Source of the DNA: Actinomadura bangladeshensis
Lineage (GTDB): Bacteria; Actinomycetota; Actinomycetes; Streptosporangiales; Streptosporangiaceae
Length of the DNA stretch: 64,000 bases
Assembly: GCF_004348335.1 (NCBI RefSeq)
Contig: NZ_SMJW01000001.1
Location: forward strand, 1 to 64,000
Direction of reading: 5' to 3'
Positions 1 through 64,000 of the stretch are shown here, piece after piece. The notes below the pieces were generated by a model. It did no database searches, had not been told where the DNA came from, and saw nothing but the letters and a program-made list of their open reading frames with translations. The translations under genes and the position numbers were made by a program. The first letter of the stretch is position 1, and each line of letters begins with the position of its first letter.

Positions 1-158
1 GCCCTGCCGAGCGCCGTCCAGGCGCCGGCGGCGAACAGCCCCTCGCGGTCGAGGGCGAGCGCCCGGTCTGGGGGCAGCTCCCTGGCGAGCAGCGAACCGA
101 CCATGTCCCGCAGATCGCCGCGTTCCGGGCTCTCCTCGAACGGCCTCGTACCGAGCAC
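1..158 (-). CDS. acyl-CoA dehydrogenase, N-terminal part (cut by window edge)
   Basis: Only the first 52 codons are inside the window. They read on the minus strand from a GTG at 158 that follows a purine-rich stretch (GGGAAGGGGGGA). The translated start (VLGTRPFEESPERGDLRDMV, then VGSLLAREL) looks like the helical N-terminal domain of an acyl-CoA dehydrogenase, the flavoenzyme that makes the alpha,beta-double bond in an acyl-CoA. It diverges from the bicupin operon, and the two copies of the shared operator-like motif lie between them. A family call from 52 residues is tentative. Confidence 0.5.
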   Translation of the reverse strand, partial: MLGTRPFEESPERGDLRDMVGSLLARELPPDRALALDREGLFAAGAWTALGR

Positions 159-183
159 GCTCCCCCCTTCCCAGCTAGCTATA

Positions 184-284
184 AATCTGATGTATCGCGA
201 TCGCCATGTCAAGCACCTACGACCAGGGCAGTAGCCCTTGACACTAGCTCACAACGACAGGCTACCTTTATGTCTGATGTATTT
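184..284. promoter_or_regulatory. two operator-like sites in divergent promoter region
   Basis: Two copies of TCTGATGTAT lie between the divergent dehydrogenase fragment and the bicupin gene: AATCTGATGTATCG at 184-197 and TGTCTGATGTATTT at 271-284. Both match one half plus the centre of the pseudo-palindrome found at the promoters between 25 and 55 kb, read in reverse. The second copy ends 18 bases before the chosen start of the bicupin gene. This suggests that this operon belongs to the same regulon as the catabolic genes 25 kb away. Confidence 0.4.
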
Positions 285-302
285 CCGCCGAAGGAGTTCC
301 GC

Positions 303-1139
303 ATGTCGGGTGAGGTCACGATCGTCGACGGTCCCGCCATGCCGTGGGTGAACGGGCGGGAGGCGTACGACTCGATGGAGCCGGCGTTCCGGGAGAACCT
401 CGGGGACCCGGACCGCATCGGCGAACTGCTCTCGAAGTACTGGATGCGGTCCCTCTGGAACGACCCGGCGACGTCCCGCCGCATCGACCACGTCCGGACC
501 GACCCCGGCTACCGCGACCTGTCCGAGGCGTACCACGACAGTGTGGAGGAGGCCCTGTTCCTCGGCGGGCGGGTGAGGCTCACCGCCGAAGGAGAACTCC
601 AGGCAGGCGACTACTTCTGGCGTCCCCCCGGCTGGGTGCATTCGGCCTCGTCCGACGAGGGTTTCGAGTGCCTCCTGATGATGGAGGGCGAGTCGTCGCC
701 CGAAGGGAGCGACCGCGTCTCCCGGGTGGTGCGCCCCGACGAGGAGGCGGGACGCCACGTCCGCCCCGGCACGTCGGACCCGATCGGCCCGCGCGGCTAC
801 GTGCGCCGGAAGGAGAGCCGCTTCATGGTGTGGCGCGACCACGACGACACACTGACCCGGCTCGCCGAGCCCGGCGTCCCCGGCCTGCGGTCCAAGGTGC
901 TGAGCAGCAACGCGGCCGCCGCCGGTGTCTCGGTGCTCGTCGACCTGCCCGCCGGATGGGCGCGGCCCGTCCCGGCCGCCGCCCACGAGCGGTTCCTGGT
1001 TGTGACCGAGGGCACGGTCACCGCCGACGGCGCGCCCCTGGAGCCCTGCTCGCTGATCAACATCCCGGCGGGGCTCGGCGGCCCCTCGATCGCGGCCGAC
1101 GACGGCGCACGGCTCCTGGTCAAGGCGAGCGCCCTATGA
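303..1139 (+). CDS. double-cupin protein (ChrR/DUF4437-like)
   Basis: A 278-residue protein with two beta-barrel cupin-like segments. The first spans about residues 70-130 with PPGWVH as the likely metal-site strand. The second spans about 190-275 with HERFLVVTEGTV and a late proline-glycine turn. Cupins of this size are metal-dependent dioxygenases, isomerases or sensor proteins; the reaction is not evident here. The start at 303 is chosen because AAGGAG sits 7 bases upstream; an ATG at 270 has no such site and overlaps the operator motif. It is the first gene of a four-gene operon in which every junction is an ATGA overlap, so it probably acts on the same CoA-linked pathway. Confidence 0.7.
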   Translation: MSGEVTIVDGPAMPWVNGREAYDSMEPAFRENLGDPDRIGELLSKYWMRSLWNDPATSRRIDHVRTDPGYRDLSEAYHDSVEEALFLGGRVRLTAEGELQAGDYFWRPPGWVHSASSDEGFECLLMMEGESSPEGSDRVSRVVRPDEEAGRHVRPGTSDPIGPRGYVRRKESRFMVWRDHDDTLTRLAEPGVPGLRSKVLSSNAAAAGVSVLVDLPAGWARPVPAAAHERFLVVTEGTVTADGAPLEPCSLINIPAGLGGPSIAADDGARLLVKASAL

Positions 1140-1966
1140 GGACCGTCTCAACGGCGACGAAGGGCGGCTACGCCGACACGGACTGGGGACAGGTCCATTA
1201 CAGGATCAACGGTGACTCCGGCCCGTGGATCGGGCTGTTCCACGAGTCGCCTCTGTCCTCCCGGGTCTACGAGGAGGTACTGCCCGTGCTCGGTCTGTCC
1301 GCCCGGGCCGTGGCCTTCGACACCCCCGGCTACGGCGCGTCCGATCCACCGCCGGGACCCGGCTTCGAGATCCCCGACTACGCGCGGATGCTCGCACAGG
1401 CGGCCGCCGGGATCGGACTGGAGCGTCCCGTTCTCGGCGGTGTCCACACCGGCGCGTCCCTCGCGATCGCGGCCTCCGCGCACCTGCCCGCATCGGGACT
1501 GGTGCTGAGCGGCGTCCCGCTGTTCGACCCGGCCGAACGGGCCGGCTTCCTCGCGGACTGGACGCCCGGCGCGCCGATCGACGGCACGGGCTCCCAGTTC
1601 GGCTGGGCCGTCGAACGCTACCTCCGCATCTGGGGGGCGGACGTCCCGCAGGACATGCTGCACCTGGCCGTGACGGAGTTGATGCGCGTCGCCGAGCACT
1701 ACGAATGGGGCTACCGTGCGGCGTTCCGGTACGACCCGTCCGACGCACTCGCGGCGGTGGACGTGCCGGTCCTCCTGCTCGGCGCCGAGTCCGACATGCT
1801 CGCCCCCAAGGACCCGCTCGCGCTGGAGCTGGCACGCGATGCCCGGCTCGTCGTCCTGCCCGGCCTGGCCGGGCAACCGCACCTGCGCGCCCCGGACCGC
1901 TACGCCTCGGCGCTGCTGGAGTTCGTCCGCGACCTCACCGACACAGAAGGAGCCGCACGCTCATGA
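1136..1966 (+). CDS. alpha/beta hydrolase with histidine at the nucleophile elbow
   Basis: A 276-residue alpha/beta hydrolase fold protein. The oxyanion region (LFHESPLSSRVYE), the strand before the cap and the C-terminal DxL and GQPH segments, which would carry the acid and base, are recognisable. The elbow that should read GxSxG is GVHTG, so the usual serine is a histidine. Homologues with GxHTGA occur among uncharacterised hydrolases, so this is probably a real subfamily, but classical ester hydrolysis is not assured. The start overlaps the bicupin stop (ATGA), and the crotonase start overlaps this stop in the same way. Confidence 0.8.
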   Translation: MRTVSTATKGGYADTDWGQVHYRINGDSGPWIGLFHESPLSSRVYEEVLPVLGLSARAVAFDTPGYGASDPPPGPGFEIPDYARMLAQAAAGIGLERPVLGGVHTGASLAIAASAHLPASGLVLSGVPLFDPAERAGFLADWTPGAPIDGTGSQFGWAVERYLRIWGADVPQDMLHLAVTELMRVAEHYEWGYRAAFRYDPSDALAAVDVPVLLLGAESDMLAPKDPLALELARDARLVVLPGLAGQPHLRAPDRYASALLEFVRDLTDTEGAARS

Positions 1967-2748
1967 CCCGGGTCGATACGAAGGTGACCGGTTCGGTCAT
2001 GACCATCACGCTCAACAGCCCCGAGCGGATGAACAGCCTGTCCCCGGAGACGCTCGACGGCCTGAACGCCGCCCTCGACGCCGCCGAGCGGGACGACTCG
2101 CTCTCCTCGTTGGTGATCACCGGGACCGGCCGGGCCTTCTGCGTCGGGATGGACATCGGCTTCCTCGGCGAGTGCTTCGCCGACCCGCCCGGGGTCTTCC
2201 TGCCGTTCATCCGCCGCCTCCACGCGTTCCTCGACCGGCTGGAGGCGTGTCCGCTGCCGAGCGTCGCCGCGATCAACGGCCTGGCTCGCGCGGGCGGCTT
2301 CGAGCTGCTGCTGGCCTGCGACTTCGTCATCGCCGCCGACGACGCCAAGGTCGGCGACACGCACAGCGACTTCGGGATCGTGCCCGGCGCGGGCGCGTCC
2401 CAGCGCGCCCCGCGCAAGCTCGGGGACCAGCGCGCCCGCGCGCTGCTCCTCGCCGGCCGCTGGCTGACCGGACCCGAGATGGTCGACTGGGGCCTCGCGC
2501 TCTCCAGCGTCCCGCCTGCGGAGCTGATGGACGAGGTCACCCGCCTCACCGACGCGCTCGGCGACCGCTCCCGCGCGGTGACCGCGATCATCAAGCGGCT
2601 CCTGAACGCCGCCCCGGACGCGACGCTGGACGAGGGGCTGCGCCTCGAGCGCGAGCTGTTCACCCGCTTCCACGAGGAGGTCGCGGACGCCGACGAGGGC
2701 TACCGGGCCTACGTGGAGAAGCGCCGCCCCGTCTGGAACACGCGATGA
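1963..2748 (+). CDS. enoyl-CoA hydratase/isomerase (crotonase) family protein
   Basis: 261 residues, the usual crotonase length. The oxyanion-hole segments are visible as GRAFCVGMDI (about residues 57-66) and AAINGLARAGGFELLLACD (about 104-122). The second, normally GGG, is AGG. The C-terminal end YVEKRRPVW is typical of the family. The catalytic glutamate position carries the HSDFGIVPG segment, so hydratase, isomerase or hydrolase activity cannot be told apart. The SD-like GAAGGAG lies about 10 bases before the ATG. Third gene of the operon, overlapping both neighbours by four bases. Confidence 0.85.
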   Translation: MTRVDTKVTGSVMTITLNSPERMNSLSPETLDGLNAALDAAERDDSLSSLVITGTGRAFCVGMDIGFLGECFADPPGVFLPFIRRLHAFLDRLEACPLPSVAAINGLARAGGFELLLACDFVIAADDAKVGDTHSDFGIVPGAGASQRAPRKLGDQRARALLLAGRWLTGPEMVDWGLALSSVPPAELMDEVTRLTDALGDRSRAVTAIIKRLLNAAPDATLDEGLRLERELFTRFHEEVADADEGYRAYVEKRRPVWNTR

Positions 2749-3164
2749 CGGCCGCATCGTCCGGCGAGACGTCCAGCACGCCGCCGGTGCACGTGACCCA
2801 GCCCCTCATCGACGGGCTCGTCGGCCTCGGCGGCTACACGCACCCGCTGTTCAACCCCGGCCTCCGGGAACGGGCCGAGGGCGCCCGCGCGCCGATGCCG
2901 GGGCAGGGCGTCCTGCTGCTGATGGGCGGGCTGGTAGAGCAGTCGGGGCTGCTCGACCACGCCATCGCCCTGATCGAGCTGCGCGAGGTGCGCTTCCTGA
3001 AGATGCTCGAGGCGGGGACGACGCTGCACGTCGAACTCACACCCGGCGAGTCCCGTGAAACGGGAAGCGGCAAGATCATCCAGCACTACCGCTGGGTGGC
3101 GGTGGACGCCGCGGGCGACCACATCGTCGAGGCCACCGCCCTCATGCTCGTGCGCCCGAGCTGA
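2745..3164 (+). CDS. MaoC-like hot-dog hydratase
   Basis: A single hot-dog domain of 139 residues. The segment GGYTHPLFN (about residues 30-38) sits where (R)-specific enoyl-CoA hydratases carry their D-x-x-P-x-H catalytic stretch. The proline and following hydrophobic residues are kept, but the Asp/His pair is not clearly present (GGYTHP instead of GDRNPLH), so activity may be altered. It ends with the expected hot-dog strands (ELREVRFLKML, HYRWVAVDA). It is the last gene of the operon and starts inside the crotonase stop. Confidence 0.65.
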   Translation: MTAASSGETSSTPPVHVTQPLIDGLVGLGGYTHPLFNPGLRERAEGARAPMPGQGVLLLMGGLVEQSGLLDHAIALIELREVRFLKMLEAGTTLHVELTPGESRETGSGKIIQHYRWVAVDAAGDHIVEATALMLVRPS

Positions 3165-3207
3165 CCCCCCGGTCGCCGAGACGGCGGCGGGCCGGCCGGC
3201 GTTCGCC

Positions 3208-3396
3208 TTAGCGACCCGGGTCGGTGCAGACCTGGCCTGCGCCCAAGGTGAGTGACGCCGTGTAGCCGCTGATGATCTCGCCGGTGCCCGCAGCGGGCAC
3301 CGGTCCGTTCGGACTGATGGGCACGCCAGCGGGCCCGCCGGCGGGTGCGGGGCCGGTCTGGACGCCGCCGAGTGCGGCCGCGGCCTGCCTCAGCAT
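3208..3396 (-). pseudogene. aldehyde dehydrogenase C-terminal/active-site remnant
   Basis: The minus strand encodes 62 residues ending TASLTLGAGQVCTDPGR before a stop. GxGQxCTxPG is the active-site cysteine segment of the alpha-ketoglutaric semialdehyde-type aldehyde dehydrogenases. The preceding residues (LRQAAAAL, SGYTASLTLGAG) also fit that family, but the rest of the roughly 500-residue enzyme is absent on both sides. It is best read as a fossil of a deleted gene lying between two unrelated transcription units. Confidence 0.5.
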
Positions 3397-3488
3397 GCGG
3401 TGACGATCGTCACCGCGCCCGCGACGAGGTGATGCCGGGCCCTTTATGTTGGGTGGTAGGGCCTGACGGACAGCCTGGAGCCGAGGAG

Positions 3489-3794
3489 ATGGGGCCGGTG
3501 AGCGGGAACATGCACCAGGTCTGGATCGAGGCCGGCGGGGGCCATGACCTGGTCCGCGCCGATGCGATCGTGATGCTCCGGCTGGACGGGGCCGGAAGGC
3601 TGACCGCGCAACTGCGCGACGACGCCAAGGTCAGTGTGACCCTGCTGGAAGGCTCGTCCGGCGCCCACCCGCCCGACGACTTCCACCGCCGGCTGATCCA
3701 GACCGTCGCCGAGCTCGCCGACTCCAGCGGCGCACAACTCGTGCGCCCACGACACGAGGGAGGCGTCTGGAGCTGGTCCAGCGAACCCCTCTAG
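3489..3794 (+). CDS. small hypothetical protein
   Basis: A 101-residue soluble protein that I do not recognise. It contains MHQVWIEAGGGHDLVRADAI followed by VMLRLDGAGRLTAQL, which suggests a small beta-rich domain, then a helix rich in charged residues and a C-terminal WSWSSEPL. GAG directly precedes the ATG at 3489; an in-frame ATG at 3510 is an alternative start. Codon third positions are strongly GC, supporting real coding. It stands alone between decayed sequence on both sides. Confidence 0.5.
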   Translation: MGPVSGNMHQVWIEAGGGHDLVRADAIVMLRLDGAGRLTAQLRDDAKVSVTLLEGSSGAHPPDDFHRRLIQTVAELADSSGAQLVRPRHEGGVWSWSSEPL

Positions 3795-4597
3795 GGGCAT
3801 GTCACGTGGAGGCGCCGACTTGGACGCGGTGCCGGTCGAGGCCCTCGCCCGTGAGCCGCTGCTGCTGGCCGAGGAGATGAAGGCTCCGGAGTTCAACCGG
3901 TTCACCGTCGAGATGTGCCGCGCCGCCCGAGCCGCTCCGCCGGCCGGACTCCGCAGTCCAGGCGACCGCCTGACACGAGCCCGGCCGGTGTCGAGCCCGG
4001 CTCTCGGTGCTCGTTCGGCAGTGGTTCGCACAGAGCCGCGCCCCTCTCCCGAGAGGCGCGGACAGCGCCCCCCGGTGCGTTGTCGGCGCGGGACGAGACC
4101 GACCCGATGCCTCGCTACCTCGGCAGATGCGGCAGGAGATTTCTCAGGCCGACCGGCAATCAAGCCATCTCCATATAGGGACAATGCCTTTATCGGATAT
4201 CTACATCATACTCACGATTTCCCGCCTCTTCCGGACAGAGGGCTGCGGATTTCAATTGCCGTTCGCTGCACTTCTCTTGACCATCGCCGAGTGGCGACAA
4301 CCGCGGCGCCCCTGTGCGGTCGCAGTGGGCGCGTTCCGGAAGGGGCACGGCGTTCCCTGCCAAAGCCGGTATGGCGAGTCGACCCGGGCGGGACGGCGTC
4401 CTTGGCCGGATGACCGCAGTCTACGCGCGTCGCAGTGACTCCCCTCCGGTGATGACCGAACGCCTTCGACACCGCCGAAGGCACCGGTGACGTAGTGTGG
4501 TCCTGCCGAAGGCATCTCGCGCGCAGGCCGCATTGCCGGCGCCGTCCTCGGTGATGTACTGCCCGGCCATCGACAGGCCGAGATTGGGGCCTCCGAT
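3795..4597. other. gap with no convincing gene
   Basis: About 800 bases. The plus strand from 3799 to about 3920 reads like coding sequence (DLDAVPVEALAREPLLLAEE, then MKAPEFNRF) but then runs into low-quality translation without family features, so it may be the start of a truncated gene. Between 4140 and 4270 the sequence is relatively AT-rich, which is unusual for this window. I see no RNA gene, transposase or clear terminator. Confidence 0.35.
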
Positions 4598-5074
4598 ATG
4601 GCCCACAGTTTCCCGCTCGCGGACCCCACCGCCGCGACCCCAGCACCTCTGCTTCCACCGCCGGCGTCGCGGTTGCGGCTGACGCCGGGCGGCGCCGGAC
4701 GCGGAGTCATGGACGGCGGCTGGTGGCCCCGGTCCCGCGACGCCGTGGCCGAACTCACCGCGTTGGTGACGGCCCTGGCCGGGCGGCCGGGCATGACCGC
4801 CGGCCGCTTGATCATCGACGTGGGCGACTGGGACCGCGTGCCGCTTCGCATCGCCGTCCTGGGCCGGGAGATCGGAGTGGGCCGGCTCCCCCGCCTCGAC
4901 CACATGGTCGCGGTCGCCTGCGGCCGTGCGGAGCCGCTCTTGCTCCTGGTCGTGCCGCCCGAGACGCATCCGGCCTCGGCGCAGGCGGCTCTGGCCAGGG
5001 CGTCCGCCGGGGCCGGCTTCGCACTGCCGGAGGAGATCCTGGCCTCCTGCGACATTTCCACCGCCCGTCCCTGA
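4598..5074 (+). CDS. DUF5994 family protein
   Basis: 158 residues. After a proline-rich, low-complexity N-terminus, the protein has RLRLTPGGAGRGVMDGGWWP at about residues 26-45, followed by SRDAVAELTALV and RLIIDVGDWDRVP. I recognise this as the small actinobacterial DUF5994 family, usually about 150 residues. Its biochemical role is unknown; it often lies near stress and phosphatase/STAS genes, and here it is convergent with a PP2C phosphatase. The start may be later than 4598, since the first 25 residues are not conserved-looking. Confidence 0.65.
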   Translation: MAHSFPLADPTAATPAPLLPPPASRLRLTPGGAGRGVMDGGWWPRSRDAVAELTALVTALAGRPGMTAGRLIIDVGDWDRVPLRIAVLGREIGVGRLPRLDHMVAVACGRAEPLLLLVVPPETHPASAQAALARASAGAGFALPEEILASCDISTARP

Positions 5075-5131
5075 ACCGCCGCTCTCACGACGGCGCATCG
5101 CCCGACCGTTCCGCGGCCCGGTTTTCGACCC

Positions 5132-5209
5132 TGCGGCCCGGTAGCGGGGTGCGCGCATGCGGCCCGGTAGCGGGGTGCGCGCATGCGGCCCGGTAGCGGG
5201 GTGTGCGTG
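5132..5209. repeat. three tandem copies of a 26-bp unit
   Basis: The unit begins TGCGGCCCGGTAGCGGGGTG and is followed by CGCGCA. Copies run 5132-5157, 5158-5183 and 5184-5209; the third differs at its 3' end. The array sits between the convergent ends of the DUF5994 and phosphatase genes. Only three adjacent copies without spacers exist, so it is not a CRISPR. Each unit contains CCCGGTAGCGGG, which can form a short hairpin, so the array could act as a transcription terminator. Confidence 0.8.
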
Positions 5210-5220
5210 CCACGCGGCCG

Positions 5221-6930
5221 TCAGCCGGGGATGCGGAGGGCGAGGAGCGCGACGTCGTCCTCGCCACTGGGCCCTATGCGCTCCAGGAGCTGGTCGCACA
5301 GGTCGGGCAGCGGAAGCTGGGCCAGGTGGGAACCGTGGCGGCGGAGGCTGGTGAGACGGTCGGACAGGTCGCTGTCGTGGGTCTCGATGAGGCCGTCGGT
5401 GTAGAGGAGCAGTGTGGACAGGGCCGGCAGGGTACGGGCGCCGTCGGGACGGGTCCCGGTGAGGTCGGGCTCGCCGAGGAGCATTCCGTGCTCGTCCAGG
5501 AAATGCGTGCCGCCGTCACCGGTGATCAGGAGCGGCGGTGGATGGCCGGCGTTGCACCAGCGCAGCCGCCACCGCCCGCCGGAGGCCTCTTCGATGCGGC
5601 CGAACACGCCGGTGGCCAGGTCGGCGTCGCTGACGGCGGCCATGACGCCGTCCAAGCGGGCCAACACGGTGCTGGGCGGCGCGGTCGTGTCCCAGGCCAG
5701 GGCCCGGAGCATGTTGCGGACCTGAGCCATGCGGGCCGCCGCCTGCAGGTCGTGGCCCACGATGTCCCCGATGACCACTCCGATGGCGCCATCGGGCAGC
5801 GTGAACGCGTCGTACCAGTCGCCGCCGATCCAGCTGACTCGGGCCGCGGGCACGTACCTGGCCTCCAGCCGCAGCTCGCCAGGCTGCGGCAGAGGGGTGA
5901 GGAGGTTGCGCTGCATCGCCTCGGCGGTGTTTCGCTGCCCGGCGTACAGGCGGGCGTTGGCCAGGACAAGGCCGGTGCGGCGGGCGACGTCCTCGACGAC
6001 GAGCCGGTCGTCCGGCCCGTAGCCGTGCCCCGGGCGGGAGTAGCCCAGTGTCAGCGCGCCGTATGTCTCACCTCGGGCGGCCAGCGGGGCGATGATCGCG
6101 CTCTGGGCGTCCATGACCTGGAAGAGTTCGCGCTGGGCGGCGTCCAGCGGTTCGTCGGAGCGCACGTCGGCTTCGCCGCTGACCACGACCGCCGTGCCAC
6201 CGCGCAGCACCTGGGCCAGCGGTCCCCGCGGCACGCGCGGGAGCGGCGGAAGCGGCCCCTCGAGTCCGGCGATGTCGGCGGCGGACAGCTCGTGGTGCGT
6301 CGCGGCCACCCGCTCCACGCGGCCGTCGCGAACCAGCAGATCGACCTCGGCCCAGTCCCCCAGCTGGGGAACCACGAGCCGGACCAGCCGCCGCAGTGCC
6401 TCCCGCTCGTTCAGTGTGGACGACAGCACCGTCGTGATCTCGGCGACCAGCCGCAACCGGGAATTGGCCCGCTGCACTCGGGCCATCTGCTCGCGCCGCT
6501 CGCGCTCGGCCTCGACCCGGTCGGCGGCGTCCTGGAAGACGATGACCAGCCCGACCACCGCCCGGTCCGCGGGTCTGGCCCGGCCCGGGTCCCCGGTGTA
6601 GATCGGCGCGGACGACCACGAGCACATCATCAGCCGCCCGTCCCGGTGGGCGAACAGGTAGCCGTCCCCGTGATCGGGAACGCCGGTGCGCAGCCCGCCC
6701 AGGAGGCGGCAGTCCTTTTCGGGAGGGACGTGCCCGTCGACGTCGCGGTGCAGAAGCCGGTGCATCGGCCTGCCCAGCACCTCGTCGCGGGTGTAGCCGA
6801 GCAGTTCCCGCGCCCGCGGGTTCCACGCCGTGATCCGGCCACGCTCGTCGGTGGCCAGAACGCCGGAATTCATCGCCTTCACCAAACGATCATGAATGGT
6901 GCCCGGCCGATCATCCACCTGCCCGGTCAT
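5221..6930 (-). CDS. PAS-GAF-PP2C (SpoIIE-type) serine phosphatase
   Basis: A 569-residue regulatory phosphatase. Domains in order are: PAS (about 15-125; VLATDERGRITAWNPRAREL), a short helical linker (ADRVEAERERREQMARVQ), GAF (about 170-320) and a PPM/SpoIIE phosphatase domain (about 345-565). The metal-ligand motifs are visible as GGDWYDAF, IGDIVGHDLQAA, NAGHPPPLL, YTDGLIE and a final EDDVALLALR. Such proteins dephosphorylate anti-sigma-factor antagonists in partner-switching systems in response to a ligand or redox signal. A decayed STAS antagonist gene lies just upstream, consistent with a former module. The start at 6930 has GGGG six bases upstream; 6936 is also possible. Confidence 0.9.
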   Translation of the reverse strand: MTGQVDDRPGTIHDRLVKAMNSGVLATDERGRITAWNPRARELLGYTRDEVLGRPMHRLLHRDVDGHVPPEKDCRLLGGLRTGVPDHGDGYLFAHRDGRLMMCSWSSAPIYTGDPGRARPADRAVVGLVIVFQDAADRVEAERERREQMARVQRANSRLRLVAEITTVLSSTLNEREALRRLVRLVVPQLGDWAEVDLLVRDGRVERVAATHHELSAADIAGLEGPLPPLPRVPRGPLAQVLRGGTAVVVSGEADVRSDEPLDAAQRELFQVMDAQSAIIAPLAARGETYGALTLGYSRPGHGYGPDDRLVVEDVARRTGLVLANARLYAGQRNTAEAMQRNLLTPLPQPGELRLEARYVPAARVSWIGGDWYDAFTLPDGAIGVVIGDIVGHDLQAAARMAQVRNMLRALAWDTTAPPSTVLARLDGVMAAVSDADLATGVFGRIEEASGGRWRLRWCNAGHPPPLLITGDGGTHFLDEHGMLLGEPDLTGTRPDGARTLPALSTLLLYTDGLIETHDSDLSDRLTSLRRHGSHLAQLPLPDLCDQLLERIGPSGEDDVALLALRIPG

Positions 6931-7107
6931 GCTCATCCCCCCGATCGGACTCCAGACCCATTCCCCCGGCACACCCCGGACACGCCACGCGCGAGCCGTC
7001 CATCACAGGGTGCCCCCGTAAGTGAAGGCGACCGAGCCGCGGTCGACCGCGCCGGCGGGCCGCGTCGCACCGGCATCCGAGCGTCCCGGACGAGCCCGGC
7101 CGGACCC

Positions 7108-7434
7108 GTGCCGATCACCACGGTGGCGCTCACCGCATTCACCGTCTTCTCGCTGGCCACCACACCGTTCGTGGCGCTGAGCGCCGCCCCGACGGCCCTG
7201 GCCGCCCACGGAGTCCTCGCCGTCCTCGCACAGCCGAACGCCGAGCCGTTCAGCCCCTCCACCGCCCGCCGACTACTGCTGTTCGCCGGTACCGCCGCCC
7301 GCCTGGTCCAACTCGCCGAAGACCGACGCACAACTGCCCCACCAGAAGCGGCCTGCGCGCACACGGCCGCCCGGCGCGGCGCGACCGCTCTTGCAGAACC
7401 GACCATTTCTGCGAATGAGGCCAGTGGACCGTGA
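7108..7434 (+). CDS. small hypothetical protein with hydrophobic N-terminus
   Basis: A 108-residue reading frame from a GTG at 7108. The first 45 residues are hydrophobic and alanine-rich (VALTAFTVFSLATTPFVAL), resembling one or two weak membrane segments, followed by a polar tail. Third codon positions are GC-rich, but no ribosome binding site is clear and no family is recognised. It lies between the phosphatase gene and the decayed STAS gene on the opposite strand. It could be a chance open frame. Confidence 0.3.
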   Translation: MPITTVALTAFTVFSLATTPFVALSAAPTALAAHGVLAVLAQPNAEPFSPSTARRLLLFAGTAARLVQLAEDRRTTAPPEAACAHTAARRGATALAEPTISANEASGP

Positions 7435-7486
7435 TCACGGCCGCCCTCACCGCTTGCGGGACCGCCGCCCTGTGGGCGTCGGGCTG

Positions 7487-7843
7487 TCACTCGGGTACAG
7501 CGGCGGCGATGGTGATGGCCCGGTCCACCCCGGTCGTCCGCAGGTAGTCCGCGACCCGCTGAGTCGGGCCGACCAGGACCAGTTCCCGCCCAGGACCCTC
7601 GCTCGTTTCCGGCCGACACGAACGCGTTCATGCCGGAGGAATCGCAGAACTGCACTCCGGACAGCTCCAGGGCCACCCGCGGCGGGCAATCCACCGACAA
7701 CGCGCGGGATACGTGATCGTCCAGTGCGGGAACGGTGGCCATGTCAGCTCGCCCACCACCGGCGGGTCGGCTTGGCGCGGGCCGGACACGGCAGTCACCG
7801 CGTTCCCGACGCCGAGCCGAATCTGGAGACGGGCCGGGGCGCA
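7487..7843 (-). pseudogene. STAS-domain anti-sigma factor antagonist, two frameshifts
   Basis: Three reading frames on the minus strand join into one STAS protein. An upstream part runs LQIRLGVGNAVTAVS to GEL; a middle part is MATVPALDDHVSRAL followed by VALELSGVQFCDSSGMNAFV, with the phosphorylatable serine in CDSSGM; and an end part is RELVLVGPTQRVADYLRTTG, then VDRAITIA. The first shift lies at about 7743, where GELDMA needs one more base, and the second at about 7610. The gene is therefore inactive unless the sequence is wrong. It neighbours the PP2C phosphatase, its natural partner class. Confidence 0.7.
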
Positions 7844-7887
7844 GGAGGGCGCCGTTGCCGGCGGGCGTGTGGGCGGGTATGGCGGTG

Positions 7888-8322
7888 TCAGTCCCGTTCA
7901 GGGGCAGGGGTTTGGTCGAGGCGTTGCTGGAGTTGTGTGTTGATGCGTGTGGCTTCGGCGAGTTGGTCTTGAAGAATGATGATGCGGCAGGCGGCGTCCA
8001 GCGGGGTGCCCTGGTCGATCAGGTCGCGGGCGCGTTGGGCCAGGCGCAGTTGGTAGCGGGAGTAGCGGCGGTGGCCGCCGGCCGAGCGTTGCGGGACGAA
8101 CAGCTTGGCGGCGTCCAGTCCGCGCAGGAATCCCGGGGTGACGCCGAGGAGTTCGGCGGCCCGGCCCATGCTGTAGGCCGGGTAATCCTCATCGTCCAGC
8201 TTGTCGTCGAGCGCGGCGCCGGGTTCGGCGCCGGAGTCGCCCCGCACCGGACCGGGCTTGGCCGGGCGCGGGTCACGGCGTGCTGAGTGGGGGCCGGTCT
8301 GAACCGGCTGGGGTGCTCTCAC
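7888..8322 (-). CDS. MerR-family transcriptional regulator
   Basis: 144 residues. After a basic, disordered N-terminus, the MerR DNA-binding domain spans about 60-130, with YSMGRAAELLGVTPGFLRGL as the helix-turn-helix and GGHRRYSRYQL as the wing. A C-terminal helix (IIILQDQLAEATRINTQLQQ) resembles a dimerisation coiled coil. No metal-binding cysteines follow, so it is closer to HspR- or BldC-like MerR proteins than to metal sensors. The GTG at 8322 is chosen because GGAAGG lies four bases upstream. The frame stays open far beyond, but that extension looks non-coding. Confidence 0.75.
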   Translation of the reverse strand: MRAPQPVQTGPHSARRDPRPAKPGPVRGDSGAEPGAALDDKLDDEDYPAYSMGRAAELLGVTPGFLRGLDAAKLFVPQRSAGGHRRYSRYQLRLAQRARDLIDQGTPLDAACRIIILQDQLAEATRINTQLQQRLDQTPAPERD

Positions 8323-9050
8323 AGAACCTTCCGTACTGTTGTGAATCGTCCGCGCCGAACGCATGCCGGACCGGACGCATGCGGGAACGACGGGGCCCCG
8401 GCGCCAAAGGGCGGCGCCGGGGCCATGAGGTACAACACCATCTATCCGGCGCTTGGGCCGTTTGTCGTCCGCACCGGCCGCCTGGGGCGGAGGCGCGGGG
8501 ATCGCGGATGCGTGACCGTCAACCACCGTCCAATCTGTGGGGCTGCGGTACCCGCGCGGCGTGACTGGAGCGCGCTGCGGGCGATCCCGATGGTGCCGAA
8601 GCCCTCCTTCCGTGTTCTTCCTACCTGCGTTACTTGTGTTTCTTGCGGTACTGCGACTTGCCTTCGTGCTGCCGGCGGCCCGTTGGCCACCGGCCGCGGA
8701 GCCGGCTGCCGGAGTCCCTTCCACTGCGTTGACCCCGGCACGCCCGGCCCGCGTCATCCATCTGTGCGGGCAGTTCGTCATCTGCCACGCCTGCTGGACT
8801 TGTTCCTCTTCGATGACAGGAACCATACCCCACGCCGACGCGAATATCTACCTCGATCACCACAGGTTTTCGGTGATCGGCGGGCGCGGTTCACGCGAGC
8901 GGTTGTGGCGGACTACGGCGGCGCGCCCACGGCGGTGGGCAGCCCCTCACCCGCCTCCTGTTCACCCGCGCGCGCTTCTCTTGGCGGTCTCCACCTCACC
9001 GCTCGCGTGGTCATGCCTCCCTCCTGCGGGGCGTGTGCCGGCAGGAGGGT
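8323..9050. other. gene-poor stretch
   Basis: About 730 bases between the MerR gene and a decayed hypothetical gene. All frames translate to Arg/Pro/Ala-rich sequence with no family features. A short element TCGTCATCTGCCAC at about 8777 recurs with one change (TCGTCATTTGCCAC) at about 9706, which may be a relic of duplicated sequence. I see no RNA gene or complete mobile element. Confidence 0.4.
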
Positions 9051-9475
9051 TCACTCGCCCATCCCGGCCTGCATATCGGCGCCATCTGCCTCTGCATCAT
9101 CCGCGTCAGTGGCGTCGGCTGCGGCCAGCGCCCGGTGGAGACTGGTCAGCGCGGTCTCGGATTCGTGGTGGCTCAGCAGCCAGACCGTGCCCCAGCCGGA
9201 GACCAGGAACCGGGCCCGGATAGCCAGTGTCCGGCTCCCTCGGCCGACATCCCGGACGCCCGCCGGCGGGACGCGCGGGCCGCCGCTTGAACAGATCGGC
9301 ATCGCAGCGGACCAGGATCTTCAGCACGTGGTAGTACGGGATGGTCTCCCCGCGGGGCAACCAGCAGGCTCGGGCCCGGGGCCGACATCGAGGAACATCG
9401 CCCGGCCCGCCCGGTCGACCTCGAACCGCAGGCCCGGGACGGGGTGCGGTTCACCGGCACGGACCGTGCACCGCC
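9051..9475 (-). pseudogene. hypothetical protein broken by frameshifts
   Basis: Coherent protein-like segments occur in three successive minus-strand frames. In order they are RAGEPHPVPGLRFEVDRAGR plus AMFLDVGPGPE; then GETIPYYHVLKILVRCDADL; then RTLAIRARFLVSGWGTVWLL plus SHHESETALTSLHRALAAAD up to the stop. Read together they form an ORF of about 140 residues of unknown family. At least two indels separate the segments. It lies in the decayed region upstream of the broken cold-shock gene. Confidence 0.45.
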
Positions 9476-9659
9476 CGTGGCGCTTCCGCACCAATTGCCT
9501 TCCGTGACGCTGCGGCGGATGCGGCTGCTGGTACTTCGTCTGGTGCGGGAGAACCCGGGTTGGGCTACCGGCGGGTACACGGCGTAGCTGGCGCGCGGTG
9601 TCAGGGTGGCAGTCTCCACGGAAGGGAAGCCACCGCCCAGGGCCGCCATCGCAGACGTG

Positions 9660-9707
9660 GAAACGCCCGCGGAGTTCCGACATCGGAGCTTCAGCAGCGG
9701 GCGTTTC
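9660..9707. promoter_or_regulatory. nested inverted repeat upstream of the cold-shock gene remnant
   Basis: GAAACGCCCGC at 9660-9670 is perfectly complementary to GCGGGCGTTTC at 9697-9707, with a 26-base loop. The loop itself contains TCCGACATCGGA, a second small palindrome. The structure begins 135 bases before the csp ATG. It could be a terminator for upstream transcription or a 5' leader structure of the cold-shock mRNA; the sequence alone does not decide. Confidence 0.6.
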
Positions 9708-9794
9708 GTCATTTGCCACTCCAGACGGGCGGACGGCCAGCAGCCCGGATCGACGCAGCCGCGTCGATCCGCACCCGTCCGAAGGAGACACCCC

Positions 9795-9922
9795 ATGACT
9801 CAGAGAACCGTGAAGTGGTTCAACCCCGACAAGGGATCGGGTTCATCGCCCCCGATGACGGCACCGCCGACATCTTCGTCCATCAGTCAGTGATCGACAG
9901 TGACGGCTTCCGCGCGATCTGA
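9795..9922 (+). pseudogene. cold-shock protein (CspA family), frameshifted and truncated
   Basis: An ideal GAAGGAGA lies eight bases before the ATG. The N-terminus MTQRTVKWFNPDKG is a typical CspA start with the RNP1 region. One base is missing near 9831, after which the correct frame continues GFIAPDDGTADIFVHQSVID plus SDGFRAI and stops at 9922. The C-terminal third (about 25 residues including the last beta strands) is absent. It is therefore doubly damaged, unlike intact CspA proteins of 65-70 residues. Confidence 0.85.
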
Positions 9923-10270
9923 CAACGCGCGCCAAGAGCACAGCATCGACGGGCAGGACCGCGAAGACGGTCCTGCCCGTCGGTGCGACCACGGCGAAAT
10001 CTTGATCGGGCCGATCGTCAGCGGACGGTGGCTGGTGGGACGTTGAGTCGCGGCGGAGGCCGTCGGTGTAGGTCGCGGTGAGCAGCCCGGCGGGCAGGGT
10101 GTCGCATCAGTTGAGGCGCACCTCCGGAAAGCCGCGGGGTTGAGGCTGGCGTAGTCGGAGAATGAGCCGAGAGAGTTGTCCGAGGAGCTTCCCGCCCTAC
10201 GGGTGGACCACAGGCGCAGGGCGGCCGCGTAAAATTTGGCCACACCCTTGCAGTGAGAGGCACCGGCCCC
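9923..10270. other. gap with no recognised gene
   Basis: About 350 bases. No frame gives a credible protein; short patches in different frames suggest eroded coding sequence. A comparatively AT-rich patch (GCGTAAAATTTGGCC) at about 10227-10241 lies just ahead of the next small gene and could contain its promoter. Confidence 0.3.
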
Positions 10271-10570
10271 ATGAGGCTTGAACTCACCAACCTCGAAGCC
10301 CTGCACGGTTGGGGCATCGTCAACAACAGTGCCAGTTGGCATGCTCAGCGCAACCGCAAGCCCCCCGCGGCCGAACGGGCGGTCGGACACATCCTCTTCA
10401 CGGCATACGGCTGCCGGACCGACACCACGACCACGGTTGAACTCAGCGACGACGAGCGTGCGAGCCTCGCCGAACTGGTCGGCGAACACATCGCAGTGTG
10501 GGGCAAGCGCGGCCAGGAGAACGCCGCAACACCTCACCTGCGCTCGCTGGTCATGAAGCTGGGCGGCTGA
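10271..10570 (+). CDS. hypothetical protein of an actinomycete gene pair
   Basis: 99 residues, start ATG 10271 (GTG 10253 possible). The sequence MRLELTNLEALHGWGIVNNS followed by the end ENAATPHLRSLVMKLGG gives a small soluble alpha/beta protein that I cannot assign. Codon usage is normal for the window. The next gene starts one base after its stop, so the two are almost certainly co-transcribed. Such short pairs are common in actinomycete integrative elements, fitting the nearby island end. Confidence 0.55.
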   Translation: MRLELTNLEALHGWGIVNNSASWHAQRNRKPPAAERAVGHILFTAYGCRTDTTTTVELSDDERASLAELVGEHIAVWGKRGQENAATPHLRSLVMKLGG

Positions 10571-10571
10571 C

Positions 10572-10745
10572 ATGCCTACACCGGGCAGCCCGAAACGAAC
10601 GTTCCGCTTCGCCGGGGATGCCCTGTGGGCCGACTACGGTCAGGCGCGCCATGACGTCAACGGCAGCGCGGATCGCAGCGATGACATCCGCAAACACGTC
10701 GAGGCCGTCGCCGCCGAATGGAAGAAGCGACGAGAGAAGAGTTGA
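10572..10745 (+). CDS. 57-residue hypothetical protein
   Basis: The ATG at 10572 lies one base after the preceding stop. The 57-residue product is rich in charged residues and ends in a basic helix (VEAVAAEWKKRREKS), with FRFAGDALWADYGQARHDVN before it. No family is recognised. The gap-free arrangement with the upstream gene and consistent codon usage support it being real. A small DNA- or RNA-associated protein is possible from the basic tail, but this is only inference. Confidence 0.5.
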   Translation: MPTPGSPKRTFRFAGDALWADYGQARHDVNGSADRSDDIRKHVEAVAAEWKKRREKS

Positions 10746-10941
10746 CCCTCCGGTGCGGCGCTCGGCTTCCGCGCAGCTCACCTGAGGCCACCGGCGGGGA
10801 AGTCACAAGGTTCCCGACAGCCCATGCCGGCTCGTGGTCCCGGCCCCGCAGAGTGATGAGTCCAATGCGTGGGCGGTGGCCCGTGAGGTGTCGGTGCAGC
10901 TCACAGCAGCACTGTTCTGGCTGCTAGGACACAGGAGGCGG

Positions 10942-12036
10942 TCATGGGGTCGGTGTCAGCGAGCCGTCGGGGGTGCGGGTCTGCTTGCGCAGGCGGGTGA
11001 GGACGTGCCGGGCGTCGGCGGCAACTCCGCGCAGGGTGGCTGAGGCGAAGGAGCGCTGCCATTCCAGCCCGACGAATCCCAGTCCCGGATGCGTGGCCGA
11101 GACGCCGCCCCGGTGGCGGGGCTGCCCGTCATCGTCGAGTGCGCCCAGTGGGGCGAGGTACTCCACGCCCGGCCGGAACCCGGTGGCCAGCAGCACCACG
11201 TCAACGTGTTCGCGGGTCCCGTCGCTCCAGAGGACCTGGTCGTCGTCCAGGCGGGTGAACATCGGGCGGCGGTCGGGGTTGCCGGTGGCGATGGCGTCGC
11301 GGTAGGTGCCGGTGTCGAACACCGGGGTGCCCTTGCCGCCCGTCAGCAGTGGGCGCGCCCACCCGGCGGCGTCCAGTCCGGTGCGCTGCAGCCAGATGTG
11401 CATGTCGACGCCCAGCACGCGCTGGGGCATGAAGCGGAGCGGGTGTCGGGTCGCCAGCGTGACGTCGGCGACCGCGGCCAGTTCGATCGCGATCTGCACG
11501 GCCGAGTTCCCGCCCCCCACGACCACGACGCGCCGGCCGGTGAACGGGTCGGGACGCCGGTAGTCGGACGAGTGCAGCACCGTGCCGGGGAAGCCGTCCA
11601 GTCCCGGCAGGTCCGGGCGGTGGGGGCGGCTGAATCCGCCCGTCGCGGCGATCAGCAGCGGCGTGGCGAAGACCTCACCGCTCGTCGTGATCACCTCGAA
11701 CCCCGGTGGTGTGCCGTCCTTGCCGGCCAGGACGGTTTCGACTCGGTGACCGGTGCGGATGTCGGCGTCCAGGTGGGCGGCGTAGTCGGTCAGGTAGGCC
11801 ACGACCTCGTCCCGTGTGGGGTAGCCGTCCGGATCGCCGGGGAACTCCGCTCCGGGCAGGGCGCTGCGCCTGGCCGGTGAGAAGAGAGTGAGGCTGTCGT
11901 AGTAGTGGGGCCAGGACCCGGCCGGCTGGCCTGTCGCCTCCAGGACGATGGGCTCCAAGCCGAGGGACCGGGCGATGCGGGCGGTGGCCAGACCGGCCTG
12001 GCCGCCGCCGATGATGACGAGTGGTGCGGTGAGCAT
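10942..12036 (-). CDS. arsO: ArsO-like FAD/NAD(P)-dependent monooxygenase
   Basis: 364 residues with two Rossmann motifs: FAD-binding GGGQAGLA at about 9-16 and NAD(P)-binding VVVGGGNSAVQ at about 172-182. Between them are the ATGG joint and a LLATGF-like segment near the C-terminus (VLLATGFRPG). This is the small flavin monooxygenase type found in arsenic clusters as ArsO. The exact reaction in arsenic metabolism is not settled. It diverges from arsR1 across an ArsR-type operator and ends upstream of a gene-poor gap. Confidence 0.8.
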   Translation of the reverse strand: MLTAPLVIIGGGQAGLATARIARSLGLEPIVLEATGQPAGSWPHYYDSLTLFSPARRSALPGAEFPGDPDGYPTRDEVVAYLTDYAAHLDADIRTGHRVETVLAGKDGTPPGFEVITTSGEVFATPLLIAATGGFSRPHRPDLPGLDGFPGTVLHSSDYRRPDPFTGRRVVVVGGGNSAVQIAIELAAVADVTLATRHPLRFMPQRVLGVDMHIWLQRTGLDAAGWARPLLTGGKGTPVFDTGTYRDAIATGNPDRRPMFTRLDDDQVLWSDGTREHVDVVLLATGFRPGVEYLAPLGALDDDGQPRHRGGVSATHPGLGFVGLEWQRSFASATLRGVAADARHVLTRLRKQTRTPDGSLTPTP

Positions 12037-12043
12037 GGGGCGA

Positions 12044-12083
12044 ACATATCAACATTTCATGAAATAATGTAGTATTGATATGT
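12044..12083. promoter_or_regulatory. ArsR-type operator in the divergent arsO-arsR promoter
   Basis: ACATATCAA at 12044-12052 and TTGATATGT at 12075-12083 form a perfect 9-bp inverted repeat with a 22-base spacer. A second perfect palindrome, ATTTCATGAAAT, lies at 12054-12065 between the arms. ATCAA/TTGAT half-sites are typical of ArsR/SmtB operators. The site covers the -10/-35 area of both arsO and arsR1, so arsenite would be expected to derepress both genes. Confidence 0.75.
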
Positions 12084-12124
12084 GGCGTATGCTGGGCGCA
12101 CACCTCGGGGAGGAGCCAGCAGCG

Positions 12125-12481
12125 ATGGTCGAGCCGGTCGAGAGGGCGACTGCGGCACCGGGCGGTTGCGGGGCGGCGCCGGCCGCTCAGCTCGGCGCCG
12201 GAGCACGCGAGTTCCTCAAGGCGCTGGCCAGCGAGCAGCGGCAGCAGATGCTCGAACTCTTCGCGGGCGGCGTCGAACTCACCGTCGGCACGGTCGCCGA
12301 GCGCCTCGGGGTCGGCCAGTCCAACGCCTCGCAGCAGCTCGCGCTGCTGCGCCGAGGCGGCCTGCTCACCTCGCGCAGGGACGGCAAGCAGGTCTTCTAT
12401 CGCATCGACTCCGCCGCGGTCGACCGGTCACTCGCCGAACTCCGCACCTACCTGCACACCTGCTGCCCACCCGGCAACTGA
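12125..12481 (+). CDS. arsR: ArsR/SmtB-family repressor 1
   Basis: 118 residues. The winged helix spans about 25-95, with LTVGTVAERLGVGQSNASQQ as the recognition helices and GGLLTSRRDGKQVFYRI as the wing. Metal(loid)-binding cysteines are not in the alpha3 helix but a pair sits at the very C-terminus (TCCPPGN), with one more near the N-terminus (GGCG). This could be a non-canonical As(III) site. The ATG at 12125 follows GGGGAGGAG; an upstream in-frame ATG at 12080 lies within the operator and lacks a ribosome site. It is convergent with arsC. Confidence 0.85.
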   Translation: MVEPVERATAAPGGCGAAPAAQLGAGAREFLKALASEQRQQMLELFAGGVELTVGTVAERLGVGQSNASQQLALLRRGGLLTSRRDGKQVFYRIDSAAVDRSLAELRTYLHTCCPPGN

Positions 12482-12602
12482 GGCCCCCTGGCGCGGCTGT
12501 CACCGTACGTCCCCAACGGACCGATCTGGAGCAGCCAGACCGGGCAGAGCACACGTTGCCGAGGACGTCACGCCCCCGGCGCCCGGCTGTGCTCTTTCTC
12601 CT

Positions 12603-13025
12603 TCACTTCTCCGATAGGAGCCCGCTGACCAGGTTCTCGATGCGCTTGCGGATTTCGTCGCGGATCGGGCGGACGGCGTCGACGCCCTGTCCGGCGGGGT
12701 CATCGAGGGTCCAGTCCAGGTAGCGCTTGCCGGGAAACACCGGGCAAGTGTCACCGCATCCCATGGTGATGACCACGTCGGAATCTTGGACGGCATCGAC
12801 GGTGAGCACCTTGGGGGTCTCGGCGGAGATGTCGATACCCTCCTCCGCCATCGCCTCGACCACCGCCGAGTTGACCTGGTCGGCCGGCGCGGACCCGGCG
12901 GAGCGCACGTCGATCCGGTCACCTGCCAGGTGGGTGAGGTAGGCGGCGGCCATTTGAGAGCGTCCGGCGTTGTGCACGCACACGAACAGGACGCTGGGCT
13001 TGGCAGAGCGAGCCTGATCAGGCAT
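12603..13025 (-). CDS. arsC: arsenate reductase, low-molecular-weight phosphatase type
   Basis: 140 residues of the LMW-PTP-like ArsC family, which reduces As(V) to As(III). The catalytic loop CVHNAGRSQ (Cx5R, about residues 16-24) is followed by GCGDTCP (about 89-95), which supplies a second pair of cysteines as in thioredoxin- or mycothiol-coupled enzymes. The product As(III) would be exported by the Acr3 pump encoded just upstream on the same strand. It is the last gene of the arsR2-acr3-arsC unit. Confidence 0.93.
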   Translation of the reverse strand: MPDQARSAKPSVLFVCVHNAGRSQMAAAYLTHLAGDRIDVRSAGSAPADQVNSAVVEAMAEEGIDISAETPKVLTVDAVQDSDVVITMGCGDTCPVFPGKRYLDWTLDDPAGQGVDAVRPIRDEIRKRIENLVSGLLSEK

Positions 13026-13104
13026 CGGCGTTCCTTCGCTGTTCGAGGCCGGGCCGGTCGAGGGTGGTGAGCGCCTCGGTGGCGAGCAGGTCGGTGACGG
13101 TCAT
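13018..13104 (-). CDS. possible 28-residue leader or small ORF between acr3 and arsC
   Basis: A short frame from ATG 13104 (MTVTDLLATEALTTLDRPGL, then EQRRNADA) ends in a TGA that overlaps the arsC start by eight bases. Such an overlap would couple translation of arsC to it. It may equally be a chance frame or a remnant; there is no strong ribosome site and no family match. Confidence 0.25.
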   Translation of the reverse strand: MTVTDLLATEALTTLDRPGLEQRRNADA

Positions 13105-13111
13105 CGTCGTG

Positions 13112-14203
13112 TCACCGCCCCGCGGGTTGGAATCGGCGACGCAGCCACAGCGATACGTACACCAGCCCGACCAGGACCGGAACCTCGATCAGCGGGCCGA
13201 CCACGCCCGACAGGGCCTGCCCGGAGGTGACGCCGAAGGTGCCGATGGCGACGGCGATCGCCAGCTCGAAGTTGTTCCCCGCTGCGGTGAAGGCGAGCGT
13301 CGCGGTGCGCGGGTAGGGCAGCCGGACGGCGTGTCCGAGGGCGAAGGATCCGCCCCACATGAGCGCGAAGTAGGCCAGCAGCGGCAGCGCGATGCGGGCG
13401 ACGTCGCCGGGCCGGCCGGTGATGGTGTCGCCTTGCAGGGCGAACAGGATGACGATGGTGAACAGCAGCCCGTACAGCGCGACCGGGCCGATCCGGGGCA
13501 GGAACCGCTCCTCGTACCAGGCGCGGCCGCGGGCCCGTTCACCGAAGCGGCGGGTCAGGTAGCCGGCAGCCAGCGGGACGCCCAGGAACACCAGCACGTT
13601 GACCACGATCTTGCCGACCGAGAAGTCCGCATCGTCGGTCGCCAGGCCCAGCCACCCGGGCAGGACCTGCAGGTAGAACCAGCCGAGCGCACCGAACGCG
13701 ACGACTTGAAAGACGGAGTTGAGGGCGACCAGGACGGCGGCGGCCTCCCGGTCGCCGCAGGCCAGGTCGTTCCAGATGATGACCATCGCGATGCAGCGGG
13801 CCAGCCCGACGATGATCAAGCCGGTGCGGTACTCGGGCAGGTCCGGCAGGAAGATCCAGGCCAGCGCGAACATCACCGCCGGGCCGATCACCCAGTTGAG
13901 CAGCAGCGAGGTCAGCATCAGGCGGCGGTCGCCGGTGACGGTGTCGAGCCGGTGGTAGCGGACCTTGGCCAGCACCGGGTACATCATCACCAGCAGGCCC
14001 AGCGCGATCGGCAGCGAGATCCCGCCGGCCTCGACCTCGGCCAACGCGTCGTCCAGTCCGGGGACGGCACGTCCCAGCCCGAGACCGAGCACCATCGCCG
14101 CGATGATCCACACCGGCAGGAACCGGTCGAGCATCGACAGCCCGGCCACCACTCCCGCTTCCTGCGGGCGTGTGGCGGCACCGGAGCCCTGCGTGCTGGT
14201 CAC
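13112..14203 (-). CDS. acr3: arsenite efflux permease, Acr3 family
   Basis: 363 residues with about ten hydrophobic segments, the size of bacterial Acr3 permeases. The conserved cysteine region appears as GLARCIAMVIIWNDLACGD (about 137-155), and the family segment AFTAAGNNFELAIAVAIGTF occurs near the C-terminus. It exports As(III) across the cytoplasmic membrane using the proton-motive force. The GTG at 14203 is chosen: it overlaps the arsR2 stop as GTGA, and GGAAGAGG lies eight bases upstream. A GTG at 14209 is the alternative. Confidence 0.92.
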   Translation of the reverse strand: MTSTQGSGAATRPQEAGVVAGLSMLDRFLPVWIIAAMVLGLGLGRAVPGLDDALAEVEAGGISLPIALGLLVMMYPVLAKVRYHRLDTVTGDRRLMLTSLLLNWVIGPAVMFALAWIFLPDLPEYRTGLIIVGLARCIAMVIIWNDLACGDREAAAVLVALNSVFQVVAFGALGWFYLQVLPGWLGLATDDADFSVGKIVVNVLVFLGVPLAAGYLTRRFGERARGRAWYEERFLPRIGPVALYGLLFTIVILFALQGDTITGRPGDVARIALPLLAYFALMWGGSFALGHAVRLPYPRTATLAFTAAGNNFELAIAVAIGTFGVTSGQALSGVVGPLIEVPVLVGLVYVSLWLRRRFQPAGR

Positions 14204-14511
14204 GTGCACGGCCTCTTCCGCCGGCGGGTCTGGGCCTCGCGGGCACCGGCCGCCAACTCACCGAGTTCGGAAGCCAGGCGCTCCAACGCCTCGGGACGCA
14301 GCCGGTAGTAGGTGAACCGCCCGCAAGGCTCGGTGTCCACCAGCCCGGCCTCGCGCAGCGCCCGCAGGTGGTTGGAGATGTTGGTCTGCCTGGCGCCGGT
14401 CTCCTCAACGAGGTGGCAGTTGCACAACGCCTCAACAGCCAGCAGCGACACGATCTGCGCACGCAGCGGGTCGGCCAGCAACTTCAACACATCAGTCTGA
14501 ACTGACATCAT
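14200..14511 (-). CDS. arsR: ArsR-family repressor 2 with Cys-x-Cys sensor
   Basis: 103 residues. The alpha3 segment ALCNCHLVEE has the two cysteines of the classical As(III) site, followed by the recognition helix TGARQTNISNHLRALREAG and the wing EPCGRFTYYRL, which supplies a third cysteine. This differs from the divergently placed ArsR1, so the cluster has two distinct sensors. The gene heads the arsR2-acr3-arsC unit and overlaps acr3 by four bases. The start could be 14511 or 14508. Confidence 0.88.
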   Translation of the reverse strand: MMSVQTDVLKLLADPLRAQIVSLLAVEALCNCHLVEETGARQTNISNHLRALREAGLVDTEPCGRFTYYRLRPEALERLASELGELAAGAREAQTRRRKRPCT

Positions 14512-14894
14512 GCCTGGATGATACATACAGCCGGGAACAGTCCATTCGGACACCTACTGCGGCGAGCGTTGCGATGGTCAGCCAGCGCCAACGTGGTCCG
14601 CGGGGAGCGGCCAACAGCGCGCCTTATTGTGCGAGCGTCATCACTGTTGGTGGGCAGTGTGATGATCACTAACTCGCCGACTCCGCCGGAAGCGCGGGTG
14701 CCCAGGACAGACGCGACGCCCCTGAACTACCGGTTGAGCTCGTCCTTGACCGAACAGGCAGTCACACCCGAAGGCGGACGTTCTCCGAGTGGGACCCGGC
14801 GTGATCACGATCGTCCGAGTAGCGAGACCAACGTGGCACCGGCGGAGGCTGTACTCGGCAACCGCCGGGTACAGCCTCCGCGTCCATGCAGCAG

Positions 14895-15357
14895 CACGGT
14901 CAATGGCGGTCCGTGCGGACGCACGGGGACCAAGACCCGCAAGTCCCGCCGGACCCTTGGGCTGCCCGCCCAGGCAGCCGAGGCCCTGCGCAAGCACCAC
15001 ACGCGCCAAGTCGCCCAGCGGCTCAGCGCCGGTGAGGCCCAGGAGGACAACAACCTGGTCTTCAGCACCCGAAGCGGAACCGCATTGGACGCCGCCAACG
15101 TCCGTCGCGGCTTCCGGCTGATCACCGCCAAGGCGGGCATTGGCGAGCAGCGGACGCCCCGCGAACTCCGGCACTCCTTCGTCTCGATCATGAGTGACGG
15201 CGGCGTCCCGCTGGAGACGATCGCCGACCTGGTGGGGCACGCCGGGACGGCGGTGACCGAGAAGGTGTACCGGCATCAGCTGCGGCCGATCATCATCCGA
15301 GGGGCCGCGACCATGAACACAGTCTTCGGCCAGAGCCGTCCGGTGCAGTCCGCGTAA
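14895..15357 (+). pseudogene. tyrosine recombinase (integrase), truncated
   Basis: The catalytic C-terminal half is clear: TKTRKSRRTLGLPAQAAEAL, NLVFSTRSGTALDAANV, TPRELRHSFVSIMSDGGVPL with the HxLRH-type arginine box, LVGHAGTAVTEKVYRHQLRP with the conserved histidine and nucleophilic tyrosine. The N-terminal core-binding domain and first catalytic arginine are missing. Near 14922 a reading-frame change splits WRSVRTHGD from TKTRK. The element is therefore probably immobile. It sits directly beside a hairpin and a tRNA 3' half, the usual int-att layout. Confidence 0.8.
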
Positions 15358-15409
15358 GTCCGGGGGTGGTGGCTCCCCGTTTGGCTCCCGAAGACCCCTA
15401 GCACCGAAA

Positions 15410-15436
15410 AAGGTCTCGGAATGATTCCGAGACCTT
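15410..15436. terminator. strong hairpin after the integrase remnant
   Basis: AAGGTCTCGGAAT at 15410-15422 pairs perfectly with ATTCCGAGACCTT at 15424-15436 around a single central base. The 13-bp stem is the strongest simple hairpin I noticed in the window. There is no long T run on the plus strand. Its position between the integrase stop and the att-like site suggests a transcription terminator isolating the element end. Confidence 0.75.
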
Positions 15437-15456
15437 CGCTGACCTGCAAGAACGGG

Positions 15457-15499
15457 GTGGGCGATACTGGGTTCGAACCAGCGACCTCTTCGGCGTGAA
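15457..15499 (-). other. 3' half of a tRNA gene, probable attachment site
   Basis: On the minus strand the sequence runs from TTCACGC (anticodon-loop-like) through CGAAG (3' strand of the anticodon stem), AGGTCGC, a T arm GCTGG-TTCGAAC-CCAGT and the acceptor strand ATCGCCCA. The 5' half of the cloverleaf is absent: the sequence before TTCACGC does not pair with CGAAG. Tyrosine recombinases typically use exactly this half-tRNA as the crossover site. The sequence resembles actinobacterial tRNA-Val (CAC), an assignment made from memory of the pattern. Confidence 0.65.
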
Positions 15500-15782
15500 A
15501 ACGGTCGGACAGCCCGGCAGCACCGGCCGTTCAGACATCACCCCAGGTCAGAAGCCTGTCTTCCGCTCCGGTGACACCAGTTCAAGGAAGATCAAGTCAC
15601 TTCTGATCTCCCACGGTTCACACTCCTCGCCCGTCACCACCAATTACCGTGGTGACTATTGACCCATCAACATGCTCATTCCAACCATTCGAGGCACAGA
15701 AGTCACATTCCGCCCATACGGAGTATGGGATGCCCGCATCCAACGCCAAGTCGGCGCGGCAAGCAGCGGCTCGCGTCGTTGC

Positions 15783-16416
15783 CTACGGTGCAAGCATTCG
15801 TTCCCAGGCGGCAAACCGGTCTCTCATTACTGCGATCTGCGCAGCGGGCACGCCGTAGGCCATGAAGTCCCGGTCGGGGATGCGGTGCAGATAGGAGAGC
15901 GACTCGGCGAACAAGGCAGTGTCGAAGCCCGGGTTGTGCTCCGCGGCCACGGCCAAGAGGTGGTCGTGGTCATAACGTCCGCTGGCCAGGATCGCGTCGA
16001 TGTCCAGGAAGTCGCGCGGTGCCCACCGGTTGAACAAAGCGTCTCCATCTTTCCGGCCACGGCATCGTCAGGGTGCAGTACCGGGCCGACTTCCAGAATC
16101 ACCGGAGCGTGAGCCCGCCAGAACACCCCCAAGATCCACTTTGCAGGCATTGCCATCAGAGTCATGACCGTCATCTGGACGAGGTCCGGGGTGCGCCGGG
16201 CCACTTCGGGTCGCAGCCCCTGGCTTGCATAGGCGGCGATGACGCCGTCGGCGGCCGCTCCGGGCTTCCTCTTTGAGAAGAGAACAGGTCGATGTCCTCT
16301 GAAGGACGAGCGCCCATGCCGTGCATCTGGACGGCGTGCCCACCGCCCAGCACGAAACCCCGGTCACCGACGACATCCAGCGCGATGCAGACCAACCGGA
16401 ACTGGAACCGATCCAT
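15783..16416 (-). pseudogene. AbiEii-type nucleotidyltransferase toxin, frameshifted
   Basis: From ATG 16416 the frame reads MDRFQFRLVCIALDVVGDRG, then FVLGGGHAVQMHGMGARPSE and DIDLFS, the nucleotidyltransferase start (GGxAxxxHG...DxD). Later frames carry MPAKWILGVFWRAHAPVILE and then KMETLFNRWAPRDFLDIDAI, with SGRYDHDHLLAVA and the end RDRFAAWERMLAP. At least two indels (about 16250 and 16050) separate these. AbiEii toxins are nucleotidyltransferases of type IV toxin-antitoxin and abortive infection systems. It overlaps the preceding partner gene as TGATG. Confidence 0.7.
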
Positions 16417-16753
16417 CAGGCGGCATGCCGAAGCTGGGGAAAGCGCCGTTCCCACAGGGCTCGGACTGGACGTGCCGGGGAGGATCTCGTCCCAGTGCTC
16501 CACCAGCAGCCGCCCGTTGATCAACTGCCGCTGGTGCTCCACACCGCCCTCCTCCAACACGATCTTGTAAGCGGGCCGACCGATCGTAGTCGTCATCGAG
16601 GTCGAACTCGGTTCGCCCACCCCACGCCAGCTCCAGCGGAAGCACCACGACGCCGTGCTCCGGCCCTTGCAGCTCACTCAGCGACCTGGCCACCTCGTAC
16701 GGCCTGGTCTCGGCGTAACTGAACGGCGCTCCACTGTGCCCCTCCATATACAC
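16416..16753 (-). pseudogene. partner gene of the AbiEii-type toxin, frameshifted
   Basis: The product begins MEGHSGAPFSYAETRPYEVA and continues LELAWGGRTEFDLDDDYDR. A second frame gives AYKIVLEEGGVEHQRQLING plus RLLVEHWDEILPG, and a third gives VRALWERRFPQLRHAA before a TGA that overlaps the toxin start. This is the conserved small gene that often precedes AbiEii-like nucleotidyltransferases in actinobacteria and is a likely antitoxin or accessory. Two frame changes (about 16590 and 16475) indicate loss of function together with its partner. Confidence 0.55.
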
Positions 16754-16907
16754 CAGCGTGTCCTATCCACCACCCGGAGGACCTTCTTCGTGGAAGGCAC
16801 GGCTTAGGAGTAGACCAGCCACGACTGGAGCGCAAGTGAGGCCGGTCTGCGGCAACGGTCTTGCCAACCGGTGACAAGGCGATGGCCAGGACGGCATCCT
16901 GAAACTA

Positions 16908-16930
16908 CTTTTTGTCAGACTGACAAAAAG
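16908..16930. promoter_or_regulatory. perfect 23-bp palindrome upstream of the Nudix regulator operon
   Basis: CTTTTTGTCAG at 16908-16918 and CTGACAAAAAG at 16920-16930 are exact inverted copies around one A. The site ends 13 bases before the ATG of the Nudix/winged-helix gene, and TTGTCA inside it can serve as a -35. It is an obvious candidate for autoregulation by that protein, so the whole three-gene operon would be silent until a nucleotide-type ligand releases the repressor (inference). Confidence 0.75.
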
Positions 16931-16943
16931 CTAAGGTCAGCGC

Positions 16944-17678
16944 ATGGCCGATGACCGCTGGACTCCCCCCGAAGTCATGCTCGCCGTCGATCTGGTGATC
17001 TTGACGCTGCGAAGGTCTCTCCTTCATGTGCTGCTGATCGAACGCGGCATCGAGCCCTACAAGGGGACTTTGGCGCTTCCGGGCGGCTTCCTGCAGCACG
17101 CCGAGGAGGACATCACCGCCGCTGCCCACCGCGAGCTGGCGGAGGAGGCAGACATGGACGTCGAGACGCTGCACCTTGAACACCTGGGCGTCTACGGTGC
17201 CCCCGGCCGGGACCCGCGCGGACGGGTGGTGTCGGTCGCCTTCCTGGCGATCGCCCCGCGGCTCCCGGAACCGGCTGCCGGCACGGACGCGGCCGCGGCC
17301 CGGTGGCAGCGAGCAGATCAGGTGCTCTCCGGCGACCTGGAGCTCGCCTTCGACCACCGGCGGATCGTCGAGGACGGTGTCGAGAACGCCCGCGCCAAGC
17401 TCGAGCACTCCGCGCTCGCCACGGCGTTCTGCGGCCCGACGTTCACGATCACCGACCTCCAGCGGGTCTACGAAGCGGTATGGGGGATCTCTCTCGACCC
17501 CCGCAATTTCTATCGCAAGGTTCAGAAGACCAGCGGCTTCATCGTCGCGGCCGGCCCGGAACGCAAGGGCACGACCGGCCGACCGGCCCGGCTGTTCAGG
17601 GCGGGTCCTCAGAAGGCTCTGAATCCGCCGATGGTCCGGCCAGTCGAACCGTCGATCATGAAGGGATCGGGACAATGA
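16944..17678 (+). CDS. NrtR-like regulator: Nudix domain plus winged helix
   Basis: 244 residues. The Nudix domain spans about 10-140, with GGFLQHAEEDITAAAHRELA then EEADMD as a slightly relaxed Nudix box (one extra residue between the glycine and the first glutamate). The C-terminal winged helix spans about 150-225, with FTITDLQRVYEAVWGISLDP and the conserved FYRKVQKTSGFIV and TTGRPARLFR wing. NrtR-type proteins bind nucleotide-sugar or dinucleotide ligands and repress NAD metabolism or neighbouring genes. Here the gene heads an operon with a nucleoside phosphorylase-like protein and overlaps it by ATGA, behind a perfect palindrome. Confidence 0.85.
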   Translation: MADDRWTPPEVMLAVDLVILTLRRSLLHVLLIERGIEPYKGTLALPGGFLQHAEEDITAAAHRELAEEADMDVETLHLEHLGVYGAPGRDPRGRVVSVAFLAIAPRLPEPAAGTDAAAARWQRADQVLSGDLELAFDHRRIVEDGVENARAKLEHSALATAFCGPTFTITDLQRVYEAVWGISLDPRNFYRKVQKTSGFIVAAGPERKGTTGRPARLFRAGPQKALNPPMVRPVEPSIMKGSGQ

Positions 17679-18823
17679 GCGGCAATACGATCGTCGTTCT
17701 CACGGCGCTGGACGTGGAGTACGAGTCCGTCCGCGCGAAGCTGGACAGGCCGCGGCTGTATCGCCACCCGCAGGGCACCCGATTCGAGGTGGGCCGGCTG
17801 GCGCGCGGCCGGGCACGCATCGCACTGGGCCTCGTCGGGAAGGGCAACCAGTCCGCGGCGGTGCTGGCCGAACGCGCCATCAACGAGTTCTCCCCGGCGG
17901 CGCTGCTGTTCGCAGGGGTCGCCGGGGCCCTGCACTCCGACATCGCCCTCGGGGACGTGGTGGTGGCCACCCACATTTACGCGTTCCACGGCGGGACGAG
18001 TGAGGACGACGGGTTCAAGAGCCGCCCCCGGGTCTGGGAGGTATCGCACGGCGCCGACCAGATCGCCCGGCATGTGGCTCGCAACCGCGCATGGGCGGCC
18101 GGTCTCGACGGCCAGGAGCCCACGGTGCATTTCGGGCCGATCGCAGCAGGCGAGGTCGTACTGAACTCGACGACTTCGCCGCACGCGCACTGGATCCGGC
18201 AGAACTACAACGACGCACGCGCCATAGAGATGGAGGGCGCCGGCGTGGCACAGGCCGCGCACCTCAACAGGTCCCTGCCGGTGGTCGTGATCCGGGGCGT
18301 CAGCGACCACGCCGACGGCACCAAGGAGACCACCGACCGCGAGCACTGGCAGGCGCGGGCGGTGGCGAACGCTGCGGCGTTCAGCACCGCACTGGCCGAA
18401 ACCCTGTCCGCCGAGGAACCGCAACAGCGCGAACCGGCCGATACGAAAGGGACACCGATGATGAGCGACACCATTCGCAACGTCGCCAAGGACAACGCAC
18501 GGGTGGTCGTGCAGGCTGGGCACGTGCACGGAGGCATCCGGGTGTCCGGTGACCACGGAGCCCCCACCGACCCCACCGCGGCGATCGCCGAACTCGTCAT
18601 CCGGCTTCGGCAGGCGCGGACGGCGGGGCACCTGGACGAGGACACCTACCGCACGGCCGAGGCGGAACTCGCCGCCGCCCGCGAGACGCTGCAGACGACC
18701 GATCCGCATGACGTCGGGGCGGTGACGCTGGCCCTGAAGAAGGTGCGCGGGCTGGTCGGGGACGTGGCCGCCCTTTCCGCAGAAGTGGCGAGCGTCATCG
18801 CCCTGGTTCAAAGCCTGTCATGA
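17675..18823 (+). CDS. PNP/MTAN-fold nucleoside phosphorylase or nucleosidase with C-terminal amyloid-like motif
   Basis: 382 residues. The PNP_UDP domain (about 1-245) keeps LFAGVAGALHSDIALGDVVV for phosphate/base binding, AIEMEGAG for the ribose-binding glutamate (about 182-189) and IRGVSDHADG with the catalytic aspartate (about 206-215). It is probably enzymatically active on a nucleoside or nucleotide. After a linker the segment ARVVVQAGHVHGGIRVSG (275-292) resembles bacterial RHIM-like amyloid signalling motifs, followed by a helical tail. PNP domains occur as effectors in bacterial and fungal NLR-type immunity. An in-frame ATG at 18458 preceded by AAAGGGA could give the tail separately. 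Both ends overlap neighbours (ATGA). Confidence 0.85.
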   Translation: MSGNTIVVLTALDVEYESVRAKLDRPRLYRHPQGTRFEVGRLARGRARIALGLVGKGNQSAAVLAERAINEFSPAALLFAGVAGALHSDIALGDVVVATHIYAFHGGTSEDDGFKSRPRVWEVSHGADQIARHVARNRAWAAGLDGQEPTVHFGPIAAGEVVLNSTTSPHAHWIRQNYNDARAIEMEGAGVAQAAHLNRSLPVVVIRGVSDHADGTKETTDREHWQARAVANAAAFSTALAETLSAEEPQQREPADTKGTPMMSDTIRNVAKDNARVVVQAGHVHGGIRVSGDHGAPTDPTAAIAELVIRLRQARTAGHLDEDTYRTAEAELAAARETLQTTDPHDVGAVTLALKKVRGLVGDVAALSAEVASVIALVQSLS

Positions 18824-20796
18824 CCGCGCAGGGCACCACTGCTGGACCGAATGGCACCACGACGAACTACGCCGGAGATTCCGCCTACGTCGGAGTCCAG
18901 GCGGGAGTCGTGCACGGCGACGTATATGTCTACGAGACCCCCGCAGGCGCATCGCCTGCGGAGATGTTCGAGATCGGCGTCCGGCTGCTCGCCGGCGGCA
19001 TACCGGGAAAGGCACGTGAGCTCATCGGCCGAGCCGTCATGGACGGCGGTCTCACCGGCAACCGGGTCTGCTTCCACTGGCAGCTCGCCCTCGTCAGCGG
19101 CCGGACACGGCACGAGATGCCGCAGGAGCACCTCACCATGCTGCATCGGGCACCGGGAACCTGCAACGCCACCGGTGACGACGCATGGGCGGACGGAGTG
19201 CGGACCTTATGCCGGCTGCTGGAGTCCGCGCAGCAACCCGACGAAGACCTACGTCCCCTGCTCAAGGACCTCGACGGGCTTGCCGACGCGCAGCGCTCCA
19301 TGATCCTTCGGCACCTGCAGTTGTTCCTGGACGGGCCACTCGAGAACCAGATGTGGCACCGCGCCCTGGACAGCGCCCAGCAGAAACAGATGGCGAATGG
19401 CAGAGCAGACCGTGTCTGGAAGTTCTTCGAGCCGAAACCGGCCCGGCCGCGGGTCCGTGAGCCGCGACCACCGGACCTCACAACCGGCACCTGGGTTCAA
19501 GCTTTGGTGTCGACCGCCGTTCTGACCGCGGCGGCGATCCACATCGCTTACCTTCTGGTGCGGGAGCTTCAGGCGGTCGCTCTGCTTGCGTACCTGCTGA
19601 GCGTCGGTGGCGGCTATTGCGCCGCAAGGGGCGGCGTGGAGTGGCGCTTCCACATCCAGCGGCGCCGCGTGAAGGACGCGCAATATGCGCCGTGGACGCG
19701 TACGCGAAGTGCCCCCTCCGGCGGCTTCGCCGACATGGTGGGCCGGCGTTTAGACCACTACTTCGCCAGATACGTTCCACGTGACACCAGCAGGTCCGTC
19801 TGGTTGGCCGAGACGGCGGGGATCCGCAGGTGCCTGCGCGACGAAATCGTGGACGTCTACCGGGAGCAGCGGATCGGCGTCGAAAGGATCTCCTGGCTGA
19901 TCCGGTACCGGGTCAGCGACGTCAGGGCACGGTGGGAGAACGGCAGGCTGTGGGACTACCGGCGGGAACTCGCCACTCCCCCGGCCTCCATGCTGCTGAC
20001 GGTCCTCGGTCTCGCCCTCCTCGTCCCCGGGGTCACGTGGACACTGGAGGTCGCGGTACGGATCGACCCGCTGAGCGCCGTCCGCACGGCCACCTTCGCA
20101 CTGGCGGCCGGCGTGATCGCCGCCCACGCCTGGCTGCGCATCGTCCTGGAACGCAGGCGACATGCGGCCGACCTCGCCGAGAAGGAACGAACCATGAAGG
20201 ACTGCGAGGAGGCCTTCGAGCGCTGGAAGGCGAAGCTAGCCGACAAACCCGACGACCGCCAGATGGCAGCCTGGCTGGACTGCGACCGGAAAATGCTTCT
20301 GGACGAGGCACTACGCCACTACCGGTTGACGATGAGCGGCCTGCTCTCCCACGCGTTCATCGAGACGCGCGCCTTCCCCGGCAGAAGCGCACGCGTACGC
20401 AAAGGGCCCTGGCGCTACGAGCGCTACAAGCTGCTCCTCTTCCTCCTCACCACGGACGGGGTACGGCAACTCAACGCCGAACTCGATTTCGTGAAGGGCA
20501 CCTTCCACGATCGGCAGCGGACCAACTACCGCTACGAGGCGGTCGCCGCCGTACGGGTACGCCAGACCGACGACGATGAACACGACTTCAGACTCACCCT
20601 CGTCAACGGTGAGGAGATCCGCGTCGAGGCAATGGCCCCGGATGCGGAGAAACTCCAGGATGAGCCGAGCGGCGTCGTGTCAGAAGTAACGCAGGACGCC
20701 GCCAACCTCCGCCACACCCTGACCGTCATGGAAGGAATCGCCGCGGAAGGCAAGCGGTGGATCGTACGAGAACGCCAACGCCTGGGCACCCAATAG
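18820..20796 (+). CDS. large membrane protein with N-terminal amyloid-like motif
   Basis: 658 residues, family unknown to me. Residues 22-38 (AYVGVQAGVVHGDVYVY) match the motif in the phosphorylase-like protein (VQAGxVHG). A helical, TPR-like soluble region follows (about 45-210). Two membrane segments lie at about 224-270 and two more at about 390-445. Between them is a charged cytosolic-type domain, and after them a long helical region and a beta-rich C-terminus (RYEAVAAVRVRQTDDDEH, DFRLTLVNGEEIRVEAM). The gene overlaps the phosphorylase stop by ATGA. The layout suggests a membrane-bound sensor or second effector in a conflict system (inference). Confidence 0.8.
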   Translation: MTAQGTTAGPNGTTTNYAGDSAYVGVQAGVVHGDVYVYETPAGASPAEMFEIGVRLLAGGIPGKARELIGRAVMDGGLTGNRVCFHWQLALVSGRTRHEMPQEHLTMLHRAPGTCNATGDDAWADGVRTLCRLLESAQQPDEDLRPLLKDLDGLADAQRSMILRHLQLFLDGPLENQMWHRALDSAQQKQMANGRADRVWKFFEPKPARPRVREPRPPDLTTGTWVQALVSTAVLTAAAIHIAYLLVRELQAVALLAYLLSVGGGYCAARGGVEWRFHIQRRRVKDAQYAPWTRTRSAPSGGFADMVGRRLDHYFARYVPRDTSRSVWLAETAGIRRCLRDEIVDVYREQRIGVERISWLIRYRVSDVRARWENGRLWDYRRELATPPASMLLTVLGLALLVPGVTWTLEVAVRIDPLSAVRTATFALAAGVIAAHAWLRIVLERRRHAADLAEKERTMKDCEEAFERWKAKLADKPDDRQMAAWLDCDRKMLLDEALRHYRLTMSGLLSHAFIETRAFPGRSARVRKGPWRYERYKLLLFLLTTDGVRQLNAELDFVKGTFHDRQRTNYRYEAVAAVRVRQTDDDEHDFRLTLVNGEEIRVEAMAPDAEKLQDEPSGVVSEVTQDAANLRHTLTVMEGIAAEGKRWIVRERQRLGTQ

Positions 20797-20921
20797 CGTG
20801 CGGTGTCCAGCCTGCGGGAAAAGACGATGGTGAAGCGGGCGGGCAGCGCGCAAACCACCAGGTCAGGCTTGGCACGACGTCCACTGGCGTGCTTTCCTAC
20901 AGAGGATGCCATTACACCTGG

Positions 20922-21884
20922 ATGGAGGGTGTCGTGCCAGCTACGGGGAACGGACGGGCCGACTGGGCTCGCCTCACCATCTTCCTGTCCGCCCGTCCGG
21001 CAGATGAAGAGGAAGTGGCCCTGTCATGGCCTGAGCTACGCCGAATCGTAGGCTATCTTCCTGTCTCGGCGGTCCGCCATTACCCACAGTGGTGGCACGG
21101 CGATCGGTCACATGTTCGTGCTTGGCGGGCTGCCGGCTACACGGTCACTATGATCCGGCCAGGAAGCTCAGTGACCTTCCGCAGGATCGGAGCCGATCGC
21201 CAAGTCGTCTCCGCGACCGCAGGCCGACAGATGTCTCCTGCGCTACCCACCGGTAGCGCAGGGCCACTGCAGGAGCTAAATAGAAGCGAAACTCTTCTGG
21301 TCATCCCATGTTCGAAGGGCAAGCGAACCGGCGGCAGAACGGGTAACCGAGAGGAAGCGCAGTGGCCGTCCGACCTAATCGCAGCCCGAGCGCGCAACCG
21401 AACCTCGGCCCACGTGGACGAACGGCAAGTACTCCCAGCATGGCGCCGCTATAGCGGGGGTTTCTACTCGGCCGCTCAGTCCAGCCTGCGAGAAGCGGTA
21501 GTTCAGGACATACCCTTGATCATTCTCAGTGGCGGGTACGGCGTCCTGCACGCCAGGGAGCACATCGGTGACTACAATAAGATCATGCGCTCGGCCGACT
21601 GGCCGGCTGGTCTTCTCGAAAGTCTCCTGCTCCATGAGGCTCGAAAAAGAAACGTATCATCCGTCGTGGCCTTTGCGGCAAAGAGCTCCGACTACGCACG
21701 GGTGGTACGGGCGACGCCCTGGGGCCAGGCCGGGCTGACCGCGTATCTGGTTACGATCATGGGCGTAGGCAAGGGGGCCTCCGGCATGGTGCCACGTCGA
21801 CTCGGCCAGGCGTTCGCTGCCTTCTGGCAAGGGCAGCCCGCCGATCAATACCCGGAGGGGACAACTGTGGAGCGTCTCGCATGA
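20922..21884 (+). CDS. two-domain protein: DUF7662-like plus YaaA/DUF6884-like
   Basis: 320 residues. The N-terminal domain (about 8-85) reads ARLTIFLSARPADEEEVALS, then RRIVGYLPVSAVRHYPQWW and AWRAAGYTV, a small domain of unknown function seen near restriction systems. The C-terminal domain (about 120-300) begins LLVIPCSKGKRTGG and contains IPLIILSGGYGVLHAREHIG, as in YaaA and DUF6884 proteins; YaaA relatives bind DNA or act in oxidative-damage protection and deazaguanine pathways. GTG at 20934 with GGAGGG four bases upstream is an alternative start. Lower GC than flanking genes suggests acquisition. The next gene overlaps by ATGA. Confidence 0.75.
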   Translation: MEGVVPATGNGRADWARLTIFLSARPADEEEVALSWPELRRIVGYLPVSAVRHYPQWWHGDRSHVRAWRAAGYTVTMIRPGSSVTFRRIGADRQVVSATAGRQMSPALPTGSAGPLQELNRSETLLVIPCSKGKRTGGRTGNREEAQWPSDLIAARARNRTSAHVDERQVLPAWRRYSGGFYSAAQSSLREAVVQDIPLIILSGGYGVLHAREHIGDYNKIMRSADWPAGLLESLLLHEARKRNVSSVVAFAAKSSDYARVVRATPWGQAGLTAYLVTIMGVGKGASGMVPRRLGQAFAAFWQGQPADQYPEGTTVERLA

Positions 21885-22582
21885 GCGACGGGAATGCTGA
21901 CCGCCGAAAGGATACCGAGCGGTTCTATTTTCTGCTCGGCCGGTTGGAGGAGCGCATCGGGGGACCGCGGCTACTCCGAAACTGCGATCATGCCACCGGT
22001 TGGCCGAAGTACGGTGTGGAGTTCTTCCTCGAAGAAGGCCAGTTCCGAACCGGAGGAGACGGGCTCCGCGTGGTACGTGTGGGCAGCCATGCCTTGCGGG
22101 CTACGTCCCAGGCGACCTTCTGGGGCAGGTTGGCCCAGCATCGAGGTCCGGTCAGCGGAGCCAATGCAGGCGTAGGCAATCATCGCGGCTCCATATTCCG
22201 CCACCACATCGGTACAGCACTGCAGCAGGTCGACGACTGGCCGGCCGATGTGGTGCAGTCTTGGCGACAGACGAAGGTCAGCCCGGCCCAACACAAAGCT
22301 GAAGGACCATTCGAACAGGCCGTGAGCGAGCATATAACAGCTATGCCGCTCCTTTGGCTGGACGTGCCTGACCGCGAACAAAGGAAGTCCATTCGGGCCA
22401 ACTCGATCTCCCTGCTCTCCCAACGCAACGGTGGCGTTCACCGCACCACTTCCGGCTGGCTTGGCCTGCATGCCGAGAACGAGCACGTCCGTACGTCCGG
22501 GCTATGGAATAGCGACCACGTCGATGATCCATATGACCCATCCTTCCTCGACGACATGGAGGCCCGCGTGAAAGCCATGTGA
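21881..22582 (+). CDS. GIY-YIG-like nuclease
   Basis: 233 residues. The core spans about 45-125: YGVEFFLEEG corresponds to the GIY strand, LRVVRVGSHAL to the YIG strand, then TFWGRLAQHRG with the catalytic-type arginine, and GNHRGSIFRHHIGTAL with the conserved asparagine/histidine helix. The usual glutamate further on may be in the FEQAVSEHI helix. GIY-YIG enzymes cut DNA during repair, restriction and homing. The gene overlaps the YaaA-like gene by four bases and is 76 bases from the glycosylase gene, so the three look functionally linked. Confidence 0.7.
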   Translation: MSDGNADRRKDTERFYFLLGRLEERIGGPRLLRNCDHATGWPKYGVEFFLEEGQFRTGGDGLRVVRVGSHALRATSQATFWGRLAQHRGPVSGANAGVGNHRGSIFRHHIGTALQQVDDWPADVVQSWRQTKVSPAQHKAEGPFEQAVSEHITAMPLLWLDVPDREQRKSIRANSISLLSQRNGGVHRTTSGWLGLHAENEHVRTSGLWNSDHVDDPYDPSFLDDMEARVKAM

Positions 22583-22658
22583 CGAACCACCCGAACTGGG
22601 GCCACGATGATCGGTCCCAATCGTCGATCAACTCGTGGCCATGCGTTAGGCTCGCCAT

Positions 22659-23978
22659 ATGGGCGACACGGTCAATCCCAGGATCCGCCTCGTCGAGATG
22701 AAGGCCTTGGGGCCGTTCTCGTGGCGTTGGCCCGAAGGGGTCGAGTACTTCGAGCGCGGTTGGGTCGCCGTTGCGACGGTGAACGGTCGAGAAGTTCTTG
22801 TCCGCCACGGAATCGGACACAGAGACACCTATGGGCGGACGCGTGTCCATTCGGTAACCTGGGTCGAGGGCAATCCTCTCGTCGAGGGTGTCGAGTCGGA
22901 TGACTTCGACGAGTCCGAGAGCTTGCTGAGCTTGATCAAGGTGACCAAACGGCATCTGAAACCGGATGACGCGACGCCGCTGGGCTATCGCACGCTTCCC
23001 ATCGTGGTGGTGGCCGACCAAATCAGCGCACCGGGTGCACCACGAAGTCTGGCGGTGAAGCTCCGGCAGGATGACGTTGATGGCTGGACTCGTCACGCCC
23101 TACTGCGGGCCGTGAGCTGGAGGCACTTTCCGTCCCAACCGGATGGCCGGAAGACTCTTCCCCCAGCCTCCAAGGTCGGCCCCGCTCCCGCCGCACTGGC
23201 GACAAAGAGTGACATCGAGCTCCGTGACGGTGTAGTCACCGCACTCTTGGCCTACGCCGAACATATCAAGTCCGCTCCGAAGGAACCGGTGGTGGATTTC
23301 ACTCAAGACCAAGAGGCGAACGAGTTTCTCCGGACGAATGGTTTCGCTTTCCTGACCGGACTGCTCTTCGACCAGGGAGTACCAGCGGAGCGGGCCTGGC
23401 GCGCACCGTTTCTTCTCCGTCAACGCCTTGGTCACCTCGACCCCGCCCGCATCGCCGAAGACGAGGCGGGAGTGCGAGAGGCCATCGCGCTTTCCCCCAA
23501 GCTGCACCGATACATCGAGAAGATGCCTCGCTGGCTGACTCTCGCTGCTCGCCGCGTGATGACCGAGTACGAAGGCGACGCCGGAGCCATCTGGTCCGGC
23601 AATCCCGACGCGAGGGAGTTGCAAGATCGCTTTAAGGCCTTCGCCGGCATCGGCCAGAAGATATCGGCGATGGCGGTTGAGATCTTGGAGCGCGACCTCG
23701 CCGTCCCAATCAGGAACATGGAAGGGAGCGACGTCGCTTACGACATCCACCTGCGCCGTGTCTTCCTCCGTACGCGTCTCGCCGACGTGGACGACCGCGA
23801 CCACATGATCACCAGGGCCCGGACGCTGTACCCTCCCCGCCCAGGTGCGCTCGACCTGCCCAGCTGGCTTATCGGGCGCGGTTGGTGTCATCCCGGACTC
23901 CCAGACTGCGCCACCTGCCCCCTCACCGAGGTGTGCGTCAAGGACATCGAACGAGCGGACCATGTCGCCAGTGCCTAG
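22659..23978 (+). CDS. HhH-GPD DNA glycosylase (endonuclease III-like) with extra N-terminal domain
   Basis: 439 residues. The C-terminal half is endonuclease III-like. FLTGLLFDQGVPAERAWRAP begins the domain (about 225). FKAFAGIGQKISAMAVEIL is the helix-hairpin-helix (about 325-343), DVAYDIHLRRVFL carries the catalytic aspartate (about 368), and CHPGLPDCATCPLTEVC is an exact C-x6-C-x2-C-x5-C [4Fe-4S] signature (about 410-426). The first 210 residues form an unrecognised domain. It should excise altered bases and may nick DNA. TTAGGCT seven bases before the ATG could be a -10, implying a leaderless transcript. Its neighbours suggest base-modification-directed defence or repair. Confidence 0.8.
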   Translation: MGDTVNPRIRLVEMKALGPFSWRWPEGVEYFERGWVAVATVNGREVLVRHGIGHRDTYGRTRVHSVTWVEGNPLVEGVESDDFDESESLLSLIKVTKRHLKPDDATPLGYRTLPIVVVADQISAPGAPRSLAVKLRQDDVDGWTRHALLRAVSWRHFPSQPDGRKTLPPASKVGPAPAALATKSDIELRDGVVTALLAYAEHIKSAPKEPVVDFTQDQEANEFLRTNGFAFLTGLLFDQGVPAERAWRAPFLLRQRLGHLDPARIAEDEAGVREAIALSPKLHRYIEKMPRWLTLAARRVMTEYEGDAGAIWSGNPDARELQDRFKAFAGIGQKISAMAVEILERDLAVPIRNMEGSDVAYDIHLRRVFLRTRLADVDDRDHMITRARTLYPPRPGALDLPSWLIGRGWCHPGLPDCATCPLTEVCVKDIERADHVASA

Positions 23979-24189
23979 CCCAACGCCTACGTCCAGTGAG
24001 CTCGCTGCTCGTCGGAGAGGCGGCCGTCCTCAAGTCATCGGCCACGTTGACCCATGACCGCCACCCGCGCCCGGGACCGCACGGCCGGCGCCAAGGCGCA
24101 CTGCGTTCTTGGAACTGAACCAGACACCCTCCGACCAGTCCCCTGGATACCGTGACGCGGACCAAGAAGTCGATCTGAGGGGCCACAAC

Positions 24190-24326
24190 TGAGCACGGTC
24201 ATGAGCCGTGATCGAGCATGCGCCTCCAGCAGCTCGTCCAGCAGCCGGTCATCGACCAGCTCCCGGATCGGACGACGCCCGGCGTCCTGGCGTGGTGTCG
24301 TGCTCGGACTCGCTCACCTCCGCCAT
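24190..24326 (-). pseudogene. possible transposase N-terminal fragment
   Basis: From ATG 24326 on the minus strand, MAEVSESEHDTTPG is followed, after a one-base shift, by RRPIRELVDDRLLDELLEAH. This resembles the helical N-terminus of IS256/mutator-type transposases (VDELLERAR...). Nothing of the catalytic domain follows. The match is short and the call is weak, but a transposon scar would fit the border of the defence region. Confidence 0.25.
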
Positions 24327-24378
24327 GGTAGCCGGAGTATCGCTTACGGTAGTTGAGGTGGTGAGTCGATACGGTCGA

Positions 24379-25080
24379 TCACGGACATGACGTGTGGTTC
24401 TCCTCCTCGTTCGAGAACGAATTCGGTCGCGAAGGCCCCTCGCCGCACAGCGCGTCCATGTCACCGGTTGCGGCTCGTGCGACCGCTGCGACGTGAGCTA
24501 CGGCGTCCATGGGTCGGGTCCGCAGCGATCTCCTCCGAAGAGGGGGTACGTCGTCGGTTTCGTGCTTGACCGAGTCCCAGTACCGGTTCTGAAGTCGCAG
24601 TGCGGTCTGCACGAGTTCCTGGTACGCCGCGTGCGTATCTTGCGCGTCCTGGACCACAGGTGGCGGAACGACCTCGATGTAGTACTGATCGCCATGCTGA
24701 GTAATTCGGTACTGGTCAGAGTCCAGGCTTGCGGCCAGTTCTTCGTCAACTCTTGGCTGATACCGAGCCGGTCACCGTTCTCGACGAGTTGTTCGGCGAC
24801 CTTCTTCAAAACTCAGCGCGTTCCTGCCCGCTGTGGGTCATCAGCCACGCGGCTACCTCACACGGTGACCACTGGCGACGTTCCAGGTTCACGAGGCCTT
24901 CGGTTGTTGCTCGCAGTCCAAAGGTCGCAGCAGTCGGCCCGGGACGGACGTCGGCGTCGACGCATCGACCGGATCCACGATCCGGTCGCCACAGCGGCGC
25001 AATATTATGAGCATGTTCAACTTCGCCGCAAGCACGAACTTCACAGACCGCCACCCCTCCGGTCACCGGGCGCAGGACCG
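24379..25080 (-). pseudogene. degraded conserved hypothetical gene
   Basis: Three consecutive minus-strand frames give one protein. The first contains LVNLERRQWSPCEVAAWLMT plus HSGQERAEF, the second LKKVAEQLVENGDRL, and the third RYQPRVDEELAASLDSDQYR followed by QYYIEVVPPPVVQDAQD, then AYQELVQTALRLQNRYWDSV. Frame changes occur near 24808 and 24763. The protein would be about 230 residues, hydrophilic and mostly helical, and I cannot name its family. It marks the boundary between the defence island and the catabolic region. Confidence 0.5.
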
Positions 25081-25215
25081 GCACCGACGGTGTCGCCGCA
25101 CCGGAATCACACTCACCAGCAGCTCATCGAACTTCTTTCGCCGCCCTCCGCACCCACCGCCGCCGTGCCCGTCGTCCCGTCTCGCGGACGAGACGAGCCT
25201 TGCACCAATGCGCTG

Positions 25216-25229
25216 AATCTGATTAGTTT
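25216..25229. promoter_or_regulatory. operator-like site S3
   Basis: AATCTGATTAGTTT at 25216-25229 lies 40 bases before the ketosynthase-like gene. It matches the shared pseudo-palindrome AATCT-N4-AGATT. A longer inverted repeat, CTGAA (25213-25217) and TTCAG (25228-25232), encloses it. It is the first of the series that precedes every transcription unit up to 55 kb. Confidence 0.55.
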
Positions 25230-25268
25230 CAGTCGGGTCGGCTCGTCGGGGAATCGGGGTGTACGACA

Positions 25269-26312
25269 ATGACGATGCGTCCGATGGACATCGTCGGGGT
25301 CGGCGTCGACCTCCCCGAGCCGGTGGACGTGCGCGAGCTCGCGGCCGGGCGGGATGCGCCGGTGGAGGGGTACTGCGGCTGGACGTCGGCCTGCCACGCC
25401 GGGCCGGACGACCATCCGAGCACCATGGGCACCCGTGCACTGGACCGAGCCTTGGCGTACGGCCTCGTGGCCGCCGACCTCCGCCTCGTCGTCTACTGCG
25501 GGGCGGCCCGCGACTACCAGCCCTCGTGGTCGGTGTCCACTGAGATCATGCGGCTCACCGAGGCGACCGAGGCCTGCCTCGGGATCGACACGACGGCGGC
25601 CACGCTCACCGGACTCGACCTCGTGCACGGCCGGCTCGCCCTGCACGGCGGCGGACACGCCGCCCTCGTCGCGGTGGAACGCTGGACGCACACGATCGAC
25701 CACGGCGACCCGGCGTCGAGCGCGCTATGGTCCGACGGTGACGGCGCCGCCGCGGCGGTCGTGGCCCTCGAGGCGGGCGCTCCGGGCCGCCTCCGGTTCG
25801 TCGCGGCGGAGTTCCGCAGCCGGAGCGAGTTCAACGGATACGTCAGGATCGAGTACGGCGGCACCCGCGCACCTCTGGCCCCCGCGGGGGAGGACCCGCA
25901 CCGGCGCCGCGTCGTCGGCCGCTCCTGGGACGACGTCATCGCCGCCTACCGCGACGGGTATGCCGCCGGCTACGCGACGCTCCGCGCCCGGTTCCCCACC
26001 GAGCCCACTCATCTGCTGTGCAGCCAGATCAGCCCGGGAGTGGTCGGCATCATCGGGGTCGGAGCTCGGCCTGTCGGACCGGACGACCGTCACCGGCCAC
26101 GCCACCGGTCACCTCGGAGGTCCCGACGTCCTTGTCGGCCTGCGCCGCTACCTCGACGAGGGCCACCGCGACCGGGCTGTCGTGATGGCCGCGAGCGCGT
26201 CGCATGCCTTCGGCACGGGCCTGCTGGTCTCCGACGACCCCTCGGGGTCCCCGCGCCTCATGACCCGCGGCCGACAGGGTCAGCCGGATCGACGGAAGGT
26301 GTCACCCCATGA
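25269..26312 (+). pseudogene. 3-oxoacyl-ACP synthase III-like (thiolase fold), frameshifted
   Basis: The N-terminal two thirds are in one frame (DIVGVGVDLPEPVDV, GYCGWTSACHAGPDDH, TEATEACLGIDTTAATL with the likely catalytic cysteine). After CSQISPGVVGIIG the continuation GSELGLSDRTTVTGHATGHL plus GGPDVLVGLRRYL is in another frame. An extra G in the run GGGG at 26055-26058 explains the shift. A second shift is needed to reach the TGA at 26310-26312, which overlaps the next start as ATGA. The KAS III/HMG-CoA synthase-like product would condense or cleave CoA thioesters. Sequencing error at a homopolymer is as likely as real inactivation. Confidence 0.7.
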
Positions 26313-27424
26313 GCTCTGCCCTGCTGACCGCACTCGACGACATCCGCCCCGGGCTGGAGGCCGACGGGTTCGGCCTGTTCGTGGCGTCCGTCGATGCCGG
26401 TCACGTCACGGTCTGCCTCGAGGCGCGCCCCGGCGCCTGCCACGACCGCCTGGTGCCCGACGACGTGCTCCAGCAGGTCGTGGAGTCGGCGATCCGCGAC
26501 GCCGATCCCTCGGTCGAGCGCGTCACACTCGTGAAGCAGGTTTCGACACCGCACCGGAGCACTGAGAGCGACATGGTCGGAGCATCACCGTACGGAGGCT
26601 TCTTCGAGGAGTCCGTCACCGTCGTCACCGGTGCCGGGAACGGTATCGGCCAGGCCACGGCGCGGGCGCTGGCCCGGGCCGGGGCACTCGTCGTCGCGTC
26701 CGACGTCGATCTCGCCGCCGCCGAGGAGACCGCCCGGTCGATCGAGGAGGAGGGGTATACCGCCTGGGCCCGCCGGGTCGACGTGACCTCGACCGAGGAC
26801 TACGCGGCCGTGCGCGACTTCTGCCTCGACACCTGGAGCCGGGTCGACCGGGTCGTGAACAACGCCGGCCTCGCCTCCACCGGGCTTCCCCCCGACCTCC
26901 CGATGGGCGAGTGGCAGCGGATCATCGACGTGAACCTGCTGGGCATCGTGCGCAGCAACGAGGCGTTCCTGCCCGTGCTGATCCGGCAGGGCCACGGCCA
27001 GCTGGTCAACACGGCCTCGACCTCGGGCATGTTCCCCTACGCCTACGACCGGCTGCCCTACGCCGCGACGAAGGCGGCGGTGATCGCGATGACCGAGGGG
27101 CTGGCCCTCTACCTGCGTCCGCAGGGGATCCGGGTGCACTGTGTGTGCCCCGCGGGGGTGCGCACATCGATGCCCAGCCGGATGCGTCACTTCGGCCCGG
27201 AGCGCACGATGGGGACCCCCGCCCTGCCGGTCGTCACCCCGGAGGCGATGGCCGCCACGATCCTCACCGGACTCGCCCGGGACACGTTCCTGATCTGTTC
27301 GGTGCCCGAGGCGTACGAGGAGTTCGCCCGCCGGGGCGCCGATCCCCAGGCGTATCTCGACGGCGCGATCGCGCGGCACGGTTTCCGGCCGCTGACCGGG
27401 CCCGGCACCGACCACGCGGGCTGA
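26309..27424 (+). CDS. fusion of a NifU-like domain and a short-chain dehydrogenase
   Basis: 371 residues. Residues 1-80 (ALLTALDDIRPGLEADGFGL to VERVTLVKQ) look like a NifU C-terminal-like domain with a CHDRLVPDDVL segment; only one cysteine of the usual CxxC remains (GACHDRL). From about residue 95 an SDR follows: VVTGAGNGIGQATA cofactor loop, NNAG, YAATK catalytic Tyr-Lys (Y250, K254 approximately) and CPAGVRT. It should oxidise or reduce a hydroxyl/keto group on a CoA-linked substrate. An ATG at 26572 could give the SDR alone. It overlaps the preceding gene by ATGA. Confidence 0.75.
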   Translation: MSSALLTALDDIRPGLEADGFGLFVASVDAGHVTVCLEARPGACHDRLVPDDVLQQVVESAIRDADPSVERVTLVKQVSTPHRSTESDMVGASPYGGFFEESVTVVTGAGNGIGQATARALARAGALVVASDVDLAAAEETARSIEEEGYTAWARRVDVTSTEDYAAVRDFCLDTWSRVDRVVNNAGLASTGLPPDLPMGEWQRIIDVNLLGIVRSNEAFLPVLIRQGHGQLVNTASTSGMFPYAYDRLPYAATKAAVIAMTEGLALYLRPQGIRVHCVCPAGVRTSMPSRMRHFGPERTMGTPALPVVTPEAMAATILTGLARDTFLICSVPEAYEEFARRGADPQAYLDGAIARHGFRPLTGPGTDHAG

Positions 27425-27446
27425 CCGGGCCGGCAGCGGACGCGAG

Positions 27447-28215
27447 TCAGCCCGCGGACGCCGGCCGGGTCCGGGCGTTCGCGCTGAGCGTCTCCACGGC
27501 CAGGCCGTAGGGGACGCCCTCCGCGATCAGTCGCTTGAGCCGCTGCGTCAGGGCCATCCGGGAGTAGCGCAGGGTCAGCGGCGGCTGCGTCACGAGCCCG
27601 GCGGCGATCTCGTGCGCCCGCGGCAGCAGCCGATCGGGCGCGACGACCTCGGCGACGACCCCGAACTCGGCCGCCTCCTGTGCGGTGAGGGTGCGGGAGG
27701 TGAGCAGGAAGTGCCGGCCGCGGTTCTCGCCGAGGGCGTTCAGCCAGGCGGTGTGGTTGCCGTCGCCGGGCACGACCCCGAGGTCGAGGTGGTTGTCCCG
27801 GAAGGTCGCCCGGTCGTCGGCGACGACGATGTCGGACATGATCACCAGTTCGGAATGGACGTGCGCGGCACCGTTCACCGCCCCGATCACGGGCACGTCG
27901 ATGTCGAGCAGCGCGGTCAGCAGCCGGGTGCCCTCGTAGATGGTGCGGTAGGCGCTCTCAGGGTCGGTCATCGGTGTGAAGGACCGCCAGTCCCCCCCGC
28001 GGGCAGAAGTCGGCGCCGCTGCCGGTCAGGATGACGACGCGGTTGTCCGGGTCCCCGCCGATCTCCCAGAAGGCGTCCGGGAGCTCGCGATGCCCCTGGC
28101 CACTGTGGATGTACGGACCGCCGTCGGTGTGCAGGGCCACCTCCAGCACCCCGTCGGTCCGCTCCATCCGGACGTGCTGGTACGCCTCGCTGTACTCGCT
28201 GAACGACCGGATCAC
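27447..28215 (-). pseudogene. enoyl-CoA hydratase/isomerase family gene split at a G7 run
   Basis: The N-terminal part (VIRSFSEYSEAYQHVRMERT then GVLEVALHTDGG, VVILTGSGADFCPR) stops early. Removing one G from the run of seven G (minus strand, about 28000) lets it continue GDWRSFTPMTDPESAYRTIY into the second part (DVPVIGAVNGAAHVHSELVI, LDLGVVPGDGNHTAW). The joined protein has about 255 residues and is a complete crotonase. The GTG at 28215 overlaps the upstream CoA-transferase stop as GTGA. It is last in a four-gene operon; artefact or pseudogene is undecided. Confidence 0.75.
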
Positions 28216-29381
28216 GCTCGTCCTCCGACGATGCCGAGCCGCTGCAGTTCGGCGATGGCGTCCGAATCCTCGCCGAGTTCCTCGAGGATCTCGGCGGTGT
28301 GCTCCCCCGGTGCGCACGCGGGCCGGCTGATGGCGCCGGGGGTCCTGCTGAAACGCGGAGCCGGTGCGCCCTGCGCGACTCCGCCCGGGGAGACGAACGT
28401 CGATCGCGCCACGTTGTGCGGGTGCTCGAGCGCCTCGCGCCAGGACAGCACCGGGGCGAAGCACGTCTCCTCGTGCTCCAGCAGTGCGCACCAGTCCGCG
28501 CGCGACCTCGTCGCGAACAGCTTCTCCAGCGCGCGCTTGCGGCCCGGCCAGCTCGTCTTGTCCAGCTGCGGCCTGACCTCCTCGTCGGGCAGGTCCCGCT
28601 CGAAGCCGGTCAGCTCGCAGAGCCGCGCGTAGAACTTCGGCTCGATCGCCCCGACCGAGATGAACTCCCCGTCGGCGCACTCGTAGACGTCGTAGAACGG
28701 CGCCCCCGTGTCCAACAGGTTGGTACCCCGCTCCGACTGCAGGCCCCGGGCCTGCATCGCGAACTCCAGGGCGCTCATCGCGGCGAGTCCGTCGAGGATC
28801 GCGGCGTCCACGACCTGGCCGCGACCGCTCGTCCGCGCCTCCAGGACCGCGCTCACGACCCCGAAGGCGAGCAGCATCCCGCCGCCTCCATAGTCGCCGA
28901 GCATGTTCAGCGGAGGGACGGGTCGCTCGCCGGGGCGCCCGATCCCGTGCAGGACACCGGAGAGAGCCATGAAGTTGATGTCGTGGGCGGCGTCCTGCGC
29001 CCAGGGCCCCTCCTGGCCCCATCCGGTCGCGCGGCCGTAGACCAGCTGCGGCCGGGCCGCGAGACACTCGTCCGGACCGAGCCCGAGCCGCTCCATCACG
29101 CCGGGTCGGTTGCCCTCGAGCAGGACGTCCGCGCTCCGGACGAGAGCGAGCAGCACCTCCCGCCCGCGCGGGTGCTTGAGGTCCAGGCCGATCGAGCGGC
29201 GTCCGCGCTTGGTGACGTCGAGGACCGGGTCGTCGCTCGCCCGGGTGTCCCGGGCCCGGTCGACCAGCACGACGTCCGCCCCCAGGTCCGCCAGCATCAT
29301 GGCGGCGAAGGGGACCGGCCCGAGTGCGGACATCTCGACCACCCGGACCCCGGTCAGCGGCCCGGAGCGCATACCCGTCAT
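28212..29381 (-). CDS. CaiB/BaiF family CoA-transferase or racemase
   Basis: 389 residues of the class III CoA-transferase/alpha-methylacyl-CoA racemase family. The start GPLTGVRVVEMSALGPVPFA, LADLGADVVLVDR, the basic LDLKHPRGREVLLALVRSAD segment and the interwoven GDYGGGGMLLAFGVVSAVLE loop are typical. The aspartate position of transferases or the His/Asp pair of racemases would decide the reaction; AQDAAHDINFMALSG keeps both a histidine and an aspartate, favouring a racemase-like role on 2-methylacyl-CoA. ATGA overlap with the upstream SDR and GTGA with the downstream crotonase. Confidence 0.85.
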   Translation of the reverse strand: MTGMRSGPLTGVRVVEMSALGPVPFAAMMLADLGADVVLVDRARDTRASDDPVLDVTKRGRRSIGLDLKHPRGREVLLALVRSADVLLEGNRPGVMERLGLGPDECLAARPQLVYGRATGWGQEGPWAQDAAHDINFMALSGVLHGIGRPGERPVPPLNMLGDYGGGGMLLAFGVVSAVLEARTSGRGQVVDAAILDGLAAMSALEFAMQARGLQSERGTNLLDTGAPFYDVYECADGEFISVGAIEPKFYARLCELTGFERDLPDEEVRPQLDKTSWPGRKRALEKLFATRSRADWCALLEHEETCFAPVLSWREALEHPHNVARSTFVSPGGVAQGAPAPRFSRTPGAISRPACAPGEHTAEILEELGEDSDAIAELQRLGIVGGRA

Positions 29382-30274
29382 GTGTGCTTCCGCATGTCGA
29401 CGAGTTCCTCGATGACGTCCTTCTCCCCGGCCGCGACGATCTCGGCGAAACGCTCGGACACCAGTTCCGGGGTCAGGGCGTCCGCGGCGACCTCGATCCC
29501 GGGGGTGTGGGCGACGTAGACCCGCCGCACCTCGCCGCCCCGCGCCTCGATCGTCTCGCCGTTGACCGGGCAGCTGTCGTGGGCCAGCACCGCCACCGGG
29601 TTCGCCACCGCCTCGGGCTTCCACGGCGCCATCCGGTCGCGGATCTCCTTCGAGCTGCTCTGCAGCATGCGGGTGAGCGCCCCAGGGCAGAGCGCGTTGA
29701 CCTTCATGCCATGGTTGCCGCCCTCGACGGCGAGGTCCCTGGTCAGGCCGTACAGAGCGCCCTTCGCCGCGGAGTACGTCGCCCGCAGGCCGTGGCCCTG
29801 GAACATCGCCGCGGAACAGGTGTTGACCACCCGGCCCCGACCGCCCGCGACGAGATGGGGCCACGCGGCCTGGGTGACCGACCAGGCCCCCAGCAGATGG
29901 ACGGCGAGGACCTTCTCGAAGACCGAACGGGGGGTGTCGACGAACGGGGCGGTGGGGTTGGTGCCGGCATTGTTGATCACGATGTCGACACCACCGAACC
30001 GGTCGACCGCAAGCTGCACGATCGCACGGGCCGACTGCTCATCGGAGACGTCGTGGCCGCTGGCGACGGCCTCTCCCCCGGCCTGCTCGATCTCCCGCAC
30101 CACCTCCTCGGCGGGAGTGAGCGACGCGCCGGCCGAACCGTCCGGCGGTCCCCCGAGGTCGTTCACGACGACCTTCGCCCCCCGCGAGGCGAGGAGCAGG
30201 GCGTAGGCGCGGCCCAGGCCGTGCCCGGCGCCGGTCACCACCGCCACCCGGTCGTCGAAGCGCAACTGCGTCAC
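29378..30274 (-). CDS. SDR, multifunctional-enzyme-2-like (3R)-hydroxyacyl-CoA dehydrogenase
   Basis: 298 residues. The long cofactor loop VVTGAGHGLGRAYALLLASR with VVVNDLGGPPDGS, NNAGTN, and YSAAKGALYGLTRDLAVEG are those of the dehydrogenase unit of peroxisomal multifunctional enzyme type 2. The extended C-terminus (after about 240) also fits. It probably oxidises a 3-hydroxyacyl-CoA to the 3-oxo form with NAD+. The GTG at 30274 overlaps the luciferase-like gene's stop as GTGA, so it is second in the operon. Confidence 0.85.
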   Translation of the reverse strand: MTQLRFDDRVAVVTGAGHGLGRAYALLLASRGAKVVVNDLGGPPDGSAGASLTPAEEVVREIEQAGGEAVASGHDVSDEQSARAIVQLAVDRFGGVDIVINNAGTNPTAPFVDTPRSVFEKVLAVHLLGAWSVTQAAWPHLVAGGRGRVVNTCSAAMFQGHGLRATYSAAKGALYGLTRDLAVEGGNHGMKVNALCPGALTRMLQSSSKEIRDRMAPWKPEAVANPVAVLAHDSCPVNGETIEARGGEVRRVYVAHTPGIEVAADALTPELVSERFAEIVAAGEKDVIEELVDMRKHT

Positions 30275-31323
30275 TGGCGTACTTCCTCTCGGGACGTTCG
30301 GGGTCCGTTCGCGGCCTCCCGGACGGGCACCGCAGGCTCCCGCTCCACCGTGATGTGCGGGAGCACCTCGTCCGCGAACAACCGCAGGCTCGCCCACCCC
30401 AGGGCGGGCGGCATGCCGCCTGCCAAGGGCCGGAAGCAGAGCACGCCGCCCGGACCGAGCTCCTCGACGAGCGCGACACACTCCTGCGGAGTGACGACGC
30501 GGTAGTGCGGCGAGCCCTGCAGCTCGGCGAGACCGGCCGTCGGGACGTACCCGGTGTACTCCCCCGCGCCGGCGGCGAACCGCGCGTAGGAGTTCATCTC
30601 GTGCAACAGGTACGGAGCCAGCTCGGACCAGGACCGGTCCGGGTCGTCGGAGACGTGGAGGAACCGGGGGCCCGACGGCGGCATCGGGCCGGGGTCGGGC
30701 AGGCCGAGAGCGGTGAGCTCCTCCCGGTAGTCGGTCCACGCATCGGGCAGGTGCGGCGCGAAGCCGTCCCCCACCCGCGCGGCCCGGCGCGCGGCCGGCC
30801 TGGATCCGCCGCCCACGACGAGCGGGGGCCGCGGCCGCTGGTGGGGCCGCGGCGTCACCCGGACCCGACGGCCTTCGTACTCGAACGACTCGCCGGACCA
30901 GGCGCGTCCGAGCACCTCGAGCCCGCGGTCGAGGGCCTTGCCCCGCTGCGACATCGCGCGCCCGAACATCTCGAACTCCTCGGGGACATACCCCACCCCG
31001 GGCGTGACGACGAGCCTCCCGCGGCTCAGGATGTCCACGACCGCCAAGTCCTCGGCCAGCCGGATCGGGTCGTGCAGGGGGACCAGCAGCGCCCCGACGA
31101 CGATGCTGATAGCCGAGGTCCGCGCGGCGACGGCCCCGGCCATGACGATCGGCGAGGGGAGGTAGCCGTCCGGGGCGCCGTGGTGCTCGTGGAGCATGAC
31201 CGAGTCGAAGCCGAGCCGGTCGGCCCACTCGATCTGGTCCAGGGCGGCGGCGTAGAGGTCCGCCCGCGCGGCCGGGTCGTCACCGTCCATGCGCATGTCG
31301 TACCGGAGCTTGAGAATAGCCAT
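30271..31323 (-). CDS. LLM-class (luciferase-like) flavin/F420-dependent oxidoreductase
   Basis: 350 residues with the luciferase-like TIM barrel: LKLRYDMRM start, ADRLGFDSVMLHEHHGAPDG at about 37-56, then VGALLVPLHDPIRLAEDLAV and the phosphate-binding region SRGRLVVTPGVGYVPEEFEM. Members are monooxygenases or F420-dependent dehydrogenases acting on cyclic or branched substrates. The ATG at 31323 has CGGAG six bases upstream and lies 38 bases from operator site S4. It is the first gene of the operon running down to the crotonase. Confidence 0.85.
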   Translation of the reverse strand: MAILKLRYDMRMDGDDPAARADLYAAALDQIEWADRLGFDSVMLHEHHGAPDGYLPSPIVMAGAVAARTSAISIVVGALLVPLHDPIRLAEDLAVVDILSRGRLVVTPGVGYVPEEFEMFGRAMSQRGKALDRGLEVLGRAWSGESFEYEGRRVRVTPRPHQRPRPPLVVGGGSRPAARRAARVGDGFAPHLPDAWTDYREELTALGLPDPGPMPPSGPRFLHVSDDPDRSWSELAPYLLHEMNSYARFAAGAGEYTGYVPTAGLAELQGSPHYRVVTPQECVALVEELGPGGVLCFRPLAGGMPPALGWASLRLFADEVLPHITVEREPAVPVREAANGPRTSREEVRQ

Positions 31324-31360
31324 CGCGACTCCGTCCGTTCCGCGCGACGCCCGTATCGCG

Positions 31361-31380
31361 CTAATGTGATCAGAAATTAG
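31361..31380. promoter_or_regulatory. operator-like site S4
   Basis: CTAATGTGATCAGAAATTAG at 31361-31380 is an inverted repeat (CTAAT/ATTAG) with the core AATGTGATCAGAAA at 31363-31376 in register with the shared motif. It lies 38 bases upstream of the luciferase-like gene and just beyond the end of the convergently arranged thiolase gene, so it should control the four-gene operon on the minus strand. Confidence 0.6.
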
Positions 31381-31417
31381 TACCACCCGGCCGGACGGGT
31401 CAACCGGGCCACCCGGG

Positions 31418-32635
31418 TCAGACCCCGCGCTCCAGGATGTGGACACCGCAGGCGGAGCCGAGCCCGATCACGTGGGCCAACCCCACCCTGGCCCCGTCGA
31501 TCTGCCGGTCCCCGGCCTCACCCCGGAGGTGATGGCACACCTCCCAGACGTTGGCGATACCGGTCGCCGCGATCGGGTGCCCCTTCGACTGCAGCCCGCC
31601 GGAGACGTTCACCGGGAGCCTGCCGTCGCGCCACGTCGCCCCGGACTCGAACAGGTCGACCGCACCGCCCGGCTCGCACAGCATCAGGTTGTCATAGTGG
31701 ACGAGCTCGGCGGTCGCGAAGCAGTCGTGCAGCTCGACGAGGTCGAGGTCTTCCGGCGCCACCCCGGCCGCGGTGTACGCCTGCTCGGCCGCGTTCCGGG
31801 TCAGCGTGTTGATGTCCGGGAGGACCTGGCACGCCTCGGTCCACGGGTCGCTGGTCAGGACCGAGGCACTGATCTTCACGGCCCGCCGGCGCTGGTCGGG
31901 GTCCATGCGCCTGAGCCGCTCACCGGACACGAGCACCGCGGCGGAGGCGCCGTCGCAGTTCGCCGAGCACATGGGACGGGTGTTGGGGTAGGCGACCATG
32001 ACGTCGTTCATGATCTGCTCGAGGGTCAGCCGCTTCGTGTAGGCCGCCAGCGGGTTGAGCGTGGAGTGGGCGTGGTTCTTCTCGCTGATGCGGGCGAAGA
32101 GTTCGAAGTCGCCCCGGCCGTACCGGTGGATGTACTCCATGCCGACCTGGGCGAAGACGCCCGGCATGGTCTCGGTCCCGATCCGACCGTCGAGGGGAGC
32201 CACCTGGCCGAGCCGGCCGGAGGGTTCGAACACCGCGCCGTCGGACTTCCCCACGCCGCCGCTGCCCAGCAGGCCGGCCCCGGAAAGCTTCTCCGCCCCC
32301 ACCGCCAGGCCCATGTCCGTCTCGCCGGCCTTGATGGCCAGCAGCACGGTCCGCAGGGCGGTCGCCCCGGTGGCGCACGCGTTCATCACGTTGTACACGG
32401 GCACCCCGGTCTGCCCGATCTGCTTCTGCAGCGCCTGCCCGAGCCGGCCGGGGCCGAGCAGCCCGTCGCCGCCCATGTAGTTGCCCGCCGCCAGCACCCC
32501 GATGTCGGACATCCCGACGCCGGCGTCGGCGATCGCTCCCCGCGCGGCCTCCGCCGCGAGGTCGACGACGTCGCGGTCCGGGTACTTCCCGAACTTCGTC
32601 ATCGTGATGCCGAGGATCCACACGTCGTCCGTCAC
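31418..32635 (-). CDS. thiolase (SCP-x/lipid-transfer type)
   Basis: 405 residues. The nucleophilic cysteine is present in MNACATGATALRTVL (about residue 87). HDCFATAELVHYDNL and the C-terminal GGLQSKGHPIAATG histidine loop and GSACGVHIL are also there. It should catalyse CoA-dependent cleavage of a 3-oxoacyl-CoA. SCP-x-type thiolases act on branched or sterol side chains. The GTG at 32635 begins one base after the stop of the DUF35 partner gene, so the two proteins are probably a complex. Confidence 0.9.
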   Translation of the reverse strand: MTDDVWILGITMTKFGKYPDRDVVDLAAEAARGAIADAGVGMSDIGVLAAGNYMGGDGLLGPGRLGQALQKQIGQTGVPVYNVMNACATGATALRTVLLAIKAGETDMGLAVGAEKLSGAGLLGSGGVGKSDGAVFEPSGRLGQVAPLDGRIGTETMPGVFAQVGMEYIHRYGRGDFELFARISEKNHAHSTLNPLAAYTKRLTLEQIMNDVMVAYPNTRPMCSANCDGASAAVLVSGERLRRMDPDQRRRAVKISASVLTSDPWTEACQVLPDINTLTRNAAEQAYTAAGVAPEDLDLVELHDCFATAELVHYDNLMLCEPGGAVDLFESGATWRDGRLPVNVSGGLQSKGHPIAATGIANVWEVCHHLRGEAGDRQIDGARVGLAHVIGLGSACGVHILERGV

Positions 32636-32636
32636 G

Positions 32637-33035
32637 TCACACCTGCGCAGGTTCGAAGCCGAAGCCGACGGCCTCGGTACCGGAGGAGTCCTCGCCGACC
32701 ACGTAGGTGGCCAGGCGGACCTTCATGCCGAGCCGGACGTGGTCCGGGTCGGCGGGGGTGTTGATGATGTTGCCCTTGACCGAGGTGCCGTCGCAGTCGA
32801 CCACCGCGGCGACGTAGGGCACCCGCACGCCGGGCGCGGCGAAGGACACGATGGTGAACGCCCGGATCTCGCCCTCACCCGCCACGGCGACGTCCCCGAA
32901 CGCCGTCCCGAAGCAGCGGGAGCAGGCATTGCGGTGGTCGAAGTAGCGAGCCCGGCACTGCGTGCACTCGTGCGCGATCAGATGCGGGTGCTCACCGAGT
33001 ATCAGGTAGTCGACGAGTGGGACCTGCTGTGTCAT
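32637..33035 (-). CDS. DUF35/OB-fold zinc-ribbon acyl-CoA-binding protein
   Basis: 132 residues. A rubredoxin-like zinc ribbon (HECTQCRARYFDHRNACSRC, about 20-40) precedes an OB fold (GEIRAFTIVSFAAPGVRVPY and VVDCDGTSVKGNI). These proteins pair with thiolases or thiolase-like aldolases and help bind the CoA substrate. The start has GGAG six bases upstream. It leads the two-gene unit with the thiolase, transcribed from the divergent promoter containing site S5. Confidence 0.9.
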   Translation of the reverse strand: MTQQVPLVDYLILGEHPHLIAHECTQCRARYFDHRNACSRCFGTAFGDVAVAGEGEIRAFTIVSFAAPGVRVPYVAAVVDCDGTSVKGNIINTPADPDHVRLGMKVRLATYVVGEDSSGTEAVGFGFEPAQV

Positions 33036-33174
33036 GCGATTCTCCGTTCGTCCCACGTGCGACTCTGCGTGAGGGCCGGCCGCGCCGCTGCGGGCCGCCG
33101 CGAGAGGCCCCGGGTGGCGGACCGACGTCGGCATGCCCCGCCGAAACGTCGCGTTCGGAGCCTCTTGCCACGAA

Positions 33175-33188
33175 ATGTTATCAGCTTT
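33175..33188. promoter_or_regulatory. operator-like site S5 in a 319-base divergent promoter region
   Basis: AATGTTATCAGCTT at 33175-33188 fits the shared motif. The intergenic region 33036-33354 between the DUF35/thiolase unit and the SDR/oxidoreductase unit holds this single AT-rich element in otherwise GC-rich sequence; I see no gene in it. One site could control both directions. Confidence 0.55.
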
Positions 33189-33354
33189 AGGCTGGCGGCC
33201 GCCCCTGTGACGCCTCTTACAGACGTCGCGGTCGACGACCACAGGACCGGATCCGCCGCAGGCCGGATCCGGAACCCGTGACGGGCCGAGCACATCGGGG
33301 GCACCCCTCTCTCGACTCGCCGGCGCACGACGACAGCACAGGAGGGACACACCC

Positions 33355-34146
33355 ATGACTGGACGTCTCGAAGGCAGGACCGCGCTGGTCACCGGGGCCG
33401 GAGGCGGGCTCGGCGGAGCCATCGCCCGGCTGTTCGCCCGCGAGGGCGCGACCGTCGGGGTGAACGACGTCAACGCGGAGGCGGCGGAGAAGGTCGCCGA
33501 GGAGTGCCGCGCCACCAGCCCGGACTCCCTCGCCGTCCCGTTCGACGTGTCCGACTCCGGCGCCGTGAACGCCGCGTTCGCCGATCTGGGGTCGCGGTGG
33601 GGGACGCTCGACGTCCTCGTCAACAACGCGGGGGTCAGCGCCACGGCGGACCCCGGGGTGCCGACGGAGTCCGTCCTCGACCCGATCCGGCGAGCGATCA
33701 CCGAGATCACCGACGAGCACTGGCGGCGCATGATCGGCGTACACCTGGACGGCACGTTCTACTGCACCCGTGCCGCTGCGGAGATGATGGTTCCGAGCGG
33801 CGCCGGGTCCATCGTGTGCATCACCAGCATCGCGCAGCTGACCGGGCACGGGGCCGCCCACTACTCCGCCGCCAAGGGCGGCATCATGGGCATGGTCCGG
33901 TCGCTCGCCCGCAGCTTCGGCCCGCACGGCGTGCGGATCAATGCGGTCGCCCCGGGCAGCATCGACGCCGGCATGGCCACCCGCTACCCCCTGGAACGGC
34001 GGGAGAAGGGCCTCGCGTCGATCCCGCTCGGCCGGCTCGGCGCCGCCGACGACATCGCCTACGCCGTGCTGCATTTCGCCTCCGACGAGAGCGCCTACTC
34101 GACCGGGCAGTGGCTGTCGCCCAACGGCGGCATCTTCATCGCCTGA
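33355..34146 (+). CDS. short-chain dehydrogenase/reductase
   Basis: 263 residues, classical SDR. The TGAGGGLGGAIARLF cofactor motif, NDVNAEAA after the second strand, VNNAGVS, catalytic YSAAKGG (Tyr about 169, Lys about 173) and PGSIDAGMAT are intact. A 16-residue insert after NNAG (ADPGVPTESVLDPIRRAI) is longer than usual. It probably oxidises a hydroxyacyl-CoA or cyclic alcohol. GGAGGGA lies nine bases before the ATG. Followed 41 bases later by a quinone oxidoreductase gene. Confidence 0.87.
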   Translation: MTGRLEGRTALVTGAGGGLGGAIARLFAREGATVGVNDVNAEAAEKVAEECRATSPDSLAVPFDVSDSGAVNAAFADLGSRWGTLDVLVNNAGVSATADPGVPTESVLDPIRRAITEITDEHWRRMIGVHLDGTFYCTRAAAEMMVPSGAGSIVCITSIAQLTGHGAAHYSAAKGGIMGMVRSLARSFGPHGVRINAVAPGSIDAGMATRYPLERREKGLASIPLGRLGAADDIAYAVLHFASDESAYSTGQWLSPNGGIFIA

Positions 34147-34187
34147 TCCCGGACCACCCGCCCCTACGACGACCCTGAGGAGCGCCC

Positions 34188-35153
34188 GTGCGCGCAGTGA
34201 GAGTGACCCGGACCGACGGACCGGAGTCCGTCGAGGTACTCGACGTCCCCGAACCCGTTCCCGGTCCCGGTGAGGTACTGGTGGAGGTGGCGGCGGCCGG
34301 GGTCGCCTTCCCGGACCTGCTGATGAGCCGCGACCTCTACCAGTTCAAGCCCGAGCTCCCGTTCACCCTGGGCGGCGAGGTCGCCGGCACGGTCCGCACG
34401 GCCCCGGCCGGTTCCGGGTTCTCCGTCGGGGACCGGGTGGCCGCGTACACCGTGACCGGCGGTTTCGCGCCGCTGGCGACAGCGCCCGTCGACCGGGTGC
34501 TGCCGCTGCCCGACGGGGTCGGTCTCGTCGAGGCCTCGTGCTGTCCCCTGAACTACCCGACCGCGCTCTTCGCCCTCCGGGACCGCGGCGGGCTGCGCGA
34601 GGGGCAGACGGTGCTCGTCCAGGGCGCCGCCGGCGGGATCGGGACCGCGAGCATCCAGATCGCCCGGAGCCTGGGCGCGCGAGTGATCTCCGTGGTCTCG
34701 AGCGAGGAGAAGGCGGACTTCGTCCGGAGGGTCGGTTCGCACGAGGTCGTGCTCGTCGACGGGTTCCGGGAAGCCGTCGACGCGCTCACCGACGGGCGCG
34801 GCGTCGACGTCGTCGTGGACCCCGTCGGGGGGGACCGCTTCACGGACTCGCTGCGCTCGCTCGCCCCGGGCGGCAGGCTGCTCGTGCTGGGGTTCACCGG
34901 TGGAGAGATCCCCACGGTCAAGGTCAACCGGCTGCTGCTCCGGAACGTCGACGTGCGCGGGGTGGCGTGGGGGGTCTGGGCCAACTCGCATCCGGGGACG
35001 CTGCGGAAGCTGTGGGACGACCTGATGGGGCTCGCGTCGACCGGCGCGATCGACCCTCCGGTGCACCGCACCTACCGGCTGGACGAGGCGGCCGAGGCGG
35101 TCGCCCTGCTGGACGGCCGTGGAGTGCTCGGCAAGGCGGTCGTCGTTCCGTGA
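34188..35153 (+). CDS. NADPH:quinone oxidoreductase-like MDR enzyme
   Basis: 321 residues of the zinc-free medium-chain dehydrogenase family. LGGEVAGTVRTAPAGSGFSV lies in the catalytic domain, QGAAGGIGTASIQIARSLGA is the nucleotide-binding loop, and the family end EAAEAVALLDGRGVLGKAVV is clear. No structural-zinc cysteines are present. Such enzymes reduce enones or quinones with NADPH. GTG start with GAGGAGC upstream. It is in the same unit as the SDR. Confidence 0.87.
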   Translation: MRAVRVTRTDGPESVEVLDVPEPVPGPGEVLVEVAAAGVAFPDLLMSRDLYQFKPELPFTLGGEVAGTVRTAPAGSGFSVGDRVAAYTVTGGFAPLATAPVDRVLPLPDGVGLVEASCCPLNYPTALFALRDRGGLREGQTVLVQGAAGGIGTASIQIARSLGARVISVVSSEEKADFVRRVGSHEVVLVDGFREAVDALTDGRGVDVVVDPVGGDRFTDSLRSLAPGGRLLVLGFTGGEIPTVKVNRLLLRNVDVRGVAWGVWANSHPGTLRKLWDDLMGLASTGAIDPPVHRTYRLDEAAEAVALLDGRGVLGKAVVVP

Positions 35154-35218
35154 CCGGAGGCTGAGGAGCGACGGCCGTCGTCCCGGACCGGTGGTCACAG
35201 ACGTGCAGCGGCACACTA

Positions 35219-35232
35219 AAGCTGATAATATT
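35219..35232. promoter_or_regulatory. operator-like site S6
   Basis: AAGCTGATAATATT at 35219-35232 is the shared motif in reverse orientation (AATATTATCAGCTT, nearly the same as S5 and S13). It is followed by TTGATCAG at 35236-35243. It lies about 110 bases before the HD-domain gene and is the only AT-rich element in that gap. Confidence 0.55.
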
Positions 35233-35339
35233 TCTTGATCAGAAGTGTCTCGCCGACGGCCGTCGATCAGCTCTGGGGATCATGAACCCCGCGCTACGAC
35301 ACCGTCCGCGGTCTACGAGGACAGGGGAGGCGAAGCGCA

Positions 35340-35885
35340 GTGGTGCGACGACTCGATGCCGTTTCCGCCGACGAGTGGCGCGAGCGCAGGGCCGCGAGCA
35401 CCGGCCCGCGACAGGTGGCGGGGCCGCTGCTGGACCTCCTCCGCACGAGCGCGACCCTGACCGTCTTCGAGGCCGACCACCTGATCCACCAGCTCCAGAC
35501 CGCGACCCGGGCCTACCGCGCCGGCGCGGACGACGAGCTCGTCGTCGCCGCCCTCTTCCACGACGTGGCCGAGCTGACCGCCGGCCCGGCCCACGGCAAG
35601 GTCGCCGCCGAGCTGCTGCGTCCCTACGTGCGCGACGACGTCTACCACGTCGTCCGTACCCACTCCGACTTCCAGGGGCGCTACTACTACGAGCACATGG
35701 GTCTCGACCGGACCACCTACCTGCGCTGGGCGGACGAGCCCTGGTACGGGATCGCACTGTGCTTCAGCGACGACTGGGACCAGGCGGCGTTCGACCCCGG
35801 CTACGACACCCGCCCGTTGTCGTTCTTCGAGCCGATGGTGCACCGCGTCCTCGCCGAGCCCTTCCGCTCCCGCGCGTCGGCGTGA
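35340..35885 (+). CDS. HD-domain protein, possible phosphohydrolase or diiron oxygenase
   Basis: 181 residues. The HD motif is FHDVAEL (about residues 71-77), followed by AHGKVAAELL and VVRTHSDFQGRYYYEHM with further histidines and acids. The spacing resembles small HD proteins near phosphonate and inositol oxygenase relatives. The protein could be a metal-dependent hydrolase or a mixed-valent diiron oxygenase; the sequence does not choose. GTG start with GGGGAGG upstream. It is followed closely by a ketopantoate reductase-like gene and probably co-transcribed. Confidence 0.6.
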   Translation: MVRRLDAVSADEWRERRAASTGPRQVAGPLLDLLRTSATLTVFEADHLIHQLQTATRAYRAGADDELVVAALFHDVAELTAGPAHGKVAAELLRPYVRDDVYHVVRTHSDFQGRYYYEHMGLDRTTYLRWADEPWYGIALCFSDDWDQAAFDPGYDTRPLSFFEPMVHRVLAEPFRSRASA

Positions 35886-35896
35886 GGCCGGACGCG

Positions 35897-36799
35897 ATGA
35901 CCCGCCCGGGCCGGCCGCGCTGCGCCGTCGTCGGCGCCGGCGGAATCGGAGCCTTCTTCGGCGCCCAGATCCCGGCCGCGCAGGGAACGGTCGTCTACTG
36001 CGCCCGGCGCCCCTTCACGCGGCTACGCGTCGACTCCGAGATCGGCCCCTTCGACGCCCCGGTGCAGTGCCTCACCGACCCGGGCTCCGTCCCCGCCGAC
36101 TGGACGGGGCTCGACTGGGTCTTCGTCGCGGTCAAGGCGCAGCACACCCGGTCGGCGGCACCCTGGCTCGCCCGGCTGTGCTCGTCGGCCTCCCGGGTGG
36201 TCAGCCTGCAGAACGGCATCGAGCAGCGGGAGACCCTCACCCCGCTGATCGGCGGTGCCCGGCTCCTGGAGACGGCGGTCTACTGCGGCGCCGAGCTTCT
36301 GGAGCCCGGGGTCGTCCGGCAACGCGGCGGCGCGCGGCTCGTCACCGAGGACGTCGCCCTGGCGACCGAACTCGCGGAGTTGTTCGTCGGAACCGCCGCC
36401 GTCGTCGTCGAGCGGAGCCCGGACTTCCGCACCGAGGCGTGGCGCAAGCTCATGGTCAACGCCGCGGCCAACGGGCTCACCGCGCTGACCCGCAAGCGCA
36501 TGGGGGTACTGCGGGTCGCGGAGGTCGGCGAGCTCGCGAGGGCCGTGATGACCGAGATCCTGCCGCTCGCCCGGGCGGACGGCGCACAGCTGACGGCCGA
36601 GGACGTCGACCGGGCCCTCGCCGCGCTCCGGGCCCCGGGATCGGCCGAGGCGACGACATCGATGTACCAGGACCGGCTCGCCGGCCGGCCCACCGAGCAC
36701 GATGCCATCTACGGTGCGGTCGCGCGACGCGCCGAACGGCTCGGCGTGGAGGCACCGCTGAACCGGGCGATCGGCGCCCTCCTCACCGGGGCCTGCTGA
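35897..36799 (+). CDS. ketopantoate reductase family oxidoreductase (PanE/ApbA-like)
   Basis: 300 residues. Rossmann start CAVVGAGGIGAFFGAQI, VFVAVKAQHT, LQNGIEQRETL and the C-terminal helical domain with the catalytic lysine in EAWRKLMVNAAANGLTAL and the SMYQDRLAGRPTEHDAIYG segment are all present. The family reduces 2-oxo acids with NADPH; in this location a degradation role on a 2-oxo or 2-hydroxy intermediate is more likely than pantothenate synthesis. A GTG at 35882 overlapping the HD stop is an alternative start. Confidence 0.85.
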   Translation: MTRPGRPRCAVVGAGGIGAFFGAQIPAAQGTVVYCARRPFTRLRVDSEIGPFDAPVQCLTDPGSVPADWTGLDWVFVAVKAQHTRSAAPWLARLCSSASRVVSLQNGIEQRETLTPLIGGARLLETAVYCGAELLEPGVVRQRGGARLVTEDVALATELAELFVGTAAVVVERSPDFRTEAWRKLMVNAAANGLTALTRKRMGVLRVAEVGELARAVMTEILPLARADGAQLTAEDVDRALAALRAPGSAEATTSMYQDRLAGRPTEHDAIYGAVARRAERLGVEAPLNRAIGALLTGAC

Positions 36800-36813
36800 T
36801 CCCCGGAGTGTCC

Positions 36814-37230
36814 CTACCGGCCCGGCAGGCGGGCGTAGACCCGGATGTCACGGTGGCTCATGCGCCACCGCCCGTCGGCGCAGGGCACCGCACGGTCCAG
36901 GTACCGGCCGAAGGAGCCGACCCGGCCCTCCCCCGCCAAGTCGACCCGCGCGAAGCAGGAGTCCAGCCGCACGCCGGCGCCGTCGAACTCGATCACCGTG
37001 TTCGCGACGAGGTGCAGATGGGGTACGGGATCGGCCACGCCGTCGAAGGCCGCGCCGACGGCGTCCCGACCGGCCAGCACGAGCGGCACGCTCCGCCCGG
37101 GCCCGAAGATCCGCACCTCGACGTCGGGCAGGAAGCAGCTCTCCCATCCCTCGGCGCCCGGAACCCGGTCGGCGCAGGCGCTGTAGCGGGCGAGCATGGC
37201 CTCGACGGCCTCCGTGGGGAACCGGTTCAC
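36814..37230 (-). CDS. SnoaL/NTF2-like protein
   Basis: 138 residues of the NTF2-like cone fold: VEAMLARYSACADRV helix, FLPDVEVRIFGPG, PHLHLVANTVIEFDG and a final RWRMSHRDIRVYARLPG strand set. SnoaL-type proteins are cyclases, dehydratases or isomerases (including steroid isomerases) or oxygenase small subunits. Its start overlaps the preceding small NTF2-like gene by ATGA, so the two may form one hetero-oligomer. Convergent with the ketopantoate reductase-like gene. Confidence 0.75.
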   Translation of the reverse strand: MNRFPTEAVEAMLARYSACADRVPGAEGWESCFLPDVEVRIFGPGRSVPLVLAGRDAVGAAFDGVADPVPHLHLVANTVIEFDGAGVRLDSCFARVDLAGEGRVGSFGRYLDRAVPCADGRWRMSHRDIRVYARLPGR

Positions 37231-37514
37231 GACACCGTCGGCCGAGTCCGTCCGACGACGGTCCAGCAGCCGTCCGCCCCGCGGGTCAGCTCGTCGACGA
37301 CCCGCTCCCCCGCCACGATGTGCGGCTCCCGCGGGGCGCCCCCCAGGACGAGGCGGACGCTGGTGACCCTGGCGGAGTCCCCGATGATCTCGACCTCCGA
37401 GTTCGTGATCAGCTCGAGCCCTTCCGGGTCCTCCGTGACCGCACGCTCGCGGACCGCGCGGTAGACGGCCCGGCGGACCTCGTCGACGTCGGAGAGCGGC
37501 GGGAGCGCGCTCAT
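37227..37514 (-). CDS. short SnoaL/NTF2-like protein
   Basis: 95 residues, shorter than the family norm of about 120-150. The visible part (LITNSEVEIIGDSARVTSVR, IVAGERVVDELTRG, WTVVGRTRPTV) corresponds to the C-terminal beta sheet; the first helices are reduced. ATGA overlaps on both sides fix its borders and argue for a functional, possibly obligate partner of the next gene. Truncation cannot be excluded. Confidence 0.6.
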   Translation of the reverse strand: MSALPPLSDVDEVRRAVYRAVRERAVTEDPEGLELITNSEVEIIGDSARVTSVRLVLGGAPREPHIVAGERVVDELTRGADGCWTVVGRTRPTVS

Positions 37515-38446
37515 GCGCTCACCTGGTCGGAGCCGCCCAGGACGCGGGCGCGGTCGGCCCGCTCGCGCCAGGCGTCGAGCGACCGCTCGAACAGGTCCCC
37601 GGGACCGGCCGGGATGGAGCAGACGACGCGCGCGACCCCGAGCTCCCGCAGCGTTTGCAGCTCCTCCACCGACGGCAGTCGGCGGGTGAACTTCTCCAAG
37701 TCGGCACGCCCCCACGAGGTCCCCGGGTACGCGATGCCGATCTCGACGGTGGCCGGATCCCGTCCCGATCGGTCCACCGCGTCGCGCACCCGGGCGATGT
37801 CCGCCGCGCAGTCCGTGGACAGGAGGCCGCGGTGGGGGAAGAACCCGTCGGCCGTTGTGACCAGGTCCGCGAGGTTGCGTTCGCTCGCCGAGCATCCCAG
37901 GTGGATCCTCGGGCCGCCCGGCTGCACCGGCGTGGGGAGGGACCAGCTCTCCGTGAAACGGACGACGTCGCCGTCGTGGGCCACCGCCTCACCGGTCCAG
38001 AGCTTCCTCATTGCGGCGATGTTCTCGCGCAAGTGCGCCCGCCGGCGCCGCGGCTCGATGCCGTTGTTCATCATCTCCAGCGGGTTCCACCCGTACCCCA
38101 CCCCGACCTCGACCCGGCCGGCGGACAGCCGGTCCACGGTGGCGATCGTCTTGGCCAGGACGAGCGGTTTGTGCTCCGCGACGAGCGCGACGAGCGTGCC
38201 GAGCCGGATTCGGCTGGTGAGCGGCGCCGACGCCGCCAGCACGGCCCACGGGTCGGGAAAGCGCCGGTAGCGCTCGGGGAGGGCCTTGTCCCCCGCGTCC
38301 GGGTACCGGGTGTCGACCGGCAGGTGGGTGTGCTCGCCGAGCCAGAGCGACCCGAAGCCGCGCTCTTCCACGCCGGTGGCGACGCGCGGGACGAACCGGG
38401 CGAGGTCCGCGCTGTCCCCGTAGGGAACCAGGCAACCGACGTCCAC
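37511..38446 (-). CDS. LLM-class F420-dependent oxidoreductase
   Basis: 311 residues. Start MDVGCLVPYGDSADLARFVP, GFGSLWLGEHTHLPVDTRYP (about 31-50), GVGYGWNPLEMMNNGIEPRR and GPRIHLGCSASERN match the TIGR03619-like F420-dependent group. It likely catalyses a redox or oxygenation step on a cyclic substrate. The GTG at 38446 follows GGAGGA at five bases. It heads a three-gene unit with two SnoaL-like genes behind operator site S7. Confidence 0.85.
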   Translation of the reverse strand: MDVGCLVPYGDSADLARFVPRVATGVEERGFGSLWLGEHTHLPVDTRYPDAGDKALPERYRRFPDPWAVLAASAPLTSRIRLGTLVALVAEHKPLVLAKTIATVDRLSAGRVEVGVGYGWNPLEMMNNGIEPRRRRAHLRENIAAMRKLWTGEAVAHDGDVVRFTESWSLPTPVQPGGPRIHLGCSASERNLADLVTTADGFFPHRGLLSTDCAADIARVRDAVDRSGRDPATVEIGIAYPGTSWGRADLEKFTRRLPSVEELQTLRELGVARVVCSIPAGPGDLFERSLDAWRERADRARVLGGSDQVSA

Positions 38447-38488
38447 GAGCGTCCTCCACGTCGTCGCATCTGCGCGGACTATCGCCTG

Positions 38489-38502
38489 TATCTTATCAGA
38501 TT
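38489..38502. promoter_or_regulatory. operator-like site S7
   Basis: TATCTTATCAGATT at 38489-38502 is among the best matches to the shared pseudo-palindrome. It lies 43 bases upstream of the GTG of the luciferase-like gene on the minus strand and just past the convergent end region, so it can only serve that operon. Confidence 0.6.
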
Positions 38503-38627
38503 TATGCGGCGTTCCACGTGGCCAGCCTGATCAAGAAGTGCGGCGTGACCCGGCGCATCACGCCGGCCTACCGGGCGGGCACGCGACGGTTCCCGCTCGG
38601 CGGCCCCTGAGCGGCCGAGCCACCGGC

Positions 38628-39467
38628 TCAGCGCCCCTTCCACTCCGGGGGCCGCTTCTCCACGAACGCCCTCGGGCCCTCGAGCGCGTCGTCCATCGTG
38701 GTCAGCGTGTGGAGGAACATCTCGGCGAACCGCCAGTGCTGCTCGACCGTCATGTCCCGGCCCTCCCGCACCACCCGTTTGAGGAACTGCACGGCGACCG
38801 GAGAGTTCTCCCGCAGTTCGGACAGCGCCGCCGCGACCGCGTCGTCCATCTGCGCGCGATCGGGGAACAGGCCCTGCACCAGCCCGATCGCGTAGGCCCG
38901 CTCGGCCGACATCCGGGCCCCGGTCAGCTCCATGAACAGGGCCTCGCCCAGCGGGATCATCCGGGACAGGTGGACCAGCGCCGGCCCGGCCAGCAGATTG
39001 CGCTTCGGCTCCGGGAGGGCGAAGACGGACTGCCGGGTGGCGAACCGGAAGTCGCAGTACAGGGCGATCTCCAGACCTCCCCCCAAGGTGTAGCCGTCGA
39101 CGGCCGCGATGGTCGGCTTGGAGCAGGCGTAGATCTCGTCCATACCCGGCAGCGCACCCGGCTTGGCGACCGGCTGATGGGCCCGAATGCGGGCCGATCC
39201 CGGCGCATCCCCGACGAGCGGCTCGCCCGACTCCAGACGCGAGGCCATCGCCTTCAGGTCGCCTCCCACCGAGAACGCCCGTCCCCCCGCCCCCTGCAGC
39301 ACGACGGCGAGGACATCGTCGTCGCGGTCGGCGGTCACGAACGCCTCGGCGAGCGCCCGTTGCAGCTCACGATTCAGGGCATTGAGCGCTTCCGGCCGGT
39401 TCATCGTCACATACGCGACCCCGTCGCGGACGGAGTAGTCGAGCGGACTGGACAGCGTGTCGGACAT
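38628..39467 (-). CDS. enoyl-CoA hydratase/isomerase (crotonase) family protein
   Basis: 279 residues. Both oxyanion segments are intact: RAFSVGGDLKAMASR (about 66-80) and AAVDGYTLGGGLEIALYCDF (about 120-139). The loop before helix 9 has PEPKRNLLAGPALVHLSRM instead of the usual PExxxGxxP, so the standard catalytic glutamates are not obvious and the activity may be hydrolase- or isomerase-like. The C-terminus FVEKRPPEWKGR is typical. The start has GAGG six bases upstream; site S8 lies 73 bases upstream. Confidence 0.85.
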   Translation of the reverse strand: MSDTLSSPLDYSVRDGVAYVTMNRPEALNALNRELQRALAEAFVTADRDDDVLAVVLQGAGGRAFSVGGDLKAMASRLESGEPLVGDAPGSARIRAHQPVAKPGALPGMDEIYACSKPTIAAVDGYTLGGGLEIALYCDFRFATRQSVFALPEPKRNLLAGPALVHLSRMIPLGEALFMELTGARMSAERAYAIGLVQGLFPDRAQMDDAVAAALSELRENSPVAVQFLKRVVREGRDMTVEQHWRFAEMFLHTLTTMDDALEGPRAFVEKRPPEWKGR

Positions 39468-39539
39468 CGGCGGCCTCTCGCCTCGGAGCTCAGGGCTCGC
39501 CCGGGACCCGACTCCCGGTCCGGACCTGCCCACGAGAGT

Positions 39540-39561
39540 ACTGAATAGTATAACATTCAGT
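39540..39561. promoter_or_regulatory. operator-like site S8
   Basis: ACTGAAT at 39540-39546 and ATTCAGT at 39555-39561 form a perfect 7-bp inverted repeat; the core AATAGTATAACATT at 39544-39557 follows the 5-4-5 layout of the shared motif though less similar in its centre. It lies between the divergent crotonase and acyl-CoA ligase transcription units. Confidence 0.5.
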
Positions 39562-39597
39562 GGTCACCCTGGCGCGGCGCGGACCGAGGGGAGGAAC

Positions 39598-39724
39598 ATG
39601 GCCGAGCGGATCCGGCCGCATCGAGGCCGAGGACATCAGCCGCACGATGCTCTTCCTCGTGAGTGACGCCGCGAGGCCCGGCACCGGGGAGACGGTGTCC
39701 GTCTCCGCCGGGCAGACGCGTTGA
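39598..39724 (+). pseudogene. C-terminal fossil of an SDR gene
   Basis: The frame ending at 39724 reads IEAEDISRTMLFLVSDAARP then GTGETVSVSAGQTR and a stop. This is the conserved tail of mycofactocin-type SDRs (EDIS...FLVSD...TGxxxxVDAG). Nothing of the cofactor or catalytic regions remains. It lies just upstream of the ligase gene and shows that an SDR was deleted or replaced here. Confidence 0.65.
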
Positions 39725-39769
39725 ACGTGGGATGACACCGGGCCCGACAAGTTCCGAGGGAGCGAAGCT

Positions 39770-41407
39770 GTGAGCGAGGCGAGCAGGACCGGAGCCCGGC
39801 GCATCGGTCCGTCCGCGTACTGGCCGACCGACGAGAGCATGGAGCTGCACCGGACCACGATCGGTGCGGTGCTGCGCGACCGCGCCGCGACGGTGCCGGA
39901 CACGACGGCCGTGTTCTGGCTGCAGGGCGACGACCTGCGATCGATGACCTACGCCCGGCTGCTGGAGCAGTCCCTGGAGTGCGCCGCCCGCATCATGGCG
40001 GTCACGCAGTCCGCGGGCGACCGGGTGGCGGTCTGGACACCGAACACGGTCGAGTGGGTCGTCGTGTACTACGCGTGCGCGCTGAGCGGCCGTGTCCTCG
40101 TCCCGCTCAATCCCATGCTGAGCGACGGCGAGTTCGTCCACTCCCTGCAGCACTGCGGTGCTCCCGTCGTGCTCGCGGCGGCCGACTTCCGGGACCGGAA
40201 CCTGCTGGGTCGGGCGAAGCAGCTCGCGCCGGAACTGGGTGTCCGGGCGCACGACCTCCGCCGGTGGGCCGACCTCCCCACGTCGTCCGAGCCGCTGCCG
40301 GAGGTCGGCCCCGCCGACCCCCTGCTCATCCAGTACACCTCGGGCACCACGGGCAAGCCGAAGGGTGCCGTGCTGTCCCACTCGTGTGCCTACAACAACG
40401 CCCAGCTGCGCGGACGGCTGATGCAGCCCGGCGACGCCGAGGTCTGGTGCTCGCCCGCGGGCTTCCACCACGTCGGGGGATCAGTCTCTCGGGTCCTGGG
40501 CGCGCTCGCACTGTCGGGCGCCGTCGTGGTCGTCACCGAGCCGAAGGGATCCGTGGTCGTCGACCTGCTGGAGCGCACCCGGGTCACCCATGCCGGCCTG
40601 ATCGGCAAACTGGCGCTGGACTTCCTCGACGCGGTGGGCGCGGGCCGCAGCTTCCCCGCCCTGACCAGTGTCGCCCTGGGCGGCACGACCGTGACCCCGG
40701 ACGTGGTGCAGCGCATCATCGACGCGGTCGGCGTCGCCGTGGTCAACGGCTACGGCCAGTCCGAGACCCCGCACATCACTGGCACCCGGTCGAACGACAG
40801 CCTGGACGACAGGCTCCACACCATCGGACGTCCGCTCCCCCAGCGTGAGCTCTGCATCATGCGGCCCGGGACCGGCGAATACGCCGATCTCGACGAGACG
40901 GGTGAGATCTGCACCCGCGGACCGCTGATCATGGACGGGTACTTCGAGGACCCGGTGGCCACCGCCGCCACCATCGACGAGAACGGCTGGCTGCACACCG
41001 GCGACCTGGGCTCCATGGACGAGCGCGGCTTCCTCACCTTCCGCGGACGCCTGCGGGAGGTCGTGATCCGCGGCGGCGAGAACGTCTACCCGGTCGAGGT
41101 CGAGGGCGCGCTGGCGCTGTGCGACGGGGTCGAGGAGGTCGCCGTCGTCGGCGTGCCGGACGCACGGTGGGGCGAGCAGCTGCTGGCGGTCGTCCGAGCT
41201 CGCCCGGGCGCCGCACTCGACGCCGAGGTCCTCCGTGCGCACGCGGCCGGCCACCTGGCCCCGTTCAAGATCCCGCGGTACTGGCGGTTCACCTCCGACA
41301 TGCCCCGGACCGCATCCGGCAAGATCCGCAAGAACGCCCTGGTCGACACCTTTGGGGCGGAGCTGTCCGAGCCGGAGGACGCGCCCGCGGACGCGTCCCG
41401 CGCCTGA
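39770..41407 (+). CDS. acyl-CoA synthetase (AMP-forming, FadD-like)
   Basis: 545 residues. The P-loop IQYTSGTTGKPKGAVLSH (about 186-203), the VNGYGQSETPHI motif, TGDLGSMDERGFL and the C-terminal RTASGKIRKNAL with the catalytic lysine are complete. It activates a carboxylic acid to its CoA thioester through an acyl-adenylate and is probably the entry enzyme for the pathway. GAGGGAG lies eight bases before the GTG. It is followed at 33 bases by a second, divergent ligase gene. Confidence 0.92.
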   Translation: MSEASRTGARRIGPSAYWPTDESMELHRTTIGAVLRDRAATVPDTTAVFWLQGDDLRSMTYARLLEQSLECAARIMAVTQSAGDRVAVWTPNTVEWVVVYYACALSGRVLVPLNPMLSDGEFVHSLQHCGAPVVLAAADFRDRNLLGRAKQLAPELGVRAHDLRRWADLPTSSEPLPEVGPADPLLIQYTSGTTGKPKGAVLSHSCAYNNAQLRGRLMQPGDAEVWCSPAGFHHVGGSVSRVLGALALSGAVVVVTEPKGSVVVDLLERTRVTHAGLIGKLALDFLDAVGAGRSFPALTSVALGGTTVTPDVVQRIIDAVGVAVVNGYGQSETPHITGTRSNDSLDDRLHTIGRPLPQRELCIMRPGTGEYADLDETGEICTRGPLIMDGYFEDPVATAATIDENGWLHTGDLGSMDERGFLTFRGRLREVVIRGGENVYPVEVEGALALCDGVEEVAVVGVPDARWGEQLLAVVRARPGAALDAEVLRAHAAGHLAPFKIPRYWRFTSDMPRTASGKIRKNALVDTFGAELSEPEDAPADASRA

Positions 41408-41440
41408 CCGGAACCCGACGCAGACCCACCGAGGAGCTCC

Positions 41441-42994
41441 ATGGCGACCCGTCCCGACACCACCCTGTGCCTGCACGACATCCAGGAGGAGCAGGCCCGC
41501 TCGAGCCCGGGCGTCTGTGCCGTCGTCGAGGACGGCGTCCGGTTCGATCACCGGACCGCGCACCAGCGGGTGCTGCGGCTGACCACCGTGCTGAGGGCCG
41601 CCGGCGTGGGACCGGGCGACCGGATCGCCTGGCTGGGGCCGAACTCGTTCCGCGTCGTCGAACTCATGGTCGCCGCCGGGCGTCTGAGGGCGATGGTGTG
41701 CCCGCTGAACTGGCGCCAGTCGACCGAGGAGCTCGAGTTCGTCCTCGCCGACCTCGCCCCGACCGTCGTGGTCCACTTCCCCGAGGGCGGGTCCGGGGAA
41801 CCAGGCCCCCGGCTACGGACGGCCGCCGCCGCTGCCACCTGGTACGCCGTCGACGGGTCCGCCGAGGGTTACGAGTCCGTGGTCGCTGCCGCCGGGCCGG
41901 ACCTCGGCCCGGCGCAGCGCGACCCGTCCGCCCCCGTACTGATCATGTACACCGCGGCGCACGAGGGCCGGCCCAACGGCGCCTTGATGACCCACCAGGG
42001 CCTGATCGCCGCCGGGGTCGTGCACGCCGTCATGCACGGCGCCTTCGACGGCGGCCGGCCCGTCTTCCTCGCCGCCCTGCCGCTCTACCACATCGCTACC
42101 TTCATGGGGTGCCTGTCGACCCTGCTGCTCGGCGGGACCGTGGTCTACCTCCCCCGCGCCTCCGCCGAGGACATCGGCCGGCTGCTGGCGAGCGAACAGT
42201 GCACCTGGGCGTACCTCACCGGCCCGATCGTCGGACAGGTGGCCGAGGCGGTCGAGATGGCCGGGAGCAGCCTCCCGTCCTTCCGGACCCCGGCGGCGTA
42301 CGTCGCCGCGGACCCCCGCTGGGCCTCGCTGGGGACCCCGTCGCAGGCTCCCTGGTCGCTCCATCCCGGCGCCTTCGGACAGACGGAGCTCACCGGCATC
42401 GTGACCTACACCGCGCTGGCCGTCGGGGCCGAGGGGGCCGCGGGTCGTCCGTCGCCGTGGTCCCTGGTCCGGGTCGTCGACACCGACGACGAGGACGTCC
42501 CGCAGGGCGAACCGGGCGAGATCATAGTCCGCGGCGTCACCGCCGGTGCGGGCTACTGGAACCGGGACGAGGTCAACACCCGGCGCAGCCGCGGCGGATG
42601 GTGGCACACCGGCGACCTGGGCCGGCGGGAGTCCGACGGCTCGCTGAGCTTCATCGGTCCGAAGACCCGGATGGTCAAGTCCGGCAAGGAGAACATCTAC
42701 CCCGCCGAGGTCGAGCGCTGCCTGCGCGAGCACCCCGCGATCGCCGATGTCGCGGTCCTCGGTGTTCCGGACCCGGTGTGGGAGCAGTCCGTCAAGGCGG
42801 TCGTCGTGCTCGCTGCTGGCGCGACACTGACCGAGGACGAGGTCGTCGCACACTGCCGCGAGCGCATCGCGTCCTACAAGAAGCCGCGCCACGTGGTGTT
42901 CGCGGCCGATCTCCCCCGCAAGGACGGGAGGGTCGACCGCGACGAACTCGACCATCTCTACGGCGGCGGGGGTTACCCCGGCGTCGGGGCCTGA
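41441..42994 (+). CDS. divergent AMP-ligase family protein with degenerate motifs
   Basis: 517 residues with the ANL fold (IAWLGPNSFRVVELMVAAGR, LPLYHIATFMGCLST, PGAFGQTELTG, HTGDLGRRESDGSLSFIGPK, MVKSGKENIYPAEVERCL). Two catalytic elements are abnormal. The P-loop reads MYTAAHEGRPNGALMTH instead of TSGTTGxPKG. The A10 motif reads LPRKDGRVDRDEL, with arginine where the catalytic lysine of GK is expected. It may be a ligase with altered chemistry or a pseudo-enzyme partner of the upstream ligase. The end overlaps the convergent crotonase by 22 bases. Confidence 0.85.
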   Translation: MATRPDTTLCLHDIQEEQARSSPGVCAVVEDGVRFDHRTAHQRVLRLTTVLRAAGVGPGDRIAWLGPNSFRVVELMVAAGRLRAMVCPLNWRQSTEELEFVLADLAPTVVVHFPEGGSGEPGPRLRTAAAAATWYAVDGSAEGYESVVAAAGPDLGPAQRDPSAPVLIMYTAAHEGRPNGALMTHQGLIAAGVVHAVMHGAFDGGRPVFLAALPLYHIATFMGCLSTLLLGGTVVYLPRASAEDIGRLLASEQCTWAYLTGPIVGQVAEAVEMAGSSLPSFRTPAAYVAADPRWASLGTPSQAPWSLHPGAFGQTELTGIVTYTALAVGAEGAAGRPSPWSLVRVVDTDDEDVPQGEPGEIIVRGVTAGAGYWNRDEVNTRRSRGGWWHTGDLGRRESDGSLSFIGPKTRMVKSGKENIYPAEVERCLREHPAIADVAVLGVPDPVWEQSVKAVVVLAAGATLTEDEVVAHCRERIASYKKPRHVVFAADLPRKDGRVDRDELDHLYGGGGYPGVGA

Positions 42995-43677
42995 TCGCGC
43001 CGGCGGCTCGTCGCCCGCTCCACCTCATCGAGGATCGGGGCGACGACGAGCCGCCGGGTCCGCAGATAGGACCGCCGGTCCAGGCCGCCCAGCGCGGCCG
43101 CACGCTCGGTCGCCACGTCGAGGAGTGCGTCGGGCTCCACCACCTCGTCGAGGTAGCCGGCCTCGAGCGCTCCCGCACTGTCGTACAGGGTGGCCCCGAT
43201 CGTCGCCGGGACGAAGTCCCGCGGTGCGAGCCTCGCCCGGGCGGCGGCGACGGCGAGCGGGAACAGGGGAAGGCCGATCTGGACCTCGTTGAAGCCGATG
43301 CGGCTGGGCACCCGGGCGCCGACGCGCGCGTCGGCGACCAGGAGGAACAGGGCACCCGCTGCCACCGCGTGCCCGGGACATGCGACGACCAGCGGGACGG
43401 GCAGGTCCATCATCTGCCGGTACAGGTCGGTCACCCGCCGCAGGTTGCCGGACACCACGCTCCGGTCCGCGCCCAGCATCACGCTGCGGTCGAGGCCTGC
43501 GGTGAGGCAGCCGGGGCGCCCCGTGAGGACGACCGCGTCGGCACCGGCCGACGCGGACTCCAGCGCGCCCTGGATCGCGCCGATCATGTCGAGGGTCAGG
43601 GCGTTGACCTTGCCGTCGTCGATCCGGACGACCGCGACGGCCTCGTCGATCTGCACCGTCACCGCATCGCTCGTCAT
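42973..43677 (-). CDS. crotonase-family protein
   Basis: 234 residues, slightly short. VRIDDGKVNALTLDM start, GCLTAGLDRSVMLG for the first oxyanion loop and VACPGHAVAAGALFLLVADA for the second (GHAVAAGA in place of GxxxGGG). PSRIGFNEVQIGLPLFPLAV occupies the active-site loop with one glutamate (NEVQ) retained. The reaction is open. The start at 43677 has AGAGGA six bases upstream. It diverges from the alpha/beta hydrolase gene across site S9. Confidence 0.82.
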   Translation of the reverse strand: MTSDAVTVQIDEAVAVVRIDDGKVNALTLDMIGAIQGALESASAGADAVVLTGRPGCLTAGLDRSVMLGADRSVVSGNLRRVTDLYRQMMDLPVPLVVACPGHAVAAGALFLLVADARVGARVPSRIGFNEVQIGLPLFPLAVAAARARLAPRDFVPATIGATLYDSAGALEAGYLDEVVEPDALLDVATERAAALGGLDRRSYLRTRRLVVAPILDEVERATSRRRDQAPTPG

Positions 43678-43708
43678 GGTCGTCCTCTCCATGGCACACT
43701 GCCGAATA

Positions 43709-43722
43709 ATTCTGATAAGAAT
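43709..43722. promoter_or_regulatory. operator-like site S9, perfect arms
   Basis: ATTCTGATAAGAAT at 43709-43722 has exact ATTCT/AGAAT arms around GATA and is the most symmetric copy of the motif. It sits in a 50-base divergent promoter: 31 bases from the crotonase start and only 5 bases before the hydrolase ATG, so binding should block both promoters. Confidence 0.65.
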
Positions 43723-43727
43723 ACAGG

Positions 43728-44393
43728 ATGACGTCAGACAACCACCTCCCGGACGGGAGTGACCCCGGGAGCGCCACGACCCCGACTCTGGTGCTCGTCC
43801 ACGGGTTCGCCGACACCGTCGCCGCCTGGGACCCGCTCGTCACGGCCCTGGGCAACGACGCGACCGCCCACCGGTGGGACCTCCCCGGCCACGGCTCCCG
43901 CGCCGCGGACCCCGACGGCCTCGACCGCGACGAGGCGGTGGCCGAGATCGCCGAACGGCTGCGCGCGGTCGGCGGTCCGATCCACCTCGTCGGCCACTCC
44001 CTCGGCGGCTATCTCGCCATGACCCTCACGATCCGCCACCCGGAGCTGGTCGGCTCGCTCTCGCTCCTGTCCTCGGGCCCCGGGTTCCGCGACCCCGGGG
44101 CCCGGGCGGACTGGAACCGCTACATGGACCGGATCGCCGAGAAGGCCGCCATGCCGGTCGCGACGGCCGGGCTCGGCCACCAGCCCGATTCCTTCGTCAT
44201 GGACCATGTGCGCGAGATCGCCTGCCCCGTGCTGCAGATCCTCGGCTCGGAGGACCGGCGGTACTCCGCGGGTGCGGCCTACCTCCAGCGGGTGCTTCCG
44301 GACAGCCGGCTGCTCACCGTCGAGGGAGCCGGGCACCATCCGCAGCGAAGCCACCCCGCGGTCGTGGCGGACGCGCTGCTCGGGCGGGCGTAG
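43728..44393 (+). CDS. alpha/beta hydrolase
   Basis: 221 residues. LVLVHGFADTVAAWDPLV has the oxyanion HG, LVGHSLGGYLAM has the canonical serine nucleophile (about residue 90), ILGSEDRRYSAG the acid and EGAGHHPQRSHP the histidine. It is similar to C-C bond or ester hydrolases of ring-cleavage pathways. The ATG is five bases after operator S9, with only a weak AGG upstream, so a very short leader is likely. Confidence 0.87.
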   Translation: MTSDNHLPDGSDPGSATTPTLVLVHGFADTVAAWDPLVTALGNDATAHRWDLPGHGSRAADPDGLDRDEAVAEIAERLRAVGGPIHLVGHSLGGYLAMTLTIRHPELVGSLSLLSSGPGFRDPGARADWNRYMDRIAEKAAMPVATAGLGHQPDSFVMDHVREIACPVLQILGSEDRRYSAGAAYLQRVLPDSRLLTVEGAGHHPQRSHPAVVADALLGRA

Positions 44394-44423
44394 CCTCCGC
44401 GCCGGTCGTGGCGGGGCGGCCCG

Positions 44424-44981
44424 TCAGGGCCGGCCGCCCTCCCGGTGGAGCCCTGGCCGGTACGACGGGTCGGACCGGTCGCGCGCGCCCTGCGGCGACC
44501 TCTCCCAGCCAGGGAAGCGCGCCTCGACCAGACGGACGGAGTCCCAGTCGCGCACCGCGAACCGCTCCGCGATGCGCCAGCCCACGTCGCGCCGCTCGTA
44601 GCGCTCGGCGTAGCGGCCGCCGACGGAGGTCAGGTAGCGATCGCCACCTCGCCTGGTCAATGTGTACTCGAGGAAGTACGCCTCGGAGTACGCCACGTCG
44701 CCGTCGAGGTCTATCCACTGGTTGGTCAGGTGGTGCTGCTGGCTCTCCACCACGTCGAGCGCCGGGTCGGCGTCGCCGATGCCCACCCGGTCGGTCGGCG
44801 GGTCCGCGAACAGCCAGTCCACCCAGTCGGGACCGGTACCGGCGAAGTGGCCGTGCACGATGTGGGAGTCCTCGTGGAACGCCGACACCGCCACCGGCCG
44901 GTCCCGCCGGTCCAGACCACGGCAGTAGCGTTGCAGCGCGTCGCGGATCTCGAGCCGGCTGACGGCCTCGTTGCTGTCCAT
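44424..44981 (-). CDS. SnoaL-like domain protein
   Basis: 185 residues. LEIRDALQRYCRGLDRRDRP, AFHEDSHIVHGHFAGTG, QHHLTNQWIDLDGDVAYSEA and GRYAERYERRDVGWRIAERF are the typical SnoaL_4 pattern; the histidine and acidic residues line the pocket in such dehydratase- or isomerase-like proteins. The start at 44981 has GAGGGGG six bases upstream. It diverges from a dienoyl-CoA reductase-like gene. Confidence 0.8.
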   Translation of the reverse strand: MDSNEAVSRLEIRDALQRYCRGLDRRDRPVAVSAFHEDSHIVHGHFAGTGPDWVDWLFADPPTDRVGIGDADPALDVVESQQHHLTNQWIDLDGDVAYSEAYFLEYTLTRRGGDRYLTSVGGRYAERYERRDVGWRIAERFAVRDWDSVRLVEARFPGWERSPQGARDRSDPSYRPGLHREGGRP

Positions 44982-45040
44982 CAGGACCCCCTCCCCCGTC
45001 GTCCGACGGGCGTCGCTCCGTTGACGCATCGAGCGTCCGA

Positions 45041-45054
45041 TATCTTATACTGTT
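45041..45054. promoter_or_regulatory. operator-like site S10
   Basis: TATCTTATACTGTT at 45041-45054 shares the TATCTTAT half of the motif with S7 but has a weak right arm. It is placed in the divergent gap between the SnoaL gene (44981) and the SDR gene (45160). Confidence 0.4.
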
Positions 45055-45159
45055 TAGACGATCCTTCCCCCTGCGCACACCGTCCTGTCCGGACTCGTCC
45101 GACCGCGATCGCCGTCGACGGTTCGTGGCGGTGGCACCCCGACGAGAACGGAACCGTCC

Positions 45160-45981
45160 ATGACACCGGCCGAGCTCTTCTCCATCCCCCACGAGCGCGT
45201 CGTCGTGACCGGCGCCGGATCCGGGATCGGGAGGGCGGTCGCCCGTGTCCTCGCCGAGGCCGGGGTCTCGGTGTACGCCCTCGGCCGACGGGCCGAGGCC
45301 CTCGACGAGACCGCGGCGCTGGCGTCGACCGCGCCCGGGAAGGTCACGGCGGTGCCGTGCGACGTGACCCGGCCCGGCGAGGTCGACGCCGCCTTCGCGC
45401 GGGTCGAGCAGGACGGGGTGGCGACCGGACTGGTCAACGCGGCGGCCCAGATGGTGAAGTCGCCGGCGCGGAGCATGACGGCGCACATGTTCCAGCAGGT
45501 CGTGGGCTCCACCCTGTTCGGCGGGTTCAACGTCGTGCACCGCTGGGCCCGGCCGCTGCTCGACGGCGGTCAGCACGGCTCCGCAGTCATGATCACCAGT
45601 AACTCCGCCTCCCGCGGGACGCCGGGTGTCTCCCACTCCTCCGCGGGGAAGGCCGGGATCGAGTCGCTCACCCAGTCGCTCGCCCGCGAGTGGGGACCCC
45701 ACGGCATCCGGATCAACGCCGTCGGTCCCGGCGCCTTCCCGGTCGAGAAGTCCCGGGAGGCCTGGAGCGACCCCGTGGTGGCCGCGCGCATGCAGGAGGC
45801 GATCGCGCTGGGCCGCTTCGGCGAACTCCACGAGATCGTCGCGCCCATCGTGTTCTTCCTGAGCCGGGGCGGAGGCTACGTCACGGGCCAGCGCCTGCGG
45901 GTCGACGGTGGGCTCGGCCTGACCCGGTGGAGCCTCACCCAGGACGACATCGAGTCGGGGATCAACAACAGCTACACCTGA
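45160..45981 (+). CDS. SDR resembling 2,4-dienoyl-CoA reductase
   Basis: 273 residues. TGAGSGIGRAVARVLAEAG binds the cofactor. The catalytic YxxxK is HSSAGKAGIESL, so tyrosine is replaced by histidine, and NNAG is NAAAQ. 2,4-dienoyl-CoA reductases of the SDR family also lack the YxxxK tyrosine and have an xHxGxxKA pattern followed by LAxEWGPxxIRVN, as here (LAREWGPHGIRINAVGPGAF). A role in reducing a dienoyl-CoA during degradation of unsaturated or ring-opened intermediates is therefore likely. Confidence 0.75.
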   Translation: MTPAELFSIPHERVVVTGAGSGIGRAVARVLAEAGVSVYALGRRAEALDETAALASTAPGKVTAVPCDVTRPGEVDAAFARVEQDGVATGLVNAAAQMVKSPARSMTAHMFQQVVGSTLFGGFNVVHRWARPLLDGGQHGSAVMITSNSASRGTPGVSHSSAGKAGIESLTQSLAREWGPHGIRINAVGPGAFPVEKSREAWSDPVVAARMQEAIALGRFGELHEIVAPIVFFLSRGGGYVTGQRLRVDGGLGLTRWSLTQDDIESGINNSYT

Positions 45982-46011
45982 CCGCCCGCCGCCGACCGGA
46001 GGCCTTCGACG

Positions 46012-46464
46012 ATGACCGACCCGACCGGAGCGTCCGCCCGGCTCGCCGACCGCGAGCGGATCAGGGACCTCGCCGTCACCTACTGCTTCGCCCTCGACGA
46101 CGAGGACCCGGAATTGATGAAGTCGGTGTTCTGGCCCGACGCCCACGACGACCACGAGCCGATGTTCAGTGGCCCGGCATGGGAGTTCGCGGACCGCTTC
46201 GTGGCCTTCCGCGACAGCGTGCGTCCCACCACGCACTTCGTCCTCAACCACGTGATCCGCTTCGGTGACGATCCGCACGAGGCCACCGGCCGGCTGTACG
46301 GCGGGGGGTTCCAGTTCGTCGCCGCCGAGCCCGCCCGGGGTCCCCGCGTCGTGATCGGTACCTACACCGACCGCTACCAACGGCGGGAGGGCGAGTGGCG
46401 CATCCTCGAGCGCCGGTTCAGGTACACGGGCACCGTCCGGGGAACGGCCCCGCCCCGGGGCTGA
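46012..46464 (+). CDS. SnoaL-like domain protein
   Basis: 150 residues. RIRDLAVTYCFALDDEDPEL, FWPDAHDDHEPMF, TTHFVLNHVIRFGDDPHEAT and a final YTDRYQRREGEWRILERRFR are diagnostic for the SnoaL_4 fold. It follows the dienoyl-CoA reductase-like gene by 30 bases in the same direction, suggesting a shared transcript and possibly an isomerase or dehydratase role beside it. Confidence 0.8.
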   Translation: MTDPTGASARLADRERIRDLAVTYCFALDDEDPELMKSVFWPDAHDDHEPMFSGPAWEFADRFVAFRDSVRPTTHFVLNHVIRFGDDPHEATGRLYGGGFQFVAAEPARGPRVVIGTYTDRYQRREGEWRILERRFRYTGTVRGTAPPRG

Positions 46465-46522
46465 GGCGGGGCCGGGCGGCGCAGGTCCCGTCAGGACGCG
46501 GGCGCCGGCGGGTCGGCCGCGT

Positions 46523-47560
46523 TCACGACCGCGCTTCCCCGCCCTGCCGGACGGCACGGGCCTCGGAGAACGCCTCGTCCGGCCACGGGGTGTCGCGGGC
46601 CCCGGTGTGCGGGGCCTGCTCGATCAGTTCGTAGGCGATGCCGTCGGGGCCGCGGAACTGCGCGCAGGTCCGGGTCCGCCCGTCGCCGAGGTCCCACGTC
46701 TCGGGGTCGTGGACCTGTGCCCGCAGGTCGTCGGGCACCTGCTCGCGCAGGGCTGCCACCGCCGCCTCGATGTCGTCGACCTCGAAGGCGAGCCGCTGGA
46801 TCCCGACGTTGAAGGGCGACGTGTACGGCTCCCCCACCACCCCCGGCTCGAACCAGTTGACGATGTCGATGGAGAACCGCCGGTCGCCGCGGTGCCAGAG
46901 GAAGGCGGCGTCGAACCGGCCGCTGTCGGCACCGAGCCCGAACCCGATCGGGGAGACCGTCCTCTCCGACGTCAGCCGCTTGACGTAGTCGAGCCCGACG
47001 ACCTCCTGCAGGAACCGGCGCGACCCGTCGACATCCCGGCTGACGATGTTGACGTGGTAGAGCTGGTCCGGGAGGTCGGTTCGGCGCGGCGACGGCCGCG
47101 CCGTCGTCTGCACCGCGGCCCCGTCGGGATCCGGGCAGACGAAGCTGCGGCCCTCGGTGCCCCCGGGCACGCAGATCCCGTGACCTCGGGGCGGCAGGAA
47201 GGACCTGTGTCCGGCCTCGACGGCCTGCTCGTACCGCCCATCGACGTCGTTGGTCAGCACGCACATCCGGTACAGGCCCTGGTGGAAGAACGACGGATAG
47301 GCCTGTCCCGAGGGCGCCGGCGACGTCCACTGGACGAGGTGCACGCTCACCCCGGGCTGCGTCGACGAGGCATCCGCGAGCAGAGCGCCTTTGAAGCCGC
47401 CCTCCTCCACACCGAACGCCCGGAAGGGCTGCGCCGGAGCGTCGGTGCGCGCGTACACCCGTAGCGGGGTCAGCGACTCGTAGAAGTCGGTCGACTTGTC
47501 CAGATCGGACACGTTGACCGTGATCTCCAGGACGCGATTGACATGATGCCGAAGAACCAC
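46523..47560 (-). CDS. two-domain VOC/glyoxalase-fold protein, possible extradiol dioxygenase
   Basis: 345 residues with two vicinal-oxygen-chelate domains (VLEITVNVSDLDKSTDFYES at the start and LYHVNIVSRDVDGSRRFLQE at about 195). Metal-ligand candidates are a His in YHVNIV, an acid or His in the middle and the Glu of IAYELIEQA at the end. Two-domain VOC proteins include extradiol ring-cleavage dioxygenases and 4-hydroxyphenylpyruvate dioxygenase relatives, but typical dioxygenase signatures are incomplete. The GTG at 47560 has GGAG seven bases upstream. Confidence 0.78.
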   Translation of the reverse strand: MVLRHHVNRVLEITVNVSDLDKSTDFYESLTPLRVYARTDAPAQPFRAFGVEEGGFKGALLADASSTQPGVSVHLVQWTSPAPSGQAYPSFFHQGLYRMCVLTNDVDGRYEQAVEAGHRSFLPPRGHGICVPGGTEGRSFVCPDPDGAAVQTTARPSPRRTDLPDQLYHVNIVSRDVDGSRRFLQEVVGLDYVKRLTSERTVSPIGFGLGADSGRFDAAFLWHRGDRRFSIDIVNWFEPGVVGEPYTSPFNVGIQRLAFEVDDIEAAVAALREQVPDDLRAQVHDPETWDLGDGRTRTCAQFRGPDGIAYELIEQAPHTGARDTPWPDEAFSEARAVRQGGEARS

Positions 47561-47630
47561 GTTGTTGCTCCGTTCTCTCGCGGCGCCCTGCCCGGAAACG
47601 TGCTTGACGGCACGGGATTCGCGACTAGAG

Positions 47631-47644
47631 TTTCTTATCATATT
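47631..47644. promoter_or_regulatory. operator-like site S11
   Basis: TTTCTTATCATATT at 47631-47644 lies between the divergent VOC gene (47560) and the phytanoyl-CoA dioxygenase-like gene (47702). Its centre TCTTATCATATT is identical to that of S12. Confidence 0.6.
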
Positions 47645-47701
47645 CAGATCCGGGCCGCTCGGACGATCAGCCCCCCGTCTCGTCTACGGAGGTTCCGCAC
47701 C

Positions 47702-48517
47702 ATGCACAGCCCGGCAACCGGCATCCGGCCGATCACCGAGGAACACGCTGCCGCCTACCGCGAGAACGGGTGGGTCAAGGTGCCCGGCTTTGTCGACCCG
47801 GACACGGCCGGGGGGATGCTCGAGGTCGCCCGACGATACGCCGCCGGGGATGTCACCACGTCCCACCGCGACCTCGCGATGTGGCGCGAGTGGCGCTTCG
47901 TGGCCCGCGACGACGCCGCTGAACCCTTCCGCTCCCTCGCCTACGCCCCGCGGAGCGGCCACGCCGTCTCGCGGCTGGAGGGGCACGGCGGGGGCATCCG
48001 CTACTGGAACGACATGATCACCTGCAAGCGCCCGTCGGTCGCGAAGAACGGCAGCTCGGCGACCGGGTGGCACCAGGACTTCCCCAACCACCCGATCGAC
48101 CGGGTGGGCGGCGCGACGGTCTGGATCGCTCTCGATGACGTGGTGCCCGAGCAGGGCTCGATGAGCTTCCTCTCCGGCTCCCAGCGGGCCGGCCCGCTGG
48201 GCCGGACCTACAGCAGCGGCGCCCGGACCGGGGGCCTCGACCTCCGCGAGCAGTACCCGTGGCTGTCCGAGCGGTTCCCGGTCTCGCCGCCACTGGCCCT
48301 GCAGCCCGGGGACGCCACCTTCCACCATCCGCTCACCGTGCACGGTGCGGGAGCCAACCTGACCGACCGGCCACGCTGGTCGTTCATCGTCATGTACGTC
48401 CCCGCCGACTCGGTCTACACCGGGGCGACGTACCCGGCAACCGACGATCTCGGGCTCCACCCGGGCGCTCCGTTCGACCACCCGGCGTTCCCCGTCGTCT
48501 GGGAGGGCGACCGTTGA
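47702..48517 (+). CDS. phytanoyl-CoA dioxygenase (PhyH) family protein
   Basis: 271 residues. Fe(II)/2-oxoglutarate site: TGWHQDFP (HxD, about residues 122-125), HPLTVHGAGAN (distal His) and DRPRWSF (2-oxoglutarate arginine). TVWIALDDVVPEQGSMSFLS is the conserved core strand pair. It should hydroxylate a CoA-linked or free branched substrate. GGAGG precedes the ATG by nine bases. The next SDR gene begins with a TTG inside its stop codon, so the pair is translationally coupled. Confidence 0.88.
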   Translation: MHSPATGIRPITEEHAAAYRENGWVKVPGFVDPDTAGGMLEVARRYAAGDVTTSHRDLAMWREWRFVARDDAAEPFRSLAYAPRSGHAVSRLEGHGGGIRYWNDMITCKRPSVAKNGSSATGWHQDFPNHPIDRVGGATVWIALDDVVPEQGSMSFLSGSQRAGPLGRTYSSGARTGGLDLREQYPWLSERFPVSPPLALQPGDATFHHPLTVHGAGANLTDRPRWSFIVMYVPADSVYTGATYPATDDLGLHPGAPFDHPAFPVVWEGDR

Positions 48518-49392
48518 GTACCGGGACCGTGCTCGTCACCGGCGCGCTGGGCGGCATGGGTGAGGCCAGCTGCAGACGCCTCGCGACCCGGTACCCCCAC
48601 CTCCTGCTGACCGACCGTGACGAGGGGCGGCTGGCTACTGCCGCGCAGCAGGTGCGCGAGCTCGGCGCCCGGTGCGACGTCGTGGGCGGCGACCTCGCCG
48701 AGCCCGCGGCGATCACCCGGATCGGCGAGTTCGTCGGGGAGCACGGAGGGTTGCGGGCCCTGGTCCACACCGCGGCCGTGTCTCCGTCCATGGCGGACTG
48801 GAAAACGCTGCTGACCGTCGACCTGCTGGGCACGATCCGGTTGCTGGACACCGTGTTCCCCCATACCGGCCCCGGATCCGTAGCCGTCTGTTTCGCCTCG
48901 ATCGCAGCGCACATGGGCCGGCCCGTGCCCGGCCCGGTCGCCGCCGAGCTCGCCGGGCCGCTCGACGAGACCGTCGTCGAGCGCATCGCCGCCGCAGCCG
49001 GCACCGAGCCGAGCACCGGCACGGCCTACATCTGGGCCAAGTCGGCCGTCGTCACGCTCTGCGAGCGTCTGGCCGGATCGTGGGGACGGCGCGGTGCGCG
49101 GATCGTGTCCCTGTCCCCCGGGCTGATCGACACGCCGATGGGGCGCCTCGAGCTCGCGGAGAACGAGCAGAAGAAGACCCAGCTCGAGGTAACCCCCCTG
49201 CGCGGCGACGCGGCGGGCCGCCGTTCCGACCTCCCGGGCCGCACGGACGACATCGCCGCGGCGGTCGACTTCCTCTGCTCCGCGGACGCGTCCTTCCTCA
49301 ACGGGATCGACCTCCGCCTCGACGGCGGGTTCATCGGGGTGTGGCGGCACGAGCTCGGCCGCGACCACCGCGTCCGGCCGGCCGTCGGCTGA
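48514..49392 (+). CDS. SDR, hydroxysteroid dehydrogenase-like
   Basis: 292 residues starting at TTG 48514, chosen because GGGAGGG lies six bases upstream and TTGA overlaps the preceding stop. VLVTGALGGMGEASCRRLAT binds the cofactor. The catalytic segment is AYIWAKSAVVTLCERLAGSW (YxxxK intact), followed by SLSPGLIDTPMG. The long region before the tyrosine (VPGPVAAELAGPLDETVV) resembles 3-alpha-hydroxysteroid dehydrogenase/carbonyl reductase-like SDRs. It may act on the alcohol made by the upstream dioxygenase. Confidence 0.85.
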   Translation: MSTGTVLVTGALGGMGEASCRRLATRYPHLLLTDRDEGRLATAAQQVRELGARCDVVGGDLAEPAAITRIGEFVGEHGGLRALVHTAAVSPSMADWKTLLTVDLLGTIRLLDTVFPHTGPGSVAVCFASIAAHMGRPVPGPVAAELAGPLDETVVERIAAAAGTEPSTGTAYIWAKSAVVTLCERLAGSWGRRGARIVSLSPGLIDTPMGRLELAENEQKKTQLEVTPLRGDAAGRRSDLPGRTDDIAAAVDFLCSADASFLNGIDLRLDGGFIGVWRHELGRDHRVRPAVG

Positions 49393-49412
49393 CGGCCGGC
49401 CGGACGCGGTGG

Positions 49413-50423
49413 TCATTCGCCGCCGACCAGCAGGGGCCAGATCCCCGCCGGGCCCGCGGCCAGCGCCAGGTCACCGAGCTGCTCGTGCCAGACCGACTCC
49501 GCGCCGTCCTCGTCCCGCCAGGCCCACAGCCGGGTCGTGGCCAGCCGGAGGTCGTGCTCCCGGGTGAACCCGAGCGCACCGTGGACCTGGTGCGCGATCC
49601 GGGCGATCTCCCCCGCGGCCTCACCGGTCCGGGCCTTGGCCGCGGCGATCGCCGTCGAGGCCCCTCCGATGCCGTCCCGGTCGGCTGCCAGCGCGGCGGC
49701 CGACGCGCTCGCCTCGGCCGCGGCGACCTCGGCCGCGGCCAACGCCAGCATCTGCTGGACGGCCTGCAGCTTCGCGATGGGCCGGCCGAACTGCACCCGC
49801 TCGGTGGCGTAACGGGCAGCCATCTCCAGCGCACACCACCCCGCCCCGGCGAGGAGGAGGGACCGGCCCAGCGCTGCGCGCAGGCGGAACTCCTCCAGCG
49901 CGCCGGCGGGCAGCGGCGCGGCCAGGACCGGCACGTCCCGTAGCTCGAGATCGTCCCGGGGTTCCTCGGCGAGGTTCACCCCCTCCACCACGCGGATCCC
50001 GGCCGCACCGGTGGTGACCAGGACCACCTGGTCGCCGACCGGGGCCACGACCGCCGACACCGCCCGCCCCCACGGAACCCGGCTCAGCACGCCGGTCGCC
50101 CGTCCGCCGACCAGCGACACGTCGGCCGGACCGACGGCCGACAGCGGTCCGCCGGGGAGCTTCAGCCCGGCCGCGTGCGCCAGCCAGCCCGCCATCAGGT
50201 CCGTCTCGACCAGCGGCACCCGGGCGGCGAAGCGGCCTGCCGAGCGCAGCACTGCGGCGGCGTCGGCGAAGGACCCCTCCGACCCGCCCGCGGACTCGGG
50301 CAGCGTGAGCCGTGCGAGCCCCGTCTCCTCGCAGGTCCGCCACAGGTCCGCGTCCAGCCCCTCGCCGGCGGCGTCCCAGGCGTCGCCGAACACGGTTTCC
50401 ACCATCTCGAGCAGCTCGTTCAT
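49413..50423 (-). CDS. acyl-CoA dehydrogenase, small (beta-type) subunit
   Basis: 336 residues, shorter than a normal ACAD (about 380). RLTLPESAGGSEGSFADAAA, ARYATERVQFGRPIAKLQAV and VHGALGFTREHDLRLATTRL are clear, but the C-terminal GGTxEIxRN FAD loop is missing. This pattern is known from heterotetrameric alpha2beta2 ACADs of steroid pathways (FadE28/29 type). It overlaps the full-length-type partner gene (50420-50423, ATGA), so the two should form one complex. Confidence 0.85.
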   Translation of the reverse strand: MNELLEMVETVFGDAWDAAGEGLDADLWRTCEETGLARLTLPESAGGSEGSFADAAAVLRSAGRFAARVPLVETDLMAGWLAHAAGLKLPGGPLSAVGPADVSLVGGRATGVLSRVPWGRAVSAVVAPVGDQVVLVTTGAAGIRVVEGVNLAEEPRDDLELRDVPVLAAPLPAGALEEFRLRAALGRSLLLAGAGWCALEMAARYATERVQFGRPIAKLQAVQQMLALAAAEVAAAEASASAAALAADRDGIGGASTAIAAAKARTGEAAGEIARIAHQVHGALGFTREHDLRLATTRLWAWRDEDGAESVWHEQLGDLALAAGPAGIWPLLVGGE

Positions 50424-51643
50424 CGCAGTCCCAGCCCTCGTGCCACGATCCCGCGCAGGATCTCGTTCGTGCCGCCGCGCAGGGTGAAGCCCGGGCTGTG
50501 CCGCACGGCGTCGGCCATCATCCGGGGCAGCCCGCCCTCCGCAGCGGGATCCGGGAGCACCGGGACGAGGGACCGCGCGACGTCGATCACCTCGGACTCG
50601 AAGCGGGTGCCGAGGTCCTTCACCACGGCCGCCGCGGTCTCCGGCGCGGCGCCGGCGTCGAGCGCCCCCGCGACGGCCACCGACATCCGGCGCAGGGTCC
50701 AGTAGTGCGCCACCAGCCGGCCGAGATCACGACGACGGCCCCGGTCCGGTTCGCTCTCGGCGAGTGCCCCGGCGACCGCCGCGAACAGGGGGAAGGTCGA
50801 CAGGTAACGCTCCGGACCGGAACGCTCGAAGGCGAGCTCCGAGGTGACCTGGTGCCAACCCTGACCCAGCTCGCCCAGCACCATGGAGTCCGGCACGAAC
50901 ACGCCGTCGAACACCACCTCGTTGAAATGGTGCGCCCCGGTGAGCAGCGGGATCGGGCGTACGGCGACCCCGGGCGAATGCAGGTCGACTATCAGCTGCG
51001 ACAGCCCGGAGTGCCGGTTGCCCTCCTCGGCCGGAGCCGTGCGGACGAGGGCGAAGAAGGCGTGCGCGTGGTGCGCGCCGGAGGTCCAGACCTTCGTCCC
51101 CGTCAGCTCCCAGCCGCCGTCGACCCGGACCGCCCGCGACCGGACGGAGGCCAGGTCGGAGCCGGAGTCCGGCTCGGACATCCCGATCCCGAAGTAGATC
51201 TCGCCGGACGCGATGCCGGGGAGATAGCGCTCCCGCTGCTCCTCCGTGCCGAACCGCAGCAGCGACGGCGCGATCTGCCGGTCCGCGATCCAGTGGGCGG
51301 CGACGGGCGCGCCGGCGGCCAGCAGCTCCTCGGTCACGACGTACCGGTCGAGGGCCCCCCGGCCGTGGCCGCCGTACTCGGTCGGGATCGTCATCCCGAG
51401 CCAGCCGCGGCGGCCGAGCTCCTTGCTGAAGCGCTCGTCCCAGCCCGAGAGCCAGGAGTCGACCCGGGGCCGCCAGTGGCCGTGGGCCTGCTCCTCGGCC
51501 AGGAAGGTCCGGACCTCGGCTCGCAGCTCGGCGGCCCCCGGGGGGAGCCCGACCGGCGGTGGCGTCATCTCCGATTGTTTCACCACGTGCTCATTCGCCT
51601 TCTCTTCGTCGCGGACAGGACCGGGCGGTGCGGCGCTCGTCAC
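50420..51643 (-). CDS. acyl-CoA dehydrogenase, large (alpha-type) subunit
   Basis: 407 residues from a GTG that overlaps the upstream luciferase-like gene's stop (GTGA); a later ATG at 51568 is possible. YGGHGRGALDRYVVTEELLA, GIGMSEPDSGSDLASVRSRA (flavin and substrate contacts), LTGTKVWTSGAHHAHAFFAL and the C-terminal LRGGTNEILRGIVARGLGL FAD loop are present. It pairs with the short ACAD encoded just downstream. Expected reaction: alpha,beta-dehydrogenation of a branched or steroid-like acyl-CoA. Confidence 0.88.
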   Translation of the reverse strand: MTSAAPPGPVRDEEKANEHVVKQSEMTPPPVGLPPGAAELRAEVRTFLAEEQAHGHWRPRVDSWLSGWDERFSKELGRRGWLGMTIPTEYGGHGRGALDRYVVTEELLAAGAPVAAHWIADRQIAPSLLRFGTEEQRERYLPGIASGEIYFGIGMSEPDSGSDLASVRSRAVRVDGGWELTGTKVWTSGAHHAHAFFALVRTAPAEEGNRHSGLSQLIVDLHSPGVAVRPIPLLTGAHHFNEVVFDGVFVPDSMVLGELGQGWHQVTSELAFERSGPERYLSTFPLFAAVAGALAESEPDRGRRRDLGRLVAHYWTLRRMSVAVAGALDAGAAPETAAAVVKDLGTRFESEVIDVARSLVPVLPDPAAEGGLPRMMADAVRHSPGFTLRGGTNEILRGIVARGLGLR

Positions 51644-52548
51644 GCGTCCCGGAAAGCGGGGGCCAGCCGGGCCGCGAACGACTCGACGGCGGACACCATC
51701 GTCGACAGGTCGAGCGCCTCCCCGCCCCCGACGTGGCGTTCGGTCGAGTCCCCCCGTGCCGAGACCGCCCACGGCTGCACGATGATGTCGGTGACGCCGA
51801 GCTCCGTCCACTCCTCGACGTCCTCGACCGACCCGAGCGCGGGCACGCTCGCCACGATCCGGAACCCTTCGGGGTCGCGGCCGTGCTCCTCGAGCCGCTC
51901 CCGCAGCGCGGCGGCGATGCGCCGCCCCCGGTCGGCGTCGGGGAACACCCCGATCCAGCCGTCGCACAGGGCGGCCGCGCGGCGCAGCGCCGGTTCGGAG
52001 TACCCCCCGCACCACAGCGGCACGGGCGAGGCCGGCGCGGGCAGCATCCGGACGCCGGCGAAGTCGTAGTGGTGCCCGTGGTACTCGGTCCAGTCGCCGG
52101 ACCAGAGCGCCCGCATCACGTCGATCATCTCGTCGAGGCGCCGGCCTCGGTTGCCGAACGCCTGGCCGGTCAGGTCGTACTCCTCGCGCATCCAGCCGAC
52201 CCCCACCCCCAGCGCGACCCGGTCGGGCGCCAGCGCGGCCAGCGTGCCGACCTGCTTGGCCAGGGAGAACACATCCCGGGCCGGCGCGACGCACACCGAG
52301 GACCCGAAACGCAGCCTGCGGGTGCGCGCGGCGAGGGCGGCGGCGGTCACCCAGATGTCGGGGAACGGGACGGCACCGGGCCATGGCGGGGTGCCGTCCT
52401 CGGAGTACGGGTAGCGCGAGGCGGTCTCCCGGACGGAGAAGAGGTGGTCCGCCAGGAGCAGCCCCTCGTAGCCCAGCTCATCGAGGGCCTCCGCGACGGG
52501 GAGGTAGTGCTCGACCGGCGCGTAGACCATTGATGTCCAGAACCTCAT
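51640..52548 (-). CDS. LLM-class F420-dependent oxidoreductase
   Basis: 302 residues. MRFWTSMVYAPVEHYLPVAE, GYEGLLLADHLFSVRETASR and LGVGVGWMREEYDLTGQAFG with PVPLWCGGYSEPALRRAAAL identify the luciferase-like/F420 group. The ATG at 52548 is chosen because GGAGG is five bases upstream; ATG 52551 is too close. It leads a three-gene operon with the ACAD pair, driven from the promoter with site S12. Confidence 0.85.
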   Translation of the reverse strand: MRFWTSMVYAPVEHYLPVAEALDELGYEGLLLADHLFSVRETASRYPYSEDGTPPWPGAVPFPDIWVTAAALAARTRRLRFGSSVCVAPARDVFSLAKQVGTLAALAPDRVALGVGVGWMREEYDLTGQAFGNRGRRLDEMIDVMRALWSGDWTEYHGHHYDFAGVRMLPAPASPVPLWCGGYSEPALRRAAALCDGWIGVFPDADRGRRIAAALRERLEEHGRDPEGFRIVASVPALGSVEDVEEWTELGVTDIIVQPWAVSARGDSTERHVGGGEALDLSTMVSAVESFAARLAPAFRDA

Positions 52549-52730
52549 CATCACCTCCGTGCCGCGGGACCGGCCCGCCGCATCCCCCGGCCTTGCGGGC
52601 GCTCTGCCCCGGGTGACGGCGATGGTCTCCCCCGTCACGTACCGGGCGCCGGCGTGCGAGCGACCCTGGCCGCGCGCCCCGCCGCTGCTGAACGCTCGTC
52701 CCCGCTCAGCAGCCGGAACATGGCATCGTG

Positions 52731-52744
52731 AATCTTATCATATT
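52731..52744. promoter_or_regulatory. operator-like site S12
   Basis: AATCTTATCATATT at 52731-52744 is almost identical to the motif consensus. It lies 183 bases upstream of the luciferase-like gene, in the 290-base gap behind the MaoC gene's stop; the gap holds no other recognisable feature. Confidence 0.6.
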
Positions 52745-52839
52745 TCCGGACGATCGGGGGCTCCTGGAGGAGCACCTGCGGTCGGGCGAGGACCGGCAGG
52801 CGCCCGGGAGGGAGCACCCGCGTGCCCGCTCCCGGCCCC

Positions 52840-53691
52840 TCACCGCGGTCCGGCCGTCAGGAACCTCCCCGCGATGACCAGCTGCTCCTCGTCGCGGCGG
52901 CCCTCGAACACCGCCACCCCGGGCTCGGTCGCCCAGATCGAGATCACCAGGTCGTCGCCCGGGAAGACCGGGGCGACGAAGCGGGCGGTCAGCTCGCCGA
53001 AGGCGTCGGCGTCTCCCCCGCACACCTGCTGCAGCAGTGCCCGGCCGACCATTCCGTAGGTGCACAGGCCGTGCAGGATCGGCCGTTCGAACCCGGCGGC
53101 CCGGGCGAACTCCGGGTTGGAGTGCAGAGGGTTGCGGTCACCCGACAAGCGGTAGATCAGCGCCTGGTTGTCGGCCACGTGCCGCGTCACGACGTGGTCC
53201 GGCTTGCGCTCGGGCGGCGTGGCCGGCGGCTGGGACGGCCCCCGGTCGCCTCCCCAGCCGCCGTCGCCGCGGATGAAGGCCACCGACCGGTTCGTGAAGA
53301 CGGGCGCACCCGTGGCCGGGTCGGTCGCCCTGATCTCGGTCTCGACGGCCGCCCCGGACCCCTTGTCGTAGACCCCGAGGATCGTGGAGCTGTACTCGAT
53401 CGTGCCCGCCGCCGGGATCGCCGAGTGGACGATGGTGGTCTGCGAGCCGTGGACGAGCTTGCGCCGGTCGTAGTCCCCCATCGCCGCGGCGATCTCGGGG
53501 CCCGGCACGGCGAGGACGACGCCCATCGTCGGCACGGCCCTGGGCTCGACCCCCCGCATATCGTCGGTGGAGAAGGCCAGCTCATCGACGCCGCAGCCGA
53601 TGCCCAGCGCGTAGACGACGGAGTCGGTACTGCTCCAGGTGCGCGTGGCGGTCGACGACGTGAATCCGGCGGCGTCGCGGTTGACTCCCAT
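52840..53691 (-). CDS. double hot-dog MaoC-type enoyl-CoA hydratase
   Basis: 283 residues. The N-terminal hot dog (about 1-145) lacks catalytic residues; the C-terminal one has the hydratase-2 motif LSGDRNPLHSNPEFARAAGF (about 190-209) with Asp and His intact, then PILHGLCTYGMVGRAL. This is the eukaryotic-like multifunctional-enzyme hydratase 2 arrangement, hydrating trans-2-enoyl-CoA to the (3R)-hydroxy product. Its neighbour is a matching MFE-2-like dehydrogenase, 11 bases away. Confidence 0.92.
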   Translation of the reverse strand: MGVNRDAAGFTSSTATRTWSSTDSVVYALGIGCGVDELAFSTDDMRGVEPRAVPTMGVVLAVPGPEIAAAMGDYDRRKLVHGSQTTIVHSAIPAAGTIEYSSTILGVYDKGSGAAVETEIRATDPATGAPVFTNRSVAFIRGDGGWGGDRGPSQPPATPPERKPDHVVTRHVADNQALIYRLSGDRNPLHSNPEFARAAGFERPILHGLCTYGMVGRALLQQVCGGDADAFGELTARFVAPVFPGDDLVISIWATEPGVAVFEGRRDEEQLVIAGRFLTAGPR

Positions 53692-53702
53692 GTGCCGCCC
53701 CG

Positions 53703-54599
53703 TCAGCCCGGCTGTCCGGCGGAGGTGCCGGCCAGGCGCTCGATCTCCTTCGCCAGGGCGGAGGGCTCCCACCGCGAGTCCGACTCGACCCGCGACTCGA
53801 CCGACCACGACTTGTACAGCTTGACCGTCCCACCGGCGACCCAGAACACCCGGCCGGTGACGGTCGACTCCGGAGCAGCGAGCGCCACGACCAGCGGCGA
53901 GATGTTCGCGGGATCCCACGGGTCGAACTCGCCCTCCGCGGCCGCCGGCATCAGCGCGTCGACCTTGGGGGTCTGGGCGATCAGCCGGGTCCGGGCGGCG
54001 GGGGCGATGGCGTTCACCCGTACCCCGTACCGGCTCAGCTCCTTGGCGGCGATCTCGGTGAGGGTGGCGATGCCGGACTTCGCGGCGCCGTAGTTCGCCT
54101 GGCCGGGGTTGGAGTGCAGGCCCGACGTCGAACTGGTGTTGATCACCGAGGCCCGCACCTGCTCCCCGGCCTTGCTGCGCGCCCGCCAGTGGCCGGCGGC
54201 GAAGTGCAACGGCGCGAAATGTCCCTTGAGGTGCACCCGGAGGACCGAGTCCCAGTCGTCCTCCGTCATCTGGGCGAGGACCTTGTCGCGCAGGATGCCG
54301 GCGTTGTTCACCAGGACGTCGACACGCCCGAACGCCTCGACGGCCTGGGCGATCATCCGCTCGGCGCCCGCCCAGTCGGCGACGTCGTCGCCGTTCACCA
54401 CGGCTTCGCCCCCGAGCGCCCGGATCTCCTCGACCACCTGCTCGGCGGCCGTCGGGTCGCCCCCGGAGCCGTCACTGGCGCCGCCGAGGTCGTTCACCAC
54501 GACCTTGGCCCCCTCCTTGGCGAAGAGCAGTGCGTGCTCGCGCCCGATGCCGCGGCCGGCACCCGTGATCACTGCGACCTGGTCGTCCAGATTCCCCAT
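53703..54599 (-). CDS. SDR, 17beta-HSD4/MFE-2-like (3R)-hydroxyacyl-CoA dehydrogenase
   Basis: 298 residues. VITGAGRGIGREHALLFAKE, VVVNDLGGASDGSGGDPTAA, VNNAGILRDKVLAQMTEDDW and YGAAKSGIATLTEIAAKELS are typical of the dehydrogenase unit of type-2 multifunctional enzyme, and the tail (after about 245) has the family GRVFWVAGGTVKLYKSW. With the adjacent hydratase it carries out steps two and three of a beta-oxidation round. It diverges from an ACAD gene across site S13. Confidence 0.92.
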   Translation of the reverse strand: MGNLDDQVAVITGAGRGIGREHALLFAKEGAKVVVNDLGGASDGSGGDPTAAEQVVEEIRALGGEAVVNGDDVADWAGAERMIAQAVEAFGRVDVLVNNAGILRDKVLAQMTEDDWDSVLRVHLKGHFAPLHFAAGHWRARSKAGEQVRASVINTSSTSGLHSNPGQANYGAAKSGIATLTEIAAKELSRYGVRVNAIAPAARTRLIAQTPKVDALMPAAAEGEFDPWDPANISPLVVALAAPESTVTGRVFWVAGGTVKLYKSWSVESRVESDSRWEPSALAKEIERLAGTSAGQPG

Positions 54600-54688
54600 T
54601 GCCGTCCACTCGTCAGGGCGGCGCGCACTCCGGCGTGCCGCGGGATCGATCGCTCGAACCCGGGCCTTGCGGGCAGGAGCTCGTCCTG

Positions 54689-54702
54689 AATATTATCAGA
54701 TT
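54689..54702. promoter_or_regulatory. operator-like site S13
   Basis: AATATTATCAGATT at 54689-54702 lies between the divergent SDR (54599) and ACAD (54761) genes, 90 and 58 bases from the two starts. Arms AATAT/AGATT around TATC fit the shared layout. Confidence 0.6.
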
Positions 54703-54760
54703 TGGAAAGCCTGTGGTAGCACCGGCGCCACCACCGTCACCCCCCACACGTGAGGTCGTC

Positions 54761-55882
54761 ATGGAGTTCGTCTACACCCAGGAGCAGGCCGATCTGAGGA
54801 CGTCGCTGCGCAAGTTTCTCGCGGCCAGATCTCCGGAGGCCGAGGTGCGGCGGGTAATGGAGACCGAGCTGGGCCACGACCCGGACGTGTGGAACACCCT
54901 CACCTCCGAGCTCGGGCTCACCGCCCTCGCCGTTCCCGAGGAGTTCGGCGGGCTGGGCTTCACCTTCCTGGAGCTGTCGATCGCGTTCGAGGAGATGGGG
55001 CGGGCCTTGCTGTGCGCGCCCTTCCTCTCCGCGTGCGTGGCGTCGACCGCCCTGATCGCCTCCGGCGACCGGGCCGCCCAGGCGGACCTGCTCCCCGGGA
55101 TCGCCGAGGGCACCACCCTGGCGACACTGGCGTACATGGAGTCCCCCCAGGACTGGGCCGGGACGACCGTGGCGTGCCGGGCGACCGCGACGTCCGGCGG
55201 GTACCGGGTCAGCGGAACCAAGCGGTTCGTCCTCGACGGACCTGTGGCCGACCTGCTCCTCGTCGTCGCCGACACCGACAGCGGGCCGACCCTCTTCGCG
55301 GTCGCTGCCGACGATGCCCGCCGGACACCGATCGAGACGCTGGACCCCACCCGTCGCTTTGCGGACGTGACCCTCGAGGACACGCCCGGACATCTGGTCG
55401 GCGAGCCCGGCGGAGCACCCGCCGCCCTGTCCGCTGCGCTCGACGTGGCCGCGGCCGCGCTGGCCGCGGAGCAGGTGGGCGGTGCCCAGCGGGTCCTGGA
55501 CATGAGCGTCGAGTACGCCGGGGTGCGCGTGCAGTTCGGTCGGCCCATCGGCGGGTTCCAGGCCATCAAGCACAAGTGCGCGAACATGTTCCTCGCGGTC
55601 GAGGGCGCGCGGGCCGCCGCCCAGCACGCCGCTTGGGTCGCCACCAATGATCCCGCCTCGCTTCCGATCGCCGCCAGCCTCGCCCAGGCCGTCTGCTCGG
55701 AGACCTACTCGACCGCCGCCGAGGAGAACATTCAGATCCACGGCGGCATCGGCTTCACCTGGGAGCACCCGGCGCACCTGTACTTCCGACGGGCCAAGAG
55801 CAGCGAGATCCTGTTCGGCGACAGCGTCTACCACCGGGGCCTGCTGGCCCGGCGGCTCGCGGTGGTGCCCACGCCGGCCTGA
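54761..55882 (+). CDS. acyl-CoA dehydrogenase, beta-type (no GGT FAD loop)
   Basis: 373 residues. FVYTQEQADLRTSLRKFLAA, VPEEFGGLGFTFLELSIAFE, SGTKRFVLDGPVADLLLVVA and IHGGIGFTWEHPAHLYFRRA are ACAD hallmarks. The C-terminal GGTxxIQRN element is missing, as in the beta subunits of heteromeric steroid ACADs, and no alpha-type gene is adjacent on this strand. It might partner with a distant alpha subunit. GAGG lies upstream of the ATG at 54761. Confidence 0.87.
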   Translation: MEFVYTQEQADLRTSLRKFLAARSPEAEVRRVMETELGHDPDVWNTLTSELGLTALAVPEEFGGLGFTFLELSIAFEEMGRALLCAPFLSACVASTALIASGDRAAQADLLPGIAEGTTLATLAYMESPQDWAGTTVACRATATSGGYRVSGTKRFVLDGPVADLLLVVADTDSGPTLFAVAADDARRTPIETLDPTRRFADVTLEDTPGHLVGEPGGAPAALSAALDVAAAALAAEQVGGAQRVLDMSVEYAGVRVQFGRPIGGFQAIKHKCANMFLAVEGARAAAQHAAWVATNDPASLPIAASLAQAVCSETYSTAAEENIQIHGGIGFTWEHPAHLYFRRAKSSEILFGDSVYHRGLLARRLAVVPTPA

Positions 55883-55930
55883 CCGCGCCGGCCGCAGCAG
55901 CGTCACTGAGCCGCCGGCGAGCGGCCGGGC

Positions 55931-56045
55931 GTGAAGGAGGCGGGCATCCTCGTATCCGATCTCGCGCCGAGCATCACCGGCCAGGTGATGCTCGGCGCGC
56001 ATCACCGGCCAGGTGATCTACATCGACGGCGTGCTCACCGCGTAG
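55931..56045 (+). pseudogene. C-terminal SDR fossil with a 28-bp tandem duplication
   Basis: The reading LVSDLAPSITGQV and, after the repeat, ITGQVIYIDGVLTA then TAG is the tail of an SDR (SDxAxxITGQxxxVDGG). GCATCACCGGCCAGGTGAT occurs at 55971-55989 and again at 55999-56017, breaking the frame. It lies between convergent ACAD and MaoC genes and may also act as a terminator, because ATCACC/GGTGAT can pair. Confidence 0.6.
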
Positions 56046-56115
56046 AGCAGGACGGGAACCGTTGCCCGCGCTTCGACTCGGCGCGGGCGGCGGCTCCTGC
56101 CGTCGGCGCTCGACC

Positions 56116-56532
56116 TCAGCCGGGGAAGGAGACGACGGCGGTGCCGGGGAGCAGCGGCGAACCGTCCGCCGCCCGGGTCCAGATCTCCAGCTCGCACACG
56201 ACCCGGCCGGACGGATCGTGGGACACGTCGGTGACCCGGCCACCCGCGGTCACCTCGACGCCCTTGAGGCTCGGCGCGCGGAAGCTGCCCTGGACCTTGT
56301 CGATCCGGCCCAAGTCGCCCGCGAACTCGCGGAGCAGGTTGTGGACCCACGACCACTGCAGGTAGCCCATCCCGAACGCGGCGGGATAACCGGCCGCCCG
56401 GCCCGCCTCGTCGTCCATGTGGATCGGGACGAACTCGTCGTTGACGGCCGCGAACCGGTTCCAGACGTCGAACCCGGGCGTCCAGGTGAGCGGGCCCAGT
56501 TCCTGCCCCACCTCGGGCACCTGACCGTTCAT
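56116..56532 (-). CDS. MaoC-like hydratase, ChsH1-like small subunit
   Basis: 138 residues, one hot dog. VWNRFAAVNDEFVPIHMDDE (about 23-42) corresponds to the catalytic segment (DxxPxHxD), followed by GYPAAFGMGYLQWSWVHNLL. In steroid igr operons a protein like this (ChsH1) supplies the active site of a heteromeric enoyl-CoA hydratase with a FAS1-like MaoC partner, which is the next gene upstream here (29 bases). GAGGAG precedes the ATG. Confidence 0.85.
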   Translation of the reverse strand: MNGQVPEVGQELGPLTWTPGFDVWNRFAAVNDEFVPIHMDDEAGRAAGYPAAFGMGYLQWSWVHNLLREFAGDLGRIDKVQGSFRAPSLKGVEVTAGGRVTDVSHDPSGRVVCELEIWTRAADGSPLLPGTAVVSFPG

Positions 56533-56561
56533 GGTGTGCCGCTCCTCTTCCTGCACCGACA

Positions 56562-57086
56562 TCAGTACCGGATCCCGGTCTGCCGCCGCACCTGGACGGT
56601 CTCGCCGCGCTGGTTCGTCCACGTCTCGCGGTTGGTGGTGAACAACATCTGTCCCAGGCGGCCGGACCGCTCGGTGTAGCCCTCGAGCACGCGGACCGCC
56701 GTGATCACGTCCCCGGCCACGATGTCGCCGTGGTACTCCACGTCGAGGCCGCCGTTGAGCTGGAACTTCAACCCGGGTCCCGCGATCCCGAGGGTCTTCT
56801 CCAGCAGGTCCGGGTCGAGCCGATCCACCTCGGGGAAACCGGGCGGGTCGGCCGTCATCCACGCGAACGGGTTGAACTCGTGCGGGGCGACCCAGCGCCC
56901 TCCGAGCTCGCGTTCGACGTACTCGGCGTCCCAGTACCGGCGCGGCGGATGCTTCGGGTAGTAGACCGCCATCGCCCACTTGCGGACGTCGGAGGCCGAC
57001 ACGGGGAAGCTGACCCTGCGGCTCACCTCCGCACCGACCTTCGCCGACATGGCCTCGCTGATCAGGGTGGACGGCGGGGCGCTCAC
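56562..57086 (-). CDS. MaoC N-terminal (FAS1-like dehydratase) domain protein, ChsH2-like
   Basis: 174 residues. KVGAEVSRRVSFPVSASDVR, RKWAMAVYYPKHPPRRYWDA, HEFNPFAWMTADPPGFP and LNGGLDVEYHGDIVAGDVIT fit the non-catalytic FAS1-like MaoC partner. In mycobacterial ChsH2 this domain is fused to a DUF35 domain; here the DUF35 protein is a separate gene 2 kb upstream. GTG start overlapping the ACAD stop (GTGA) places it in the same operon. Confidence 0.85.
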   Translation of the reverse strand: MSAPPSTLISEAMSAKVGAEVSRRVSFPVSASDVRKWAMAVYYPKHPPRRYWDAEYVERELGGRWVAPHEFNPFAWMTADPPGFPEVDRLDPDLLEKTLGIAGPGLKFQLNGGLDVEYHGDIVAGDVITAVRVLEGYTERSGRLGQMLFTTNRETWTNQRGETVQVRRQTGIRY

Positions 57087-58054
57087 GCGAACTCCATCCG
57101 GGTGGGCTGCTGCAGGACCGCCAGCCACTGCGCGGACGACCCGAGCGAGGCCTCCACCGAGACCGCACGCTTGAGGTACAGGCCTGCGTCGTGCTCGGCG
57201 GTGAAGCCGATCCCACCGTGGTTCTGGATGTTCACCGCCGTGTTCTCACGGGCGGCGTCGATGGCGAGCTGCACCGCCGCGGCAGCCTGGATGCGGGCGT
57301 CGGCCGATCCCGAAGCGACCCGCAGCGCCGCGAAGTGCAGCTGGGACTCGGCGACGTGACACCTGGTCAGCATGTCGGCACACCGGTGCTTGACGGCCTG
57401 GAACGAGCCGATGGGCTTGCCGAACTGCTTGCGCATCTGGGCATAGGTGGTGGACTGCCGCGCGGTGGCCTGCGCCAGCCCGAGCAGGACGGACGCCCCG
57501 AGGATCCACTGGCGGGTCTGCAGCGCGTCGCCGTCGACGCGCGCCACCTGTTCGCCGACCTCGACCTCGGCGAGCGCCACGGTCGGATCGACGGACCGGA
57601 CCGGAGTGAGGCTGCGGACCCGTTCCAGCATCGCCCCGTCGCCCGTCACCGACAGCACCATCCCGCTCGGCTCGGCGTCGTGGGCCAGCGAACCGCAGCG
57701 CAGCCCGACCCGTTCCTCACCGGCCAGCAGCCGGCCGATGAGGTCGTCGTCGCCGTTCGCGACGGCCACGTGCGTGGCCAGCACGGTCGACAGCAGGGGC
57801 CCGGGGGTCAGGTTCCGGCCGAACTGGCCGAATATGAGGAACTCCGCGATCAGGCCGAGCCCCAGTCCGCCCTGCGACTCGGGCACGCCCAACGAGAAGA
57901 ACCCCATGGCGGCCCACTGCGCCCACGTACGGTCGTCGATGAGCCGGTCGTCGTCGAGTGCGAGCCGGATGCGCTCGACGGGCAACTCGGCGGCCAGGTA
58001 CTCGGCGACGGAGTCGGCGATGTCCCTCTGGGCGTTCGACGGAGTCAGGTCCAT
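57083..58054 (-). CDS. acyl-CoA dehydrogenase beta-type, FadE29/ChsE2-like
   Basis: 323 residues, short. LTPSNAQRDIADSVAEYLAA, VPESQGGLGLGLIAEFLIFG, QMRKQFGKPIGSFQAVKHRC and IQNHGGIGFTAEHDAGLYLK are present; there is no C-terminal GGT loop. With the following alpha-type gene (25 bases upstream on the strand) it has the FadE28/FadE29-like two-subunit arrangement used for 3-carbon sterol side chains. GAGAGG six bases before the ATG. Confidence 0.88.
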   Translation of the reverse strand: MDLTPSNAQRDIADSVAEYLAAELPVERIRLALDDDRLIDDRTWAQWAAMGFFSLGVPESQGGLGLGLIAEFLIFGQFGRNLTPGPLLSTVLATHVAVANGDDDLIGRLLAGEERVGLRCGSLAHDAEPSGMVLSVTGDGAMLERVRSLTPVRSVDPTVALAEVEVGEQVARVDGDALQTRQWILGASVLLGLAQATARQSTTYAQMRKQFGKPIGSFQAVKHRCADMLTRCHVAESQLHFAALRVASGSADARIQAAAAVQLAIDAARENTAVNIQNHGGIGFTAEHDAGLYLKRAVSVEASLGSSAQWLAVLQQPTRMEFA

Positions 58055-58079
58055 GATCGCGCCTCTCCCGGTCGGTCCG

Positions 58080-59204
58080 TCATCGCGGCAGCTCGAGCAC
58101 GCGCTCGGCGATGACGTTGCGTTGGATGTCGGACGTCCCGCCACCGATGGTCGCGCAGAAGTCGTTCAGCCACTTCAGCGTCCAGCGGTCGCACCGGACC
58201 GCCTCGCTGCCCAGCACCCGCAGGGCGAAGGCGGAGATCCGCTGCCGCAGCTCGTTGCAGTAGACGTTGAACGACAGAGCGCCCTGGTCCGCACCGTCGC
58301 CCGAGGTCGAGACGACCCGGTAGGCCATCGCCCGCACCGCGAGGGCCTCGGCCCGCAGCTTCGCGAAGTCCGTCCCCAACGCGGTGTCCTGCAACGCTCC
58401 AGACCGCGCGAGAACGGTACGGAGCTTCTCGAGGTCGGTGAGCACCGAGAGCTTTGTGTCGAGGAACGCCGGGCCCCGTTCGAGCGCCAGCGTGGACAGC
58501 GCCACGGCCCAGCCGCGGCCGACCTCGCCGACGACGTTCGACAGCGGCACGTGCACCTTGTCGTAGAAGACCTCGGCGAACTCCGCGTTCCCGTCGATGG
58601 TCCGGATGGGACGGACGACCACCCCGGGCGTCTGCAGATCCACCACGACCCACGTGAGGCCGCGGTGACGCGACTCGGGGGGGCCGGTGCGGACCAGCAG
58701 GCCCTGCATCCGGGCGTACGGGCCGAAGCTGCACCACACCTTCGAGCCGTCGATGACCAGCTCGTCGCCGACGACCCGGGCCCGGGTCCGCAGCGAGGCG
58801 AGGTCGGAGCCGGCCTCCGGCTCGGAGAAGCCCTGACACCAGATCGTCGATCCGTCGAGGATGCCCGGCAGGTACTGCTTCTTCTGCTCGTCGCTGCCGC
58901 ACAGCATCAGCGTGTGGCCGATCTGGTTCAGGCCCGCCGCGAGGACCGACTTGTGCGGGGCGCCCGCGTTGACGAGCTCCTCGAACCAGATGACCTGCTG
59001 CAGGCTCGAGAGCCCCCGGCCGCCGTACTCGGTGGGCCAGTCGATGCCGGCCCAGCCGCCCTCGAACTGGCGGCGCTGCCAGGCGATGTCGAACTCCCGC
59101 ATGGCGCTGCCGTCGGACGGCCGGGCCTCGGACGGGACGTTCGCGGCGAGCCACTCCCGCGCCGTGCGGCGGAACTCCCGGGCCTCCTCGGAGAAGTCCT
59201 CCAT
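58080..59204 (-). CDS. acyl-CoA dehydrogenase alpha-type, FadE28/ChsE1-like
   Basis: 374 residues. EYGGRGLSSLQQVIWFEELV, CQGFSEPEAGSDLASLRTRA, IDGSKVWCSFGPYARMQGLL and the C-terminal GGGTSDIQRNVIAERVLELP FAD loop are complete. ATG 59204 is chosen with GGAGG nine bases upstream; a GTG at 59210 overlaps the DUF35 stop. Forms a probable alpha2beta2 complex with the downstream short ACAD. Confidence 0.9.
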   Translation of the reverse strand: MEDFSEEAREFRRTAREWLAANVPSEARPSDGSAMREFDIAWQRRQFEGGWAGIDWPTEYGGRGLSSLQQVIWFEELVNAGAPHKSVLAAGLNQIGHTLMLCGSDEQKKQYLPGILDGSTIWCQGFSEPEAGSDLASLRTRARVVGDELVIDGSKVWCSFGPYARMQGLLVRTGPPESRHRGLTWVVVDLQTPGVVVRPIRTIDGNAEFAEVFYDKVHVPLSNVVGEVGRGWAVALSTLALERGPAFLDTKLSVLTDLEKLRTVLARSGALQDTALGTDFAKLRAEALAVRAMAYRVVSTSGDGADQGALSFNVYCNELRQRISAFALRVLGSEAVRCDRWTLKWLNDFCATIGGGTSDIQRNVIAERVLELPR

Positions 59205-59206
59205 GG

Positions 59207-59653
59207 TCACTCACCTCCGTTCGAGCCGAGCGGGGCCGCCGGGGCGAACCGGTAGAGGGTCACGTCCTCGCCGGGTACGTCGTGGAAGGTGACCTCCACC
59301 GGCAGACCGACCCGCACCTGGTCGAGGGGGCAGTCGTCGAGCTGCCCCAGCACGATCATCGGCTGCGGCCGCTCCGCCAGCTCGACCAGGACGACCACGT
59401 AGGGGACGTCGCCGGCGAACGCGGCGGGCCCGCGGTGCACGATCGAGTAGCTGAAGATCACGCCTCGCCCGCTGAGCGGCACCCACTCGATGTCCGTGCT
59501 GAAGCAATTGCGGCAGGCAGGGTAGGGCACCCAGCCGAACTGGCCGCAGTCCCGACACCGCGGGCCGCGGAACTCCCGCTCGATCAGCCCGTCCCAGAAC
59601 GGACGGTTCTCCTCGCTGACCTGCGGCAGCGGCTTGAGATATGGGGCAGTCAT
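59207..59653 (-). CDS. DUF35/OB-fold zinc-ribbon protein
   Basis: 148 residues. Zinc ribbon CRDCGQFGWVPYPACRNC (about 33-50) and OB fold (GVIFSYSIVHRGPAAFAGDV, PYVVVLVELAERPQPMIVLG). It lies between the thiolase-like gene and the ACAD pair and most likely assembles with the thiolase-like protein, as DUF35 domains do with Ltp2-type aldolases. GAGGAGG eight bases before the ATG. Confidence 0.9.
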   Translation of the reverse strand: MTAPYLKPLPQVSEENRPFWDGLIEREFRGPRCRDCGQFGWVPYPACRNCFSTDIEWVPLSGRGVIFSYSIVHRGPAAFAGDVPYVVVLVELAERPQPMIVLGQLDDCPLDQVRVGLPVEVTFHDVPGEDVTLYRFAPAAPLGSNGGE

Positions 59654-59681
59654 CGCCCGGGCCTCCTCGTTCTCGCCGATG

Positions 59682-60842
59682 CTAGTCGTGCGCCAGGACC
59701 ACTGTTGACGCGAGCCCGTGGACCGAGCCGCCCTGCCCCAGTGCGACGCCGATCCGGGCGTTGGGGACCTGCCGCTCGCCACACTCGCCCCGCAGCTGAC
59801 GGACGACCTCGATGACGCTCATCCCGGACGGGTTGCCGTTGTGGCTGTTGGACAACAGGCCGCCGTCGGTGTTGCACGGCATGGCGCCGCCGAGCTTCGT
59901 GCGCCCCTCACGGACGTAGTCCGCCCCCTCACCGATCTTGCAGAACCCCATCTCTTCAAGGTTGCGCAGCATCGTGATGGTGAAGCAGTCATAGAGGTTG
60001 GCCACGTCGATCTCGGAGCGGCTCACGCCGGCGATGTCGAAGGCCATGTCCGTGCAGCGGCGCACGGACCTGCCCTCCTCGGGGAACCAGGGGTCGTTGA
60101 AGGTCTGGTAGACGTCCGTCGCCGTGGCCTCGGCACCGCCGAGCACCCACACCGGCGTGTTCCGGCAGTCCTTCGCGATGTCCTCGGCCGCGAGCACGAG
60201 GGCGTAACCGCCGTCGTTCTCGATGCTGCAGTCCAGCAGGTGCAGCGGGTCGGCGATCATCCGCGAGCCCACGACGTCCTCGACGGTGATGGGGCCCTTG
60301 CGGCCCATCACCGAGTCGGGGTTGTGCACCGCGTGGTCGCGATGGATGACCGCGACCTGCGCCAAGTCCTCGCTCGACGCACCGAACTCGTGCATGTAGC
60401 GGCGCGCCCAGAGGGCGTACAGCGGCGTCATGTAGGCGCCCTGGATCTCCCAGTGGAAGTCCGGCAGGCGCGGCGCGGCCGTCGGGACGGCCTTGGATCC
60501 CGGGGAGTTCCCGCCGCCGGCGTGGGCCACCCAGGCCAGCGCGACGTTGCACGTGCCCGCGCTGATAGCCGCAGCCGCCTTGGCCACGGCGCCCTCGCCC
60601 TGGCCCGTGCCGATGTAGGTGATCGGACGCTCGCCGAGCTGCTCGGCCCAGTACATGTGGGTCTTGCTCCACGGCTCGGCGAGCAGCGGCGACAGACCGT
60701 CGATGTCGGTGTGGGCCAGCCCCGCGTCCGCGAGCGCCCCTTTGATCGCCTCGATCTCCAGCGACACCTTCGTGCGACCGAGCCGCCTGCCCTGCTCGGT
60801 GGTGTACACGCCGACGACCGCCGCTCTGCGTGTCGTGCTCAT
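59682..60842 (-). CDS. thiolase-like protein lacking the nucleophilic cysteine, Ltp2-aldolase-like
   Basis: 386 residues. The fold is that of SCP-x thiolases (KVSLEIEAIKGALADAGLAH, NLYDCFTITMLRNLEEMGF, GVALGQGGSVHG). Where thiolases have the cysteine loop (NxACATG) this protein reads ITYIGTGQGEGAVAKAAAAI with no cysteine, and the histidine loop is LLSNSHNGNPSGMSVIEVVR. Ltp2-type retro-aldolases of steroid side-chain degradation lose the same cysteine. With DUF35, FadE28/29-like and MaoC pairs downstream, a retro-aldol cleavage releasing a short acyl-CoA is likely. Confidence 0.82.
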   Translation of the reverse strand: MSTTRRAAVVGVYTTEQGRRLGRTKVSLEIEAIKGALADAGLAHTDIDGLSPLLAEPWSKTHMYWAEQLGERPITYIGTGQGEGAVAKAAAAISAGTCNVALAWVAHAGGGNSPGSKAVPTAAPRLPDFHWEIQGAYMTPLYALWARRYMHEFGASSEDLAQVAVIHRDHAVHNPDSVMGRKGPITVEDVVGSRMIADPLHLLDCSIENDGGYALVLAAEDIAKDCRNTPVWVLGGAEATATDVYQTFNDPWFPEEGRSVRRCTDMAFDIAGVSRSEIDVANLYDCFTITMLRNLEEMGFCKIGEGADYVREGRTKLGGAMPCNTDGGLLSNSHNGNPSGMSVIEVVRQLRGECGERQVPNARIGVALGQGGSVHGLASTVVLAHD

Positions 60843-60894
60843 CCGAACTGCTCCCCTCGGCCGCTTCGGGCCCGGTCGTTGGGTGTCATGGTCG

Positions 60895-61668
60895 TCAGCG
60901 GCCCGTGAACTCCGGGTCACGGCGCTGGCGGCCCGCGCGCACACCCTCGGCGAAGTCCGCTGTGCCGCGCAGCCGGGTCTGCTCGCTCAGCTCGCGCGCG
61001 AGCACCTCGCGGATCCGCCGAACGAGGTCGCCGCGCAGGGTCTCCTTGATCGACCGCACGGCGAGCGGAGCGGACCCCACGAACTGGCTCGCGAACTCGA
61101 TCGCCGCCGGCCGCAGGTCCTCGTCGTCGACGACGGCGTCGCACAGCCCGATCGCCGCGGCCTCCTCGCCGGTGACCGAGCCACCGGAGTAGAGCAGCCG
61201 GGCCGCGGCCGATTCGCCGACCGCGGCGGGGAGGGTGACTGAGATCCCGAAGCCCTGGTGGAACCCGAGTCGTGCGAAGTTCACCGTGAACCTGCTGCTC
61301 CGCGCCGCGACCCGGAAGTCCGCGACGAGGGCCAGCCCGACACCGCCGCCGATCGCGCGGCCCTGCACCGCCGCGACGACCGGGGTCCCGATGCCGAACA
61401 GACGCAGGCCCTGTTCGTAGACCCGCCCGGCCGCGCCCGGCTCCACCATCTCACCGGTGAGGTCCGCGCCGGCCGAGAAGTGCTTGCCGTCCGAGCACAG
61501 CACGATGGCCCGGCACGCCGGGGCGGCGTCCAGCCGTTCGAACTCGTCCGCGATGGTGCGGATCACCGTCGGGTTGAAGTAGTTGTTCGGACCCCGGCGG
61601 ATCTCGACAACGGCCACTCCCCCGTCGAGACGGGTGACCACCTCCGGGCTGCTCTCCACCGTCGTCAC
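60895..61668 (-). CDS. enoyl-CoA hydratase/isomerase (crotonase) family protein
   Basis: 257 residues. KHFSAGADLTGEMVE (about 67-81) and AAVQGRAIGGGVGLALVADF (about 103-122) give both oxyanion loops; FARLGFHQGFGISVTLPAAV lacks the classical paired glutamates. The GTG at 61668 overlaps the ligase stop as GTGA. It is followed after 52 bases by the thiolase-like gene, in the same operon. Confidence 0.87.
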   Translation of the reverse strand: MTTVESSPEVVTRLDGGVAVVEIRRGPNNYFNPTVIRTIADEFERLDAAPACRAIVLCSDGKHFSAGADLTGEMVEPGAAGRVYEQGLRLFGIGTPVVAAVQGRAIGGGVGLALVADFRVAARSSRFTVNFARLGFHQGFGISVTLPAAVGESAAARLLYSGGSVTGEEAAAIGLCDAVVDDEDLRPAAIEFASQFVGSAPLAVRSIKETLRGDLVRRIREVLARELSEQTRLRGTADFAEGVRAGRQRRDPEFTGR

Positions 61669-63881
61669 CGGGAAACCTCCGCTCGAATTGACTCACTGTC
61701 ACGGCCGACCGGCCGCGTGACCGGCGCGGCGACCGCGGACTCGAGATGGGCGACGAAGTCGACCGCCGTGGCGCCGTGCCCCTTCTCGTGCACGATCAAC
61801 GGGTTGATCTCGAACTCGACGAGGTCCGGCCCCAGGGCCGCGGCGACCTCCGCGGCGGCCACGATGGCCCGGGCGGCCGCGTCGACGTCGTGCACCGGGC
61901 CGCCCCGGAACCCGTCGAGCAGCGGCCATCCCCGCAGGCGGCGCAGCATCCGCAGGGCGGTGTCGTGGTCGACGGGCAGCAGACCGGTGTCGACGTCGGC
62001 GTACAGCTCGACGGCCGTCCCACCCAGTCCGACGGTCAGCACGGGCGGGTAACCGTTGTCCTGCACCTGCACGTCGATCAGCACCTCGACCCCGCTGCGC
62101 ACCCGGCGCTGCACCAGGACGCCCTCGACGACGGCGTGGGGGGCGTGCTGCCGCGCCCGCGCGGTCATCTCGTCGTAGAGGGCGCCGACCTGCGCGGCCG
62201 CCGCCCCCACCACGACCAGGCCCATCTCGGTCTTGTGCAGGATCTGCGGGGACTGCAGCTTCACCACGAGATCGTCGCCCAGTTGCGCGGCGACGCGCTC
62301 GGCCTCGGCCCGCGACGTGGTGAGCGTGCCCCCGGGAACGCTGATCCCCGCCGCGGCGAGGACTGGCGCCCCCTCGGCCTCCGTGAGGACCCGGTAGGCC
62401 GGACCGTTCGACGGTGCTGCCGGTGCGTGGACGGGCGACGCGCCCGTCCGGGACGGACCGGCGCTCACGATGTGCGACATGGCCCGCAACGCGGCGCCGA
62501 TCGAGTCGAACACGGGGATCCCGCCCTCGGCGTAGATCCTCCTGACCTCCAGCGTCCGGTCGTGCGAGCTGAGATAGACGATGGAGAACGCCTTCTCCGC
62601 ACGGCTGCGGGCCTCGACGATGCCCCGGGCGATGCGCTCGGCGATCTTGCCCACGACCGCGGACACCACCACCAGGACGTGATCGACGGCGGGATCCGCC
62701 GCGACCAGCCGGCACACCTCCCCGAGATCGTGGGGCCGACCGGACACGAGGTCCGCCGTCACGTCCACCGGGTTCTGCGGCAGGGCGAAGTCCGAGAGCA
62801 CCGGGACGAGGGCGGCAGCGGTGTCCGGGGACAGTGTCACCATCTCGAGCCCGAGCTCGAACGACATGTCCGCGCACAGCCCGCCCGCGCCGCCGGAGGT
62901 GGTCACGACACCGAGCCGGCGACTGGCCGGGCTGGCCCCGCGGACCAGCGACATCGCGGCGTCGACCAGCTCGTTGACGTCCGACACCACGACCACCCCG
63001 GCCGCAGCCGAGGCCAGCTTGAACGCCTCGTCCTGACCGACCATCGACCCGGTGTGCGATGCCACCGCGCTCCTGCCGACCTCGGTGGTCCCCGAACGCA
63101 GGAGCACGATGTGCTTGCCGACCTCGGCGGCACGGCGGCAGAGGGGGATCCAGTCGTCGGCGTGCGGCACACTCTCCAGGTAGAGCATCAGGACCCGCAG
63201 CTCGTCGTCGTCGAGGGCCTGCTCGGCGAGCTCGACGACCGACAGGTCGGCCTGGTTGCCCGTGCTGATCCACAGCGCCGGCACGCAGCCGCGCTCGCGG
63301 CCGAGATCGAACACGGTCCCGCCGATCGCGCCGCTCTGGCCGATGTACGCGACGGCCGAGGGTGGTCCGAGCTCGTCGGTCCACAGCGCGTTGGAGAAGG
63401 TCGCGGCGAGCCCGCTCGCCAGCGAGACGATGCCCTGGCAGTTCGGACCGAGTACGCGGATCCCGTGGGCCCGCGCGAGCTCGATGATCTCCCTTTCGCG
63501 CGCGGCGCCGTCCGCACCCCCCTCGGCGAATCCGGAGGCGAAGATGACGACGGCCCCGACCCCGGCGGCGGCGGCATCGAGGACGCTGTCCCGGATCCGG
63601 TCGCCCCCGGTGAACAACAGGGCGAGGTCGATCTCGTGCGGCACGTCCTTCAGGGAGGGGAAGCACGGTACGCCGGCGACCTCGGTCGCCTTCGGGTTGA
63701 TCGCGACCACGGGGCCGTCAAACCCGAAGCGCTGGATCGTCCGGACGGTGGTGGCACCGAGGCCCCGTCCCGAACTGGAGACGCCCACTACGGCGACGCT
63801 GCGCGGCCGGAAGAGCGCGTCAAGGCCATCGGCCGAGGCGTTCCGGTCACCGAGCGTGAGGCCGTCCTCATTGCTGCTCAT
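61665..63881 (-). CDS. acyl-CoA synthetase, NDP-forming (acetate-CoA ligase type)
   Basis: 738 residues, fused alpha-beta form. CoA-binding domain (ALFRPRSVAVVGVSSSGRGL), succinyl-CoA ligase-like domains (YIGQSGAIGGTVFDLGRERG, SHTGSMVGQDEAFKLASAAA) and a C-terminal ATP-grasp domain (VVKLQSPQILHKTEMGLVVV, LTVGLGGTAVELYADV). The phosphorylated histidine should lie in the SHTGS region. It interconverts an acyl-CoA and the free acid with ADP or GDP phosphorylation and may recover energy or activate the acid. ATGA overlap with the partial ACAD upstream. Confidence 0.9.
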   Translation of the reverse strand: MSSNEDGLTLGDRNASADGLDALFRPRSVAVVGVSSSGRGLGATTVRTIQRFGFDGPVVAINPKATEVAGVPCFPSLKDVPHEIDLALLFTGGDRIRDSVLDAAAAGVGAVVIFASGFAEGGADGAAREREIIELARAHGIRVLGPNCQGIVSLASGLAATFSNALWTDELGPPSAVAYIGQSGAIGGTVFDLGRERGCVPALWISTGNQADLSVVELAEQALDDDELRVLMLYLESVPHADDWIPLCRRAAEVGKHIVLLRSGTTEVGRSAVASHTGSMVGQDEAFKLASAAAGVVVVSDVNELVDAAMSLVRGASPASRRLGVVTTSGGAGGLCADMSFELGLEMVTLSPDTAAALVPVLSDFALPQNPVDVTADLVSGRPHDLGEVCRLVAADPAVDHVLVVVSAVVGKIAERIARGIVEARSRAEKAFSIVYLSSHDRTLEVRRIYAEGGIPVFDSIGAALRAMSHIVSAGPSRTGASPVHAPAAPSNGPAYRVLTEAEGAPVLAAAGISVPGGTLTTSRAEAERVAAQLGDDLVVKLQSPQILHKTEMGLVVVGAAAAQVGALYDEMTARARQHAPHAVVEGVLVQRRVRSGVEVLIDVQVQDNGYPPVLTVGLGGTAVELYADVDTGLLPVDHDTALRMLRRLRGWPLLDGFRGGPVHDVDAAARAIVAAAEVAAALGPDLVEFEINPLIVHEKGHGATAVDFVAHLESAVAAPVTRPVGRDSESIRAEVSR

Positions 63882-64000
63882 GTGACTCCTCGCCGCGAGA
63901 CCGACCACGGGACGCCTCGGTCGAGCCTCGGCTCTGCCGGTAGGCCGAGCACGCGTTCGGCCACGATGTTCCGCTGGATCTCGTCGGTCCCGCCTCGCAG
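63878..64000 (-). CDS. acyl-CoA dehydrogenase, C-terminal part (cut by window edge)
   Basis: The last 40 codons of a minus-strand gene: LRGGTDEIQRNIVAERVLGL followed by a short tail to a TGA at 63878-63880. GGTDEIQRN is the FAD-contact loop at the end of alpha-type acyl-CoA dehydrogenases. Its stop overlaps the ligase start (ATGA), so it belongs to the same long operon, whose promoter lies beyond the window. Confidence 0.88.
   Translation of the reverse strand: MRGGTDEIQRNIVAERVLGLPAEPRLDRGVPWSVSRRGVT

Follow-up and report, generated by a model that had tools for sequence, protein, structure and literature searches.

Three adjacent genes in the window (the whole 64,000-nucleotide stretch of Actinomadura DNA analyzed here) raise the question of whether a predicted base-recognizing protein, a GIY-YIG-like protein, and a predicted DNA glycosylase form one system, and whether such a system would attack foreign DNA or repair that of the host. 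The earlier note had described three neighboring plus-strand genes of lower GC content than their surroundings, and both points held: the open reading frames are present, and GC content is 0.628 across 20922 to 23978, compared with 0.708 across 1 to 14500 and 0.722 across 25269 to 64000. We refer to the genes as A, B, and C:

Gene A, 20922 to 21884, plus strand: 320 amino acids; DUF7662 N-terminal domain followed by a YaaA/DUF6884/DpdC-like domain.
Gene B, 21881 to 22582, plus strand: 233 amino acids; PDC-M57B family, GIY-YIG-like.
Gene C, whole, 22659 to 23978, plus strand: endonuclease III-type HhH glycosylase (activity predicted) with an N-terminal domain.
Gene C, N-terminal domain, 22659 to 23270, plus strand: 204 amino acids; no known family.
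Gene C, HhH-GPD domain, 23280 to 23978, plus strand: C-terminal; Lys334, Asp362, and Fe-S cysteines 410, 417, 420, and 426.

A and B overlap by an ATGA (21881 to 21884), and 76 bases separate the stop codon of B from the start of C. The ATG of gene A at 20922 lies near the point where alignments of its homologues begin, with the frame open from a GTG at 20757. The dN/dS ratios of A, B, and C were 0.09 to 0.27 (dS near saturation; A compared via its YaaA part only), and the genes therefore look maintained. We rejected the whole low-GC stretch from 16.9 to 24 kb as a single unit on the basis of conservation in other genomes of the genus: at least 14 of 59 such genomes keep the NrtR, nucleosidase, and 658-amino-acid genes while having no A-B-C, and these matches end near 20.8 kb. 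A scan of the locus for sigma-70 promoters and terminators returned no sites, a search for flanking direct repeats returned four short imperfect pairs, and a TAGGCT box just upstream of the window's C was not seen in three relatives.

The YaaA-like domain previously proposed for A was recovered in its C-terminal half by weak Pfam matches and by the PADLOC DpdC models (E = 3.4e-6). The match to Pfam H2O2_YaaD (E = 0.0038) fell under the cutoff, and the gathering scores of DUF6884 (11.9 of 30 bits) and YaaA (17.2 of 29.6 bits) were not reached. The N-terminal half is Pfam DUF7662 (E = 6.3e-23). The available text of PMC11701544 gives CxxxK and LSAxxG as DUF6884/YaaA motifs; the first is kept in A (C185 to K189), and the second is present as L257-S-G-G-Y-G262, with G rather than A in the third place. 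Across an alignment of 72 A-type sequences (A4, which includes the window's A, the second A-type copies of L094 and L103, and some plasmid loci, and excludes L060, L073, L115, L135, L141, and the nine fused chains), 54 matched DUF6884 at E ≤ 1e-3. In addition, the A domain in the structure model of L123 matched YaaA with a Z score of 9.1.

A and B form a conserved pair. Among 80 fetched B loci, A adjoined B on the same strand in 65, was fused to it in 9, lay on the opposite strand in 2, and was missing in 4, such that A stands beside or is fused to B in 74 of 80 loci from many phyla (as read from contig titles). The pair corresponds to PDC-M57, an uncharacterized candidate of PADLOC. The window's B is a clear PDC-M57B (E = 1.7e-61), and A lies next to B on one strand, which is our own reading of the PDC-M57 layout rather than PADLOC's rule. 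However, the window's A, a diverged DUF7662 fusion, misses the PDC-M57A model, which fits 49 of the 72 A-type sequences, and fits the DpdC models only; the window's set is therefore a divergent relative of PDC-M57 rather than a plain member. Its A nonetheless has homologues that fit PDC-M57A and occupies the same place beside B. The set further departs from PDC-M57 in that B is without two predicted active-site residues and a glycosylase gene is added. A literature search for PDC-M57 found no report in print; in the available text of PMC12409345, two other PDC candidates gave no defense in the model used.

The earlier description of B as a GIY-YIG-like nuclease stood with regard to family but not with regard to the catalytic residues of this copy. 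None of 76 B sequences matched Pfam, and hhalign gave P of 0.011 to 0.033 for GIY-YIG, which does not confirm the fold; the predicted order of strands and helices, judged by eye, fits this putative fold. No GIY-YIG chain was among the PDB matches listed for the L123 model, nearly all of the listed space being taken up by its A domain. These 76 sequences, drawn from 85 B stretches, make up alignment A5 (excluding L047, L049, L057, L060, L102, L147, both L143 pieces, the short second L144 piece, and fused chains). At the site of the GIY tyrosine, where 72 of the 76 sequences have Tyr, the window's B has Glu47. At the site of the predicted catalytic glutamate following strand 3, where 70 of the 76 have Glu, it has Arg172; we tentatively equate this glutamate, by motif, with that of UvrC. 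The window's copy shares the two changes with three close relatives only (L042, L043, and L066). Because both residues are replaced, nuclease activity of the window's B is doubtful, and the protein is probably not a nuclease.

For gene C, the reported endonuclease III-like features (HhH domain, aspartate, and Fe-S cysteines) were all present, together with the lyase lysine. The HhH domain matched TIGR03252 (E = 3.2e-26; 92.1 of 136.5 bits), and in the HMM alignment K334 and D362 fall on the Lys and Asp of Escherichia coli endonuclease III, which we take to be K120 and D138. The cysteines C410, C417, C420, and C426 follow a CX6CX2CX5C pattern. Confidence in the structure model is limited to the HhH part, which superimposes on endonuclease III (2abk) with a Z score of 14.8 and an rmsd of 3.8 over 208 aligned residues. 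By fold and catalytic residues, C is thus an endonuclease III-type HhH glycosylase, for which base excision itself is predicted. The N-terminal domain of about 204 amino acids, called novel at the outset, indeed had no Pfam match at E ≤ 1 and few relatives: across 394 genomes of the class it was found only in its own genome and as a fragment in G067, and none was found in viral contigs. Its predicted structure contains beta-strands, but the model is of low confidence.

C is not a ubiquitous chromosomal repair gene, in agreement with the earlier expectation. We rejected the idea that it is the short HhH gene common among actinobacteria, since the same genome has a short paralogue elsewhere (contig C605) and the C type adds the Fe-S cysteines and, here, the N-terminal domain. 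The 250 family genomes yielded 171 HhH matches, most of the short-paralogue kind, whereas matches extending beyond the short-HhH region (E < 1e-27) occurred in 7 of the 250, several of them degraded or partial. Elsewhere, C-type genes were found beside genes read as phage head genes (L148 and L149) and beside Mu-type transposase and AAA genes (L054). Neither B nor C had a match in phage records. In scans of nearest neighbors (112 of 147 picked; best 25 of 133 and of 140 families), integrase, resolvase, Mrr, SRA, HNH, AbiEii, and methyltransferase models were present among the matches listed; we claim no enrichment.

Co-occurrence in other genomes had been set beforehand as a test, and alongside the A-B pairing described above it extended to C: C-type genes adjoin A-type and/or B genes in five loci (the window, L070, L103, L050, and L051) that span three phyla by contig title and kinship. 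In L050 and L051, the DUF6884 neighbor fits PDC-M57A (E = 1.4e-12 and 4.6e-27, respectively); in L070, C is convergent with A-B, and in L103, C is without the lyase lysine. Across 50 whole genomes that carry B, we detected strong C-type genes just twice (E = 1e-108 and 9e-91), each time beside A-B. HhH-like motifs are also fused to both A and B in L123, to A in L097, and to B in L076. The idea of C as a fixed part of a three-gene module did not hold, since 78 of the 80 B loci, a number of them truncated at contig ends, had no C-type gene. C is optional but linked to A-B. It is also not a general replacement for cutting by B, since L042, L043, and L066 share the loss in B and no C-type gene was seen in their fetched flanks.

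Together, the pairing of A with B, their fusion in nature, and the linkage and intact catalytic residues of C lead us to favor, tentatively, a reading of A-B-C as a glycosylase-carrying, base-excision variant of PDC-M57 with a role in defense. A, through its YaaA fold, would bind DNA where a base is abnormal or missing, in line with the lesion binding reported for the DUF6884 protein YfjM. C, as a predicted glycosylase/AP lyase guided by its own N-terminal domain, would remove the modified base and open an abasic site or nick. B would bind DNA with A and, in most members, cut it; in the window's clade it has probably lost cutting and may serve to bind DNA alongside A, in which case strand breakage would come from the lyase step of C or from the AP endonucleases of the cell. 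The most likely target would be modified phage or plasmid DNA. A bolder version, which we consider quite doubtful, is an immune system by base excision in which a YaaA-fold sensor and a nuclease-dead GIY-YIG-like partner pass foreign DNA to a glycosylase/lyase that now does the cutting. PDC-M57 would then be a family of modified-base-dependent DNA attack with interchangeable HhH base-removing domains, as suggested by L123, where sensor and GIY-YIG-like protein share a single natural chain with an HhH-like domain.

The earlier proposal of a base-excision-based restriction or repair system is consistent with the A-B pairing, the linkage of C, and its catalytic residues, but nothing here demonstrates defense as opposed to repair. 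The alternative that survives best, somewhat doubtful in our judgment, is a DNA repair accessory module that guards the host genome and whose horizontal mobility is incidental, in which A would sense abasic sites or ribonucleotides, B would process them, and C would excise the damaged base. C retains the endonuclease III catalytic set, and the available text of PMC11701544 describes YaaA as a DNA-binding oxidative-stress protein and reports the DUF6884 protein YfjM among binders of abasic and RNA-base lesions. However, B is patchy (9 of 250 family genomes, three of these in pieces only), is found on haloarchaeal and Deinococcus plasmids, and has some integrase or resolvase neighbors, and the host already has another HhH paralogue. 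That A-B alone is the unit, with C a chance neighbor or a separate one-gene system, appears unlikely. The 76-base gap, the rarity of C-type genes among B loci, and the lack of an A-type gene in 12 of 14 loci found via C (and in L056, L064, and L065, weaker matches to the C profile) speak for it; the five adjacencies in three phyla, the position of both strong C-type genes beside A-B, and the presence of HhH-like motifs within A or B chains speak against it. Finally, we rejected as very improbable a DpdC-like A serving 7-deazaguanine modification of host DNA: DpdC models fit A and one of them fits 58 of the 72 A-type sequences, and the available texts of PMC12839542 and PMC11888242 class DpdC as YaaA-type (PF03883) and as DUF6884, but the TGT family gene (PF01702), and therefore DpdA, is absent from the window's genome (G000) and from 10 other actinobacterial genomes with A-B. 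TGT was present in all five non-actinobacterial genomes searched alongside. The set may act on foreign rather than host deazaguanine DNA. Among neighbors, Pfam lists one QueC and a motif search found none.

Returning to the favored reading of a base-excision variant with a defense role, we compared A-B-C with known systems. Like DpdC islands, it has a YaaA/DUF6884-like domain, but its host is without TGT/DpdA. As a predicted glycosylase, C resembles Brig1 and Brig3, which act against phages by creating abasic sites in their modified DNA; Brig3 is encoded in an operon with a helper. Brig1 is described as belonging to the uracil-glycosylase superfamily and Brig3 as AAG-like, descriptions that set C apart as an endonuclease III-type HhH protein with Fe-S cysteines and a lyase lysine, whose neighbors are A and B and not BapA. 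The type IV restriction enzyme CMoRE (PD-T4-3) directs a GIY-YIG domain against modified phage DNA; in the available descriptions it is a single protein with its own sensing domain, whereas B is of another family and here without the GIY Tyr and predicted Glu. C shares its fold, Lys, Asp, and Fe-S cysteines with endonuclease III and other HhH-GPD glycosylases but differs in its extra N-terminal domain, patchy distribution, and PDC-M57-type neighbors. Should the favored reading prove correct, anti-phage enzymes would include, besides Brig1 and Brig3, glycosylases of the endonuclease III type, which would differ in fold and nick DNA directly through a lyase step. Candidate residues for testing are K334 and D362 in C, C185 and K189 in A, and Tyr47 and Glu172 in other B members; the window's locus points to a naturally occurring form with an inactive presumed nuclease. 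PDC-M57, a predicted system, is now tied to base-excision-type enzymes through adjacency and fusion.

The three genes lie on the plus strand in a low-GC stretch that has part of an integrase at its edge:

20922-23978, plus strand: three genes, A (DUF7662 and YaaA/DUF6884-like), B (GIY-YIG-like) and C (N-terminal domain and HhH-GPD glycosylase)
14518-15357: tyrosine integrase, C-terminal part (Phage_integrase, E = 9.3e-14), bordering the low-GC stretch

An ATGA overlap joins A to B, and C starts 76 bases past the stop of B. GC content of 20922-23978 is 0.628, versus 0.708 at 1-14500 and 0.722 at 25269-64000; the integrase part may be left over from an integrative element. Upstream of A, an overlapping chain (16944-20796) encodes an NrtR-like Nudix regulator, a PN-superfamily nucleosidase matching a PADLOC effector (E = 1.2e-17), and a 658-residue protein without a family. 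At least 14 of 59 other genomes of the genus keep this chain as a unit, with a DNA identity of 72-95%; it is possibly a separate effector module.

We searched for B in genome contigs, finding 218 places, and kept the best 80 loci. A and B very likely form one functional unit, because they stand together in nearly all of these 80: in 65 the two are neighbours on one strand, and in 9 they are fused. In two others A is on the opposite strand (L135, L141), and in four it is absent (L076, L086, L102, L121). Once A, B, C and the ORFs that overlap these genes are set aside, every cluster of neighbouring genes is confined to 11 loci or fewer; the cluster containing the window's integrase fragment occurs in 8. 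On three haloarchaeal plasmids (L058, L059, L060), a B homologue lies near DUF6610 with an A-type gene ∼2 kb downstream, and in L059 and L060 an HNH endonuclease gene overlaps the end of B.

In the long ORF of A, the Pfam domain DUF7662 spans residues 70-144 (E = 6.3e-23), and the remainder resembles YaaA (E = 0.0038) and DpdC (E = 3.4e-6), retaining CxxxK plus the Ser and Gly of LSAxxG. Among the A-type sequences of B loci, the window's included, 54 of 72 match DUF6884 and 49 of 72 match PDC-M57A. The A domain is modelled with confidence in the structure of L123, a natural fusion; it aligned with Escherichia coli YaaA (Z = 9.1, rmsd 3.3, 136 aligned), followed by AF0587 (Z = 9.0), with SMUG1 glycosylases at Z ∼5, within noise. 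DUF6884 is called YaaA-like in the Pfam paper, which names its member YfjM as reported among binders of abasic and RNA-base lesions (PMC11701544). A-type proteins with other N-terminal domains, a MarR-like winged helix in L110 (1271-2212, below cut-off) and DUF7669 in L051 (476-1831), suggest that the front domain of A is exchangeable.

The PADLOC model PDC-M57B matches the window's B at E = 1.7e-61, and the B family is well conserved, its 76 sequences having a mean column identity of 48%. None of the 76 was matched by Pfam. By motif reading, the family carries the GIY-YIG-like motifs GVY, RVG, RxxxH and IERN, the last resembling ILEAN of the compared UvrC sequences; profile comparison gave only P = 0.011-0.033. 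The GIY-YIG fold of B is a prediction, though a likely one. At position 47, Tyr is present in 72 of 76 sequences, and Glu in the window's B, L042, L043 and L066; at position 172, Glu is present in 70, Arg in the same four, and Lys in L078 and L107. The simplest reading is that these four form a clade whose B lost cutting. Identity to the window's protein within this group is 70-74%, and dN/dS estimates of 0.09-0.19, with dS near saturation, suggest that B of this clade is maintained. In a Methanoculleus MAG locus without A (L102, 7902-10136), B has a C-terminal extension of ∼480 residues, to which Pfam gave no match.

The HhH domain of C has the endonuclease III catalytic residues K334 and D362 and four Fe-S cysteines. 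In its model, this part aligned with endonuclease III (Z = 14.8, rmsd 3.8, 208 aligned) and with the 5mC glycosylase ROS1 (Z = 12.8); for the first 204 residues the model is rich in strands but of low confidence (pLDDT mostly <50). Across 12 aligned C-type domains, the Asp is universal and the Lys is present in 11 (L103 lacks it); L184 is missing one Fe-S cysteine. At E < 1e-27, C matched 7 of 250 family genomes (its own, G187, G055, G140, G026, G186 and G072): stops break the G140 match, that of G026 is cut by the contig end, the G186 match has no N-terminal domain, and in G072 this domain alone is matched. Five of 396 phylum genomes, its own included, matched at E < 1e-87, and remaining matches were 4.5e-33 or weaker.

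C-type genes adjoin A-B in the window and two MAG loci: in L070 (Eubacteriales) the gene is convergent with A-B and separated from B by 104 bases; in L103 (Pseudomonadales) it precedes A, at a distance of 835 bases from B. Of 50 whole genomes drawn from the 80 B loci, 14 matched the C-type profile at E ≤ 1e-12; the only two strong matches (1e-108, 9e-91) are the L070 and L103 genes, the other 12 genomes giving 1.5e-32 or weaker. Among the 14 loci found through C, a DUF6884 protein fitting PDC-M57A adjoins C in L050 and L051; no A-type gene was found in the other 12 (L049, L052-L055, L148-L150, L181-L184), some with partial genes or contig ends, nor in three further loci with weaker C matches. 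HhH-GPD-like motifs are also fused to A and B (L123, 1358-3187), to A (L097, 6659-7999) or to B (L076, 7140-8696), and one (L102, 11046-11846) is 2-3 kb from B. L123 and L097 share an HhH-like domain (E = 4.7e-78) unmatched by Pfam; the L076 and L102 regions gave sub-threshold Pfam matches (DUF6308, E = 0.012 and 0.024; OGG, E = 0.0071).

We propose that A would sense an abnormal or missing base, that C would excise a modified base, its lyase lysine being able to nick, and that B would bind DNA, with cutting in most members. The target is probably modified foreign DNA. A role in DNA repair instead of defence is a less likely but serious alternative. That A acts on deazaguanine of host DNA is unlikely, since TGT/DpdA was not found in the host genome. 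A simple takeover of cutting by C is counted against by L042, L043 and L066, which share the B losses of the window and have no C-type gene in the fetched flanks.

Among known systems, functional relatives include two glycosylases described as creating abasic sites in phage DNA: Brig1, of the uracil-glycosylase superfamily, and the AAG-like Brig3 (PMC11078745; PMC13160076). CMoRE, described as a GIY-YIG type IV enzyme, is another functional relative (PMC12923530). Literature searches by name found nothing on PDC-M57, DUF7662 or DUF6610, and found DUF6884 in 2 papers; a search on HhH-GPD together with phage defense, DNA glycosylase and defense island returned no text naming HhH-GPD. According to PMC12988326, PDCs are candidates that come from a "guilt-by-embedding" approach and have not been validated, and PMC12409345 reports no defence by PDC-M63AB and PDC-S04 in the model used, which calls for caution with any PDC. 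One figure legend names UDG among domains of predicted systems (PMC13092281).

B occurs on haloarchaeal and Deinococcus plasmids (8 records). In L148 and L149, C-type genes adjoin ORFs that read as putative portal and head genes of phages; the one in L054 adjoins Mu-type transposase and AAA genes. Matches listed for the 112 nearest A-B neighbours include three Phage_integrase, three Resolvase, two Mrr and one SRA, as raw counts. L103 carries pieces of a TmtA-like ATPase (248-4067), an ORF that reads as integrase-like and, after B, a second YaaA-type protein (8999-9970) with a ParE-toxin-like tail.
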